Source: an uncultured Lachnospiraceae bacterium (lineage in GTDB: Bacteria > Bacillota > Clostridia > Lachnospirales > Lachnospiraceae). From it: a stretch of DNA of 49,348 nt. This document shows positions 1-49,348 of the stretch, piece by piece; positions within the stretch are counted from its first letter, which is position 1, and each line of letters begins with the position of its first letter. The translations under genes and the position numbers were made by a program. Where the stretch lies: assembly GCA_947630005.1 (NCBI GenBank), contig CANRGB010000006.1:1-49348 (forward strand), read 5' to 3'. The notes beneath the pieces were generated by a model, which ran no database searches, was not told the DNA's origin, and saw nothing but the letters and a program-made list of their open reading frames with translations.

Positions 1-1
1 A

Positions 2-439
2 AAGGAATCCTGCGGCAAATGCAACTACTGCCGTATCGGCACCAAGAGAATGCTGGAGATCCTGGAGAGGATCACCAAGGGCGAAGGCCGCGACGGTGAT
101 ATCGAGCTCCTCGAGGAACTGGCGAAAAAGATCAAGGACGGCGCAATGTGCGGTCTTGGACAGACGGCGCCGAACCCGGTTCTGACTACGATCCGTTATT
201 TCCGCAACGAATATGAGGATCACATCTACCATCATACCTGTACGGCCAAATCCTGCAAAGCGCTCATTCACTATGAGATTACAGAAGACTGCAGGGGCTG
301 CACGAAATGTGCGCGCAACTGCCCGGTGGGTGCGATCACCGGCGAAAAGAAGAAGCAGCACAAGATTGATCCGGCAATATGCATCAAGTGCGGCAAATGT
401 GAGGAAAACTGTAACTTTGGCGCAGTGAAGAGAGTTTGA
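2..439 (+). CDS. NuoF-like NADH-binding flavoprotein subunit, C-terminal part (5' end cut by window)
   Basis: Only the last 145 codons are present; the reading frame is open from the first complete codon and no start is visible. The fragment begins in the NuoF signature ESCGKCxxCRxGTxRM, which with the later MCGLGQTAPNP cysteine holds the N3-type 4Fe-4S cluster beside the FMN/NADH site. It continues into a C-terminal pair of ferredoxin motifs (CRGCTKCARNCPVGAI and CIKCGKCEENC). This extended form is typical of the NADH-oxidising subunit of bifurcating hydrogenases (HydB/HndC), Hyl and Stn complexes, not of respiratory NuoF. The next gene follows after 15 nt, so both are co-transcribed. Its likely role is to exchange electrons between NAD(H) and the iron-sulfur chain of the following subunit. 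The family call is firm; the exact complex is inferred from the neighbour. Confidence 0.9.
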   Translation, partial: KESCGKCNYCRIGTKRMLEILERITKGEGRDGDIELLEELAKKIKDGAMCGLGQTAPNPVLTTIRYFRNEYEDHIYHHTCTAKSCKALIHYEITEDCRGCTKCARNCPVGAITGEKKKQHKIDPAICIKCGKCEENCNFGAVKRV

Positions 440-454
440 CAGGAGGTGCAGACT

Positions 455-3400
455 GTGAATAAGTTCAGATTAAATATCGATGGAAAAGAAGTCTACGGAC
501 TTCCGGGACAAACCATTCTTGAAGTATGCAGAGAGAACAATATTTTTATCCCGACGCTCTGCTACGACGAGAGGACGGAGATATACGGCGCCTGCGGTCT
601 TTGTATGGTAGAGATGGAGGGCAATCCCAAACTCTGGAAAGCCTGCGCTACCGAAATCGCGCCAAATATGATCATACATACCAATACGGAACGGGTCATT
701 GAATCCAGAAAGACCAATCTGGAGCTGCTGCTCTCCAACCACAAAGGCGACTGCCGCCCGCCGTGTATGCTGGCGTGTCCGGCCGGGACCGACTGCCAGG
801 GCTATGTGGGCCTGATCGCGAACGGCGAGTTTGAGGCGGCGATCGAGCTGATCCGCAAAAATATTCCGCTTCCGGGCGCAATCGGACGTGTATGTCCGCA
901 TCCCTGCGAGACCGCGTGCCGCAGAGGTCTGGTGGAGGAGCCGGTCGCGATCGCAAACCTCAAGAGATTTGCTGCGGATACCGATGAGTTCGGCGACGAT
1001 CCGTTTATGCCGGATATTGCGCCGGATACGGGCAAGAACGTGGCTGTCATCGGCGGCGGCCCTTACGGTCTGTCGATGGCTTATTTCCTGCGCCAGATGG
1101 GGCACGACGTGACGATCTATGAGGCGATGCCGAAGCTGGGCGGCATGCTCCGCTATGGTATTCCGGAGTACCGTCTGCCCAAGGAAGTGCTGGACGAGGA
1201 GATCGCTCTGATCGAGCGCATGGGCGTCACGATGGTGACCAACGCCAAAATCGGCGAGGACATTTCGTTTGATGCCATCCGCAGGGATTTCGACGCCGTA
1301 TGTATCGGTATCGGCGCGTGGGTTTCCACCGGCGTCCGCTGCAAGGGCGAGGACGCGGACGGTGTGATCGGCGGCATCGATTTCCTGCGCAAAGTCGTGC
1401 GCAATGAGCCGATCGACCTTGGCAAAAACGTCGCTATCGTAGGCGGCGGCAATACCGCCATGGACGCCTGCCGCACCGCGGTGCGTCTGGGCGCTGATAA
1501 AGTTTATAATATCTACAGAAGAACCAAGGACGAGATGCCGGCAGATATGGTTGAGATCGAAGAGGCGGAGGAGGAAGGCGTGATCTTCCTGAATCTGACG
1601 AATCCTCTGGAGATCATCTCCGATGAGAGCGGGCACTGCCGGAAGATGGTTCTGCAGGTGATGGAACTGGGTGAGCCGGACGCTTCCGGACGCCGCGCTC
1701 CGGTTCCGGTAGAGGGCAAGACCGAGACGATCGATGTGGATACCGTGATCCTGGCGATCGGCCAGAAGGTGAATGCGGCCGGCATCAAGGGCGTGGAGCT
1801 CACCAGAAAGGGCGGTATCATTTACGATAAGAAGACTTTCATGACGGCGATCCCCGGCGTGTTTGCCGGCGGCGACTGCGGCAATGACAAGATTTCCATC
1901 GCGGTGGAATCCATTGCGGACGCAAAGAAGAGCTGTCAGGTCGTCGACGCTTATCTGCGCGGAGAGACGATTGCCTACGAGCCGAACTATTACGTGACAA
2001 AGAAAGATGTGACAGAAAAGACCTTCGAGGACAGAGAGAGAATGTGCCGTCCGAAGATGGGACAGCTGAACGCCGAGGAGAGAAAAGACAACTTTACCGA
2101 GGTTGTATTCGGGTATGACGAGAAGCAGGCCGTGGAGGAAGCGCACCGCTGCCTGGAATGCGGCTGCAAGGACTACTTCGAGTGCAAACTGATTTCCTAC
2201 GCGAATATGTACGACGTGAAGCCGGACCGCTTTGCGGGAGATATCAACGAGGTGGAGTACAATGACGAGCATCCGTTCATTCTCCGCGACCCGAACAAGT
2301 GTATCCTCTGCGGACTCTGCGTGCGTGCCTGCGACGAGGTGATGGGTGTCGGAGCACTTGGTCTTGTACACCGCGGATTTGATACGGTTGTGAAGCCGGC
2401 GCTGGAGCAGCCGCTTTCCGAGACAGGCTGTATTTCCTGCGGCCAGTGCGTGAGCGTATGCCCGACCGGCGCTCTGCAGGAGAGACTGCCGCTGGAGAAA
2501 TCCGTTCCGCTGGCTACTGACTCGACGGATACCATCTGTTCGTACTGCTCCGTCGGCTGTTCGATCCATCTGGAGACTTACGGAGACATGCTTGTGAAGG
2601 CGCTTCCGGATAAGGCCGGCGCCGTGAACAAGGGACTTCTCTGCGGACGCGGCAAATTCGGTTTTGACTGCGCGGTGACGAAAGGAAAGATCCTTGCGCC
2701 GATGGCGAAGAAGAACGGGGAACTGACCGAAGTGGATTATCACGAGGCCTTTGTCCTGACCACAAAGAAAGCGGAATCGCTTGCGGCGAAGTACGGCAAG
2801 GATGCTGTCGCGGTTGCTATTTCTGACCGCTATACAAATGAAGAGGCATATGCGGTTAAGAAGCTGGCCGACGCGATCGGCGCGAAGACGCTCTGCTTCA
2901 ACAACAGGGAGAATGGTCTGGAGAAAGTGCTGGGCGTCAACGCTTCTCCGAACACGATCGATGAGCTGCTCTCCGCGGAAGTGATCCTGTGCGCGGGCTT
3001 CATCGCGAAGGAAAATCAGGTCATCCGCCTGAAACTGAAACAGGCCGCGGCAAACGGAGCGAAGGTGATTCTGGTAAATCCGAAGGGTTATGAGCAGGAT
3101 CATATGAGCTTTGTATACAAGACTGTTGTTACGGACAACGATCTGAGCTTCCTGAAAGGTGTCGCCAAGGCGCTGCTCGATATGGGCAAAGGGGCAGGTC
3201 TGGCCGGATATGATGAGTTTAAGGCATCGGTAGAGAACGCCGTCGTCTGCGATGAGGTGAAGGCGGTCGCACAGCTCTACGCGGACGCGAAGAAGGCCAT
3301 GATCGTATTCCAGCAGAATGTGGTTTCTGTGGAAGCCGCCGTACTGCTTGCCGATATCGCGGCCGTTTCCGGCCACATCGGGAAAGCCCGCGACGGTATT

Positions 3401-3958
3401 CTGGAGCTGAAGGCGAAGAACAACAGCCAGGGTCTGATCGATCTGGGCGTGACCGCGGGAGCCGAGGCTCTCGAAGGCGTAAAGGCGCTTCTGGTATTCG
3501 GCGAGGATCCGGATCCGGCGCTTCTGAAGGATCTCGCGTTCCTGATGGTCTGCGATACCCATATGACAGAGGCGGCAAAAGCTGCGGATGTGGTGATTCC
3601 GGGTACAGGCTTTGCTTCCACCAGCGGCACCTACACGAACACCGAGCGCAGAATTCAGGTGGTCAGCCAGGCGATCGAGGAAGACGTGGCATTTACCAAC
3701 TGGGAAGTTGCCGCGGAACTGGCGCACGTTTATGAAGTGGAAATGCCGTTCGACGAGGAGAAGGACATCTCCGATGAAATGAACGAGAAGCTTCCGGCAT
3801 ACCGCTGCGCGCAGGCCGGCGAGATATCCGGAGGAGTGCTTGCCTGCAAAGACGTGAAGCTTGCGGCGGCGGCTGACGCGGCTCTGATTGCGCCTCTGAA
3901 ATGTACCGATCAGCTCATGAATATGATCGACAAAAGACTGCCGAAGAAGACCGTTTAA
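455..3958 (+). CDS. 2Fe-2S / GltD-like / 2x4Fe-4S / NuoG-like fusion subunit (Stn-type transhydrogenase or Hyl-like)
   Basis: The protein has 1,167 residues. The start is the GTG at 455, because AGGAGG (441-446) lies 8 nt before it; an in-frame GTG at 446 overlaps that site and is unlikely. Domains in order: plant-type 2Fe-2S (Cys36, 47, 50, 64); a GltD/NfnB-like unit with Cys-rich N-terminus (CPAGTDC, VCPHPCETAC), FAD loop VAVIGGGPYG near 196 and NAD(P) loop VAIVGGGNTA near 328; two 4Fe-4S motifs (CILCGLCVRAC, CISCGQCVSVC); and a molybdopterin-oxidoreductase-like C-terminus with its own 4Fe-4S site (CSYCSVGC). The Cys/Sec active-site motif of formate dehydrogenases is not visible, so this last part probably only carries electrons, as NuoG does. 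With the NuoF-like partner it resembles Sporomusa-type Nfn (StnABC), which couples NADH, NADPH and ferredoxin. The complex assignment is inference. Confidence 0.85.
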   Translation: MNKFRLNIDGKEVYGLPGQTILEVCRENNIFIPTLCYDERTEIYGACGLCMVEMEGNPKLWKACATEIAPNMIIHTNTERVIESRKTNLELLLSNHKGDCRPPCMLACPAGTDCQGYVGLIANGEFEAAIELIRKNIPLPGAIGRVCPHPCETACRRGLVEEPVAIANLKRFAADTDEFGDDPFMPDIAPDTGKNVAVIGGGPYGLSMAYFLRQMGHDVTIYEAMPKLGGMLRYGIPEYRLPKEVLDEEIALIERMGVTMVTNAKIGEDISFDAIRRDFDAVCIGIGAWVSTGVRCKGEDADGVIGGIDFLRKVVRNEPIDLGKNVAIVGGGNTAMDACRTAVRLGADKVYNIYRRTKDEMPADMVEIEEAEEEGVIFLNLTNPLEIISDESGHCRKMVLQVMELGEPDASGRRAPVPVEGKTETIDVDTVILAIGQKVNAAGIKGVELTRKGGIIYDKKTFMTAIPGVFAGGDCGNDKISIAVESIADAKKSCQVVDAYLRGETIAYEPNYYVTKKDVTEKTFEDRERMCRPKMGQLNAEERKDNFTEVVFGYDEKQAVEEAHRCLECGCKDYFECKLISYANMYDVKPDRFAGDINEVEYNDEHPFILRDPNKCILCGLCVRACDEVMGVGALGLVHRGFDTVVKPALEQPLSETGCISCGQCVSVCPTGALQERLPLEKSVPLATDSTDTICSYCSVGCSIHLETYGDMLVKALPDKAGAVNKGLLCGRGKFGFDCAVTKGKILAPMAKKNGELTEVDYHEAFVLTTKKAESLAAKYGKDAVAVAISDRYTNEEAYAVKKLADAIGAKTLCFNNRENGLEKVLGVNASPNTIDELLSAEVILCAGFIAKENQVIRLKLKQAAANGAKVILVNPKGYEQDHMSFVYKTVVTDNDLSFLKGVAKALLDMGKGAGLAGYDEFKASVENAVVCDEVKAVAQLYADAKKAMIVFQQNVVSVEAAVLLADIAAVSGHIGKARDGILELKAKNNSQGLIDLGVTAGAEALEGVKALLVFGEDPDPALLKDLAFLMVCDTHMTEAAKAADVVIPGTGFASTSGTYTNTERRIQVVSQAIEEDVAFTNWEVAAELAHVYEVEMPFDEEKDISDEMNEKLPAYRCAQAGEISGGVLACKDVKLAAAADAALIAPLKCTDQLMNMIDKRLPKKTV

Positions 3959-3979
3959 GGCTGAAGCTTAAATGAAATA

Positions 3980-4085
3980 TCCCACGAGGTGATTTTCGGG
4001 CGAATGCCCGGAAATCCCGAGAATTGCAGCACGAAATACTGCATTAGCAGCATTTCTGTGCATCGCGAAGCGTTGTTATGTTCAC
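3980..4085 (+). repeat. Split copy of an interspersed repeat, also present at 47954-48001 on the other strand
   Basis: This lies in the 3959-4335 intergenic stretch. The block TCCCACGAGGTGATTT (3980-3995) and the block ATTTCTGTGCATCGCGAAGC (4052-4071) followed by TTATGTTCAC (4076-4085) match, almost base for base, a contiguous sequence on the minus strand at 47954-48001. Here the two halves are separated by about 56 nt that contain a small hairpin (CGGGCGAATGCCCG). It is either a second, longer version of one repeat family or a copy with an insertion. No coding capacity was seen. Confidence 0.5.
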
Positions 4086-4108
4086 AACCCGAAGGGGAGT
4101 GAACGGTA

Positions 4109-4147
4109 CCCCCCTGTGCGGAAGAGATTCCGCGCGGGGGATCTTTG
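4109..4147 (+). terminator. Hairpin, probable terminator of the redox operon
   Basis: CCCCC (4110-4114) and GCGGAA (4118-4123) fold onto TTCCGC (4128-4133) and GGGGG (4136-4140) around a GAGA loop. The 3' side is only weakly T-rich (ATCTTTGCGTT). It is the strongest hairpin between the fusion gene and the next promoter. Confidence 0.5.
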
Positions 4148-4224
4148 CGTTATGCCGAATATGAGGCCAAATGTGAAAAAAGAATAAAAAAACCTTAAGA
4201 AAACTTAAAAACTTGTATATTTCG

Positions 4225-4253
4225 TTGAAAAGACGATCGAAGTATGGTAAAAT
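4225..4253 (+). promoter_or_regulatory. SigA-type promoter for the CBS-domain gene
   Basis: TTGAAA at 4225-4230 and TAAAAT at 4248-4253 are separated by exactly 17 nt, in an A/T-rich tract 83 nt before the CBS gene start. Confidence 0.7.
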
Positions 4254-4335
4254 AATAACAAACTAAACGCTTTTGGATCATGATACGACAGACATGTACG
4301 GCAAATTTGCAGAAGACAGTAGGAAAGGAAAAGGC

Positions 4336-4761
4336 ATGAATATCTTGTTTTATCTGGCGCCAAAGGGTGAAGTGGCATATCTCTATGACGATTATACCAT
4401 GCGTCAGGCGATCGAAAAGATGGAGTATCACAAGTACAGCGCGGTTCCGGTGATCAGCAGAGACGGACATTATTTCGGGACGCTGACGGAAGGAGACATC
4501 CTGTGGGAACTGAAGCGGAGGGAAGTCGTGGATCTGCACGAGATCGAAAATATCACGGTGAGGCAGATGCAGCGCAAACGTGATAATCAGCCGGTCAACA
4601 TAAACTGCAGGATTGAGGATCTTGTGATGACGTCGATGAATCAGAACTTCGTCCCGGTTGTGGACGACAACGGAATTTTCATCGGCATTGTGACGCGGAA
4701 AAGCATTATTGAATATTTTTACGGAAAATATAAAGAGATATGCCAGGAACAGAGGCTGTGA
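4336..4761 (+). CDS. CBS-domain pair protein
   Basis: The protein has 141 residues and consists almost only of two CBS repeats: one around MRQAIEKMEYHKYSAVPVI to GTLTEGDIL, the other around VNINCRIEDLVM to GIFIGIVTRKSII. Such stand-alone Bateman modules bind adenine nucleotides or similar ligands and usually regulate a partner protein. The ATG at 4336 is preceded by AGGAAAGGAAAAGG; an in-frame TTG at 4273 has no ribosome-binding site and would add residues unlike the family. The gene has its own promoter and a strong terminator, so it is monocistronic. The partner cannot be told from the sequence. Confidence 0.85.
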   Translation: MNILFYLAPKGEVAYLYDDYTMRQAIEKMEYHKYSAVPVISRDGHYFGTLTEGDILWELKRREVVDLHEIENITVRQMQRKRDNQPVNINCRIEDLVMTSMNQNFVPVVDDNGIFIGIVTRKSIIEYFYGKYKEICQEQRL

Positions 4762-4763
4762 CC

Positions 4764-4809
4764 GGACAATAAAAAGACTGCGGGGAATCCTGCAGTCTTT
4801 TTATTGTCC
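4764..4809 (+). terminator. Intrinsic terminator, 18-bp perfect stem
   Basis: 4764-4781 pairs perfectly with 4792-4809. The 3' arm carries a run of five T, and the mirror A-run on the 5' arm makes it potentially bidirectional. It closes the CBS gene. Confidence 0.9.
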
Positions 4810-4819
4810 AGGTTTAATC

Positions 4820-4848
4820 TTGAAATTGCAATATTCCTGTGATAGAAT
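4820..4848 (+). promoter_or_regulatory. SigA-type promoter for the amidase gene
   Basis: TTGAAA (4820-4825), a 17-nt spacer and TAGAAT (4843-4848), placed 43 nt before the amidase start and just after the preceding terminator. Confidence 0.7.
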
Positions 4849-4891
4849 TTAAAACAAATTTAACAGTTCAGAAGAAATGGGGAGATTCTTT

Positions 4892-6400
4892 ATGAAAAAA
4901 TTGTCGCGGTATGGATTATTCATCATGCTGTTTCTGCTTTTGCTGGCCGGACGGTCTTATCTCGCTTCCGCCTCGGAAGCGGAGGACGGACAGCAGCCGC
5001 AGACCGAGGCCGCACAGGGCGGTCAGATCGCGGCTCCGTCAAACGGGACGCCGGGCTGGTATGATCAGAGCGGCTTCCGGTTTTATTATGACAAAAAAGG
5101 GAGGCTGGTCACAGGCTGGATGAAGATCGGGAAAGACTGGTATTATTTCGCGAAAGCCGGTCAGGGAACCGTGCCGGAGGGGAGCATGGCAAAGGGGCTC
5201 ACCACGATTAAAAACAACAAGTATTTTTTCCGGGCCAACGGGAAGATGAGAACGGGCTGGAATAAGCTGGCCAGCGGAAAATTCCGGTATTTTGAGGAGA
5301 CGGGCGCGCTGGGAGTTATCGGACGTCTCTGTACCGGCATGAAAACCATCGGGAACTATACCTATATTCTCAGCGTGAACGGCGTCGCGAAAACGGGCTG
5401 GATCAGTTACAGAGGATCCCAGTATTACGGGCAGACGAAACAGACCGCGGGCGTTTTCGGGCGTCTTTACAAAACGGGCTGGAAAAAGATCGGAGACTAT
5501 TATTACTGCTTTACGGTCACGGGGAAACTCAAAACAAGCCGCTGGATCGGGAATAAATATTATGTGGACGAGAGCGGAAGGCGTCTGACGAACTGTGTGA
5601 CGCCGGACGGCTGGGTCGTCGGCGCGGACGGGAAACGCACGGTGCAGGCGGACGGCTGGGTTGAGATCGCGGGAAACACTTATTATTATGAAAACGGAGC
5701 CGCGCTGACCGGCTGGAATAAGATCGGCGGCAGACGGTATTATTTTGAATCGGACGGCGTCATGGCGAAAAATACAGTGGTGGACGGCGTCCAGCTCGAT
5801 GGAGACGGGATTGCCGACGTGAGCGCGGCTGTTCTGATCATCGCGGGACACGGACAGGGGGATCCCGGCGCGACTTCCACAATGGGAGGCCTCCAGTATA
5901 TGGAGAGCAATTATACCCGGGAATTCGCGACCCTGATCTACAACAGGCTGAAGGCGAAGTGCCAGAAGACCCAGGTGACGATGTACAATCAGGAGTACGA
6001 CTGCTACCAGGTGAATGCCGGGAAGAAGCCGGGGCCTTCTCCGAATTTTGCGAATTATGACTATGTGCTGGAGATTCACTTTGACGCGGCCGCCCGGGAC
6101 TTCACCGGGGACGGGGTCTTCAAAGGCGTCAGCATACTGGTCAGCACGTCAAAGAAAGAGTATTCTCTGGACGCGGCCATCGTCAGGGCGGTTGTCGCGA
6201 CAGGCTTCAGGCAGTATAATTCGGGAGTGCTCGGACGCAGCGACCTGCTCAACATGAATCTCTGCCAGAGACTCGGCGTTTCCTACGGTCTGCTTGAAAG
6301 CGCATTTATTGACGATAAAGACGACATGGATTTTTATAACGGTCACAAAAACAAAATGGCGAATGCCGTGGCAGATACGATTGCCGATTATTTTGAGTGA
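4892..6400 (+). CDS. Secreted N-acetylmuramoyl-L-alanine amidase with cell-wall-binding repeats
   Basis: The protein has 502 residues. ATG 4892 is chosen because GGGGAG ends 7 nt upstream and the protein then opens with a clear signal peptide (charged MKKLSRYG, hydrophobic core, ASAS cleavage region). Residues about 45-300 hold repeated WYDQ-GFRFYYDKKGRLVTGW-like units of the choline/glucan-binding type (YYF...G.M.TGW), which anchor proteins to wall polymers. The C-terminal third is an Amidase_3 domain with the zinc and catalytic residues visible in AGHGQGDPGA (His), MESNYTREFA (Glu), LEIHFDA (His) and LLESAFID (Glu). It should cleave the bond between MurNAc and the stem peptide. The repeat tract diverges and has spacer units. 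The family assignment is secure; the exact wall ligand is unknown. Confidence 0.9.
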   Translation: MKKLSRYGLFIMLFLLLLAGRSYLASASEAEDGQQPQTEAAQGGQIAAPSNGTPGWYDQSGFRFYYDKKGRLVTGWMKIGKDWYYFAKAGQGTVPEGSMAKGLTTIKNNKYFFRANGKMRTGWNKLASGKFRYFEETGALGVIGRLCTGMKTIGNYTYILSVNGVAKTGWISYRGSQYYGQTKQTAGVFGRLYKTGWKKIGDYYYCFTVTGKLKTSRWIGNKYYVDESGRRLTNCVTPDGWVVGADGKRTVQADGWVEIAGNTYYYENGAALTGWNKIGGRRYYFESDGVMAKNTVVDGVQLDGDGIADVSAAVLIIAGHGQGDPGATSTMGGLQYMESNYTREFATLIYNRLKAKCQKTQVTMYNQEYDCYQVNAGKKPGPSPNFANYDYVLEIHFDAAARDFTGDGVFKGVSILVSTSKKEYSLDAAIVRAVVATGFRQYNSGVLGRSDLLNMNLCQRLGVSYGLLESAFIDDKDDMDFYNGHKNKMANAVADTIADYFE

Positions 6401-6407
6401 CGGTATA

Positions 6408-6436
6408 TTGACAAAAAAACTGATACTTGGTAGAAT
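6408..6436 (+). promoter_or_regulatory. Strong SigA-type promoter for ilvN-ilvC
   Basis: TTGACA (6408-6413), a 17-nt spacer and TAGAAT (6431-6436). The 80-nt leader before ilvN shows no T-box or leucine-rich leader peptide. Confidence 0.8.
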
Positions 6437-6519
6437 GGCATGAAATCAGTGTAATACGGTGAAGCGGATGACCAGCCGTTTTCCGGAAAACGCTAAAACA
6501 GAGCAGGGGTATGATGTAT

Positions 6520-7017
6520 ATGAAAAAACGGGTACTATCGTTGCTGGTAGACAATACGTCCGGCGTTTTGAGCCGCGTGGCCGGGCTGTTCAGCCGCCGC
6601 GGATATAACATCGACAGTCTGACCGTCGGGGAAACGGCCGATCCGAGATATTCGAGGATGACAGTCGTCGTATCGGGAGATGAGCTGATCCTGGACCAGA
6701 TTACGAAACAGCTTGCCAAGCTGATTGATGTTGTGGATATCAAGATTCTGGAGGGCGAGAACAGTGTCAGCCGTGAGCTGGTGCTGGTAAAGGTGCGTGT
6801 GGACGCGCAGGATCGTCAGGCGGTCATTACGATCGCAAATGTATTTCGGGGGAACATCATCGATGTGGGAAGCGATTCCCTGATCATCGAGCTTACCGGA
6901 CAGCAGTCCAAGATCGACGCGTTTATCAAGCTTCTGGAAGGATATGAGATCCTGGAGCTGGCGCGTACCGGCATCACAGGGCTTTCCAGGGGATCGGACG
7001 ACATACGTTATCTATGA
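6520..7017 (+). CDS. ilvN: Acetolactate synthase small (regulatory) subunit
   Basis: The protein has 165 residues from ATG 6520. In-frame ATGs at 6511 and 6514 are also possible, but they lie only 1 and 4 nt after the AGGGG site. The N-terminal ACT domain is obvious (LLVDNTSGVLSRVAGLFSRR followed by GYNID), then the C-terminal ALS_ss_C domain (LVLVKVRV, ANVFRGNIIDVG). The subunit activates the catalytic IlvB subunit and gives it valine feedback inhibition in isoleucine/valine synthesis. It has its own strong promoter and precedes ilvC by 50 nt. IlvB is not next to it in this window, so the catalytic subunit must be encoded elsewhere. Confidence 0.95.
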   Translation: MKKRVLSLLVDNTSGVLSRVAGLFSRRGYNIDSLTVGETADPRYSRMTVVVSGDELILDQITKQLAKLIDVVDIKILEGENSVSRELVLVKVRVDAQDRQAVITIANVFRGNIIDVGSDSLIIELTGQQSKIDAFIKLLEGYEILELARTGITGLSRGSDDIRYL

Positions 7018-7046
7018 TATAAAAGGCAAATACCTTTTATTAATAA

Positions 7047-8087
<1,041 letters not shown>

Positions 8088-8114
8088 TCTGATATCGGGT
8101 TACGCGTTTTTCGG

Positions 8115-8146
8115 GGCTGCCGCAGTGGTGACTGCGGCAGCCTTGT
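8115..8146 (+). terminator. Intrinsic terminator after ilvC
   Basis: GGCTGCCGCAGT (8115-8126) pairs perfectly with ACTGCGGCAGCC (8131-8142) around a GGTG loop, followed by TTGTGT. The paired-hairpin repeat begins immediately after. Confidence 0.8.
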
Positions 8147-8147
8147 G

Positions 8148-8236
8148 TATGCACAGGCCCGCATATGGAAATCAGCTGCTGAGGCAGCATGCGGGCCGCG
8201 CGGCGAGCAGGAGGGAGAACCGCCTCCTGCCCGCTC
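8148..8236 (+). repeat. Terminator-associated two-hairpin repeat, copy 1
   Basis: Hairpin 1 has GGCCCGCAT (8156-8164) pairing with ATGCGGGCC (8189-8197) around an inner GCTGC/GCAGC stem. Hairpin 2 has GCAGGAGG (8207-8214) pairing with CCTCCTGC (8223-8230). The copy sits between the ilvC terminator and leuC, and could be misread as an N-terminal extension of LeuC. Confidence 0.8.
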
Positions 8237-8268
8237 TGAATTTTATAACAAATCCAGGAGGAATGAAA

Positions 8269-9537
8269 ATGGGAATGACTATGACACAGAAGATCCTGGC
8301 CGCCGCGGCAGGTCTTCCGTCTGTGGAGGCGGGACAGCTGATCGAAGCCGATCTGGATCTGGTCCTCGGAAACGACATTACTTCCCCGGTCGCCATTCAT
8401 GAGATGGATAAATTCAAGGAAGACAAAGTATTTGACAAAGATAAGATCGCGCTTGTTATGGATCATTTTATTCCGAACAAGGACATCAAATCGGCCGAGC
8501 ATTGCAAATGCGTGCGCGAGTTTGCCGCAAGGCATGAGATCACCAATTACTTTGACGTGGGAGAGATGGGAATCGAGCACGCGCTTGTCCCGGAGAAAGG
8601 ACTTGCCGTCGCGGGCGACGTGATCATCGGGGCGGATTCTCACACCTGCACATACGGCGCGCTCGGAGCGTTTTCGACCGGTGTCGGCAGTACGGATATG
8701 GCGGCCGGCATGGCGACGGGCAGGGCGTGGTTCAAGGTGCCGTCCGCGCTCAGGATCACGCTGACCGGGAAACCTTCCAGGTGGGTGAGCGGCAAGGATG
8801 TGATTCTTCATCTGATCGGAATGATCGGCGTGGACGGAGCTCTTTACAAATCGCTGGAGTTCGTCGGGGACGGTGTGGAGAATCTTTCGATGGACGACCG
8901 TTTCACAATCGCGAACATGGCGATCGAAGCCGGCGCGAAGAACGGGATCTTCCCGGTCGATGAGAAAGCGGCCGCCTATATGAAGGAACATTCAAAGAGA
9001 GCGTATAAGGTTTATGAGGCGGACGCGGACGCCGCGTACGATGAGGAATATACAATCGATCTTGCCGCTCTGAAACCGACTGTCGCGTTTCCGCATCTGC
9101 CGGAGAACACAAAGACCGTCGATGAGATAACAGAGGATGTCGTGATCGACCAGGTGGTCATCGGTTCGTGTACAAACGGACGGATCAGCGATCTCCGCAC
9201 TGCTGCCGAAATACTGAAAGGCCGCAAAGTGAAAAAAGGAATCCGCTGTATCGTGATTCCGGCGACGCAGGCCGTCTATCTGCAGGCGATGGACGAGGGA
9301 CTTCTCCGGACTTTTATCGAGGCGGGCGCGGTTGTCAGCACACCGACCTGCGGTCCGTGTCTCGGCGGCTATATGGGTATTCTCGCCGACAAGGAGCGCT
9401 GCGTATCGACGACGAACCGCAATTTTGTCGGCCGTATGGGACATGTCGGTTCCGAGGTATATCTGGCAAGCCCGGCGGTAGCGGCCGCAAGCGCTGTGAC
9501 AGGAAAGATTTCGGCTCCGGATGAGCTTGGATTATAG
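8269..9537 (+). CDS. leuC: 3-isopropylmalate dehydratase large subunit
   Basis: The protein has 422 residues from ATG 8269, which is 7 nt after AGGAGG (8256-8261). A longer frame back to 8125 would only translate the repeat element and is rejected. LeuC is the 4Fe-4S aconitase-family subunit of leucine synthesis. The cluster cysteines are seen in [13 protein letters not shown] and [10 protein letters not shown], and the substrate region in [14 protein letters not shown]. Its length fits the shorter LeuC type that works with a small separate LeuD, and leuD follows after 12 nt. Confidence 0.96.
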
Positions 9538-9549
9538 GAGGGCGCGCTT

Positions 9550-10041
9550 ATGAGAGCGAATGGAACAGTTTTTAAATACGGCAGCAATGTGGATACCGAC
9601 GTGATTATCCCGGCCCGCTATCTGAACTCTTCGGATCCGTCGGAGCTGGCGCAGCACTGCATGGAGGATATCGACAAGGATTTTATCCATAAGGTAAAGA
9701 AAGGCGACATTATTGTCGCGGACAAGAATTTCGGCTGCGGATCCTCTCGGGAGCACGCGCCGATCGCGATCAAAGCGGCCGGCGTGAGCTGTGTGATCGC
9801 GGAGACGTTCGCGCGGATCTTTTACCGGAACGCGATCAACATCGGACTTCCGATCATAGAGTGCCCGGAAGCTTCCCGCGGAATTGAGAACGGTGATCAG
9901 GTGGAGGTCGATTTTGACAGCGGCATGATCTATAACCGGACAAAAGGAACGGAATTTAAGGGGCAGGCCTTCCCGGAATTCATGCAGAAGATTATCGCGG
10001 CGGAAGGGCTTGTAAATTATGTTAATTCAACAGGGATATAA
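9550..10041 (+). CDS. leuD: 3-isopropylmalate dehydratase small subunit
   Basis: The protein has 163 residues. It contributes the swivelling domain that completes the isopropylmalate isomerase active site. Typical motifs are [13 protein letters not shown] near the N-terminus and the loop [11 protein letters not shown], whose serine and arginine contact substrate. GGAGG lies 7-11 nt before the ATG, and coupling to leuC is close. LeuA and LeuB are not in the window. Confidence 0.96.
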
Positions 10042-10085
10042 GTAACCAAAATATTTTCGCGATACAAATAAAATTGCAAACAAAC

Positions 10086-10115
10086 TTGACAAGTAAGTAA
10101 GTACAGGATTATAAT
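10086..10115 (+). promoter_or_regulatory. Strong SigA-type promoter for the opp operon
   Basis: TTGACA (10086-10091), an 18-nt spacer and a perfect TATAAT (10110-10115). The spacer contains three direct GTAA units (GTAAGTAAGTA), a possible operator. Confidence 0.8.
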
Positions 10116-10144
10116 CATTTGTAACAGAGAACATACGCATGTTT

Positions 10145-10185
10145 GGCGCAGAGGCCTGGATGAAGAGGTGATCTGCGCCATTTTT
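10145..10185 (+). terminator. Terminator-like hairpin in the opp leader (possible attenuator)
   Basis: GGCGCAGA (10145-10152) pairs with TCTGCGCC (10172-10179), followed by ATTTTTCG. It lies between the promoter at 10086-10115 and oppD, so transcription of the transporter must read through it. Attenuation is an inference; no known riboswitch was recognised. Confidence 0.5.
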
Positions 10186-10218
10186 CGTTATTGCCAGGCA
10201 AGGCAAAGTGAGGACTGT

Positions 10219-11229
10219 ATGGAAAATAAGCAAAAAGAGGAGATTCTTCTGGAGATAAAGGATCTGTCGATATCTTTTTTTAACAAGAGCGGCGAGGTGC
10301 AGGCGGTGCGGGGCATCAGCTATACGCTGAACAGAGGAGAGGTTCTCGGTATCGTGGGAGAATCCGGGAGCGGCAAGTCCGTCTCAAGCCACGGGATCCT
10401 CCGTCTGACTCCGTCGAGCGGAAAAGTAAAGAGCGGGGAAATTCTGTTCAAAGGGAAAGATATCCTGAAAATGTCAAAGCAGGAGCTCATGGATCTTAGA
10501 GGGAACCGGATCGCGATGATCTTTCAGGATCCCATGACGTCGCTCGACCCGCTTTTTACGGTCGGCTATCAGCTGAATGAAGCGCTGAAAAAACACACGG
10601 ACCTTACCAGAAAACAGAGAGAGAAGCGCATGATCGAACTGCTGGAGATGGTAGGGATCAACCAGCCGGAGCGCCGTATAAAGCAGTATCCGTATGAATT
10701 TTCCGGAGGCATGCGCCAGAGGGTCATGATCGCGATGGCTCTGTCGTGCGATCCGGAGCTTCTGATCGCGGATGAGCCGACGACCGCGCTGGATGTGACG
10801 ATTCAGGCGCAGATCATCGATCTTCTGAAGGAACTGAAGGACAAGCTTGGCATGGCGATCATATTTATCACGCATGATCTCGGCGTCGTGTCCGATATCT
10901 GTGATAAGATCATCGTCATGTACGCGGGCAGGATCGTGGAAGAGGGAAAGAGCAGACAGATTTTCTATGAGCGGCGGCATCCGTATACGGAGGGACTTCT
11001 CGCTTCCGTACCGGACATCGACAGCGATGTCAATGAAAAGCTCAGGCCGATCCGGGGAAATCCGCCTGACATGAGCTGTCTGAAGCCGGGGTGCGCGTTC
11101 GCCCCGCGGTGTGAATCCGCGATGAGCGTCTGCGTGCGGGAAGAGCCTCCTCAGATTGAAATCGACGATACGCACTGCGCGGCCTGCTGGAAGCTGGTGA
11201 GGGACGCGCTCGCCGGAACCAAAGCCTGA
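10219..11229 (+). CDS. oppD: Oligopeptide ABC transporter ATPase, OppD type
   Basis: The protein has 336 residues from ATG 10219, with GAGGA at 10210-10214. Walker A GESGSGKS, signature FSGGMRQRV and Walker B LLIADEPTTALD are all present. The C-terminus is the oligopeptide-type extension with a cysteine group (CLKPGCAFAPRC, CAAC) that in related OppD proteins holds an iron-sulfur cluster. It is the first gene of oppDFBCA and powers peptide import together with OppF. Given the wall-peptide genes downstream, murein peptides are the likely cargo (inference). Confidence 0.9.
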   Translation: MENKQKEEILLEIKDLSISFFNKSGEVQAVRGISYTLNRGEVLGIVGESGSGKSVSSHGILRLTPSSGKVKSGEILFKGKDILKMSKQELMDLRGNRIAMIFQDPMTSLDPLFTVGYQLNEALKKHTDLTRKQREKRMIELLEMVGINQPERRIKQYPYEFSGGMRQRVMIAMALSCDPELLIADEPTTALDVTIQAQIIDLLKELKDKLGMAIIFITHDLGVVSDICDKIIVMYAGRIVEEGKSRQIFYERRHPYTEGLLASVPDIDSDVNEKLRPIRGNPPDMSCLKPGCAFAPRCESAMSVCVREEPPQIEIDDTHCAACWKLVRDALAGTKA

Positions 11230-11369
11230 AAACCGCGCGCGGATGTGAGGGAACGCCGGAAGGAAAGGCGCCGGCCGAAACAGGCAGATCCCGCGGCGGA
11301 TCCGGCTTGTGAAAGCGCGGATGAATCAGGCATAAACATGAATGAATTAATGAATGAAGGGATTACCGT

Positions 11370-12368
11370 ATGGCTGATACAGTAGTACAGGACCAGAGGA
11401 CGGACGAAAAGGGAGACGTTCTGCTGGAGGTTAAAAATCTGAAAAAATATTTTCAGGTACGTACCGGTTTTATAAAAAAGACGGACCTGAAAGCTGTGGA
11501 CGACGTAAGCTTTTTTATCCGCCGCGGCGAGACCCTCGGCATCGTGGGCGAGAGCGGCTGCGGGAAAACGACGCTGGGCAGGACGATCCTGCGGCTTGAG
11601 GAGCCGACCGCCGGGGATATTCTCTATGAGGGGAAGTCGATTCTCGGCAAGGATATGCAGGAATACCGGAGAAAAATGCAGATTGTATTCCAGGACCCTT
11701 ACGCGTCTCTCGATCCCAGAAAGACGGTGGGGGATATCATCGGCGAGGCGATGGATATCCACAAACTCTGCGCGGACAAGACGGAACGGCGCGGCAGGAT
11801 CCTGGAGCTGATGCGGCTTGTCGGGCTGAACACGGAGTTCTACAACCGCTTCCCGCATGAGTTTTCGGGCGGGCAGCGCCAGAGGATCGGCATCGCGCGG
11901 GCGCTTGCGGTCCGGCCGGGCTTTATCGTCTGCGATGAACCGGTCTCGGCTCTGGATGTGTCGATCCAGGCGCAGATCATCAATATGCTGGAAGAACTGC
12001 AGGAGACGCAGAAGCTCACCTATCTGTTTATCGCGCATGACCTCGCGATTGTGAAGCACATCAGCACAAGGATCGGCGTGATGTACCTCGGACATATGGT
12101 GGAGCTGACAAGCAGCGCCGAGCTTTATTCCAATCCGCTTCATCCGTATACGCAGATGCTGCTGTCGGCGATCCCGATCGCGAATCCGGATGTGAGCGCC
12201 GCAAGGAAGAGGATCCGTCTGGAAGGCGAGATTCCAAGTCCGCTCGCGCCTCCTTCGGGCTGTCCGTTCCGCACGCGCTGTCCGAAGGCAAAACCCGGCT
12301 GCGCAGGAAGGATGCCGGCGCTTAAAGAAGTCAAAGACGGGCATTACGCAGCCTGCCATAACCTGTAA
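11370..12368 (+). CDS. oppF: Oligopeptide ABC transporter ATPase, OppF type
   Basis: The protein has 332 residues. Walker A is GESGCGKT, the signature is [15 protein letters not shown] and Walker B is [12 protein letters not shown]. The C-terminal peptide-transporter extension contains [14 protein letters not shown]. It is the second ATPase of the transporter. A 140-nt gap from oppD holds no recognised gene, and oppB follows after 11 nt. The start ATG 11370 has a GAAGGG site. Confidence 0.9.
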
Positions 12369-12379
12369 AGGAGGTCAGT

Positions 12380-13300
12380 ATGCAGCTTTCAAGATATATC
12401 ATCAAGCGGATACTGCTGGCCGTCGTCAGCATTTTCGCGATTGTCACGATCACGTTCTTTCTGATGAATCTGATGCCCGGCGATCCGTTCATGTCGGAAA
12501 AAGCGACGGAGGAATCCCGCCAGAAGCTGATCGAAAAATACGGACTTGACCAGCCGATCTACATACAGTATGAAAAATATCTGAAAAATCTTGCCAAAGG
12601 AGATATGGGCACGAGCTATGTGCTGCAGAAAGGCCGCGAGGTGCGGACGATCATCTTTGAATCGTTTTCCGTATCCATGAAGCTCGGTATCCGCGCGCTG
12701 ATTCTCGCGGTCATTGCCGGGATCACGCTGGGATGCATCGCCGGTCTGACAAAGGACAGGCTGCCTGACGGCCTGGTGCGGATTTTCTCGTCCATTGGCA
12801 TATCCATGCCGAGCTATGTTGTCGCGGCGATTCTGATGATCGTCCTGGCGGTCTCATGGAACATTCTGCCGCTCAACTACAACAAGCCGGGCGGATGGAT
12901 CATGCCGATGCTCACGCTCGCGACGTATCCGACCTGTTATCTGACAAGACTTACGCGGGCAAGCATTCTGGAAGTCATGAATCAGGATTATTTAAGAACC
13001 GAGAGGGCAAAGGGAATGTCCGAGTTCGTCGTGGTGTTTATCCATGCGCTCAAAAACTCTCTGATCCCGGTTATTACGTATCTTGGGCCGCTGACGGCTT
13101 CGATCCTGACCGGAGGGTTTGTCGCCGAGAGCGTATTCAGTGTTCCGGGACTTGGCAGATATTTCGTGAGCTCCATCAGCGGGCGGGATTATACGATGAT
13201 CATGGGGATCACGATTTTCTATTCGACCCTGATCGTGCTCATGAATCTGATCTGTGATATTCTGTACAAGATTGTTGATCCAAGAATTAGTTTTGAGTAA
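12380..13300 (+). CDS. oppB: Oligopeptide ABC transporter permease, OppB/DppB type
   Basis: The protein has 306 residues with about six membrane segments. The N-terminal motif is that of DppB-type permeases (YIIKRILLAV, MPGDPF), and the cytoplasmic EAA loop is in RASILEVMNQDYLRTERAKG, where the ATPases dock. AAAGGAGG lies before the ATG. Confidence 0.92.
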   Translation: MQLSRYIIKRILLAVVSIFAIVTITFFLMNLMPGDPFMSEKATEESRQKLIEKYGLDQPIYIQYEKYLKNLAKGDMGTSYVLQKGREVRTIIFESFSVSMKLGIRALILAVIAGITLGCIAGLTKDRLPDGLVRIFSSIGISMPSYVVAAILMIVLAVSWNILPLNYNKPGGWIMPMLTLATYPTCYLTRLTRASILEVMNQDYLRTERAKGMSEFVVVFIHALKNSLIPVITYLGPLTASILTGGFVAESVFSVPGLGRYFVSSISGRDYTMIMGITIFYSTLIVLMNLICDILYKIVDPRISFE

Positions 13301-13311
13301 GGATGATGGGT

Positions 13312-14313
13312 ATGAAAATAAATGCGTTATCGATGCAGAATAAAATTTCACCGGATGATTTTGCCCCTCTTGGGAGTGATTTTTTCGGGGAGGAATCGCT
13401 GAATACGGAGGAAGTCGGCTACTGGAAAGCGAGCTGGCAGCGGCTGAAGGCAAACAAGATTGCGATGGCCGCTCTGGTGATCATCCTGGTTCTGATGTTC
13501 TTCGCCTTTGTCGGACCGATGCTCTCGCCGTATACGTATGACCAGCAGGTCAGGGGAGACGAGGCGATGTGGCCCTGCCTGAAGCATCCGTTCGGCACGG
13601 ACCGTATCGGCCGCGACCTGCTTGTGCGCTGCATGATCGGCACGAGGATCTCCATGCTGGTCGGTATCGTGTCCGCGGTGATCGTCATGATCGTGGGGAG
13701 CATCTACGGATCGATTTCCGGACTGATCGGCGGCAAGGTTGATATCGCGATGATGCGTCTTGTCGATATTGTCTATTCCATCCCGGAAATCCTGCTGATC
13801 GTCGTGATCAAGATGATCATCAGCGAACCGCTGGATACGCTGATCAACACGGTGCCTGCGTTTTACGGGCTGCGCCGGATCGGATCCGGACTGATCGCGA
13901 TCTTCATCGTGTACGGCTGCCTGTACTGGGTCGGCATGGCGCGTATCGTGCGCGGACAGATCCTGCAGCTGAAAAATCTGGAATATGTGACGGCGGCGAA
14001 CGCGCTCGGCTGTTCCAGAGGCAGGATGATCCGCGAGCATCTTCTCCCGAACTGTATCGGGCAGCTGATCGCGACCGTTATGCTGCAGATTCCGTCGGCG
14101 ATCTTTACGGAGGCGTTCCTCAGCTACATCGGAATCGGAGTCGCCGCGCCGATGGCAAGCCTTGGCTCCCTGACCTCCGAGGCGCTCAACGGCATCAATT
14201 CCAATCCGTACCGCGTCATATTTCCGGCGATCCTGATCAGTCTGATCATTCTGTCGTTCAATCTGTTCGGGGATGGCCTGCGCGACGCGCTTGATCCGAA
14301 GATGAAAAAATAA
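13312..14313 (+). CDS. oppC: Oligopeptide ABC transporter permease, OppC/DppC type
   Basis: The protein has 333 residues. ATG 13312 is taken because AAGGA (13299-13303) is 8 nt upstream; two earlier ATGs at 13303 and 13306 are too close to that site. It has the N-terminal cytoplasmic OppC tail, a first membrane helix near residue 55, the conserved HPFGTDRIGRDLL segment and the EAA loop ARIVRGQILQLKNLEYVTAA. It pairs with OppB to form the channel. Confidence 0.92.
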   Translation: MKINALSMQNKISPDDFAPLGSDFFGEESLNTEEVGYWKASWQRLKANKIAMAALVIILVLMFFAFVGPMLSPYTYDQQVRGDEAMWPCLKHPFGTDRIGRDLLVRCMIGTRISMLVGIVSAVIVMIVGSIYGSISGLIGGKVDIAMMRLVDIVYSIPEILLIVVIKMIISEPLDTLINTVPAFYGLRRIGSGLIAIFIVYGCLYWVGMARIVRGQILQLKNLEYVTAANALGCSRGRMIREHLLPNCIGQLIATVMLQIPSAIFTEAFLSYIGIGVAAPMASLGSLTSEALNGINSNPYRVIFPAILISLIILSFNLFGDGLRDALDPKMKK

Positions 14314-14319
14314 GAGAGG

Positions 14320-14386
14320 GAGAATACTGTCTGATGCAGTATATCTCTTCGGCGCGCGGGAGGGACAATGCTTTAAACCGCGTGCC
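14320..14386 (+). other. Two intercistronic hairpins before oppA
   Basis: GAGAATACTG (14320-14329) pairs with CAGTATATCTC (14337-14347), and GGCGCGCGG (14351-14359) pairs with CCGCGTGCC (14378-14386). Neither has a T tract. Such hairpins often stabilise mRNA and help express the binding protein above the permease genes. Confidence 0.5.
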
Positions 14387-14420
14387 GGAGTGCATATAAA
14401 TTTTTTAAGGAGGATTTACT

Positions 14421-16001
14421 ATGAGAAAACGTAACAAACTGGCTGCCGCGGCTCTGGTGCTTGCCATGACCGTGTCTTCTCTTCCGGTTACGGGTGTTTT
14501 TGCGGAAGAGGGAGGAAAATTTGAGATCTCCGTCACCGGCGGCGGCGAGGACAGCATGGTGCTCGATACGTCCGAGTGCGGCGCGCTGAACGGTCTTTCC
14601 GCATGCCGTCATCTGTTTGAGGGTCTGTACAAGCTGGATGCCAGCGGTGAGGTAGTACTCGGCCAGGCTGCTTCCGTGGAGACGAGCGAGGACGGTCTTG
14701 ACTGGACTTTCACGCTGAGAGACGACATCACATGGTCCGACGGACAGCCTGTCACCGCGCAGGACTTCATTTTCGGATTCAATGCTCTGAAAGAGGCGGC
14801 GCAAAGCTATGAGGCGCTTCTGTCTGATCTGACCAACCCGGACAATCCGTACGAAGCTCCGGACGACAAGACAGTCGTGATCCACCTGGCTTCCCCGACG
14901 GCGTTCCTTCCGTCTGTGCTCGCGTTCCCGCCGACTTACCCGATCCGGGAGGACTTCTACGGCGACGGCGAGACCTACGCGACAGATCCGGACAAGGCAG
15001 TCTACAACGGACCGTATGAGCTGACCGACTGGCAGCATCAGTCCGTGATGACGATGGAACTGCGCGACGACTACTATGACGCCGCGAACATTCAGGTTGA
15101 GAAGATCAACTGGTATCTCGTCACGGAAGAGCGGTCCGCTCTTGCGAGCTTCGAGAACGGCGAATATGTTTATTCCGATCTGATCCCGGATGAGGAAGTT
15201 GAGCGTATGGACGGCCAGGGCCTTCACTATGTGCCCGGCAACAACAACTACTGCATCATGTTCAACCTGAACCAGGATCCGGAGAAAGGCGGCACGGGCG
15301 CAGAGGCTCTTCAGGATGTCAACGTCCGCAAAGCTCTTGCTCTTGCGGTCGACCGTCAGCGTATCATGGATATCCGTGCCATGAACGACGAGCCGGGCAT
15401 CACGTACGCGAGCAGCGGCTACACGAACGCGGAAGGCGTGGACTTCACAGAGTATGCCGATCCGTGGCTCGATATAGACAACTATGAGGGCAACTGCGAA
15501 GAGGCGAAGCAGCTTCTTGCCGACGCGGGATATCCGGACGGCCAGGGCTTCCCGGTTCTGAAATACATCGTCAACAATGCGAGCCGCAAGGAAGTCGCCG
15601 AGATGGTGGCGAGCGACTGGAAGAACGTGCTCGGGATCGACGCGACAGTTGAGACGTCCGAGAACTTCTTCACCGACAGGGACGAGGGAAATTATGACGT
15701 TGCCTACTTCGGCTGGTTCATGGATTATGAGGATCTCTCCAACATGTACAGCTCCATGCTCAACTCCGATGCGTTCTGGGAGAGCGAAGAGTTCACAGCT
15801 GCCTACAACGCGGCGATCTCTACCTCTGATCAGGCGGAGCAGTGGGAGCACTACAAAGAGTGTGAGGCAGTCCTCGCAAAGGATCTTCCGGTATCGGTGC
15901 TCCTTCATTCGATGAACAAATATCTGTTCCACGATGATATGTACGACGGGCTGGTTTACAACTGCAGTATGTTCGTATTCACCTATCTGACACAGAAGTA
16001 A
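14421..16001 (+). CDS. oppA: Oligopeptide-binding protein (SBP family 5) without lipobox
   Basis: The protein has 526 residues. AGGAGG precedes the ATG. A signal peptide (MRKRNKLAAAALVLAM) ends in GVFA before EEGG, and no cysteine occurs there, so it lacks the lipoprotein anchor normal for Gram-positive binding proteins. The family-5 hallmarks include GLYKLDASGEVVLGQAA, WSDGQPVTAQDFIFGFN and VRKALALAVDRQRI. It captures peptides for OppBCDF. Neighbouring epimerase and NlpC/P60 genes suggest wall peptides as ligands. How it stays at the cell surface is unclear. Confidence 0.9.
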   Translation: MRKRNKLAAAALVLAMTVSSLPVTGVFAEEGGKFEISVTGGGEDSMVLDTSECGALNGLSACRHLFEGLYKLDASGEVVLGQAASVETSEDGLDWTFTLRDDITWSDGQPVTAQDFIFGFNALKEAAQSYEALLSDLTNPDNPYEAPDDKTVVIHLASPTAFLPSVLAFPPTYPIREDFYGDGETYATDPDKAVYNGPYELTDWQHQSVMTMELRDDYYDAANIQVEKINWYLVTEERSALASFENGEYVYSDLIPDEEVERMDGQGLHYVPGNNNYCIMFNLNQDPEKGGTGAEALQDVNVRKALALAVDRQRIMDIRAMNDEPGITYASSGYTNAEGVDFTEYADPWLDIDNYEGNCEEAKQLLADAGYPDGQGFPVLKYIVNNASRKEVAEMVASDWKNVLGIDATVETSENFFTDRDEGNYDVAYFGWFMDYEDLSNMYSSMLNSDAFWESEEFTAAYNAAISTSDQAEQWEHYKECEAVLAKDLPVSVLLHSMNKYLFHDDMYDGLVYNCSMFVFTYLTQK

Positions 16002-16068
16002 AGGCTGAGATACACGTGGCAATTTAACAGAAGCTGCTGCCGCTGACAAAGTGAACAGCAGCTCTGTG

Positions 16069-16145
16069 CCGCGGCAGTCAGGAATACCTTCGGGCGGACA
16101 CCTGAAAGGTTTTTCCGAAAGGATCCTGATCTGCCGCGGTTTTTC
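16069..16145 (+). terminator. Terminator after oppA
   Basis: CCGCGGCAG (16069-16077) pairs with CTGCCGCGG (16131-16139), extended by CAGGA/TCCTG, and is followed by TTTTTCTTTT. An internal ACCTT/AAAGGT pairing occupies the loop. Confidence 0.75.
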
Positions 16146-16160
16146 TTTTGCATGGATACG

Positions 16161-16195
16161 AAAAGGCAGCAGCGGTCTGTATTTGCTGCCTTTTT
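16161..16195 (+). terminator. Second terminator-like hairpin directly before the epimerase gene
   Basis: AAAAGGCAGCA (16161-16171) pairs with TGCTGCCTTTT (16184-16194), and the 3' arm itself forms the T run. It lies 20 nt before the epimerase start, so it either ends the opp transcript or controls read-through. Confidence 0.65.
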
Positions 16196-16214
16196 ACAGC
16201 ATATGGAGGAAATT

Positions 16215-17324
16215 ATGAAGATAAAGAGCATTTCGCTGGGCTATATCGACATACCGCTTGTGACTCCGTTTAAAACGGCTCTTCGGACGGTGAACAGCGT
16301 GAACGACCTGATTGTGAAAATCGAGACGGAGGACGGGATGTCCGGCTACGGCGAGGCGCCGCCGACGGCTGTGATCACAGGCGATACGAAGGAGTCGATC
16401 GAGGCGGCAGTCCGCGGCTATATCGCCCCGTCGATTCTTGGAATGGATCTCGATGAGATTGACGCGGTTATGGAAAAGATGGAAAAGAGCATCGCGAAAA
16501 ACACTTCCGCGAAAGCCGCGGTCGATATCGCGCTCTATGATCTGTACGCCAGGGAAAAAGGAATGCCGCTGTTCCGGATGCTCGCAAAAGGGGATTTGGG
16601 GCAGGCAAAGACGCGGCTTGAGACGGATCTGACGATCAGCGTCAACGATACGGAAGAGATGGTGCGCGACAGTCTCCGCGCGGTCGGACAGGGATTCCGG
16701 ATCCTCAAGGTAAAGGTCGGAAAAGGCGGCGCCAGGGACGTTGAGCGGATCCGTGAAATCCGAAGAGCTGTCGGCAGCGAGATTGTGATCCGCGTGGACG
16801 CCAATCAGGGCTGGACGAGGGAGGAAGCCGTGCGCACGATCCGGGCGATGGAAGACGCCGGTCTTGGGATCGAGCTTGTGGAGCAGCCGGTATCCGGCCA
16901 TGATTTCAAAGGACTGAAGTATGTGACAGGCCAGGTAAATACGCCGATCCTCGCGGACGAGGCGGTATTTTCTGTCGAAGATGCGGAGCGGATTATCGAG
17001 GAGCGCGCGGCGGATCTTCTCAACATCAAGCTTATGAAGACAGGCGGAATTCACAACGCTTTGAAAATCTGCGATCTCGCGCAGAAAAACGAGGTAAAAT
17101 GCATGATTGGCTGTATGCTTGAGAGCAAGGTGGCGGTCAGCGCGGGGGCTCACCTCGCGGCGGCGCGCAGCTGTGTCACGATGGCGGATCTGGACGGCCC
17201 GTCGCTTTGCAGCGCTGATCCGTATCAGGGAGGTCCTATATACCGCGGTCCGGATATTCTGCTGACCGAGGAGAGCGGAATCGGGATCACGATGGTTCCG
17301 GTTTCATTTGAAACATTGTCCTGA
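16215..17324 (+). CDS. Dipeptide epimerase (L-Ala-D/L-Glu epimerase, enolase superfamily)
   Basis: The protein has 369 residues from ATG 16215, with GGAGG at 16205-16209. It has the enolase-superfamily barrel with the muconate-lactonizing-type catalytic set: KxK (Lys165, Lys167), metal ligands Asp195 (VDANQGW), Glu223 (VEQPV) and Asp248 (LADEAVF), and Lys272 (NIKLMKTGG). Specificity marks of Ala-Glu epimerase are TPFKTALR (Arg24) and ADLDG (Asp325, Asp327), which bind the dipeptide ends. It interconverts L-Ala-D-Glu and L-Ala-L-Glu so that murein peptides can be digested. This is the role of YkfB, encoded beside a dipeptide transporter in Bacillus subtilis. No promoter was recognised, so read-through from opp is possible. 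Confidence 0.88.
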   Translation: MKIKSISLGYIDIPLVTPFKTALRTVNSVNDLIVKIETEDGMSGYGEAPPTAVITGDTKESIEAAVRGYIAPSILGMDLDEIDAVMEKMEKSIAKNTSAKAAVDIALYDLYAREKGMPLFRMLAKGDLGQAKTRLETDLTISVNDTEEMVRDSLRAVGQGFRILKVKVGKGGARDVERIREIRRAVGSEIVIRVDANQGWTREEAVRTIRAMEDAGLGIELVEQPVSGHDFKGLKYVTGQVNTPILADEAVFSVEDAERIIEERAADLLNIKLMKTGGIHNALKICDLAQKNEVKCMIGCMLESKVAVSAGAHLAAARSCVTMADLDGPSLCSADPYQGGPIYRGPDILLTEESGIGITMVPVSFETLS

Positions 17325-17372
17325 TTCCGGCAGGATCCTGCCGGGACGGGAAGATTTTGGAGGGTGAGAGAG

Positions 17373-19181
17373 ATGGCGGAGCAGTTTGCGATTGTAACTT
17401 CCGGACACTGTTATCTGCGCAGGATGCCCGGCGGGAGCGCGGATCAGAACAGCAGCGAGATTGTGGACGAGATTTTTTCCGGGTGGGCGGTCCGCCTGTT
17501 TTTGGAGACGGCGGAAAACGGATGGGTGAAAGCGGAGACGCACTACGGCTACAGCGGTTATATCCAGGAAAGCTGTGTGAGTGCGGTCAGCCGCGCGGAA
17601 CTCCTCAAAAGGCAGGACAAGAAGAGATTCCGGGCTGTCGGCATCGGGGAAGCGGATCTTCTCGCGGAACCTAAGGTGCAGGGGCTTCCTCTGGAACTGC
17701 TGGAAAAGAACGCGTTCGTCGAGCTGTCAGACGGCGGGGAAGCGGATTTCGGATATCTGAAGCGGGAGGATCCGGACGGCGGGAAGGACGGGCAGAAAGC
17801 GGTTCGGGAGAATGACAGCATGAAAGAGGAAGAAGGCTGGAGCAGGATCCGGACGGCGGCCGGAAACGAAGGCTATGTGCACACCGTTTATTTAAGAGAG
17901 CGTATGGACGACGACGGTTATCTGCTTGCGGATGCGGCAGACCGGAAATCTTATTTCAAAAAATTCGGAGAAATCCCGCCGGAGCGGGAGGAAGCGTTTC
18001 GGGAAGGAGTCGCGCGAAGCGCCGCGGCGTATCTTGGCACGCAGTACCGCTGGGGCGGAAAGTCCTCGCAGGGCCTGGACTGTTCCGGGCTCGCGTTTAT
18101 CTGCTATATGGAAAACGGAGCGCTGATCTACCGCGACGCCGGAATGCCCGGCGGCTACGCGGTGCGGGAGATTTCCGCGGACAGTCTGAAAAAAGGCGAC
18201 CTGATCTTTTTTCCCGGACATGTGGCGGTGTATCTCGGAGCGGGCCGCTATATTCACGCGACGGCGTTTTCGGCGACGCCCTGTGTCACGGTCAACAGTC
18301 TGAATCCGGACGACGCTGATTACAGGGAGGATCTTGCGGGTAAAATAACCGGATATGGAAGTATTTTTCAAAACAGAGCCACCTGCAGTCCGGCGTGTGA
18401 GCGCGGCGCGTATTTTGACCGCCTGGAAGCGAGGCTGGAAAAGCTTCCCGGAACGGTCAGCTTTGTATACAGAAATCTTGTCAGCAAAGAACAGTATGCC
18501 TGCCGCGGGGATGTGCCTCAGACGGCCGCGAGCATCATCAAACTGTTTTTGATGGCGGCTGTGTTTCAGGCGGTCTCGGACGGGCTGATCCGCATGGAGG
18601 ACAAAATACCGGTAAAGGAAGAGGACTGCGTGCCTTCCTGCGGCGTGCTCACCTATCTTCATGGGAAAAGAGAGGTTTCTGTCGCGGATCTGGTTGAGCT
18701 GATGATCATTGTGAGCGACAATACGGCCGCGAATCTGCTGTTTGACCTCGTCGGGAGCGGCTATCTGTCCTCGTTTATCCGCGTCGGACTGGGGATGGAA
18801 AAAACAGCCTTTCGAAGAAAAATGTTTGATGCCCGCAGTGCGGCGAAGGGGATCGAGAATCAGGTGACGGCAAAAGACGCGGCGGATCTGCTGGAGAAAA
18901 TTTACAGAGGAGAGCTGGTCAGCAAAGAGGCCTCCGCCGAAATGTACCGGATCCTGACGCATCAGAGGCTGAACGGAAAGATACCGTTCCGTCTGCACTG
19001 CCTGAAGGAGGCTCCCGTCATCGCCCACAAGACCGGGGAAGATACGGGGATCACGCACGACGTGGCGGTCATAGAAGGAAGGGAGCCGTTTATTCTCTGC
19101 TTTCTGGGAAGCGGGACGGATGTCCCGGAGTTTGAGCGCCTGATGGCGGATGTGTCATATGAGATATACCGCATGATCTGA
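17373..19181 (+). CDS. SH3 / NlpC-P60 endopeptidase fused to a serine beta-lactamase-like domain
   Basis: The protein has 602 residues. ATG 17373 is 8 nt after GGAGGG; an in-frame GTG at 17364 overlaps that site. No signal peptide is visible. Two bacterial SH3-like segments (about 5-75 and 85-175) precede an NlpC/P60 domain with Cys237 (DCSG), His283 (GHVAVYLG) and His295. This layout is that of YkfC-type gamma-D-Glu-diamino acid endopeptidases of murein recycling. Residues 345-602 form an added domain with beta-lactamase motifs: Ser387-x-x-Lys390, Ser448-Asp-Asn450 and Lys553-Thr-Gly555. The usual omega-loop ExxLN glutamate is not evident, so it may act as a peptidase/esterase or slow acylase and not as a lactamase. 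Such a fusion in the cytosol is odd. Its N-terminal half would act on peptides imported by Opp after or before epimerisation. Confidence 0.85.
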   Translation: MAEQFAIVTSGHCYLRRMPGGSADQNSSEIVDEIFSGWAVRLFLETAENGWVKAETHYGYSGYIQESCVSAVSRAELLKRQDKKRFRAVGIGEADLLAEPKVQGLPLELLEKNAFVELSDGGEADFGYLKREDPDGGKDGQKAVRENDSMKEEEGWSRIRTAAGNEGYVHTVYLRERMDDDGYLLADAADRKSYFKKFGEIPPEREEAFREGVARSAAAYLGTQYRWGGKSSQGLDCSGLAFICYMENGALIYRDAGMPGGYAVREISADSLKKGDLIFFPGHVAVYLGAGRYIHATAFSATPCVTVNSLNPDDADYREDLAGKITGYGSIFQNRATCSPACERGAYFDRLEARLEKLPGTVSFVYRNLVSKEQYACRGDVPQTAASIIKLFLMAAVFQAVSDGLIRMEDKIPVKEEDCVPSCGVLTYLHGKREVSVADLVELMIIVSDNTAANLLFDLVGSGYLSSFIRVGLGMEKTAFRRKMFDARSAAKGIENQVTAKDAADLLEKIYRGELVSKEASAEMYRILTHQRLNGKIPFRLHCLKEAPVIAHKTGEDTGITHDVAVIEGREPFILCFLGSGTDVPEFERLMADVSYEIYRMI

Positions 19182-19283
19182 AAGACGGCGGTACTCATAT
19201 CCGGAACCGCGTAATACAATAAAGAACGAAAGAATGTCTGGTTGACGCTGACCTGTCAGGTGGCCGGAAAGGACCAGGGAATT

Positions 19284-20765
19284 GTGGAAAAAAGAGAACA
19301 GGGAAAAATCCGGCGCGCGCTGGAAGCCGCTTTTCTGGGTATTCTTCTCGCGGGGATGACCGCGGCAGCATTTGCGCTGCTTCACCGCTACGCGGAGTAT
19401 GGAAGAGAGGCGTCTGTAAACACGGCGGAACAGGAACCAGAGGCGACGGAGCGGGAGACCGCTTCCGGTGAAAGCACAGAGAAAGAGGAGCCGTTTTGCC
19501 TGGAAAAACTGGAATCCGGCCTGCAAATCCGCGTGCAGATCCTCGGAGATGATTATCTGACGGAATATCATGAAGCGCTGGCTGTGACGGCGGAGGATGA
19601 TCTGATCGTTGGCTGCAGAGGAAAAAGGCAGGTCATTCCTGCGGGAAAGGTTCTTCGGATCTCGCCGGCCAGGGAGGCGGACAGCGCGTCTGAGACGGAC
19701 GAAAGTGTGCCGGAAGAAAACGAAAAACAGACGGACTGGTATGAGGACGGAAGCATCGCGCTCGCAAAAGGACAGATGCTTTCGGTCAGAACCGCGGATG
19801 GAAAAGGGCCGCTGGTGCTTTCCGGGCTGAAGCGGGGACAGAAAAATCCCGCCTATGAAGGGAAATTTTATATTTACGGAACAGAAGAGGGACTCCTGGC
19901 GGTGAACGAGGTCGATCTGGAAACGTATCTGCAGAGCGTTGTGAGCAGCGAGATGCCAAGTTCCTATCCCATGCAGGCCCTCTGCGCGCAGGCCGTCTGC
20001 GCGAGAACGTACGCCGTCAACTGCATGGACAGAGCGCGGAAAGAAAAAAAACCGGCGGATCTGGATGACAGCACCTCCTTTCAGGTATATAATAACTACC
20101 CGGGGGATGCGCTGTCCGCGCAGGCGGCCGCTTTGACAGAAGGGCTGGTCATGAACCGCGGCGACGTTTATTACTATTCGACATCCTGCCTGACAGAGGG
20201 CAGGACGGATCTTGACAACGAAGAAAATTTCCGGAAGTTTCTGGACGCTCCTGCGGAAGAGAACGCGGAGTACGGTTCGCCGTGGACGCGCTGGTCGGCC
20301 GAGCTTCCGAAAGAGCAGATCCTGGATAAATTAGAGGAGCTCTATGGCTGCGCGTGGAGAAAGCTGCGGCGCGTGGAAATTCTGGAACGGAACGAAGAAG
20401 GGCAGGTGCAGAAGATCCTGCTTTCTGACGGCAGGGAAGAAGTCCTTGTTGAGGGGGAATATCAGATCCGCCGCGTGCTGGGCTGCGCGCAGGCCAGAAT
20501 TCTGCTGCGGGACGGCTCGGAAGCGGAAGATATGCGGATTCTGCCAAGCGCTTACTTTTATATCCGCGAAGAGGAACCGGAAACTTTTGGAGCGCGGCAG
20601 GCTTTTGAAGAGCGGCAGACTGACGGCGTTCTTCAGGAAACAGACCGCATTGTTGTCTGCGGCGGCGGCTACGGGCACGGGATCGGCATGAGTCAGAACG
20701 GCGCGGCCGCCATGGCTCAGAACGGGGCCGGCTATGAGGAGATTCTGAGATATTATTACGCGTAA
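19284..20765 (+). CDS. SpoIID/LytB-domain protein (membrane-anchored murein lytic transglycosylase-like)
   Basis: The protein has about 493 residues. The start is uncertain: GTG 19284 with AGGGA/AAAGGA upstream is preferred, while a TTG at 19242 is weaker. One N-terminal membrane helix (residues about 15-35) is followed by an acidic linker. The SpoIID domain shows the catalytic-type Glu in VVSSEMPSSYPMQALCAQAVCARTY (a long conserved block near residue 230), then DSTSFQVY and the C-terminal GYGHGIGMSQNGA. SpoIID-family enzymes cut glycan strands lacking stem peptides. This copy is not in a sporulation cluster and sits with wall-peptide salvage genes, so it may act in vegetative wall turnover. 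Confidence 0.85.
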   Translation: MEKREQGKIRRALEAAFLGILLAGMTAAAFALLHRYAEYGREASVNTAEQEPEATERETASGESTEKEEPFCLEKLESGLQIRVQILGDDYLTEYHEALAVTAEDDLIVGCRGKRQVIPAGKVLRISPAREADSASETDESVPEENEKQTDWYEDGSIALAKGQMLSVRTADGKGPLVLSGLKRGQKNPAYEGKFYIYGTEEGLLAVNEVDLETYLQSVVSSEMPSSYPMQALCAQAVCARTYAVNCMDRARKEKKPADLDDSTSFQVYNNYPGDALSAQAAALTEGLVMNRGDVYYYSTSCLTEGRTDLDNEENFRKFLDAPAEENAEYGSPWTRWSAELPKEQILDKLEELYGCAWRKLRRVEILERNEEGQVQKILLSDGREEVLVEGEYQIRRVLGCAQARILLRDGSEAEDMRILPSAYFYIREEEPETFGARQAFEERQTDGVLQETDRIVVCGGGYGHGIGMSQNGAAAMAQNGAGYEEILRYYYA

Positions 20766-20830
20766 AAACTTTTGTTTTATAAAGCTTTTACTTCTTACCA
20801 ACTTTTGCTTCATAGACAAGGAGCCGGACG

Positions 20831-21688
20831 ATGAATATGATTGGAAAACTTGCGCGGTGGGCAGAGGGATTCACGATGAAAATGAGCAGGGACGACGTCC
20901 GCGCCCATGCGGCCGCGACCTCGTTTTTTATGATACTGAGCTTTATTCCGTTTTTGATGCTTCTGCTGACCGTCATTCAGTTTACCCCGCTGACACAGGA
21001 GCTTGTGCTGGAGGTAATCGAAACCGCGACGCCGTTTGAAATCTCGGCGACGATCCAGGAACTGGTCGGAAGTCTGTTCAATAATTCCTACGCGATTCTG
21101 TCATGGTCGGCCGCTGCGTCGGTCTGGACTTCGAGCAAAGCGGTCATCGGCATGACGGACGGGCTGAACTCTGTAAATCAGCTGGAGGAGACAAGAAATT
21201 TTTTTATCATGCGTATCTGGGCCGTGTTCTATACGGTCATCATGCTGTTCGTGATGATCATTGCCATCGGGATCCTTGTCTTCGGATATCGGCTTCAGGA
21301 ATATCTGCGCGGCATCGTGGCCCTGATCGACAGGCACGCGAAGGTGACGCTTGCCCTGCAGATGATTCTGTCGCTCGCGGTGCTGACGCTTTTGTTTGAA
21401 CTGCTCTTTGTGTTTCTTCCGAACAAACGGAAACGCTTCCTCGGACAGCTGCCGGGCGCGGTTTTTACCGCCATATCCTGGGCCGTATTTTCGTACGCGT
21501 TTTCCATTTATCTGGAATATGCCGGAAGCATGTCTTCCATTTACGGAGGACTGACGACGCTGATTGTGGTCATGCTGTGGCTGTATTTCTGCATGTATCT
21601 GTTTTTTACGGGCGCGGAGCTCAACGAGTATATCGCGCATCCGGAACAGTTTCGCTGTCCGCCCCATGATTCCGGGCTTTCCGGCTGA
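20831..21688 (+). CDS. YihY/BrkB-family inner membrane protein
   Basis: The protein has 285 residues, AGGAG before the ATG, and about six hydrophobic segments. Family hallmarks are the N-terminal DDVRAHAAATSFFMILSFIPF and the C-terminal GGLTTLIVVMLWLYFCMYLFFTGAELN, here quoted only in part. The family was once called ribonuclease BN; its function is unresolved and it may be a transporter. It follows the SpoIID-like gene after 65 nt and ends the block. Confidence 0.88.
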   Translation: MNMIGKLARWAEGFTMKMSRDDVRAHAAATSFFMILSFIPFLMLLLTVIQFTPLTQELVLEVIETATPFEISATIQELVGSLFNNSYAILSWSAAASVWTSSKAVIGMTDGLNSVNQLEETRNFFIMRIWAVFYTVIMLFVMIIAIGILVFGYRLQEYLRGIVALIDRHAKVTLALQMILSLAVLTLLFELLFVFLPNKRKRFLGQLPGAVFTAISWAVFSYAFSIYLEYAGSMSSIYGGLTTLIVVMLWLYFCMYLFFTGAELNEYIAHPEQFRCPPHDSGLSG

Positions 21689-21832
21689 GGACCTGAAATA
21701 AAATTTTTTCTTCTGGGACAATGCTCCGGAAGGTTTGTCTGTCATAAAGTTTCTTTATGGCAAATAAACTTTCCAGAGTATTTTTTTGTGCGCGCCAAAA
21801 CAAAAGGAAAAACCGAGACTTGTAAACTCCTG

Positions 21833-21849
21833 GTAAGTGGTGAACTTAC
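21833..21849 (+). promoter_or_regulatory. Inverted repeat upstream of the Hsp70 operon
   Basis: GTAAGT (21833-21838) and ACTTAC (21844-21849) form a perfect 6+5+6 dyad, followed 10 nt later by TATTATACT, a possible -10 region. No good -35 or CIRCE element is present. The rest of the 259-nt gap (21689-21947) holds only A/T-rich sequence and a weak hairpin (CATAAA/TTTATG at 21743-21759). Confidence 0.35.
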
Positions 21850-21947
21850 GGCATTGGTATTATACTTTCCTCATAACACAGGAAACTTTACAGGAAGCTT
21901 TCATTCGGAAAAGGCGTTTGATTCTCAATCGTAAGCGGAGGAAAAAA

Positions 21948-23123
21948 ATGATATCTGATATTTATTTTATGCCGCTTGGCGGCGGACAGAGAGTAGGTGC
22001 CAGCTGTTATTTTCTGCGCATCGGAAACGCAAATATAATACTGGACGCCGGAATCGGGAAGAAAAACGGGCTGGAGTTTGAGCCGGATTTTTATTCGCTG
22101 GTCAGCACGCCTTTCGTTCAGTCGATGAATCAGATCGGTCAGATCTATATTTCCCATGCGCATATGGATCATGTCGGCTGTCTGACAAAACTGATGGGAT
22201 GCGCGGGCCGTTCCGCTGTTTATATGACGGAAATAACAAAGATGCTGACAGAGTATCAGCTGTATGACCGGATCTACTGCAGCCGAAGCGCCGGGGATCC
22301 GGGATCTGGCAGGGACTCCGGAGAGGATTCAAGGCTGGCGGTCAAAAGCCTGCTGGAAAATATCGCGGCAGTCAGCTATATGCAGACGATCGATTTCGGG
22401 ATATACAAAGCATCGTTTTTCCCGGCGGGCCATATTCCCGGGGCCATGATGATACTGTTTGATACAGGGAAGCGGAAAATTCTGTATACCGGAGATTATT
22501 CGCTTGATCCGACGCTGCTGACCGAAGGCTGCAAAGTGCCGGCGGATACAAAAATCGACACAGTGATCCTGTGCGGACTGCATGCGAAACATCCGGACTA
22601 TGTTAAAAAGTCCAGTTCTTTGTTTAAAAAGGTAAATTTTGTTCTGGAAAATGCGGAAAGCACCGGTCAGCCGACCGCCTGCGTTGTTTTGCAGCTCAGC
22701 AAAGGGATCGAATTTCTGAAGGCTTTAAATGAGCAGAACCGCAGAGGAATCCCGATTTACATAGACAGGCCGCTCATGGGAATCATCCGGAAAATGGAAC
22801 AGCTGTCGATTCCGATTATGAATCAGCATAATAAGATGATCGGGGAGAGCCCGCCTGCGGGACCGCATATTTTTGTCACTTCCGATTCCGGGAACCGGTT
22901 TCTGGGAGGATACCGGAAGATACCGGTGGATTTCACGCTGCATGAGGATTTTTCGGATATGAAAAGATTTATCAAGGCAGTGAATCCCCGGCAGGCGGTC
23001 ATAGTGCACTGTGCGAAAGAATATTCTGTATTTGACAGGACGATCGAGCAGGAGGTGATGTCGGACGGCGACTGCAGAACACAGTTTATCTTCGCGGAAG
23101 AAAGAGAACTTTACAAATTATAA
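21948..23123 (+). CDS. Metallo-beta-lactamase-fold hydrolase, beta-CASP-like
   Basis: The protein has 391 residues. ATG 21948 follows GGAGG by 8 nt; upstream extension to 21837 lacks a site. Metal-binding motifs of the fold are all visible: His70-x-His72-x-Asp74-His75 (SHAHMDH), His162 (AGHIPGA), Asp183 (YTGDYS) and a late His in VIVHCAKEYS. The segment between them resembles the beta-CASP insertion of RNA/DNA nucleases (CPSF73, RNase J). The protein is short of the RNase J C-terminal domain. It is the first gene of a tight operon, 23 nt before the GrpE-like gene. The substrate is unknown; nucleic acid is the family expectation. Confidence 0.8.
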   Translation: MISDIYFMPLGGGQRVGASCYFLRIGNANIILDAGIGKKNGLEFEPDFYSLVSTPFVQSMNQIGQIYISHAHMDHVGCLTKLMGCAGRSAVYMTEITKMLTEYQLYDRIYCSRSAGDPGSGRDSGEDSRLAVKSLLENIAAVSYMQTIDFGIYKASFFPAGHIPGAMMILFDTGKRKILYTGDYSLDPTLLTEGCKVPADTKIDTVILCGLHAKHPDYVKKSSSLFKKVNFVLENAESTGQPTACVVLQLSKGIEFLKALNEQNRRGIPIYIDRPLMGIIRKMEQLSIPIMNQHNKMIGESPPAGPHIFVTSDSGNRFLGGYRKIPVDFTLHEDFSDMKRFIKAVNPRQAVIVHCAKEYSVFDRTIEQEVMSDGDCRTQFIFAEERELYKL

Positions 23124-23146
23124 AAAATAAAAGCGGGGGAATCAGA

Positions 23147-24238
23147 ATGATAAACGTCAGAAATGAAAAAGTGAGAGAAATCATCCGGAACATTCACGAG
23201 TCGGTGCTCCGGAACGTGAAGCGCGGAGGGCAGATGAGAGAAGAGTATGTGATAGAGAACAGGGTTTTCGCTTCCCTGTGTCATGATTCTGACCTCACGC
23301 CCGCGAAATGCGCCGCGGAACTGAACCGGAAATACGGGTATGATCTGAGCGCGGACGACGTACTCCAGATATTCCGCAGCAGAAGGATGGCCAATCCGGC
23401 AGAGAGAAAGGAATTATTCCAATGGGCCAGGAGAGTGGTGGACTGTTTTTCGGGCGCTGTGACAGGCAGAAAAGAAGCCTATGAAAAGTTCGAGAAAACA
23501 AGAAAAGAGCCGGCGCTGAAGAATGGAAAACGGCATAAATCCCAGGAACGAATCGCGGCAATCATGATCTATGAAAGGTTCCCGGAGATCGACCTGTCCG
23601 ACGATACCGAAAAACTGCATCTGCTTGGAAATACTCTGGCAAAATATTTCTTTTTTGATCTGGCGGATTCCATCGGCGAGGCGTACGGTTTTCCGCAGTA
23701 CAAAGACAAAAAGGCGCAGGCCGCGGAGAACAGGCCCGAGAAAAAGCTTTCGTATGAGCAGGCCGTAAGAAGAATCGAACAGCTGGAGAGAAACCTGGAG
23801 AGAACCAACACACTGCTTCAGGATCTGCAGGATGAATTCGAGGAACAGCTGGAAGCGAATAAGATAAAGGAGCTGACCGACTTCTTTACAAAGCTTAATT
23901 CGGAAAAGTACGGCTGTATTCTTGACGAGCTGCTGGTATTGAAAAAGGGGATCGATACGCTCCGCAAAAACAGCTATGAGCTTCCGATCGAGATCAACGG
24001 GCTTCTGGTGATGGTCAGAAAACTGATTCAGTTTGTCCGCGACAGCCACATTGACCCGATCATGAAAACCGACTCGGTAAAAGAGGTGACCGCATCCGAT
24101 GTTGAGTTCTGCAATTACGAGGGGACGCCGTTTGCTTCGGAGAATGAAAAAAAGATAGTAAGGATAATCTCTCCCGGCTGGATTTACAAAGACAAGGAAC
24201 TGCAGATATCAAGACCGAAAGTAAAGGAGGAATTCTAA
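23147..24238 (+). CDS. Coiled-coil protein with a GrpE-like C-terminal half, probable Hsp70 cofactor
   Basis: The protein has 363 residues. I recognise no named family over the whole length. Residues 1-185 are mostly helical and charged (one stretch is KYGYDLSADDVLQIFRSRR). Residues 200-245 form a coiled coil (EQLERNLERTNTLLQDLQDE), followed by two helices to 300. Residues 300-358 look like the GrpE beta-domain: SHIDPI, then EKKIVRIISPGW, then KELQISRPKV, in the order and spacing seen in GrpE (DP...; V..v...GY/W; lR.a.V). It overlaps the Hsp70 start by one base (TAATG), so translation is coupled. The inferred role is nucleotide exchange for the following Hsp70. Confidence 0.65.
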   Translation: MINVRNEKVREIIRNIHESVLRNVKRGGQMREEYVIENRVFASLCHDSDLTPAKCAAELNRKYGYDLSADDVLQIFRSRRMANPAERKELFQWARRVVDCFSGAVTGRKEAYEKFEKTRKEPALKNGKRHKSQERIAAIMIYERFPEIDLSDDTEKLHLLGNTLAKYFFFDLADSIGEAYGFPQYKDKKAQAAENRPEKKLSYEQAVRRIEQLERNLERTNTLLQDLQDEFEEQLEANKIKELTDFFTKLNSEKYGCILDELLVLKKGIDTLRKNSYELPIEINGLLVMVRKLIQFVRDSHIDPIMKTDSVKEVTASDVEFCNYEGTPFASENEKKIVRIISPGWIYKDKELQISRPKVKEEF

Positions 24239-27096
24239 TGCGTGAAATACGAAACGGGGAACATAATGATCTTTGTGTGGGGATCGATCTTGGCACTACA
24301 AACTCTGTCCTGGCGACGATAAACGAAAGACCGAACGGGAATATTGTCAGCAGGGTTGTCGAGATCCCCAGAGGTGTGGATATCTATAATGCCGTCTCAG
24401 GCGAGGCAAAGCTGACGACGATGAAGAAGCCCACGCTGCCGTCCTGCATATATTACCGGCAGGAGAAGAATTACGAGCCTCTGGTCGGAGATTTCGCGAA
24501 AATCCAGTATCCGCTGAGACCGCATCTTGTGGCGAAGTCCGTTAAAAGCCAGATGGGAAAACCGCTTGCGGAAGGACTGTCCCCGGATATCCCGGATAAG
24601 ACGCCGGCGCAGATCTCGTCCAGGACGCTGAAGCACATGCTCAGGGAGGCTTCCAGGATATACCGCTGCGAGATCACCGACGCGGTTATCACAGTTCCCG
24701 CGAATTTTGATTCGGCAATGTGCAAGGCGACGCGCGACGCGGCCGAGCTTGCCGGCATCAAGGTCCGGAATTCAGACGGAAGCGAACGCCCCGTTCTGCT
24801 GTCTGAGCCTAACGCGGTGATTTATGATCTGATCAATCAGATCCACAACGGCGAGATATCGGACTGCATACTGGATCTGAGTACGCCCAAAAGGGTTCTG
24901 GTATTTGATCTGGGCGGCGGGACTCTTGATATCACCATGCATGAGCTGAAGAGAAGAGAGGATAACCCGGAGGTTCTGAAGGTGAATGAAATCGCGGCCA
25001 ACCGCTATACGCTTCTTGGCGGAGACAATTTTGATGAAAAAATTGCGGAAGCCATGTATGAACGCTATTTAAAGCAGTACGAAAAGCACCCTGACGTAGT
25101 GCTTGAACTGCGCAAGAAAAAGTCGGTTATCATGCCGCAGCTTATGGTATACGCAGAACATTTAAAGCTGGATTTAAATGAACGCTGCGGCGAAGATTAC
25201 AGTTCCGGATGGGATGACGATGAAGATGAAATCGAGATCCCGGTTGGCGGAAACATGGGAGGGATCGGCTACTCTTACGATGATATTTTTTCAAAAGAAG
25301 AAATCGAAGAAATATTATCGGGATTCATGGCGAAAGAAATCGTTTATGATGACTATAAAAATATGGAGTCGGTCAGTGATACCAGAAATATCATATACCC
25401 AATTCTGGATGTGCTGCAGAAGGCGTCCGCAAAACTGAAAACGGAGGATGTGACTGTTGACGCCGTTATCGTAAACGGCGGGATGTCAAAATTTTATATG
25501 GTGACGGACCGTCTGAAAGAATTTTTCGGTTTTGAGCCCATCGTGGCGCTCGATCCCGACCAGTCCGTTGCGAGGGGAGCCGCGGTATATCATTATTACC
25601 TGCACAAATATGAGGAGATGCAGGATGATATGAGAATGCTCGGCGATGCCGGGATGACGCCGAACGAGGATGTCCTGTGGACGGACGGCTGGAGAAGAGC
25701 AGCCGCGGCCCGCATAAGGACGGCGGATACGATTCCCATGGCGATCCAGTGGGGAAATACGATCCTCAATGACAGCCTGTATCTCGGCGTCAAAAACGGC
25801 GCCGTGCACAAGATCATACCGACGGGAGCCGAGCTTCCGTACACGTCGGCCGTCATGACCGGATTCCGGATTGAGCCGGGACAGAACCGGATCGCGATTC
25901 CGATCAAGAGCAGGAATCTTGACGGGACTTACAGGGTGATCGCAAGCGGCAACATAACGTTCAGGGAAAAATATGCGAACGGCGCCTACGTTGCGTTTAT
26001 CGTTCACATGGGAAGCAGCAAGGTCATAACCATGAAGGCCTGGACAAGCAGAGATGAGGCCGGAGGCGTGAAAATGGAAGAGGGCTGCGTTGAGATCGCG
26101 ATCGATAATTCCGAGAGATCGAAGATCAAAACAAAGTTCATCGCGCCGGGGGGAAGCAGGCTGAATCCCAAGGCGGAAGTGAACAATATGCTGCAGCTCA
26201 TTTATAATTATGAGAAGTCGAAAAACAAGTTGGAGAAAAGTAATATTTCGAAGCGCATCATGTCCTGCGTGAACAGTATCTGCGGCGCGGGAAATAAAGA
26301 AGAATTTGCAAAAGTGATCCTGGACGCGCTGTCCGTTGTGGGATCGGAGGAGGCGAGACAGAGGCTGTTTGTCGCGGCAAGAAGGATGGCTTCGGACTGG
26401 AGCGATGCCGAGAAGAGAAGCCTGGCAAGGCACTGTATAGATCAGATCAGGGCGGACCTTCAGGGACTGCCGGCGCGCGGCGCAAAAGTGACCACCAATA
26501 TCCAGGCGGTCTACACGATGAGCGTGTGCGCGGATATGGATCAGCTTGACCGTCTGGAAAAGCTGCACGGTGTGACGAAGTACCTTCAGGCATGCCTGTA
26601 TACCCACGCGAAGACAAGAACCCATATACCGTGGATCCGCGAGGAATTCGAGAAGGATGTCCGCAATACAGAACGAGGCCTCGGCAGCAATCTGCAGTTC
26701 AGCGTCCATGCGGTCGGAGTGGCGCTGCGGAAAAACGAAGGGATCAGCATGCTTCCGCCTGAATCCGAGGCGAAAATCGTAAAGGAGATCTGCGGCGTGG
26801 TCCGCAAAGGAAGACTGAGCAGTGCGGAGCTGGTCTGCTGCATTCTGGCGCTGGGCTGTATCTGCGACCAGAGAAGCCAGCCAAGTGAGATGGACGGCAG
26901 CGTTCTTTCCCTGGCGCTGGAAACCGCAGAAAAGATCGATCAGTATTACCCCTTCCAGAATGCGGAGAGCTGGAGGAGATCGGTCAGCGTGGCGGTAAAG
27001 ATGATAAACGGGGATCGGCTGACGGGCGACGAGGAACGCTTCCTGCTGACAAAACTGGACGCCGACAGCATTGACAATCGCGAAATTTGTGCTTGA
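24238..27096 (+). CDS. Divergent Hsp70-family chaperone with C-terminal helical extension
   Basis: The protein has 952 residues against about 610-640 for DnaK. The ATPase domain is complete: phosphate-1 loop GIDLGTTNS (15-23), phosphate-2 VFDLGGGTLDIT (222-233) and adenosine motif VNGGMSKFYMV (412-422). It carries an acidic insertion (WDDDEDEIEIP, 325-335). Residues about 500-640 resemble the beta-sandwich substrate domain (IPMAIQWG, then FRIEPGQNRIAIPI). Residues about 645-952 form an unrecognised alpha-helical, possibly repeat-like region in place of the usual lid. AAAGGAGG precedes the ATG, which overlaps the previous stop. The neighbours suggest a dedicated chaperone with its own GrpE-like factor and a metallo-hydrolase. 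No J-domain gene is nearby. Confidence 0.85.
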   Translation: MREIRNGEHNDLCVGIDLGTTNSVLATINERPNGNIVSRVVEIPRGVDIYNAVSGEAKLTTMKKPTLPSCIYYRQEKNYEPLVGDFAKIQYPLRPHLVAKSVKSQMGKPLAEGLSPDIPDKTPAQISSRTLKHMLREASRIYRCEITDAVITVPANFDSAMCKATRDAAELAGIKVRNSDGSERPVLLSEPNAVIYDLINQIHNGEISDCILDLSTPKRVLVFDLGGGTLDITMHELKRREDNPEVLKVNEIAANRYTLLGGDNFDEKIAEAMYERYLKQYEKHPDVVLELRKKKSVIMPQLMVYAEHLKLDLNERCGEDYSSGWDDDEDEIEIPVGGNMGGIGYSYDDIFSKEEIEEILSGFMAKEIVYDDYKNMESVSDTRNIIYPILDVLQKASAKLKTEDVTVDAVIVNGGMSKFYMVTDRLKEFFGFEPIVALDPDQSVARGAAVYHYYLHKYEEMQDDMRMLGDAGMTPNEDVLWTDGWRRAAAARIRTADTIPMAIQWGNTILNDSLYLGVKNGAVHKIIPTGAELPYTSAVMTGFRIEPGQNRIAIPIKSRNLDGTYRVIASGNITFREKYANGAYVAFIVHMGSSKVITMKAWTSRDEAGGVKMEEGCVEIAIDNSERSKIKTKFIAPGGSRLNPKAEVNNMLQLIYNYEKSKNKLEKSNISKRIMSCVNSICGAGNKEEFAKVILDALSVVGSEEARQRLFVAARRMASDWSDAEKRSLARHCIDQIRADLQGLPARGAKVTTNIQAVYTMSVCADMDQLDRLEKLHGVTKYLQACLYTHAKTRTHIPWIREEFEKDVRNTERGLGSNLQFSVHAVGVALRKNEGISMLPPESEAKIVKEICGVVRKGRLSSAELVCCILALGCICDQRSQPSEMDGSVLSLALETAEKIDQYYPFQNAESWRRSVSVAVKMINGDRLTGDEERFLLTKLDADSIDNREICA

Positions 27097-27120
27097 CAGA
27101 AGATTATCCTGTGTTAGAAT
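27093..27120 (+). promoter_or_regulatory. SigA-type promoter overlapping the Hsp70 stop codon
   Basis: TTGACA (27093-27098; the Hsp70 TGA is inside it), a 16-nt spacer and TAGAAT (27115-27120). It fires toward the terminator at 27160 and the phosphatase-queA-nrdG genes. Confidence 0.65.
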
Positions 27121-27159
27121 AAATATCAGCGCCGGAGAAGCCGGCAGACCGGTAAGAAA

Positions 27160-27194
27160 GCTTCGTCCCTGTTTTTCAGGGACGAAGCATTTTT
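27160..27194 (+). terminator. Intrinsic terminator, 12-bp perfect stem
   Basis: GCTTCGTCCCTG (27160-27171) pairs with CAGGGACGAAGC (27177-27188) around TTTTT, then ATTTTT. It ends the Hsp70 operon and would also stop a short transcript from the promoter at 27093. Confidence 0.85.
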
Positions 27195-27197
27195 GGA

Positions 27198-27287
27198 TTA
27201 TGCACAGGCCCGTGTAAGGAAGTCAGCTGCTAACGCAGCACACGGGCCGCGCAGGCGGGCAGGAGGAAAAACCGCCTCCTGCTCGAT
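27198..27287 (+). repeat. Terminator-associated two-hairpin repeat, copy 2
   Basis: Hairpin 1 is GGCCCGTGT (27207-27215) with ACACGGGCC (27240-27248). Hairpin 2 is GCAGGAGG (27259-27266) with CCTCCTGC (27275-27282). It starts just after the Hsp70 terminator. Confidence 0.8.
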
Positions 27288-27362
27288 CACAGGCCCGCAT
27301 AAGGAAATCAGCTGCCGGCACAGCAGGCGGGCAGGAGGAAAAGCCGCCTCCTGCTCGATCGC
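27288..27362 (+). repeat. Two-hairpin repeat, copy 3 (tandem, truncated hairpin 1)
   Basis: It repeats copy 2 head to tail (GGCCCGCATAAGGAAATCAG...) but lacks about 13 nt corresponding to the closing arm of hairpin 1. Hairpin 2 is intact. It ends 20 nt before the phosphatase gene. Confidence 0.75.
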
Positions 27363-27382
27363 GAAGACAGAGAGGAAAGATT

Positions 27383-27994
27383 ATGAGACTTTACATAATA
27401 AGACACGGCGAGACTGTGTGGAATACGAAGAGACGTCTTCAGGGACAGACGGATACGCAGCTGAACGAAAACGGCAGAGAGCTCGCGCGGATAACCGCGC
27501 AGGCCCTTAAAGATGTCCCGTTTGATCTGGCATTTACAAGTCCGCTGCGAAGAGCCGCCGAGACGGCGGAGATCATTCTGAACGGGAGAGAGGTGCCGCT
27601 TAAGATGGAAGAGCGCATCCGTGAGATCAGTTTCGGCGTGCTGGAGGGGCGCTGTATTCTTCCGGAGTTCCACGAGATCGACGATCCCGGTTTTCATTAT
27701 TTTTTTGACGCGCCGGAAAAGTACTGTCCGCCTGCCGGAGGGGAGAGTCTCGACAGTCTGAGCGCGCGGACGGGAAATTTTCTGGATGAGCTGAGGGAAA
27801 AAGAAGCTTTCCAGGATAAGACCATACTGATTTCGACGCACGGAGCCGCCTCCCGCGCGCTGCTTGGCTGCATTACCGGCTGTCCGCGGAGCGAATTCTG
27901 GGGGACGGGCGTGCCGAAAAACTGCTCTGTATCGATCATTGATCTTGTGGACGGCAGATGGGTGGTCACTGCCAGGGATATTACATATTATTGA
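27383..27994 (+). CDS. Histidine phosphatase family protein (phosphoglycerate-mutase-like)
   Basis: The protein has 203 residues. The phosphohistidine motif [12 protein letters not shown] is at the N-terminus, and the second His is in [13 protein letters not shown] near residue 155. Arg in [14 protein letters not shown] completes the phosphate pocket. Such proteins dephosphorylate small molecules (for example cobalamin or sugar phosphates); the substrate is not deducible. GAGAGGAAAG precedes the ATG, and queA follows after 11 nt. Confidence 0.9.
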
Positions 27995-28005
27995 AAGGAA
28001 AAGCT

Positions 28006-29034
28006 ATGAAAACATCCGACTTTTATTTTGAACTGCCGAAGGAACTGATCGCCCAGGATCCGCTTGAGGATCGTTCCGCGTCCAGACTTCTCGTGCTCGG
28101 AAAGGAGGACGGTTCTGTCACACACCGTCATTTTACGGATATTCTGGAATATCTGCGCCGGGGAGACTGTCTTGTGCTGAACAATACAAAGGTGATACCG
28201 GCCCGCCTGTACGGCACGCGGGAGGGAACCGGAGCGGCCATTGAGGTGCTTCTTCTGAAGCGCGGAGAAAACGACGTCTGGGAGACGCTGGTTCGTCCAG
28301 GGAAAAAGGCCCGTCCCGGCACGCGGATCGTGTTCGGGGACGACGGCGCGCTGACCGGCGAAGTGATTGACATCGTTGAGGAAGGGAACCGCCTGATCCG
28401 TTTTTCTTATGAGGGGATTTTCGAGGAAATCCTTGACCGGCTCGGACAGATGCCGCTTCCTCCCTATATTACGCACGAATTAAAGGATAAGAACCGCTAT
28501 CAGACGGTATATGCGAAGTATGAGGGATCCGCGGCGGCCCCGACCGCGGGACTGCATTTCACTCCGCAGCTTCTTGACGCGGTCAGGGAGAAAGGGGTCC
28601 GCATCGCGGAGGTGACGCTGCATGTCGGCCTCGGAACTTTCCGCCCGGTCAAGGCGGAGGATGTCACGCAGCACCATATGCATTCGGAGTTTTACCGGAT
28701 CAGTCAGACGGCGGCACAGATAATCAACGATACAAAGGCGCAGGGCGGCCGTGTTATCTGCGTCGGCACGACGAGCTGCAGAACGATCGAGTCGGCGGCC
28801 GATGAGAGCGGCCTGATCAGACCGTGCAGCGGCTGGACCGATATTTTTATCTATCCGGGCTATCAGTTCAGGGTGCTCGACGGACTGATCACAAATTTTC
28901 ATCTCCCGGAATCCACGCTGCTGATGCTTGTGTCGGCTCTGGCGGGAAAAGAGCATGTGCTTGACGCGTATAAAGCAGCTGTAGCGGAGCGCTACCGTTT
29001 CTTCTCCTTTGGGGACGCGATGCTGATTCTGTGA
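28006..29034 (+). CDS. queA: S-adenosylmethionine:tRNA ribosyltransferase-isomerase
   Basis: The protein has 342 residues from ATG 28006 (GAAAGGAAAAG upstream). QueA makes epoxyqueuosine at the wobble base of GUN-anticodon tRNAs. Characteristic segments are [45 protein letters not shown] and [16 protein letters not shown]. Length is normal. It is co-transcribed with the phosphatase and nrdG. Tgt and QueG are not in the window. Confidence 0.96.
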
Positions 29035-29055
29035 GCCGGGGCGGGAGGTCTGTGC

Positions 29056-29547
29056 ATGAGATTTCATAATATAACAAAGGACGATATGCTGAACGGGGAC
29101 GGCCTGCGCGTGGTGCTCTGGGTTGCGGGCTGCAGCCACCGCTGCCGGGAATGTCAGAATCCCGTCACGTGGGATCCGGACGGAGGAATCCCCTTTACGG
29201 AGGAGTCAAAAAGAGAACTGTTTGCGGAACTTGGGAAGCCTTATATCTCAGGGGTCACTTTCAGCGGAGGCGATCCGCTGTACCGGTCAAATGAGCCGGA
29301 AATACTGGAGCTGGCAAAAGAGATCCGGGAAAAATTTCCCGGCAAGACGATCTGGCTTTACACCGGCTCGGTCTGGGATGAAATCAAAGACCATGAGATC
29401 ATCGGCTATGTGGATGTCCTTGTGGACGGGGAATATGTGAAAGAACTGCGCAGCACGCAGCTATACTGGAGAGGAAGTTCCAACCAGAGGGTCATTGATG
29501 TAAAAAAGACGCTGGAAAGCGGGACGCTCAGCCTGCACTGCAGCTGA
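29056..29547 (+). CDS. nrdG: Anaerobic ribonucleotide reductase activating protein (radical SAM)
   Basis: The protein has 163 residues. The radical-SAM cysteine motif is C-S-H-R-C-R-E-C (CxxxCxxC type) following GLRVVLWVAGC. FSGGDPLY binds SAM. NrdG generates the glycyl radical on NrdD under anaerobic conditions, which supports a strict or facultative anaerobe. NrdD is not adjacent downstream and must lie elsewhere. GGGAGG lies about 9 nt before the ATG. A terminator follows. Confidence 0.93.
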   Translation: MRFHNITKDDMLNGDGLRVVLWVAGCSHRCRECQNPVTWDPDGGIPFTEESKRELFAELGKPYISGVTFSGGDPLYRSNEPEILELAKEIREKFPGKTIWLYTGSVWDEIKDHEIIGYVDVLVDGEYVKELRSTQLYWRGSSNQRVIDVKKTLESGTLSLHCS

Positions 29548-29573
29548 ACAGCAAAGGGTTCTGGAATGTGTCA

Positions 29574-29605
29574 GGACTGCCGGGTATTTTGCGGCAGTTC
29601 TTTTC
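29574..29605 (+). terminator. Intrinsic terminator after nrdG
   Basis: GGACTGCCG (29574-29582) pairs with CGGCAGTTC (29592-29600; one G-U pair), then TTTTC. Repeat copy 4 starts right after. Confidence 0.75.
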
Positions 29606-29695
29606 TATGCGCAGGCCCAGGCATGGAAACCAGCTGCTGACGCAGCACCTGGGCCGCGCAGACGAGCAGGAGGAAAAAACGCCTCCTGCTCGATC
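29606..29695 (+). repeat. Terminator-associated two-hairpin repeat, copy 4
   Basis: Hairpin 1 is GGCCCAGG (29614-29621) with CCTGGGCC (29648-29655), changed on both arms relative to other copies so pairing is kept. Hairpin 2 is GAGCAGGAGG (29664-29673) with CCTCCTGCTC (29682-29691), perfect. Confidence 0.82.
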
Positions 29696-29696
29696 G

Positions 29697-29782
29697 CACG
29701 GGCGCGTGCATGGAAAATGCTGCTTCCGCAGCCGCGCTCGGCGCGAGAATGTGCCTTTGGCATATTCTGGCCCGCATAAGGG
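29697..29782 (+). repeat. Degenerate tandem remnants of the two-hairpin repeat
   Basis: GGGCGCGTGCATGGAAAATG and, later, GGCCCGCATAAGGGAAA resemble the 5' half of the repeat but lack the downstream hairpins. They look like decayed copies appended to copy 4. Confidence 0.45.
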
Positions 29783-29849
29783 AAACGGTATTTTTAATAT
29801 TTCAGAAAAGATCAGAGCATTAATAAGTTGTTTATGTTATAAAAAGTAA

Positions 29850-29878
29850 TTGACATTTACGGTGTCGTATTATATGAT
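29850..29878 (+). promoter_or_regulatory. SigA-type promoter driving a structured leader or small RNA
   Basis: TTGACA (29850-29855), a 17-nt spacer and TATGAT (29873-29878). It is followed by about 145 nt that end in a terminator, well before the next gene. Confidence 0.65.
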
Positions 29879-29884
29879 TTCTTT

Positions 29885-30029
29885 ATATAAAACGGTTCTG
29901 TAAGCGGAATCGGAAAATTAAAACATGTACAATTGTTCAGTAAGATCTCCGTCATGGCAGAACAGTATTCATGACATTCCTATGGACTACCTGAGAGCCT
30001 GGCTGCCTGATGCCCGGCTTTTTGTTTTT
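29885..30029 (+). ncRNA. Candidate small RNA or riboregulatory leader
   Basis: The stretch is bounded by a promoter and a terminator and has no convincing reading frame. It can fold in competing ways: GTTCTG (29895-29900) or TGTTC (29934-29938) with CAGAAC/GAACA (29958-29964), and GTCATG (29951-29956) with CATGAC (29970-29975). I could not match it to a known riboswitch, T-box, 6S or SRP RNA. It lies upstream of the sugar-sensing operon. Confidence 0.35.
29996..30029 (+). terminator. Terminator of the candidate leader RNA
   Basis: AGCC-T-GG (29996-30002) pairs with CC-C-GGCT (30013-30019), one mismatch, followed by TTTTTGTTTTT. Confidence 0.6.
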
Positions 30030-30062
30030 AAATTATTCCATCTTTTATTTTAGTTTTCTACA

Positions 30063-30091
30063 TTTACTAATAGTATTTCATCTTTTATAAT
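30063..30091 (+). promoter_or_regulatory. Promoter of the sugar-sensing operon, with a direct repeat
   Basis: TTTACT (30063-30068), a 17-nt spacer and TATAAT (30086-30091). CATCTTTTAT occurs twice, at 30039-30048 and 30079-30088, exactly 40 bp apart; the second copy runs into the -10. This spacing suits binding by a dimeric AraC-type regulator. Confidence 0.5.
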
Positions 30092-30140
30092 GTTTGCATA
30101 AGAAATATTTCTTTATGCACATGGATATAGTAATAGCGCT

Positions 30141-31433
30141 ATGAAAAAGACATCAGTTAAAAAAATAATATTTATATTGGTTATGAGCCTGTTCCTGACG
30201 GCATTAAGCGCAGTGGTCTATGGTTTTTCCGGATCCTCCACGCTCACTGCCATGATTCAGCAGTCCCGGTATTACAGCGGACTTCAGGCCATGATCGAAA
30301 AACTGAAAATCGAGGAAAATATTACGATTGATGTGCAGATAATACCCGATATGGAGTTCCTGAATATGCTCCGCATGAAGCTGAACTCAGGAGAAGCTCC
30401 TGATCTGATCGATTACAACATTCCGGCCATCTACAGCATTGTGGATCCGGAACGGAGTTTTGCCGACCTGAGCGGTGAAGCGTGGGTTGACCGGCTGATC
30501 GCCCCGGAAAACGTGACGCGCGAATCGGACGGAAAAATCTACGGATTTCCGTTTCTTGGCACACCCGGTGTGCACGGATTTATTTACAACCGGGATGTGT
30601 TTGAGCAGGCCGGCGCCGAAGTTCCCGCTACCTGGGAGGAACTGCTTCAGGTATGCCGGAAAATCCGGGACGCGGGATTTATCCCGGTCTACATGCCGAA
30701 GGACGGATGGGCGGTTCAGGTTCTGATGTCGGACAATTTTGCCAAAGTGCTCGGAGAGGACGGCGCGCGGGAGTATGCGAAGCTTCTGAAGGAAGGAAAG
30801 GCAAAATGGACGGATCAGCCGAAGTTCGCGGATGTGATCGACAGATATCTGGAACTTTACCGAAACGGGTACGTAAATGAAAATTTTGCCTCCGCTTCGT
30901 ATGACGATGCGGTCAGAGCGGTGGCGGAAGGAGAAGCGGCGATGCATTTCAACGGCGATTTCTTCGCCGCAAGCGTTCTGGAAGAGAATCCGCAGGCGGA
31001 TATCGGTATGTTTGTTCTCTCCATGGACGGCGGTGAGGACGCAGTGACGGAAAACATGTCTTCTCCGGGATTTGTTGTCTATAAAAACACGCGCAATATG
31101 GAGCTTGTTAAAAAAGTGCTTGATCTGTGGTCAACCCCTGAGTACGCGTCGCTCTATTTTGAGGACCGGCCGGGATTTCCGGCATTTGAAGGAGTTGACG
31201 GCGGCGAGTCCCCCTCCTATCTGGATGAAATCGAGGGAAAGTATATCGCAGAGGGCAGAGTTATTCCTGAATGGAACTATTATGTGATGGATTTCAATGC
31301 GCTTTTTGAGAGTACGCTGTATATTTATTATGCGGATGCCCCGACACGGACAGCTATGGATGGGGCCGATCTTCTTGAAAAATTTCAGAGCGATTTTGAA
31401 CAGTACAGGAAAGATCAGGGCAATTCCGGCTGA
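30141..31433 (+). CDS. Extracellular sugar-binding protein (SBP family 1), kinase-linked, no lipobox
   Basis: The protein has 430 residues. A single N-terminal hydrophobic segment (KKIIFILVMSLFLTALSAVV) has no lipobox cysteine, so it may remain as a membrane anchor. The rest is a family-1 binding fold (NSGEAPDLIDYN, DGKIYGFPFLGTPG, YNRDVFEQAGAEVPATWEELL). No permease or ATPase gene lies near; instead kinase and regulator genes follow after 21 nt. It therefore probably presents a sugar to the kinase. The ribosome-binding site is weak. The ligand is unknown; a GlcNAc-type sugar is suggested by the GH20 gene downstream. Confidence 0.85.
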   Translation: MKKTSVKKIIFILVMSLFLTALSAVVYGFSGSSTLTAMIQQSRYYSGLQAMIEKLKIEENITIDVQIIPDMEFLNMLRMKLNSGEAPDLIDYNIPAIYSIVDPERSFADLSGEAWVDRLIAPENVTRESDGKIYGFPFLGTPGVHGFIYNRDVFEQAGAEVPATWEELLQVCRKIRDAGFIPVYMPKDGWAVQVLMSDNFAKVLGEDGAREYAKLLKEGKAKWTDQPKFADVIDRYLELYRNGYVNENFASASYDDAVRAVAEGEAAMHFNGDFFAASVLEENPQADIGMFVLSMDGGEDAVTENMSSPGFVVYKNTRNMELVKKVLDLWSTPEYASLYFEDRPGFPAFEGVDGGESPSYLDEIEGKYIAEGRVIPEWNYYVMDFNALFESTLYIYYADAPTRTAMDGADLLEKFQSDFEQYRKDQGNSG

Positions 31434-31454
31434 CCTGAAGGAAGGAGGCCGCCA

Positions 31455-33293
31455 ATGTTCCGTAAATTACGTTTTCAGACGAAGATCATACTGGTTCAGA
31501 ATGTTGTGATCCTGTTTGTGGTGCTGGCGATCGGCGGCATGTTTTACCAGAGAATCAAAAGAGATATCGCGAAGAATGTCCTGGAAGAATTTAAGATCCT
31601 GTCGGACAGTGTGGCCAGTCAGATCGACAACCATTTTTACATGATGGACAAGACAGCTCTGCAGATTGCGGCCAATCCCGATATTATTCGTCTGTTTGTC
31701 GAATCCGGTTCGGATTCCGGGTATAATTATTTTATCAATGAACCTGTTACCAACTCCGAAGCAGTGCGTCTGCTGAATTCTTACAATTTTAAAAAAGACG
31801 GATTCGCGCGGATCTGCCTGTACAACGATTACCGTGACTTCGTTTATACGGCGACCGAGGTCACAACCGCTTCCGGCATACGGAACTGGTTTGACAGCGA
31901 GCGTTTCGCGGCGGTACAGCAGTATTTTGAAAATGATGAAAACTTTGTTTACTATGTCAAACCGGCAGACGATGTCCTGAATGATACGGAGCATACGAAT
32001 CATCCGTATTTTTCGGTGATCCGCCAGATCAAAAACTATACGACGAACGATCAGGTGTGCGGTTATGTCGAAGTTCAGGAATTCGTCCGGTGGATTGATC
32101 AGATTGTGGAAAGCGTCGGCGAGGATATCTATGTAACTATGTCCGATGAGAACGGAAAAGTTATTTATATGGATCCTCTGCTGATCGAAAATTCAAAAAG
32201 AGATGAAATCTCCGGTCTGATCACGGATTATCAGGGAAAAACGGATCAGGATATTCCGGTGAACATGTCCGGATATTTTGTCTACGGAAGAAATATCGAG
32301 AACGCGCCCTGGCAGTTCTTCTTTGTCAGGGAGAGAAGTTCCGATGTGACGATCTTCAGCTACTACAACCGGATGATTCTGTCCGCGATTCTTTTTGTAC
32401 TCGCGGTCGCGCTGATCACGGAGATCCTTCTGATCAAACGGCTTTCGAGGCCTCTCGAGGAGCTTGTGCGGTCGGCGGGCAGAGTATCCCTGGAAAATCC
32501 TCAGTTTGAGCTGGATGAAACGGGTTACGGCAATGAGATTACCCAGCTCAAGGAACTGTTCAACGCGATGCTCGCGCAGATGAAGCAGTCCATGGAGCGG
32601 GAATATATTTCCGAGACAAATGAACTGAAAGCGCAGATGTTCGCGCTTCAGTCGCAGATGAACCCTCATTTTCTTTTTAATATCCTGGCGATCATCTCGA
32701 TTGAGGCTTCCGAGTACGGCAACGACAAGATTCCCGACATGTGTACCAGGCTGCGGCGGATGATGGCGTACAGCGCGTCGGTCGGAGACGGCCACAGTAC
32801 GGTGAAGGAGGAGCTGGACTACGTCATTGACTACATGGAACTGATGAAAGTGCGCTACGAGGAAATGTTCGAGTACAGTATCCGCTATGATGACAACCTG
32901 CTGAAGACCAGGGTCCCGAAATATGTCATTCAGCCGGTCTGCGAGAACTGTTTCAAACATTCATTCAAAAATTCAGAGCCGGTCTGGAAAATACGGATCA
33001 TCATCAGGCAGGAGGAGGAACGCTGGATTGCCGAGATTCATGACAACGGCATCGGGTTTTCAGAAGAGTATCTGGAGAAATTTGAAAAAATGAGAGAGGG
33101 GCTGACTTTCGCGCAGGTGAAGGACAAGCTTGAGGACAGTAAGATAGGAGGCCTCGGCATACCGAACATTTATATGCGTCTGATGTTTTGCTATGAAGAT
33201 AATTTTATTTTCCGTCTGTACAATGATGCGGAAGGTGCAGTGGTTTTGATTGGAGGTATGCTGGATGATCCGGGTTCTGGTAGCGGAAGATGA
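31455..33293 (+). CDS. Sensor histidine kinase, YesM/LytS type
   Basis: The protein has 612 residues. Membrane helices near 12-30 and 306-326 bracket a large extracellular sensor domain. A HAMP-like linker is followed by the His_kinase domain with the phospho-accepting His405 in QMNPHFLFN. The ATPase N-box is VCENCFKHSF, and the G-boxes are NGIGF and GGLGIPN. Autophosphorylation would pass to the response regulator encoded next, whose start lies inside this gene (29-bp overlap). GGAGG lies before the ATG. Confidence 0.93.
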   Translation: MFRKLRFQTKIILVQNVVILFVVLAIGGMFYQRIKRDIAKNVLEEFKILSDSVASQIDNHFYMMDKTALQIAANPDIIRLFVESGSDSGYNYFINEPVTNSEAVRLLNSYNFKKDGFARICLYNDYRDFVYTATEVTTASGIRNWFDSERFAAVQQYFENDENFVYYVKPADDVLNDTEHTNHPYFSVIRQIKNYTTNDQVCGYVEVQEFVRWIDQIVESVGEDIYVTMSDENGKVIYMDPLLIENSKRDEISGLITDYQGKTDQDIPVNMSGYFVYGRNIENAPWQFFFVRERSSDVTIFSYYNRMILSAILFVLAVALITEILLIKRLSRPLEELVRSAGRVSLENPQFELDETGYGNEITQLKELFNAMLAQMKQSMEREYISETNELKAQMFALQSQMNPHFLFNILAIISIEASEYGNDKIPDMCTRLRRMMAYSASVGDGHSTVKEELDYVIDYMELMKVRYEEMFEYSIRYDDNLLKTRVPKYVIQPVCENCFKHSFKNSEPVWKIRIIIRQEEERWIAEIHDNGIGFSEEYLEKFEKMREGLTFAQVKDKLEDSKIGGLGIPNIYMRLMFCYEDNFIFRLYNDAEGAVVLIGGMLDDPGSGSGR

Positions 33294-34797
33294 ACTCCCC
33301 CTGCTGAGAGGGATCAGCAGAATGATCGTGAATCTCTGCGGAGATTTCGAAGTCGTGAAGATGGCGAAAACCGGAAAAGAAGCGATTGATTATCTGAAGG
33401 ATAATTACGTGGATGTTGTTTTTACGGATATCAACATGCCGGTAGTCGACGGTCTGAAGGTTCTGGAATATATACATACGAATATGCCGGGGACGGCCGG
33501 CGTTGTGATCAGCGGCTATCAGGATTTTTCCTATGCGCAGAAAGCGATGCAGTACGGTGTGAGGAATTATCTGGTAAAGCCGGTGGACAGGGCAGAGCTG
33601 AAGGAACTGCTTGAACAGCTGAGGGATTCCCGCCACGAAGGAAGAAAAAAGCAGAAAAAGGAATTTCTTGAGCGCGCTCTGCACGGAGAATCCGGGATCG
33701 CGAAGCTTATGGAAAGCCGGATGCAGGCCGGTGAGAAGCTTGTGATCGGAAGACTTTATCCCGTTTACCTGGTTGTCAAGGCATTCTGCATTCATGTATT
33801 CGGGGACGAGACGGCGGATCCGGAAATCTGGCAGGACTGCCGCCTCGAGGATGCTGCCAGAAAGGAAGAGAACGAATCGGAAAAGATTTATTCCTTCTAT
33901 GGAAGAAACACAAATGAGATCCTGTTTCTTTTTGAAAATGAGAAGCCGGACATAAAGGCGCTGATCGAGCGGGTCATGGAAAACGGCAATATTCATTTTC
34001 CTGTCGCCGCGCTGGCGGGAGATCCGCTCGATGAGATCGATCAGCTTGCGCGGACCGTGCGCAGGCTGCGAAAAGAGATTTACAAAAACTGGATTTATGG
34101 ACAGACCGGGGAGGTCTGCAGGACGGAGGAAGACCTCCAGGCGCTTCACCTGCCGGAACACATGGAGGAATCCATTCTCTATATGGCGCGGGGCCGGCAG
34201 TTCCGGGAGTTCGGAAAGGTGCTCGCGGATATCAGAAAACGGCTGTGCTCCGGCAAAGTTACGCAGTACCGGATCGAGATGACGCTTGATCGGATCATGA
34301 TGCTGCTGAACGCGTATCAGACGGTATCGGACAACATGGATGTCGTCAATGTACGTTATGGCATCAATGACATTGTCGTGCGGTCCGGCAGTCTGGACGA
34401 GGTTTTTGAGGAATTCCTGCTCTGGTGCAAAGAGGAACTGTTTGAAGAGCAGGACCAGGACAAAAACGCGCTGATGGAACGGCTGGATGCCTATATTCTG
34501 GAACATTACAGAGATTCGCTTAACACAAAGCAGCTTGCCGCAAAGTTCGGTCTGGTGCCCTCTTATCTGAGCAAGCTGTTTCAGAATTACAAAGGAATTA
34601 CCCCCAATCATTATATTCAGGAGATCCGCCTTGCCAGGGCAAAGGAACTTCTGGTCGGCTGTCCCGATCTGATGACGAAAGAGATTGCGCAGATGACCGG
34701 CTATGCGGATCCCAGCTATTTTTCAAAAGTGTTAAAGAAATACACAGGGATGTACCCTTCGGAATACAGGGCAGCGCACACGGAGCAGCAGTTCTGA
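33265..34797 (+). CDS. Response regulator, YesN type (receiver plus AraC helix-turn-helix)
   Basis: The protein has 510 residues from ATG 33265, 8 nt after GGAGG (33252-33256). The receiver domain has the acidic pair AEDE and phospho-acceptor Asp55 (VFTDINMP), then a conserved Lys in YLVKPVD. A long middle region of unknown fold precedes the C-terminal AraC domain (LNTKQLAAKFGLVPSYLSKL; TKEIAQMTGYADPSYFSKVL). It is the partner of the preceding kinase. The likely targets are this operon and the GH20 gene. Confidence 0.93.
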   Translation: MIRVLVAEDELPLLRGISRMIVNLCGDFEVVKMAKTGKEAIDYLKDNYVDVVFTDINMPVVDGLKVLEYIHTNMPGTAGVVISGYQDFSYAQKAMQYGVRNYLVKPVDRAELKELLEQLRDSRHEGRKKQKKEFLERALHGESGIAKLMESRMQAGEKLVIGRLYPVYLVVKAFCIHVFGDETADPEIWQDCRLEDAARKEENESEKIYSFYGRNTNEILFLFENEKPDIKALIERVMENGNIHFPVAALAGDPLDEIDQLARTVRRLRKEIYKNWIYGQTGEVCRTEEDLQALHLPEHMEESILYMARGRQFREFGKVLADIRKRLCSGKVTQYRIEMTLDRIMMLLNAYQTVSDNMDVVNVRYGINDIVVRSGSLDEVFEEFLLWCKEELFEEQDQDKNALMERLDAYILEHYRDSLNTKQLAAKFGLVPSYLSKLFQNYKGITPNHYIQEIRLARAKELLVGCPDLMTKEIAQMTGYADPSYFSKVLKKYTGMYPSEYRAAHTEQQF

Positions 34798-34881
34798 GGA
34801 AAAGGCGCTCGGTTTGAGTTTCTGATCTGCCCGGAATCCGGGGGAACAGGCAGTTTGCAGGTTTAAAAGGAGAAATGAGAT

Positions 34882-36843
34882 ATGAATAAGCGGACTTTAT
34901 ATTTTGAGGAGAAAAGTGGAAACAGCCTGCTTGAAGGGCTGAAGATACTGCTTGATGGATATACGGATGAGAAAAGAAATTTTGAGTGTATTACGTCCGA
35001 CGCTTCAGAGAGCGGCTGCTTTCATTTGACTGAGAGACAGTGGGACGCGGAAGAACTGAAAATTGTAAAATCAAAAAATCAGTGCGAGATCTCGTATCAG
35101 CAGAAAGCGCATTTTTTCAGAGGCGTCACACTGCTTCTGCAGAACATAGAGCGGCGGGATTTTGTGATAACAGAGAAAGTCAATTTTAAATCCAACGGAA
35201 TGATGATGGATTGTTCGCGCAGCTGTGTTCCTGCCACGGATACGATTAAAAAGTATATCGTCCGTCTTGCAAAATTTGGAATGAACCGTCTTTATCTGTA
35301 TATGGAAGATACATTTGAGACTGCGGATTATCCGTACTGGGGATATCTGAGAGGAAGATACAGCAAAGAGGAGATCAAAGACTGCGATAAGTTTGCCTCC
35401 CTGTTCGGCGTGACGCTGGTGCCCTGCATCCAGATGTCCGGTGATTTTCAGATGATGCCGGATCTTCAGGCATCTGAAGCGTACGGGGATGCGGATAATA
35501 TTCCGGCACCGGAAGGCGGGAAGTCAGGGATTCTGTCCGACGACAGTCTGCTGGAAGCGGCCGCGGAATGTTTCTCGGGAGGACTCATTCATCTGGGAAT
35601 GGACGAGGCGGACCGCTGCCGCGGCAGATACAGAAATACGCGTGATTTCCATGACCCTGCCGAATCAATAAAAAAACGTCTGGAGCAAATTGCCGGCGAG
35701 TGCGGGAAATATCATCTGAAACCCATGCTCTGGTCAGATCTGTACGTGGGACTGGATTTTGATGCGAAGGATAACGGCGGCTTTAGAGGAGACGTGTGCG
35801 GTCTTCCAAAAGATACCGCGCTTTGCTACAGAGACTACTACAGCGAGGGGAAAGAAATCTATCAGAAGAACATCCGCCTGCACCAGAATCTTGGAAATCC
35901 TCTCGTATTTGCGGGCGGGGCCTGGACCTGGAACGGGATTGCCCCCAATGTGAGCAAGGCGTTAAAAACGAGCTGTGACGCGCTTGACGCCTGCATCGAG
36001 ACGGGCGTAAAGGATGTATTCTTTACCGCATGGATGGATAACGGAGCGGAGATTCCTCTGCAGACCTGTCTCCCCGTTCTTGCCCTGTTCGGGGAATACG
36101 GATTTGGAGAGCGCCCGGATTTTGACCGGCTTTCCGAACGTTTCTGCCACTGTCTCGGCAAAAAGTTCAGGAATTATCTTCTTCTGGACGCGTTTGACAA
36201 CAGGCTGTTCCAGAAATACCGGATCGGAGATCCGCTTTCTGCTTCCAGACATAACCGGCATGGCGAGAATCCGTCCAGAGCGATTCTATACCAGGACTGC
36301 ATGATGGGGGTCTGCGAAACAAGATACGATGAGCAGGCGCTTCAGGAACAGTATATCCACATTTCCGAGGAACTGAATGAACGGCTGTTCTGGCAGGAAG
36401 ATCTCGATGAGGAAGACAGGACGCTGCTTTCCTACTATGAGATACTTGCGGATATTCTGTCGATCAAGACCATGATCGGAAAGAGAATCCGTGAGGCATA
36501 TGCGGCCCGCGATATGAAGGAGCTCGCCGGCATCGAGGATGAACTGGAGATGATGGCGGCGCTTGCCGACAGGCTGGGCGAGGAGCGGGAGCACATCTGG
36601 ATGAACGAGTACAAACCGTTCGGCTATGAGGTCGCCGACATCCGTCTGGTCGGGGTGGCCAGAAGAGCAAGATCCGCGGCCCACCGCATCGAAGGACTGA
36701 TCTCGGGCAGGCAGGAGAGACTGCTGGAGCTTGAGGAGGAGATTCTGCCGTATCGCATCAGAGAAGTTCCGCGTGCCAAAAATCAGCAGGTTCCTTATTT
36801 CTGGGGGCAGATTGCCGCGCGCGGCAGCGTGGTCGGAATCTGA
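34882..36843 (+). CDS. Glycoside hydrolase family 20 beta-N-acetylhexosaminidase, cytosolic
   Basis: The protein has 653 residues; AAAAGGAG precedes the ATG. The N-terminal 100 residues resemble the GH20 accessory domain. The barrel starts at FKSNGMMMDCSR and carries the Asp241-Glu242 catalytic pair in IHLGMDEADR, the hallmark of substrate-assisted hexosaminidases. A C-terminal helical region of about 200 residues is extra. No signal peptide is present, so imported N-acetylglucosaminides or galactosaminides are cleaved inside. Its place right after the kinase/regulator suggests it is a regulated target. Confidence 0.85.
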   Translation: MNKRTLYFEEKSGNSLLEGLKILLDGYTDEKRNFECITSDASESGCFHLTERQWDAEELKIVKSKNQCEISYQQKAHFFRGVTLLLQNIERRDFVITEKVNFKSNGMMMDCSRSCVPATDTIKKYIVRLAKFGMNRLYLYMEDTFETADYPYWGYLRGRYSKEEIKDCDKFASLFGVTLVPCIQMSGDFQMMPDLQASEAYGDADNIPAPEGGKSGILSDDSLLEAAAECFSGGLIHLGMDEADRCRGRYRNTRDFHDPAESIKKRLEQIAGECGKYHLKPMLWSDLYVGLDFDAKDNGGFRGDVCGLPKDTALCYRDYYSEGKEIYQKNIRLHQNLGNPLVFAGGAWTWNGIAPNVSKALKTSCDALDACIETGVKDVFFTAWMDNGAEIPLQTCLPVLALFGEYGFGERPDFDRLSERFCHCLGKKFRNYLLLDAFDNRLFQKYRIGDPLSASRHNRHGENPSRAILYQDCMMGVCETRYDEQALQEQYIHISEELNERLFWQEDLDEEDRTLLSYYEILADILSIKTMIGKRIREAYAARDMKELAGIEDELEMMAALADRLGEEREHIWMNEYKPFGYEVADIRLVGVARRARSAAHRIEGLISGRQERLLELEEEILPYRIREVPRAKNQQVPYFWGQIAARGSVVGI

Positions 36844-36885
36844 CGGAAGATCATTTCGGTTTTCAGACTTTTCCTTTCATACCAG

Positions 36886-36917
36886 CCGGCGCCGTCGTTT
36901 TTTAACGACGGCGCCGG
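36886..36917 (+). terminator. Perfect 14-bp hairpin after the GH20 gene
   Basis: CCGGCGCCGTCGTT (36886-36899) pairs with AACGACGGCGCCGG (36904-36917) with a TTTT loop. The following sequence is only moderately T-rich (TAGCAATTTCTGTTTT), so termination is likely but not ideal. Confidence 0.65.
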
Positions 36918-36937
36918 TAGCAATTTCTGTTTTCCCA

Positions 36938-36945
36938 CATACAAT
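36938..36945 (+). promoter_or_regulatory. SigE-like -10 element before cotJA
   Basis: CATACAAT matches the -10 of mother-cell sporulation sigma factor E (CATA-x-A-x-T). The -35 side is less clear. The cotJ operon of Bacillus is SigE-dependent, which supports the reading. Confidence 0.45.
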
Positions 36946-36984
36946 ATTATGAAATGAATCATAATCATCAGGAGACTCTCATAT

Positions 36985-37209
36985 ATGCAGGACTCATATC
37001 GTTCAGACTGCGGCTGCCTGGATCAGTCCAACAGCCGCGTCAATGAAATATACGAGCAGATCAGCAAGGCCGACGCGCCCTATGCCATGGCCTATGTCCC
37101 TTATCAGCAGTGGAATCAGATTTACGATCCGTCCAGAGCGCTTCGGGCAGGGACCATCTTTCCGTGTCTTGACAAACCATTCTGCGGGAAAGGGGGTGCC
37201 TGCCTGTGA
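36985..37209 (+). CDS. cotJA: Spore coat-associated protein CotJA
   Basis: The protein has 74 residues. The conserved CotJA core is seen in PYAMAYVPYQQWNQIYD followed by PSRALRAGTIFPCLDKPF. CotJA is a small inner-coat protein made in the mother cell. CAGGAG lies upstream, and the stop overlaps the next start. Confidence 0.92.
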   Translation: MQDSYRSDCGCLDQSNSRVNEIYEQISKADAPYAMAYVPYQQWNQIYDPSRALRAGTIFPCLDKPFCGKGGACL

Positions 37210-37646
37210 ACCGGAACTGTATGAATCAGAATAACTGCCAGTCCATGTCTCAGGCCGTAAAACCGGGGATGAATCAGAATCCGGCGCATCAGAAAAATAA
37301 TCCGGCCAGCCGTGTACAGAACGGAAACTGCGTTTCAAATGACAACTGGAATACGCCTTCCGCCGCGGCAAAGATCCCGAACGGCTGCCGCGCCGAGCTG
37401 ATAAGCTTTATCAATGAAGTCAGCTTTGCGGCTTATGACGCCATGCTCTACCTGGATACCCATCCGTACTGCCGCGAAGCGCTTCAGCATTTTCAGAAAT
37501 ATAACGAACTGCGGAACAGGGCGCTTGCGATCCACGCGAAGTCCTATGGTCCGCTCATGGCGTCGTATACCGGAGAAGCTGGCTGTTCTTCCTGGGACTG
37601 GATGACGCAGCCGTGGCCGTGGGAACTGGAAGGAGGTGCCTGCTGA
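37206..37646 (+). CDS. cotJB: Spore coat protein CotJB
   Basis: The protein has 146 residues, starting at GTG 37206 with GGGGG 9 nt before it. The C-terminal 85 residues are typical CotJB (FINEVSFAAYDAMLYLDTHP; WDWMTQPWPWE). The N-terminal 60 residues are an Asn/Gln/Cys-rich extension (MNQNPAHQKNN) longer than in Bacillus. Start and stop overlap the neighbours by 4 and 1 nt, so the three genes are translationally coupled. Confidence 0.92.
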   Translation: MNRNCMNQNNCQSMSQAVKPGMNQNPAHQKNNPASRVQNGNCVSNDNWNTPSAAAKIPNGCRAELISFINEVSFAAYDAMLYLDTHPYCREALQHFQKYNELRNRALAIHAKSYGPLMASYTGEAGCSSWDWMTQPWPWELEGGAC

Positions 37647-38269
37647 TGTGGCATTATGAAAAGAGACTGGAATATCCGGTAAAGATCACAAATCCGGATC
37701 CGAAGACCGCGCAGCTGATCATGAGCCAGTACGGCGGACCGGACGGTGAGATGGGAGCGTCCATGCGCTATCTCTCCCAGCGCTTTACCGCGCCGAACCG
37801 CATGGTGTCAGCCGTGCTGAACGACATCGGCACAGAAGAACTGGCGCATCTGGAGATTGTGGCGGCGATCGTTCATCAGCTCACGAGAAACCTCACGCCG
37901 GAGGAGATCCGGCAGTCCGGTTTCGGACAGTATTATGTGGACCATACGGCCGGAATATGGCCGCAGTCCGCGGCCGGATTTCCGTTCTCCGCGGCCGAAT
38001 TTCAGTCTGTCGGGGATCCGATTACGGATCTGACGGAAGATCTGGCCGCCGAGATGAAAGCCCGCACAACGTACGACAATCTGCTGCGTCTGATCAAAGA
38101 TCCTGAGGTTCTGGATCCGCTCCGCTTCCTGCGCGAACGCGAAGTCGTACATTTCCAGCGGTTCGGGGAAGCGCTCAGAAGCGTACAGGAAAACCTTGAC
38201 GCGAAGAATTTCTTTGCGTTTAATCCGAGTTTTGACGCTCCGGCGTCCTGCGGATCCTGCGGTCAGTGA
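37646..38269 (+). CDS. cotJC: Spore coat manganese catalase CotJC
   Basis: The protein has 207 residues from ATG 37646 (AGGAGG upstream, TGATG overlap with cotJB). It is a ferritin-like di-manganese protein: metal-ligand helices include IGTEELAHLEIV and EREVVHFQRFGE. A Cys-rich tail (CGSCGQ) ends it. It is a coat component, probably protecting spores from peroxide. This operon is strong evidence for a spore-forming host. Confidence 0.93.
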   Translation: MWHYEKRLEYPVKITNPDPKTAQLIMSQYGGPDGEMGASMRYLSQRFTAPNRMVSAVLNDIGTEELAHLEIVAAIVHQLTRNLTPEEIRQSGFGQYYVDHTAGIWPQSAAGFPFSAAEFQSVGDPITDLTEDLAAEMKARTTYDNLLRLIKDPEVLDPLRFLREREVVHFQRFGEALRSVQENLDAKNFFAFNPSFDAPASCGSCGQ

Positions 38270-38291
38270 TCCGGCGCGGATTCTGCTTGAA

Positions 38292-38313
38292 AAGGCTGCC
38301 TTTTGGCAGCCTT
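38292..38313. terminator. Hairpin after cotJC
   Basis: AAGGCTGCC (38292-38300) pairs perfectly with GGCAGCCTT (38305-38313). There is no T run on the plus strand beyond TT, so termination is uncertain. The following 165 nt to ftsW contain a possible promoter (TGGAAA, 17 nt, TATGAT near 38402-38430). Confidence 0.4.
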
Positions 38314-38478
38314 CTGCGCCGAAAAAGGTCAAAGGGGGATGCGGCGTCTGAAGAAAAAACGCTTTCTGTTTCGGACATCCTGCAGGAAAATGATGGTTGT
38401 ACTGGAAAAACAGCAGAAGTTATGTTATGATGGGACAGAACAAATCCGTTCGCCGCAGGATAACAGGAGGGGATGACT

Positions 38479-39717
38479 ATGGCAGCACATACGGATAAAC
38501 TAAAGCCTGTCCGCGCCCGGAGCGCACAGGCCGGCAGAACGGGAGGTACGAAAAAAGCGGCTCCCCCGAAAAAGAAGTTTTTTAAATCCATTATTGCCAC
38601 AGAGCAGGACTATTTTGACTATAATCTGCTGGCGGTCGTGATCCTGCTGACTTGTTTCGGACTGGTTATGCTGTACAGTACGAGCGCGTACGAGGCAAGT
38701 CTCGGAGAAAACGGGGACGATATGATGTATTTCGGCAAGCAGGCAGTGATCAGCACCGTGGCTTTGATCCTTGCCCTGATCGGCTCTCAGGTTGATTATC
38801 ATTTTCTGTCGAAAATTTCCGGCTCTCTGTATTTTATATCCATCGGGCTTCTGGTCGCGACAAAGTTTATAGGAAGGACGGTCAACGGGGCGCGCCGCTG
38901 GATCTATATCGGACCGATTTCTTTTCAGCCGTCGGAGTTCGCGAAAGTGGCGGTTATTCTGTTCCTTCCGACGCTGATCATTCAGATGGGACATAAGATG
39001 AAAGGGATCAAAGCGCCTCTGGTCGTTTTCATGTTCGGTGGAATTTCGGCGGTCTGCACGTATTTTTTTACAGAAAATTTAAGTACGGCGCTGATCATCG
39101 CGGGAATTGCCGCTGTACTGATTTTTATCGTCCATCCCAAAACGCTGGCGTTCATCTTTCTGGCGTTTGGCGCGGCCATTGTCGCGGTGGTTGGGGTGCT
39201 TGGGCTGAGCTCGGCGGACGGAAGCAAGAGTTTCCGTATCCGGAGAATTCAGGTGTGGCTGGACCCTGAGGGAAATTCGAGCCTCGGCGGCTATCAGGTG
39301 ATGCAGGGGCTTTACGCGATCGGCTCCGGAGGATTTCTCGGAAAGGGGCTCGGAAACAGCGCGCAGAAGCTTGGAGCTCTGCCGGAGGCACAGAATGATA
39401 TGATTTTTTCGATCATATGCGAAGAGCTCGGGATTTTTGGCGCGGCCATTCTGATTCTGCTGTTTCTGGTTCTTTTGTACCGGCTGTTTTTTATCGCGCA
39501 GAACGCGCCGGACCTGCTCGGATCGCTGATTGCTTCCGGGGTATTTGTACATATCGCTCTGCAGGTGGTTCTCAATATCGCGGTTGTCACCAATATGATT
39601 CCGACGACGGGGATCACGCTGCCGTTTGTCAGCTACGGAGGCACATCGATTGTGTTTTTGATGAGCGAGATCGCGCTTGCGCTCAGCGTATCAAAGCAGA
39701 TCACATTCATAGACTGA
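38479..39717 (+). CDS. SEDS-family peptidoglycan glycosyltransferase, FtsW/RodA/SpoVE
   Basis: The protein has 412 residues from ATG 38479, 8 nt after AGGAGG; an ATG at 38473 is too close. A basic cytoplasmic tail of about 45 residues ([13 protein letters not shown]) precedes about ten membrane helices. Signature segments are [37 protein letters not shown] and [15 protein letters not shown]. It polymerises lipid II with a class B PBP. FtsW is favoured over RodA by the SYGGTS ending, but the cotJ neighbour leaves SpoVE open. No partner PBP gene is adjacent. Confidence 0.9.
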
Positions 39718-39754
39718 AAATGATTTTCAAAAATTTTACGGAAAGAGGTTAAAT

Positions 39755-41215
39755 ATGAGCAAAGTAAAGACAAGATTCGCGCCCAGTCCGACAGGAAGGA
39801 TGCATGTGGGGAACCTGCGGACGGCGCTGTACGCCTATCTGATCGCGAAACATGAAAACGGTACGTTTATGCTGCGCATTGAGGATACGGATCAGGAACG
39901 CCTTGTCGAGGGGGCGGTCGATATCATCTATCGCACGCTGGAAAAAACGGGGCTGATCCACGATGAAGGTCCGGACAAGGACAAAGGCTGCGGCCCGTAT
40001 GTGCAGAGCGAGCGCCAGAAGGCCGGCATCTATATGGAATACGCGAAAAAGCTGATTGAAAAAGGGGAAGCTTACTACTGCTTCTGCGATAAAGAGCGTC
40101 TGGAATCCCTCAGGCAGGAGATCGCGGGAAAAGAAATTGTCGTCTATGACAAGCACTGTCTGCACCTTTCGAAAGAGGAGGTCGAGGCGAAGCTTGCGGC
40201 CGGCGTGCCGTTTGTCATCCGCCAGAATGTCCCGCAGGAGGGCACGACCAGCTTTGTCGATGAGATTTACGGAAAAATTGAAGTTCCGAACGCGGAGCTC
40301 GACGATATGATCCTGATCAAATCGGACGGATTCCCGACCTACAACTTTGCCAACGTTGTGGACGACCATCTGATGGGAATCACGCATGTGGTCCGCGGCA
40401 ACGAGTATCTTTCTTCCGCGCCCAAGTACAACCGCCTGTATGATGCCTTCGGATGGGAAGTGCCGGTTTATGTGCACTGTCCTCTGATCACCAACGAGGA
40501 TCACAAAAAACTGAGCAAGCGTTCCGGTCACTCCTCCTATGAGGATCTGCTGGAGCAGGGGTTTGTCTCGGAGGCGATCGTCAATTATGTTGCTCTGCTC
40601 GGCTGGTGTCCGGAGGATAACCGGGAAATCTTTTCCCTGGAAGAGCTTGTGGAGGCGTTCGATTACCACAATATGAGCAAGTCTCCCGCGGTTTTTGACA
40701 TACAGAAGCTGCGCTGGATGAACGGCGAGTACCTCAAGGCGATGGACGATGATCTGTTTTATGAGAAGGCGCTCCCCTATCTGAAAAAAGCGGTCACGAA
40801 AGAAGTCGACCTCAGAAAGATTGCCGCGATGGTAAAGACGAGAATTGAAGTGTTTCCGGATATTGCGGGGCTGGTGGATTTCTTTGAGGAAGTGCCGGAG
40901 TACGACGTATCCATCTACACGCACAAGAAGATGAAGACAAATCCGCAGGGTTCTCTTGAGGTTCTTAAGGATCTTCTTCCGCTGCTTGAGGCGCAGGAGG
41001 ATTACAGCAATGACGCGCTGTTCGCGCTTCTGAAAGGTTATATTTCAGAGAAAGGATATAAGAACGGCTATGTGCTGTGGCCTGCGCGCATCGCGGTGTC
41101 CGGGAAGGAGATGACTCCTGCCGGGGCGACTGAGATCATGGAAGTGCTCGGAAAAGAGGAAAGCATAAACCGGGTCAGGAACGCGGTCGCGAAACTGGAG
41201 GCCGCGCTTTCATGA
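39755..41215 (+). CDS. gltX: Glutamyl-tRNA synthetase
   Basis: The protein has 486 residues. The class I HIGH-type motif is [15 protein letters not shown] and the KMSKS-type motif is [22 protein letters not shown] is diagnostic for GluRS. Length is normal for bacteria. AAAGAGG lies upstream of the ATG, and the stop overlaps the helicase start by 4 nt (ATGA), so the two are coupled. Confidence 0.95.
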
Positions 41216-43035
41216 ATACGACAGAAGCTCAGCTTCGGGCGATTTCCCACAAAACCGGTCCGGCCATGATACTGGCCGGGCCCGGTTCGGGAAAAACCCT
41301 GGTGATCACAAACCGGACGAGATATCTGATCGAAGAATATGGGGTCAGTCCCCGCGATATTCTGGTGATCACATTCACCAAAGCAGCCGCGGCCGAAATG
41401 AGGGAACGGTTCTCCCGCATGTCGGATGCGCGCGGCGTGACTTTCGGTACTTTCCATGCCGTTTTTTTCGGCATTCTCAAACATGCTTATCATTACACGG
41501 CCGCCAACATTCTGCGTGAGGAACAGAAATACCGGATTCTTGCGGAACTGACACGGGAACACCGGATTGCTATGGAGGACGAGAAACAGTTTCTGTCTGA
41601 TCTCATCGCGGAGATCAGTACCGTCAAGAATGAGCGGATCGATCTGAATCATTATTATTCCAGCGTCTGTCCCGAGGATGTTTTCCGGGAAATCTTTCGT
41701 AAATATGAGGCTGCGCACAGAGAGCAGGGGCTGATCGATTTTGACGATATGCTCACCTGCAGCTATGAGCTGCTAAAGGAGCGGCCCGATATCCGGGCCG
41801 GATGGCAACGGCGCTTCCGCTATATCCTTGTAGACGAATTTCAGGATATCAATGCGCTGCAGTATGAGATCGTCCGCATGCTGGCCGCACCGGAAGATAA
41901 TTTATTTATCGTGGGAGATGACGACCAGTCGATCTACCGCTTCCGCGGCGCGAAGCCCGAGATCATGCTGAATTTCCCGAAAGATTATCCGAAAGCCGAG
42001 GTGATTGAGCTTGACTGTAATTTCCGCTGTACGCCGTCGATTTTAAACAGCGCTCTGTACGTCATTGAGGGCAATGCGCACCGCTTCGCCAAAAAGCTGC
42101 ACGCGGTCCGCCCGGACGGCCTGCCGGTCGACATACGGGAATTCCGTGATCAGGAGCATGAGATTCTGTATCTGATCCGATGCATCCGCAATGGAATGGA
42201 GCAGGGAAGAAGCGGTTCGGATTTCGCGGTTCTGTTCCGCACGAATCAGGCGGCAAGGCCGTTCGCGGAGCGGATGCTGGAATTTAACCTTCCGTTCTCG
42301 ATGCGCGACGCGCTTCCGAATATTTATGAGCACTGGATCGCGCGCGATCTTTTTGCCTATCTTCATCTGGCGCTGGTACAGACCGACCGGAAAGAATTTC
42401 TCCAGGTGATGAACCGGCCGAAACGGTATTTTGCCCGCGACTGTGTGGACGAGCCGGTTGTGTCGTTTGACGCGCTCCGCGCATATTACGCGGAGAGAGA
42501 CTGGATGCTTGACCGGATCGACCGGCTGGAGGCGGATCTGAAGATCCTGCGCGGGATGAAACCTTACGCCGCGGTCAATTATATCCGCTTCGGCATCGGA
42601 TATGAAAATTTCCTGAGGGAGTACGCAGAGTACAGGAAGATGAATGCGGAAGAACTGATCGATATCCTGGATGAGATCCAGGACGGCGCGAAGCCGTTTC
42701 AGACGGCCAAGGAATGGTTCGCGCATATCAGGGAGTACAAAAAGGCGCTGGAAGAGAAGGGAAAGCAGGAGGAAGACGCCAGCGGCGCGGTCACGCTCGC
42801 GACTCTGCACAGCTCAAAAGGGCTGGAATTTGAAGAGGTCTTTCTTGCTGACGTCAACGAGGGAATCATACCGTACAAAAAAGCGGTTCTTGAGACCGAT
42901 CTCGCGGAAGAGAGAAGGCTGTTTTATGTGGGGATGACGCGGGCGAAGAACCGGCTGCATCTGTTTTATGTCAGGGAAAGATATGGAAACAGGGTGGAAC
43001 GGTCAGAATTTCTGGACGGGCTTATCGCGGATTAA
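41212..43035 (+). CDS. UvrD/Rep-family DNA helicase, short form
   Basis: The protein has 607 residues, about 100 fewer than PcrA/UvrD. All superfamily 1A motifs are present: [10 protein letters not shown] (Walker A), [24 protein letters not shown] (Walker B), [35 protein letters not shown] and [13 protein letters not shown]. It unwinds DNA 3' to 5' and probably acts in repair. The C-terminal Tudor-like tail of PcrA, which contacts RNA polymerase, is absent. The gene is coupled to gltX by a 4-nt overlap, an unusual pairing. Confidence 0.92.
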
Positions 43036-43044
43036 ATAACAAAA

Positions 43045-43123
43045 GCAGGATTTTCCTCCTGCTCGTCCGCGCGGCCCGCATGCCGCGTCAGCAGCTGATT
43101 TTCATATGTGGGCCCTGCACAGC
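43045..43123 (-). repeat. Terminator-associated two-hairpin repeat, copy 5 (minus strand)
   Basis: On the minus strand it begins after the DUF1292 terminator. Hairpin 1 arms are at 43114-43106 and 43081-43073, with one mismatch. Hairpin 2 is GCAGGA/TCCTGC at 43062-43057 and 43050-43045. Its orientation matches the DUF1292 gene, not the helicase. Confidence 0.78.
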
Positions 43124-43157
43124 GAAAAACAGGGGTCGCCGGTTTCGCGGCGATCCC
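43123..43157 (-). terminator. Intrinsic terminator of the DUF1292 gene
   Basis: On the minus strand GGGATCGCCG (43157-43148) pairs with CGGCGACCCC (43141-43132; one wobble), followed by TGTTTTTCGC. Confidence 0.8.
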
Positions 43158-43208
43158 TGCCAGTGCGGCGTTCTTCTTCACTGGATGATGGATGTGGGAG
43201 CGGTAAAG

Positions 43209-43559
43209 CTATTCTTCATCCTCCGCAGGCACGAGCTCGTCATATTCAAGCGAATCGAGCCATTCGTCAAAACCCTCAGCGGCCGCCTCATATTCTTCGT
43301 CATCCTCGATGTTGTCAAGGACGGGCATTCCGTTTTCGACAGCGTAGCGGTAGATAAATACCTCGCCGTCGTCATTCTGGCCGTTTTCATCCAACGGAAG
43401 AAGCGCTATATATTCATGTCCTGCCGCTTTGAATACTGTGAGGATCGAACACTCCAGTGTCTCGTCGTTATCAAGCGTCAAAGTGATCGTCGCACCCTGG
43501 CTGCAGCCCTCAGATCCACAGTTTGCGCAGTCACCGCTGCAGTTTTCTAAATCGCTCAT
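43209..43559 (-). CDS. DUF1292-domain protein with cysteine-rich N-terminus
   Basis: The protein has 116 residues. The start is the ATG at 43559 on the minus strand, with GGAG upstream; a longer form to 43577 overlaps that site. The DUF1292 core is seen in ITLTLDNDETLECSILTVF and EYIALLPLDE, with an acidic tail. Before it is a cluster of cysteines (CSGDCANCGSEGC), a possible metal site. Function is unknown. It is the first minus-strand gene in the window and is transcribed toward the helicase. Confidence 0.88.
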   Translation of the reverse strand: MSDLENCSGDCANCGSEGCSQGATITLTLDNDETLECSILTVFKAAGHEYIALLPLDENGQNDDGEVFIYRYAVENGMPVLDNIEDDEEYEAAAEGFDEWLDSLEYDELVPAEDEE

Positions 43560-43686
43560 TTGTATCTCCTCTCTCAAAAATGTTCTGGTATCAATTTATC
43601 AAAAAAACAGTTGTTTTGCAAGAAGATTTTGTTCCGTTATTTTACAAAATTTCAAGAAAAATATGGGAAATCACAGAGATTAATGC

Positions 43687-43692
43687 TATAAT
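43687..43692 (+). promoter_or_regulatory. -10 element before the exonuclease gene
   Basis: A perfect TATAAT, 27 nt before the ATG. The -35 region (GGGAAA, 17 nt upstream) is poor, so the promoter may need help. Confidence 0.45.
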
Positions 43693-43718
43693 GAGCGCAT
43701 AACAGGGAGGGATGCATT

Positions 43719-44471
43719 ATGCGGTTGATTTCATGGAATGTAAACGGGCTGCGCGCGTGCGTGCAGAAAGGATTTATGGAATATTTCCGGCAGGCGCAGG
43801 CGGATATTTTCTGTATTCAGGAGAGCAAGCTTCAGGAAGGGCAGATCTCGCTTGAGACGCCGGGATACTTCCAGTACTGGAATTATGCCAGGAAGAAAGG
43901 ATATTCCGGAACCGCAGTGTTTGCCAGAACAGAACCTCTGTCTGTGTCATATGGCCTGGGGATTGAGGAGCATGATCAGGAGGGGCGTGTCATCACGCTG
44001 GAGTACGATGAATTTTACCTCGTCACGGTCTATACCCCGAATTCACAGGACGGGCTGGCGCGGCTTGACTACCGGATGGCCTGGGAAGACGCTTTTTTTG
44101 CTTATCTGAAAGGACTGGAGAAGAAAAAACCGGTTATTTTCTGCGGCGACCTGAATGTGGCGCATCGGGAAATTGATCTGAAAAATCCGAAAACAAACCG
44201 GAAAAACGCAGGTTTTACGGATGAGGAACGCGCGAAATTTACCCGTCTTGCCGAGAACGGCTTTATCGACACATTCCGGTATTTTTATCCGGATCAGGAA
44301 GGAATCTACAGCTGGTGGTCGTATCGCTTCCGGGCGCGGGAGAAAAATGCGGGATGGCGTATTGACTATTTTTGTGTGTCGGAATGTCTGAAGGACCGGC
44401 TTGTGGACGCGAAGATTCACACAGACGTTTTCGGTTCCGATCACTGTCCGGTGGAACTGGAGATTCGTTAA
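43719..44471 (+). CDS. Exodeoxyribonuclease III / AP endonuclease
   Basis: The protein has 250 residues of the ExoA/Xth family. Motifs in order: [21 protein letters not shown] (metal-binding Glu), [20 protein letters not shown] (Asp/Asn pair), WRIDYF and [11 protein letters not shown] (catalytic Asp-His). It cleaves DNA at abasic sites in base-excision repair. CAGGGAGG lies before the ATG. Length fits bacterial ExoA. Confidence 0.95.
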
Positions 44472-44530
44472 ACAGATAAGTTTCAGAAACAGCAGCTCTG
44501 TGCAACATGGTGAGCGGAAGGGAGGATAAT

Positions 44531-46525
44531 TTGCAGAGCAAAAACAGGCACCTGGACTTAAACGCGGTAAAATACAGTACAGCAGAGGAAACAGGCAGGA
44601 AACCTGGAGTATACGTTGAGGATCATGAGACTTATTTCGTACAAAAATGCGGGGAGAAGGAGACGTTTCTGCTTCTCTATCAGGAAGGGGAGAAGCTGCC
44701 GGCGTGCGAGATTCCTTTCCCGGCCCCTGCCGTTCGGGGAGGGGCGTCTGTCATAAAGATAAAGCTGCCGGCCGGCGGCGGATATGAATATAATTTCAGA
44801 ACCGGAGATCAGATCATCACGGATCGGTACGCGCGTCAGATCAGCGGCCGCGAACAGTTCGGAAAGGCTGCTCCGAAGGATCCGCACGGCGTCCGAGGCG
44901 TGGTTCCTCCGAAAAAGTATGACTGGCAGGGAGACGCTTTGCCGGAGATCCCGTATGAGGACGCGGTCATGTATCAGCTTCACGTCCGCGGGTATACGAT
45001 GCAGAAAAACGCGGGGGTGCGGCATAAGGGGACGTTCCGCGGGCTGCAGGAGAAGCTTCCTTATCTGAGAGAGCTCGGAGTGAATCAGCTGCGCCTCATG
45101 CCGGCCTATGAGTTTGAGGAACTGATCGCTCCGGTTCAGGAAAAAATCCCGGACTGGGCGAAGGGTTACGTGCCCGCGCGGACAGAAGTCCCTGCGGCGG
45201 AAAGCGGGGCGGAGATTTCCCGGCCCGACTCCGTATATGAAACGGAGGGAATGCCTCAAAAAGCAGAGAAGCCGTCCGAAGCGGAACCTCTGTGCCGCGT
45301 CAATTTCTGGGGATACACAGGCGGTTTTTATTTTGCCCCCAAAGCTTCCTACGCGGCGGAGCCGGCCCGGGCGGCCTGTGAGTTTAAGGATCTGGTTCGC
45401 GCCTGCCACCGGGAAAAGATCGAGGTTATCATGGAATTTTTCTTTGACGGCGGGACGGATTTTGGAATGATCGCCGACTGTCTGGAGTTCTGGGCGAAGG
45501 AGTACCATATCGATGGGTTTGCCGTGTCCGCGCGCGCCGGTGTGACGGCGGAGCTCGCCCGTCTGCCGCTGTTTGCGGACCGGAAGCTCATCTGTACCTG
45601 GTTTGATCAGGATGCGCTCGATCACCGCTGCAGCGCCGCGAAAAGGATGCTCGCGGAGTCGAACGACGGGTTCCGGGACGACTGCCGGAGGCTGCTGAAA
45701 GGGGAGAGCGGCTGTCTTGGGAATTTTGCGGTCAGAACCCGGCGCAGTCCGGCGGATCACGCGGTCGTCAATTATATAACGAATCATGACGGTTTTACGC
45801 TGATGGATCTTGTCTCCTATGACTGCAAGCATAATGAGGCCAACGGAGAAATGGGAAGGGACGGTTCGGATTACAATCTGAGCTGGAACTGCGGCGCTGA
45901 GGGAGCGACGAAAAAACGGGATATCCTGCAGCTTCGCCTGCGCCAGAGAAAGAACGCGTTCGCCATGCTGCTTCTGTCCCAGGGGACGCCGATGCTGCTT
46001 GCGGGAGACGAGTTCGGAAATTCCCAGAACGGCAACAACAATCCCTATTGTCATGACAGTGAGCTGACCTGGATCGACTGGAGCCAGAGGCGCGGCGGAT
46101 ACGGAAAGGAACTGTGTTCCTTTGTAAAGGATCTGACCGCGTTCCGCCGAAAGCACCGGATCCTCCATATGCCGCAGGAACCGTCCTGCGCGGATCTGCG
46201 CTCCTGCGGTTATCCGGATCTCTCGTATCACAGCTCAAACGCGTGGTACGGAGCGTTTGAACCCGCCAACTGCCACCTTGGCTGCATGTACGACGGGAGG
46301 TATGCCGGGGAGGACTGTTTCGTGTATATTGCTTATAATACGCACTGGACGCCGCAGGAATTCGCGCTTCCGCAGCTTCCCTGCGGGATGAGCTGGCGCC
46401 GGGTGATCGATACATCGGAAAGGGAAAGTTTTATTCAGGATGGAGAACAGAAAAGTTATGAAAAGGAAAAAGCATTCAAGGTTCCTGAGAGAACTGTCGT
46501 GGTTCTGGAAGCGTATCAGAGATAA
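44531..46525 (+). CDS. GH13-like (glycogen debranching/isoamylase-type) protein lacking catalytic residues
   Basis: The protein has 664 residues. TTG 44531 is preferred (GGAGG 5 nt before); ATG 44507 has no site. The fold is recognised from MYQLHVRGYT, LGVNQLRLMPAYEFEE, NFWGYTGGFYFAP, NYITNHDGFTLMDLVSYD, HNEANGE and GTPMLLAGDEFGNSQNGNNN, all as in GlgX/isoamylase. Yet region I (normally D-x-x-x-N-H) reads IMEFFFDGG, region II (normally DGFRFD) reads DGFAVS with Ser333 at the nucleophile place, and region III (normally the acid Glu) reads LICTWFD. It should be inactive on glucans, perhaps a binding or regulatory pseudoenzyme. A short extra loop at about 225-260 is low-complexity. Confidence 0.82.
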   Translation: MQSKNRHLDLNAVKYSTAEETGRKPGVYVEDHETYFVQKCGEKETFLLLYQEGEKLPACEIPFPAPAVRGGASVIKIKLPAGGGYEYNFRTGDQIITDRYARQISGREQFGKAAPKDPHGVRGVVPPKKYDWQGDALPEIPYEDAVMYQLHVRGYTMQKNAGVRHKGTFRGLQEKLPYLRELGVNQLRLMPAYEFEELIAPVQEKIPDWAKGYVPARTEVPAAESGAEISRPDSVYETEGMPQKAEKPSEAEPLCRVNFWGYTGGFYFAPKASYAAEPARAACEFKDLVRACHREKIEVIMEFFFDGGTDFGMIADCLEFWAKEYHIDGFAVSARAGVTAELARLPLFADRKLICTWFDQDALDHRCSAAKRMLAESNDGFRDDCRRLLKGESGCLGNFAVRTRRSPADHAVVNYITNHDGFTLMDLVSYDCKHNEANGEMGRDGSDYNLSWNCGAEGATKKRDILQLRLRQRKNAFAMLLLSQGTPMLLAGDEFGNSQNGNNNPYCHDSELTWIDWSQRRGGYGKELCSFVKDLTAFRRKHRILHMPQEPSCADLRSCGYPDLSYHSSNAWYGAFEPANCHLGCMYDGRYAGEDCFVYIAYNTHWTPQEFALPQLPCGMSWRRVIDTSERESFIQDGEQKSYEKEKAFKVPERTVVVLEAYQR

Positions 46526-47117
46526 GACCGCGTTTTTGAAGAAAGCCGCGTCGCTTTTGACCTGGGAAAAAACAAAGGGGCATTTTAAGACGATCACGGA
46601 TCACAAGCTTCTGGTCATGCGCTACTGCTTCAAAGTCGGGCTGTACAGGCAGGGGCTGCTCCATGATCTGTCCAAATATTCGCCTTCGGAATTTATACAG
46701 GGCTGTATGTACTACCAGGGAGGAACGCGCAGCCCGAACAACGGCGAGCGCGAGGACAAAGGCTACTCCTACGCCTGGCTGCACCACAAGGGAAGGAACC
46801 GGCATCATTTTGAGTTCTGGATGGACTATTCGCTTCAGACGGGAGACGGAAGATATCCTCTGCAGGGCGTCAGAATGCCCCGCAAATATGTGGCGGAAAT
46901 GCTGATGGACCGGATCAGCGCGTCAAAAAATTATAATAAGGATTCTTACACGCAGCATGAGCCGCTCCAGTATTTTGAGAGAGGACGGGGACGGGTGCTG
47001 CTGCATCCGCAGACAAGCCGCGAACTGCGCGGGATGCTGCGGATCCTCGACGAGAGAGGAGAGGAGGAGCTGTTCCGCTTCGTGAAGGACTATTACCTGA
47101 AAGGAAAAGAAATCTGA
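46440..47117 (+). CDS. DUF5662-family protein
   Basis: The protein has 225 residues, overlapping the GH13-like gene by 86 bp in another frame. The ATG at 46440 has only a weak site; ATG 46458 is an alternative. A basic N-terminus (KRKKHSRFL) precedes the conserved body: HFKTITDHKLLVMRYCFKVG, LLHDLSKYSPSEF (HD-type pair), YAWLHHKGRNRHHFEFW and YTQHEPLQYF. The His/Asp pattern resembles HD-superfamily hydrolases, but activity is unknown. It is co-transcribed with the GH13-like gene and ends at a strong terminator. Confidence 0.82.
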   Translation: MENRKVMKRKKHSRFLRELSWFWKRIRDKTAFLKKAASLLTWEKTKGHFKTITDHKLLVMRYCFKVGLYRQGLLHDLSKYSPSEFIQGCMYYQGGTRSPNNGEREDKGYSYAWLHHKGRNRHHFEFWMDYSLQTGDGRYPLQGVRMPRKYVAEMLMDRISASKNYNKDSYTQHEPLQYFERGRGRVLLHPQTSRELRGMLRILDERGEEELFRFVKDYYLKGKEI

Positions 47118-47119
47118 TA

Positions 47120-47184
47120 AAAGACTGCCGCAAAAATTCGACAGGCGAAGGAAGTTCTGTCTGATGTTTTGCGGCAGTCTTTTT
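47120..47184 (+). terminator. Intrinsic terminator, 17-bp stem
   Basis: 47120-47136 pairs with 47168-47184 (core AAGACTGCCGC / GCGGCAGTCTT), with an inner GACAG/CTGTC stem and a T run. It starts 2 nt after the DUF5662 stop. Confidence 0.88.
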
Positions 47185-47185
47185 G

Positions 47186-47270
47186 TGCGCAGGCCCGTGT
47201 AAGGAAGTCAGCTGCTGACGCAGCACACGGGCCGCGCGGCGAGCAGGAGGAAGAACCGCCTCCTACTCGA
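47186..47270 (+). repeat. Terminator-associated two-hairpin repeat, copy 6
   Basis: Hairpin 1 is GGCCCGTGT (47193-47201) with ACACGGGCC (47225-47233). Hairpin 2 is GAGCAGGAGG (47241-47250) with CCTCCTACTC (47259-47268), one mismatch. The 73 nt from here to the end of luxS hold nothing recognised. Confidence 0.82.
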
Positions 47271-47343
47271 TTCGAGGGGGGCGGTCCGGGGAGGTTTTCG
47301 GAAAGTTTTCGCCTTGTACTCTGACAGTCCCCGTGCGGATGAA

Positions 47344-47823
47344 TCAGGAAGGATATGAAAGCCGTTCTTCCGTGACCTGAGACAGTACTTCGGTCAGATA
47401 TTTTTCGGCGTAATAGCGGGCCATCGGCAGATTCATATCGAGGTAGTTGCCGCAGTCCTTCGCGCACGCGCCCGGAATTTCTCCGTCAAAGCCGCGGATG
47501 AAGGAAAACATTTCCCTCATCAGATCTATGAGATCCGACGATTCATAATCCCCGGCGAGCACGAGATAAAAACCCGTACGGCAGCCCATCGGACCGAAAT
47601 AGATAGTTTTCGGGGCGTAAACCGGATGATTGCGCAGGAAGGTCGCCCCAAGATGTTCGATCGCGTGAACCTCGGCCGTGTTCATGACGGGCTCCCGGTT
47701 CGGTCTTGTGACGCGGATGTCAAACGTTGTGAGGATCTCGCTTCCGACCGTGTCTTTTCTTGACACATAAAGACCTGGAAGAAGGCGGAGATGATCCACG
47801 GTAAAGCTTGCAATTTTTTCCAT
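47344..47823 (-). CDS. luxS: S-ribosylhomocysteine lyase (autoinducer-2 synthase)
   Basis: The protein has 159 residues. The metal site is visible as HAIEH (HxxEH) and the later Cys in KDCGNYLDMNL; the catalytic Cys is in GPMGCRTGFYLV. It splits S-ribosylhomocysteine to homocysteine and DPD, the AI-2 precursor, in the activated methyl cycle. AAAGGATC lies before the ATG. It is transcribed alone, toward the DUF5662 gene. Confidence 0.96.
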   Translation of the reverse strand: MEKIASFTVDHLRLLPGLYVSRKDTVGSEILTTFDIRVTRPNREPVMNTAEVHAIEHLGATFLRNHPVYAPKTIYFGPMGCRTGFYLVLAGDYESSDLIDLMREMFSFIRGFDGEIPGACAKDCGNYLDMNLPMARYYAEKYLTEVLSQVTEERLSYPS

Positions 47824-47883
47824 AGAAGATCCTTTCCGCCGCGATTCTGAACAAAACGCGGCTGTTATAATAAGTTTGTCTCT

Positions 47884-47912
47884 ATCTTAGCTCTTTTTGA
47901 AACTCTGGTCAA
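47884..47912 (-). promoter_or_regulatory. SigA-type promoter of luxS
   Basis: On the minus strand TTGACC (47912-47907), a 17-nt spacer and TAAGAT (47889-47884), 61 nt before the start. The leader contains a CCGCG/CGCGG hairpin; no SAM riboswitch was recognised. Confidence 0.7.
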
Positions 47913-47936
47913 CCGGAATCCGTTTCTCTGGTTACT

Positions 47937-48215
47937 GTTTACTCTCTTGCAGGTCGTGAACATAAAGTGCTCCGCGATGCACAGAAATCACCTCGCGGGA
48001 CAGCGCATGTGTGGACTGTAAACATCAATATGAAAGTCCACGGACTGTTCCGTGCTTACGCACTCTCACAGTCCTGCATGTATTCGCAAATCGCGCTGCT
48101 CACATTCGTTCGCATCGCTGTTTTGCTCATACCTGCTTGTGTCTCTTATACAGAGCCGGTCTGGCAAGCAAGCTTGCCGCCTGGCTCTGTATAGAGACGG
48201 ACTTTCATAGTAAAC
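47937..48215. other. Highly palindromic non-coding segment (possible MITE-like element)
   Basis: GTTTACT (47937-47943) and AGTAAAC (48209-48215) bound about 280 nt full of dyads: ATGAAAGTCC (48030-48039) with GGACTTTCAT (48199-48208), CACGGA/TCCGTG, and a long hairpin of GTCTCTTATACAGAGCC (48141-48157) with GGCTCTGTATAGAGAC (48183-48198) around an inner GGCAAG/CTTGCC. The repeat at 47954-48001 lies inside. No gene is seen; short reading frames here have no family features or ribosome-binding sites. Confidence 0.4.
47954..48001 (-). repeat. Compact copy of the interspersed repeat also found at 3980-4085
   Basis: On the minus strand TCCCGCGAGGTGATTT runs directly into CTGTGCATCGCGGAGC and TTATGTTCAC. 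The 3980-4085 copy has the same blocks in the same order, but split. The CGCGA/TCGCG ends can pair. Confidence 0.5.
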
Positions 48216-48222
48216 ACTATAA

Positions 48223-48262
48223 AACAGTTGACAACTGTTATAAACTGTTATATACTGTTAAC
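48223..48262 (+). promoter_or_regulatory. Promoter with overlapping operator of the GntR-ABC operon
   Basis: TTGACA (48228-48233), a 17-nt spacer and TATACT (48251-48256). AACAGTT (48223-48229) and AACTGTT (48233-48239) form a perfect dyad across the -35, and ACTGTTA recurs three times through the spacer and -10. This fits autorepression by the YtrA-like protein. Confidence 0.7.
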
Positions 48263-48279
48263 AACAGAGGAGGCAGCCT

Positions 48280-48660
48280 ATGAAGATCATCATAACCCAC
48301 TCATCCATGGTTCCCATCTACGAGCAGATCATAGACCAGGTCAAGGCCTTGATCCGCAGCGGGGAACTTTGTGAAAATGAAATCCTCCCGTCTGTGCGTT
48401 CCCTCTCCCGTGATCTGAAGATCAGCGCGCTCACCGTGAAAAAGGCGTACGACCGCCTTGAGGAGGATGGCCTGACCGTCACAGTCCACGGCAAGGGAAC
48501 GTTCATCGCCGCAGCGAACAAGGAGCGCCTGCTCGAGGAGCAGAAGCGCGAGGTGGAAGCCGATTTTGAACTGGCCATTCAAAAAGGCAGAAAATGCGGA
48601 CTGACTGATGAGGAGATGAGACAATTGTTTGAACTTGTTTTGGAGGAATCATTATGCTGA
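48280..48660 (+). CDS. GntR-family transcriptional repressor, YtrA subfamily
   Basis: The protein has 126 residues. The winged helix-turn-helix is typical (PIYEQIIDQVKALIRSGEL, LPSVRSLSRDLKISALTVKK, GKGTFIA), followed by only about 45 helical residues, which is the short YtrA form. Such proteins usually repress their own operon with an ABC exporter, often one responsive to wall-active antibiotics. GGAGG precedes the ATG. The stop overlaps the ATPase start by 7 nt. Confidence 0.92.
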   Translation: MKIIITHSSMVPIYEQIIDQVKALIRSGELCENEILPSVRSLSRDLKISALTVKKAYDRLEEDGLTVTVHGKGTFIAAANKERLLEEQKREVEADFELAIQKGRKCGLTDEEMRQLFELVLEESLC

Positions 48661-49348
48661 AAATTGAAAATCTGAAAAAGAATTACGGGACATTCCATCT
48701 TGACTGTTCCATGGAGGTGGCGAACGGCTGCGTGACCGGCCTGATCGGACAGAACGGAGCCGGAAAGACCACCGTGTTTAAGGCCATTCTCGGACTGATC
48801 CATCCCCTGGGAGGCAGTATCCGTGTGTTCGGAAAGGACGCGTCCGAGCTGACCAGCAGGGACCGGCAGCGGATCGGCGTTGTGCTGTCTGATTCCGGGT
48901 TCTCCGGATACCTGAGCATCCGGGATATCACGTCCATCATGGCGAATCTGTACGACCGGTTTGACAGAGAATATTTTTGTCAGCAGTGCAGAAACTACCA
49001 GCTGCCGGAAAATAAAAAAATAAAGGACTTTTCTACCGGCATGAAGGCAAAATTAAAGATGCTCGCGGCCGTCTCGCACGGAGCTGATCTGCTGATTCTC
49101 GATGAGCCGACGGCAGGACTGGACGTGGTGGCCCGGGAGGACCTGCTCGATATCCTGCGGCAGTTTATGGAGCAGGATGAAAACCACGCGATCCTGATCA
49201 GTTCCCACATCTCTTCCGATCTGGAGGGACTGTGCGATGAACTGTACATGATTCACAACGGAAAGATTATTCTGCACGAGGAGACTGACGTGCTGCTTGA
49301 CCGCTATGCGGTGCTGAAGCTGGATCCCGCCCAGTACCAGAAGATTGA
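48654..49348 (+). CDS. ABC transporter ATP-binding protein, YtrB-like (3' end cut by window)
   Basis: The visible 231 codons start at ATG 48654 (GGAGG upstream). Walker A is GLIGQNGAGKTT, the signature FSTGMKAKLKML and Walker B LLILDEPTAGLD, with the switch His in ISSHI. This form with FSTGM is common in small two-component exporters regulated by YtrA. The permease would lie beyond the window. Confidence 0.9.
   Translation, partial: MLKIENLKKNYGTFHLDCSMEVANGCVTGLIGQNGAGKTTVFKAILGLIHPLGGSIRVFGKDASELTSRDRQRIGVVLSDSGFSGYLSIRDITSIMANLYDRFDREYFCQQCRNYQLPENKKIKDFSTGMKAKLKMLAAVSHGADLLILDEPTAGLDVVAREDLLDILRQFMEQDENHAILISSHISSDLEGLCDELYMIHNGKIILHEETDVLLDRYAVLKLDPAQYQKI

Follow-up and report, generated by a model that had tools for sequence, protein, structure and literature searches.

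A recurrent trio of a beta-CASP-like hydrolase, a GrpE-like protein and a solenoid-bearing Hsp70 as a candidate defence or conflict module

Sequence comparison across genomes shows that a metallo-beta-lactamase-fold (MBL) protein of beta-CASP type, a coiled-coil protein resembling GrpE, and an Hsp70 with a fused or accompanying HEAT-type protein are, as judged from their linkage, inherited together as a trio. It is described here from the window, a stretch of 49,348 nucleotides from an uncultured Lachnospiraceae bacterium. We regard the trio as a dedicated, horizontally moving chaperone-hydrolase module, whose proteins would form one complex with the Hsp70 gating the MBL and for which defence or conflict would be the likeliest role, ahead of housekeeping. 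To this reading as a whole we give slightly less than an even chance. No paper describing the trio was found among openly licensed PMC texts, as judged by title and start of the abstract.

The three genes are co-oriented and tightly coupled. A gap of 23 nt separates the MBL gene from the middle gene, which then overlaps the Hsp70 gene by one base (TAATG), and by eye a purine-rich, ribosome-binding-like stretch lies 5' of every start. The features are as follows.

21948..23123, + strand: beta-CASP-like MBL-fold hydrolase, 391 aa (PF00753, PF16661; alignment, n=14)
22155..22172, + strand: MBL motif 2, HAHMDH, residues 70-75 (alignment, n=14)
22431-22433 and 22494-22496, + strand: MBL ligands H162 and D183 (alignment, n=14)
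22572..22577, + strand: site of beta-CASP motif A, here CG, residues 209-210 (alignment of MBL domains)
22941..22943, + strand: H332, aligned to the motif B His (invariant 14/14; SAHA/SAHS in distant relatives)
23007-23009, + strand: H354, motif C His (invariant 14/14; VHG/MHG in distant relatives)
23147..24238, + strand: middle protein, 363 aa, with N-terminal helical domain, long coiled coil and GrpE-like C-terminal half (model, mean pLDDT 76)
23744..24229, + strand: GrpE-like region, residues 200-361, with its beta domain (residues 302-361) at 24050-24229
24238..27096, + strand: Hsp70 with C-terminal solenoid, 952 aa (PF00012, E 9.6e-36, 123.6 bits against a cut-off of 20.6; alignment, n=14)
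24238..25612, + strand: Hsp70 nucleotide-binding domain, about residues 1-458 (motifs; alignment)
25777..26100, + strand: substrate-binding beta-sandwich, about residues 514-621 (structure model)
26167..27057, + strand: HEAT/ARM-like alpha-solenoid, about residues 644-940 (predicted structure), at the place of the helical lid

The MBL frame is given from the ATG at 21948; an alternative, longer frame with a GTG start runs from 21837. The sequence-only reading had described three close-packed genes, and coordinates, gap and overlap all hold. It had also called the arrangement a non-standard chaperone operon without DnaJ. Pfam finds no J domain in the three proteins. The Pfam GrpE match of the window's genome, with pieces of dnaK adjoining it, lies on C61; an ordinary dnaK operon is rejected.

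The set of MBL, GrpE-like protein and Hsp70 was recovered at 25 distinct loci (G006/L012 and G231/L015 each counting as one locus, since the contigs are equal in length). These comprise clostridial clade 1 with 18 loci, a divergent clostridial clade 2 with four and three distant cases, namely a Priestia plasmid, a Klebsiella plasmid and G631, which belongs to another clostridial family and has a different gene order. A pattern scan that detects close relatives only gave 14 loci, all with the middle gene and 13 with the MBL, the exception being L020, where the contig begins 219 bases before the middle frame. Among 397 sampled genomes of the window's family the trio was complete in all nine matching genomes; the middle gene and the Hsp70 tail each single out these nine, and reverse searches return them again. 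At one locus (L068 of G227) MBL and middle protein are fused in a single frame of 794 aa. Beyond the trio, no gene is common to more than three of 15 loci. Because of the 25 loci and the searches in both directions we reject a chance neighbourhood, and the gene-neighbourhood check proposed from the sequence alone comes out with the three families co-occurring.

Six further genomes with MBL matches at E<=1e-15 are not members. Two (G110, G320) carry a separate beta-CASP protein of 850-924 aa and one (G083) has pieces of such a protein, with no Hsp70 seen by eye in the stretches fetched from these three; in the others (G159, G117, G060) the matches lie in frames of 539-551 aa, which is RNase J size, the name being given by size only. 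Spurious matches were also set aside: that of G558, which by eye resembles the small subunit of exonuclease VII, a fragment in G082, a frame interrupted by stops in G587, and a PDB match to dTale2 with not one passing stretch.

The MBL matches PF00753 (E 3.7e-9) and PF16661 (E 4.3e-7). Its closest solved structures are Ysh1/IntS11/CPSF73, the Cas14 chain 8yhd_H was matched at E 4.3e-10 in the same type of search, and the nearest NCBIfam profiles are TIGR03675 (E 6.2e-25) and NF045584 (E 2.3e-20), both far under their own cut-offs. The metal-ligand set of motifs 1-4, already read as full from the sequence alone, is complete, with D33, H70, H72, D74, H75, H162 and D183 invariant in 14/14 sequences. 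The beta-CASP-like middle that had been proposed stands in its motif B and C histidines, but the acidic residue of motif A is gone, PF10996 (beta-CASP) finds no match in the window MBL, and this part is reduced. C209 and G210, which occupy the motif A site, are themselves invariant (14/14). Across the trio, CG replaces the acidic residue in clade 1 and N does so in the clade 2 rows listed, whereas the Priestia, Klebsiella and G631 proteins keep it, reading ESTYG or EHTYG, and retain all of beta-CASP motifs A-C. Loss of motif A makes a nuclease step doubtful in the window clade. Since the clostridial clades lack motif A together with a large part of the beta-CASP domain, their MBL may be a remodelled hydrolase, or else a pseudo-enzyme subunit for sensing or scaffolding.

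In the Hsp70 the ATPase motifs GIDLGTTN (at 15), SEPNAV (189), DLGGGT (224) and NGGM (413), covering phosphate-1, phosphate-2 and adenosine, are in place, and they recur at all 16 clade 1 loci examined (of 18) and all four of clade 2; an acidic insert occupies about residues 316-375. The top Foldseek matches of the sandwich are DnaK, Hsp70 and HscA substrate-binding domains (best E 6.5e-6, a DnaK domain; 62 at E<=0.001). The model has no short helical lid after the sandwich, and a solenoid of about 300 residues is predicted there, whose structure matches include chain D of an IntS4-IntS9-IntS11 entry. Both claims made earlier for this protein, an intact ATPase domain and some 300 additional residues, are thus upheld, the latter now as a predicted HEAT/ARM alpha-solenoid. 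At the two plasmid loci (Priestia, Klebsiella) a HEAT-type protein accompanies the Hsp70 as a separate product. Compared by hhalign, the fused solenoid reaches a probability of 1.9 with these separate HEAT proteins, and values of 0.4 and 0.1 were obtained with a 552-aa protein of G631, which gives no evidence that fused and separate forms descend from one ancestor. In a tree of 16 of the 18 clade 1 loci, the other groups and eight canonical DnaKs, the node that unites the three Hsp70 groups is supported at 89/79, and branches are long.

The trio is carried by nine of 397 genomes in the window's family and, the window counted, by two of 36 in its genus. In G006 it sits between YihY and pheS, which adjoin directly in four of nine relatives examined, and the Klebsiella plasmid copy has an integrase nearby. 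A repeat array of CRISPR type lies 203 bases from the MBL in G631, Cas6 lies 208 bases upstream at L017, a type II methylase and restriction enzyme follow immediately downstream at L071, and kinase-AAA/STAND proteins lie upstream at L019 and L021, the AAA_16 match of L019 being under the curated cut-off. Defence-type neighbours were counted, without a control set, at four of 18 loci scanned, and many remaining flanks are metabolic. That scan covered 87 flanking frames of >=100 aa, at most three per side and free of N, with the window, L011, L012, L024 and the three distant loci excluded; ten of the 87 frames were inspected individually, and helicase-type cross-matches (L023, L070) were kept out of the count. 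A PADLOC tally of the flanks, in the 25 of 174 families listed and with the member frame unnamed, contains PDC-S02 (best 7.3e-122) and mad2 twice. The three proteins themselves had no meaningful match in PADLOC-DB 2.0.0, the only ones being at E 0.023 and 0.039. With the middle protein as query, neither phage records nor IMG/VR contigs were returned, nor any plasmid for the type found in the window, and the plasmid-type proteins had no match in IMG/VR; neither E. coli genomes that carry the Klebsiella MBL gene nor Rfam near the operon gave anything useful. Taken together, the patchy occurrence, the plasmids, the variable chromosomal site and the proximity of some CRISPR, restriction and STAND-kinase genes suggest that the trio serves in defence or conflict, as far as genomic context can indicate.

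The middle protein had been read as a coiled coil followed by a GrpE-like beta domain. Profile comparison (on 22 of 30 fetched loci, retained by a motif and length filter) and structural re-alignment both place the GrpE beta-domain pattern at the same spot, but Pfam and plain Foldseek do not find it. No Pfam family lies above cut-off for this protein, GrpE (PF01025) is absent from its five families at E<=1 and also for 15 members among the best 25 of 28 families listed, and Foldseek with the whole protein gave globins and helical bundles, none at E<=0.001 and no GrpE among the matches listed. One could hence argue for a coiled-coil adaptor whose likeness to GrpE arose by chance, which would be compatible with a defence role. 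The coiled coil is modelled at a pLDDT of 45-66, clade 1 by itself does not reach the GrpE profile (11/100 block shuffles equal its score), and neither do the three distant middle proteins (hhalign probability 1.5). Yet none of 100 block-shuffled GrpE profiles matched the score of clade 2, nor that of both clades together (0/100), and with the agreement of the two methods we consider such an adaptor improbable. At their C-termini the distant proteins match the main clades with an hhalign probability of 94.6 (E 6.8e-8). We conclude that the GrpE-like part is supported but remote.

The trio could alternatively serve stress response or RNA quality control outside defence, with the Hsp70 detecting nascent chains that misfold or stall and the MBL clearing damaged or stalled RNA. 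The intact Hsp70 motifs and sandwich, best MBL matches that are RNA nucleases (CPSF73/IntS11/aCPSF1) and several trio copies amid ordinary metabolic genes agree with such a function. A patchy distribution (9/397) with the distant type on plasmids is, however, unlike housekeeping, and motif A is gone in the main clades, so that we hold this function to be rather unlikely. Client-specific folding or assembly in the style of HscA and its iron-sulphur scaffold, where the Hsp70 pair would have maturation or assembly of the MBL, or of a larger solenoid-scaffolded complex, as its sole task, would account for the strict pairing with a single enzyme and the MBL::middle fusion. HscA models rank near the top of the NCBIfam matches to the Hsp70 (far under cut-offs), and the solenoid could be a scaffold. 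But nothing evident would make the MBL, a small hydrolase fold, depend on a private Hsp70, and the three proteins lack a Pfam J domain; this option seems quite improbable to us.

In the favoured chaperone-hydrolase module, MBL, GrpE-like protein and Hsp70 would assemble into one complex. Sandwich and solenoid of the Hsp70 would bind a client. This could be the MBL, or else a protein that arises or becomes misfolded in phage infection or other damage. The nucleotide state of the Hsp70 would set the timing of MBL action on a nucleic acid, RNA or other. By way of ADP release, the Hsp70 would be reset by the GrpE-like protein, which would be tied to the MBL as in the one fusion locus. The sequence-only reading had likewise seen a dedicated chaperone-controlled effector, and it is supported in part: the coinheritance and recurrence of the trio speak for a dedicated set, and a nuclease as effector is doubtful in the window clade. 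More specifically, and only tentatively, the trio might be a new immune or conflict class in which Hsp70 and its private GrpE-like factor gate a beta-CASP RNase, the chaperone cycle acting as infection sensor and timer and the nuclease being remodelled in the clostridial forms into another hydrolase or a pseudo-enzyme.

Hsp70 and GrpE commonly count as all-purpose folding machinery. If a mobile unit ties them to one nuclease-like enzyme, it would present the chaperone cycle as a switch, and would add a GrpE-like branch invisible to Pfam. With three proteins, one natural fusion and relatives with intact nuclease motifs, the system would be small and tractable, and lets one ask if Hsp70 can directly sense infection or damage.

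Among known systems, CPSF73/Symplekin and IntS11/IntS9/IntS4 likewise have a beta-CASP MBL that works with a HEAT scaffold; these cleavage modules are not known to contain Hsp70 or GrpE. We read this likeness as a parallel in parts, by which descent is not shown. Cas14 (type VII CRISPR) and archaeal aCPSF1 are the beta-CASP MBL nucleases closest to the window MBL by profile, but their models span 612-631 positions, against 391 aa and no motif A in the window. CnuD of type III CoCoNuT, as portrayed in passages of PMC11090510, shares Hsp70-like NBD/SBD and HEAT-like helical repeats with the trio and is predicted to act on RNA. It differs by its McrB-type GTPase partners and degenerate ATPase motifs, where the trio has an Hsp70 with intact motifs partnered by MBL and GrpE-like protein; in the main text of that paper GrpE is absent, and an MBL fold appears a single time, in a figure legend on superoperons. 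Conflict systems centred on a GAP1-N2 GTPase contain HSP70 and GrpE, according to passages of Kaur et al. (2020; PMC7159879), and thus also place an Hsp70 and its exchange factor within a predicted conflict system. There, however, the GTPase is central and fusion to DnaJ or TPR typical, while the trio has a beta-CASP-like MBL in that position, and the string "lactamase" is absent from the main text of PMC7159879. With DnaK-GrpE-DnaJ, finally, the trio shares the Hsp70 ATPase domain, the substrate sandwich and a partner with coiled coil and GrpE-like beta domain, but it escapes the Pfam GrpE model in its middle protein, has no J protein, bears a solenoid at the place of the lid and includes a metal hydrolase as a fixed member.

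The sequence-only reading had described three tightly spaced genes, and this arrangement was confirmed, with a 23-nt gap between the MBL and middle-protein genes and a one-base overlap between the latter and the Hsp70 gene:

21948-27096, + strand: metallo-beta-lactamase-fold hydrolase (MBL, 391 aa), GrpE-like middle protein (363 aa) and Hsp70 (952 aa)

As contig C6, the window belongs to a 3.2-Mb genome (G000; 222 contigs, 82.8% complete), whose Pfam GrpE match lies on contig C61 with dnaK pieces adjoining. In three compared genomes (G041:C131, G043:C46 and G039:C15) Pfam GrpE matches fall within open frames of 573-653 aa; the usual GrpE is shorter.

The neighborhood search proposed in that reading found the three families together at 25 loci, of which 22 are whole, two are cut by contig ends and one, from Klebsiella, has its Hsp70 in two pieces. 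After removal of two redundancies, 18 loci belong to clade 1, the window's type, and four to clade 2, a divergent clostridial type. A pattern-based scan with the Hsp70 as query yielded 14 loci from GTDB contigs (L011-L024), all with the middle gene and 13 with the MBL; the L020 contig begins too close for an MBL to be visible, and L024 is truncated within the Hsp70. Using a middle-protein profile, we identified nine positive genomes among 397 of the window's family (five clade 1, including the window's own, and four clade 2), and all nine have MBL, middle protein and Hsp70 in identical order. Clade 2 middle proteins are divergent and alignable to the profile over their C-terminal half only. 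The Hsp70 tail recovered the identical nine from these 397 genomes, plus one 39-residue fragment, and the MBL (E<=1e-15) recovered the nine and six further genomes, which carry other MBL types as judged by context or size. The trio shares a common inheritance, and in one genome (G227) MBL and middle protein are fused in a single 794-aa frame. Among 398 phylum-wide genomes, a single weak and apparently spurious match was obtained in addition to that of the window.

Two distant relatives, on Priestia megaterium pNCT2_2 and Klebsiella grimontii pNY3A, were reached by tblastn of the Hsp70 against plasmids. Both carry a row of MBL, hypothetical protein, Hsp70 and HEAT-repeat protein, the pNY3A Hsp70 being annotated as two overlapping pieces. 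Their middle proteins matched these two plasmids only among 72,556 plasmid records, and a profile of both revealed an additional case, genome G631, among 274 genomes of the phylum. There the order is GrpE-like protein (417 aa), Hsp70 (585 aa), a protein of 552 aa that has no Pfam match, and beta-CASP MBL. In their C-termini, the distant three middle proteins aligned with the clostridial ones (hhalign probability 94.6, E 6.8e-8). In a tree of 36 ATPase domains, eight from DnaKs, clades 1 and 2 were joined with good support (100/99) and the distant three grouped (99/97); all trio Hsp70s were separate from the DnaKs (89/79), at a node that is unsure because of several long branches.

The full metal-binding set read from the MBL sequence is present, its ligands being invariant in 14/14 proteins. 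Top solved-structure matches were Ysh1, IntS11 and CPSF73, and the nearest NCBIfam models, aCPSF1 and Cas14, scored far below their cut-offs. The proposed beta-CASP-like middle held only in part. Alignment revealed that clade 1 and 2 MBLs keep the motif B and C histidines but have lost the motif A acidic residue and much of the beta-CASP part, whereas the distant three retain the SSGML region and all of motifs A, B and C, motif A reading ESTYG or EHTYG. On these motifs, the distant type probably has nuclease activity, which is doubtful for the MBL of the window. A distinct long beta-CASP type (850-924 aa, motifs A-C present) occurs at L085:1257-4031 and L086:7453-10005, with no Hsp70 noticed within the fetched stretches.

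The intact Hsp70 ATPase domain read from the sequence is borne out by its motifs, which are present in every clade 1 (16/16) and clade 2 (4/4) row inspected. Phosphate-1 was found in 3/3 distant Hsp70s; the phosphate-2 search pattern missed the Priestia protein because the sequence there is DIGGGT, and the adenosine motif reads VGGMS in Priestia and TGGMS in G631. In a predicted model of residues 465-952, a beta-sandwich, matched by Foldseek to substrate-binding domains of DnaK, Hsp70 and HscA, is followed by fifteen helices forming a solenoid. VIA-align matches of the solenoid were mainly armadillo/HEAT-type proteins, including one chain of the IntS4-IntS9-IntS11 module; comparison with the separate plasmid HEAT proteins did not show a common origin. 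A second non-canonical Hsp70 cluster of the window's genome (L072, G000:C2:5000-24900, at 7634-19901) holds two Hsp70s in tandem (550 and 761 aa), a protein of 1046 aa with a J-like start and a zinc-ribbon-like protein (both by eye), and a 902-aa frame.

Within the window's genus the trio is present in 2/36 genomes, including the window's. The G006 copy sits between YihY and pheS. Among nine fetched relatives without the trio, these two genes are directly adjacent in four (gaps of 239-888 bases) and separated by other genes in three (in G016 one transposase-like by eye); in the other two, frame picking hid one of the pair. Flanks vary, no gene beyond the trio being common to more than three of 15 loci. 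Transposase-like frames (by eye) adjoin the G243 copy (L070:12964-16031). In the window, a promoter-like TTGACA-16-TAGAAT overlaps the Hsp70 stop (within 27093-27360), followed by a 12-pair hairpin (27160-27188) and imperfect direct repeats of 45 and 38 nt. In relatives pheS-pheT precedes a phosphoglycerate-mutase-like gene, and window 27096-27383 lacks pheS-pheT there; the sole pheT found in the incomplete genome (G000:C49:16044-18476) shares 39% identity with the L012 pheT. Clostridiales-1 RNA (RF01699) occurs near the window's far end (48032-48206, - strand) and immediately upstream of pheS at L012:11333-11506.

Defence-type neighbors were found at 4/18 clostridial loci scanned and 2/3 distant ones, as raw counts without a control set; many of the remaining flanks are metabolic. 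The defence-type neighbors comprise a Cas6 gene (L017, 208 bases upstream), a type II methylase and restriction enzyme (L071, immediately downstream), upstream protein kinases with AAA or NB-ARC and TPR parts (L019, L021), a CRISPR-type array (about 39 repeats) lying 203 bases from the MBL in G631, and an integrase and HNH endonuclease on the Klebsiella plasmid. A PIN-Hsp70 fusion directly upstream of the L013 MBL was left out of this count; it is one of three additional Hsp70-like genes surrounding that copy (L013:446-15891). Near the G631 copy, a signalling-type cluster on a single strand (L120:12250-19590) encodes PP2C, FHA, radical SAM and AAA proteins, a 514-aa protein and a protein kinase.

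Judging from the MBL/middle fusion and from a gene order that is constant in both main clades, the GrpE-like protein may be the bridge. The three proteins would form one complex, in which the middle protein would perform nucleotide exchange and the Hsp70 cycle would gate the MBL, and the system would serve defence or some other conflict; to this reading as a whole we give a little less than half of our confidence. The main rivals are that the trio serves stress or RNA quality control, or that it has a private folding role.

A literature search, judged on titles and abstract openings, did not find a description of the trio, and the combination of MBL, GrpE-like factor and Hsp70 is not described in the excerpts of the two related papers considered here. 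Excerpts of PMC3710099 had no bearing on it. The excerpts of Kaur et al. (2020; PMC7159879) cover GTPase-centred conflict systems, some of which contain HSP70 and GrpE. Those of the CoCoNuT paper (PMC11090510) mention an MBL fold once, in a superoperon figure legend, and describe CnuD, an Hsp70 with HEAT-like repeats.
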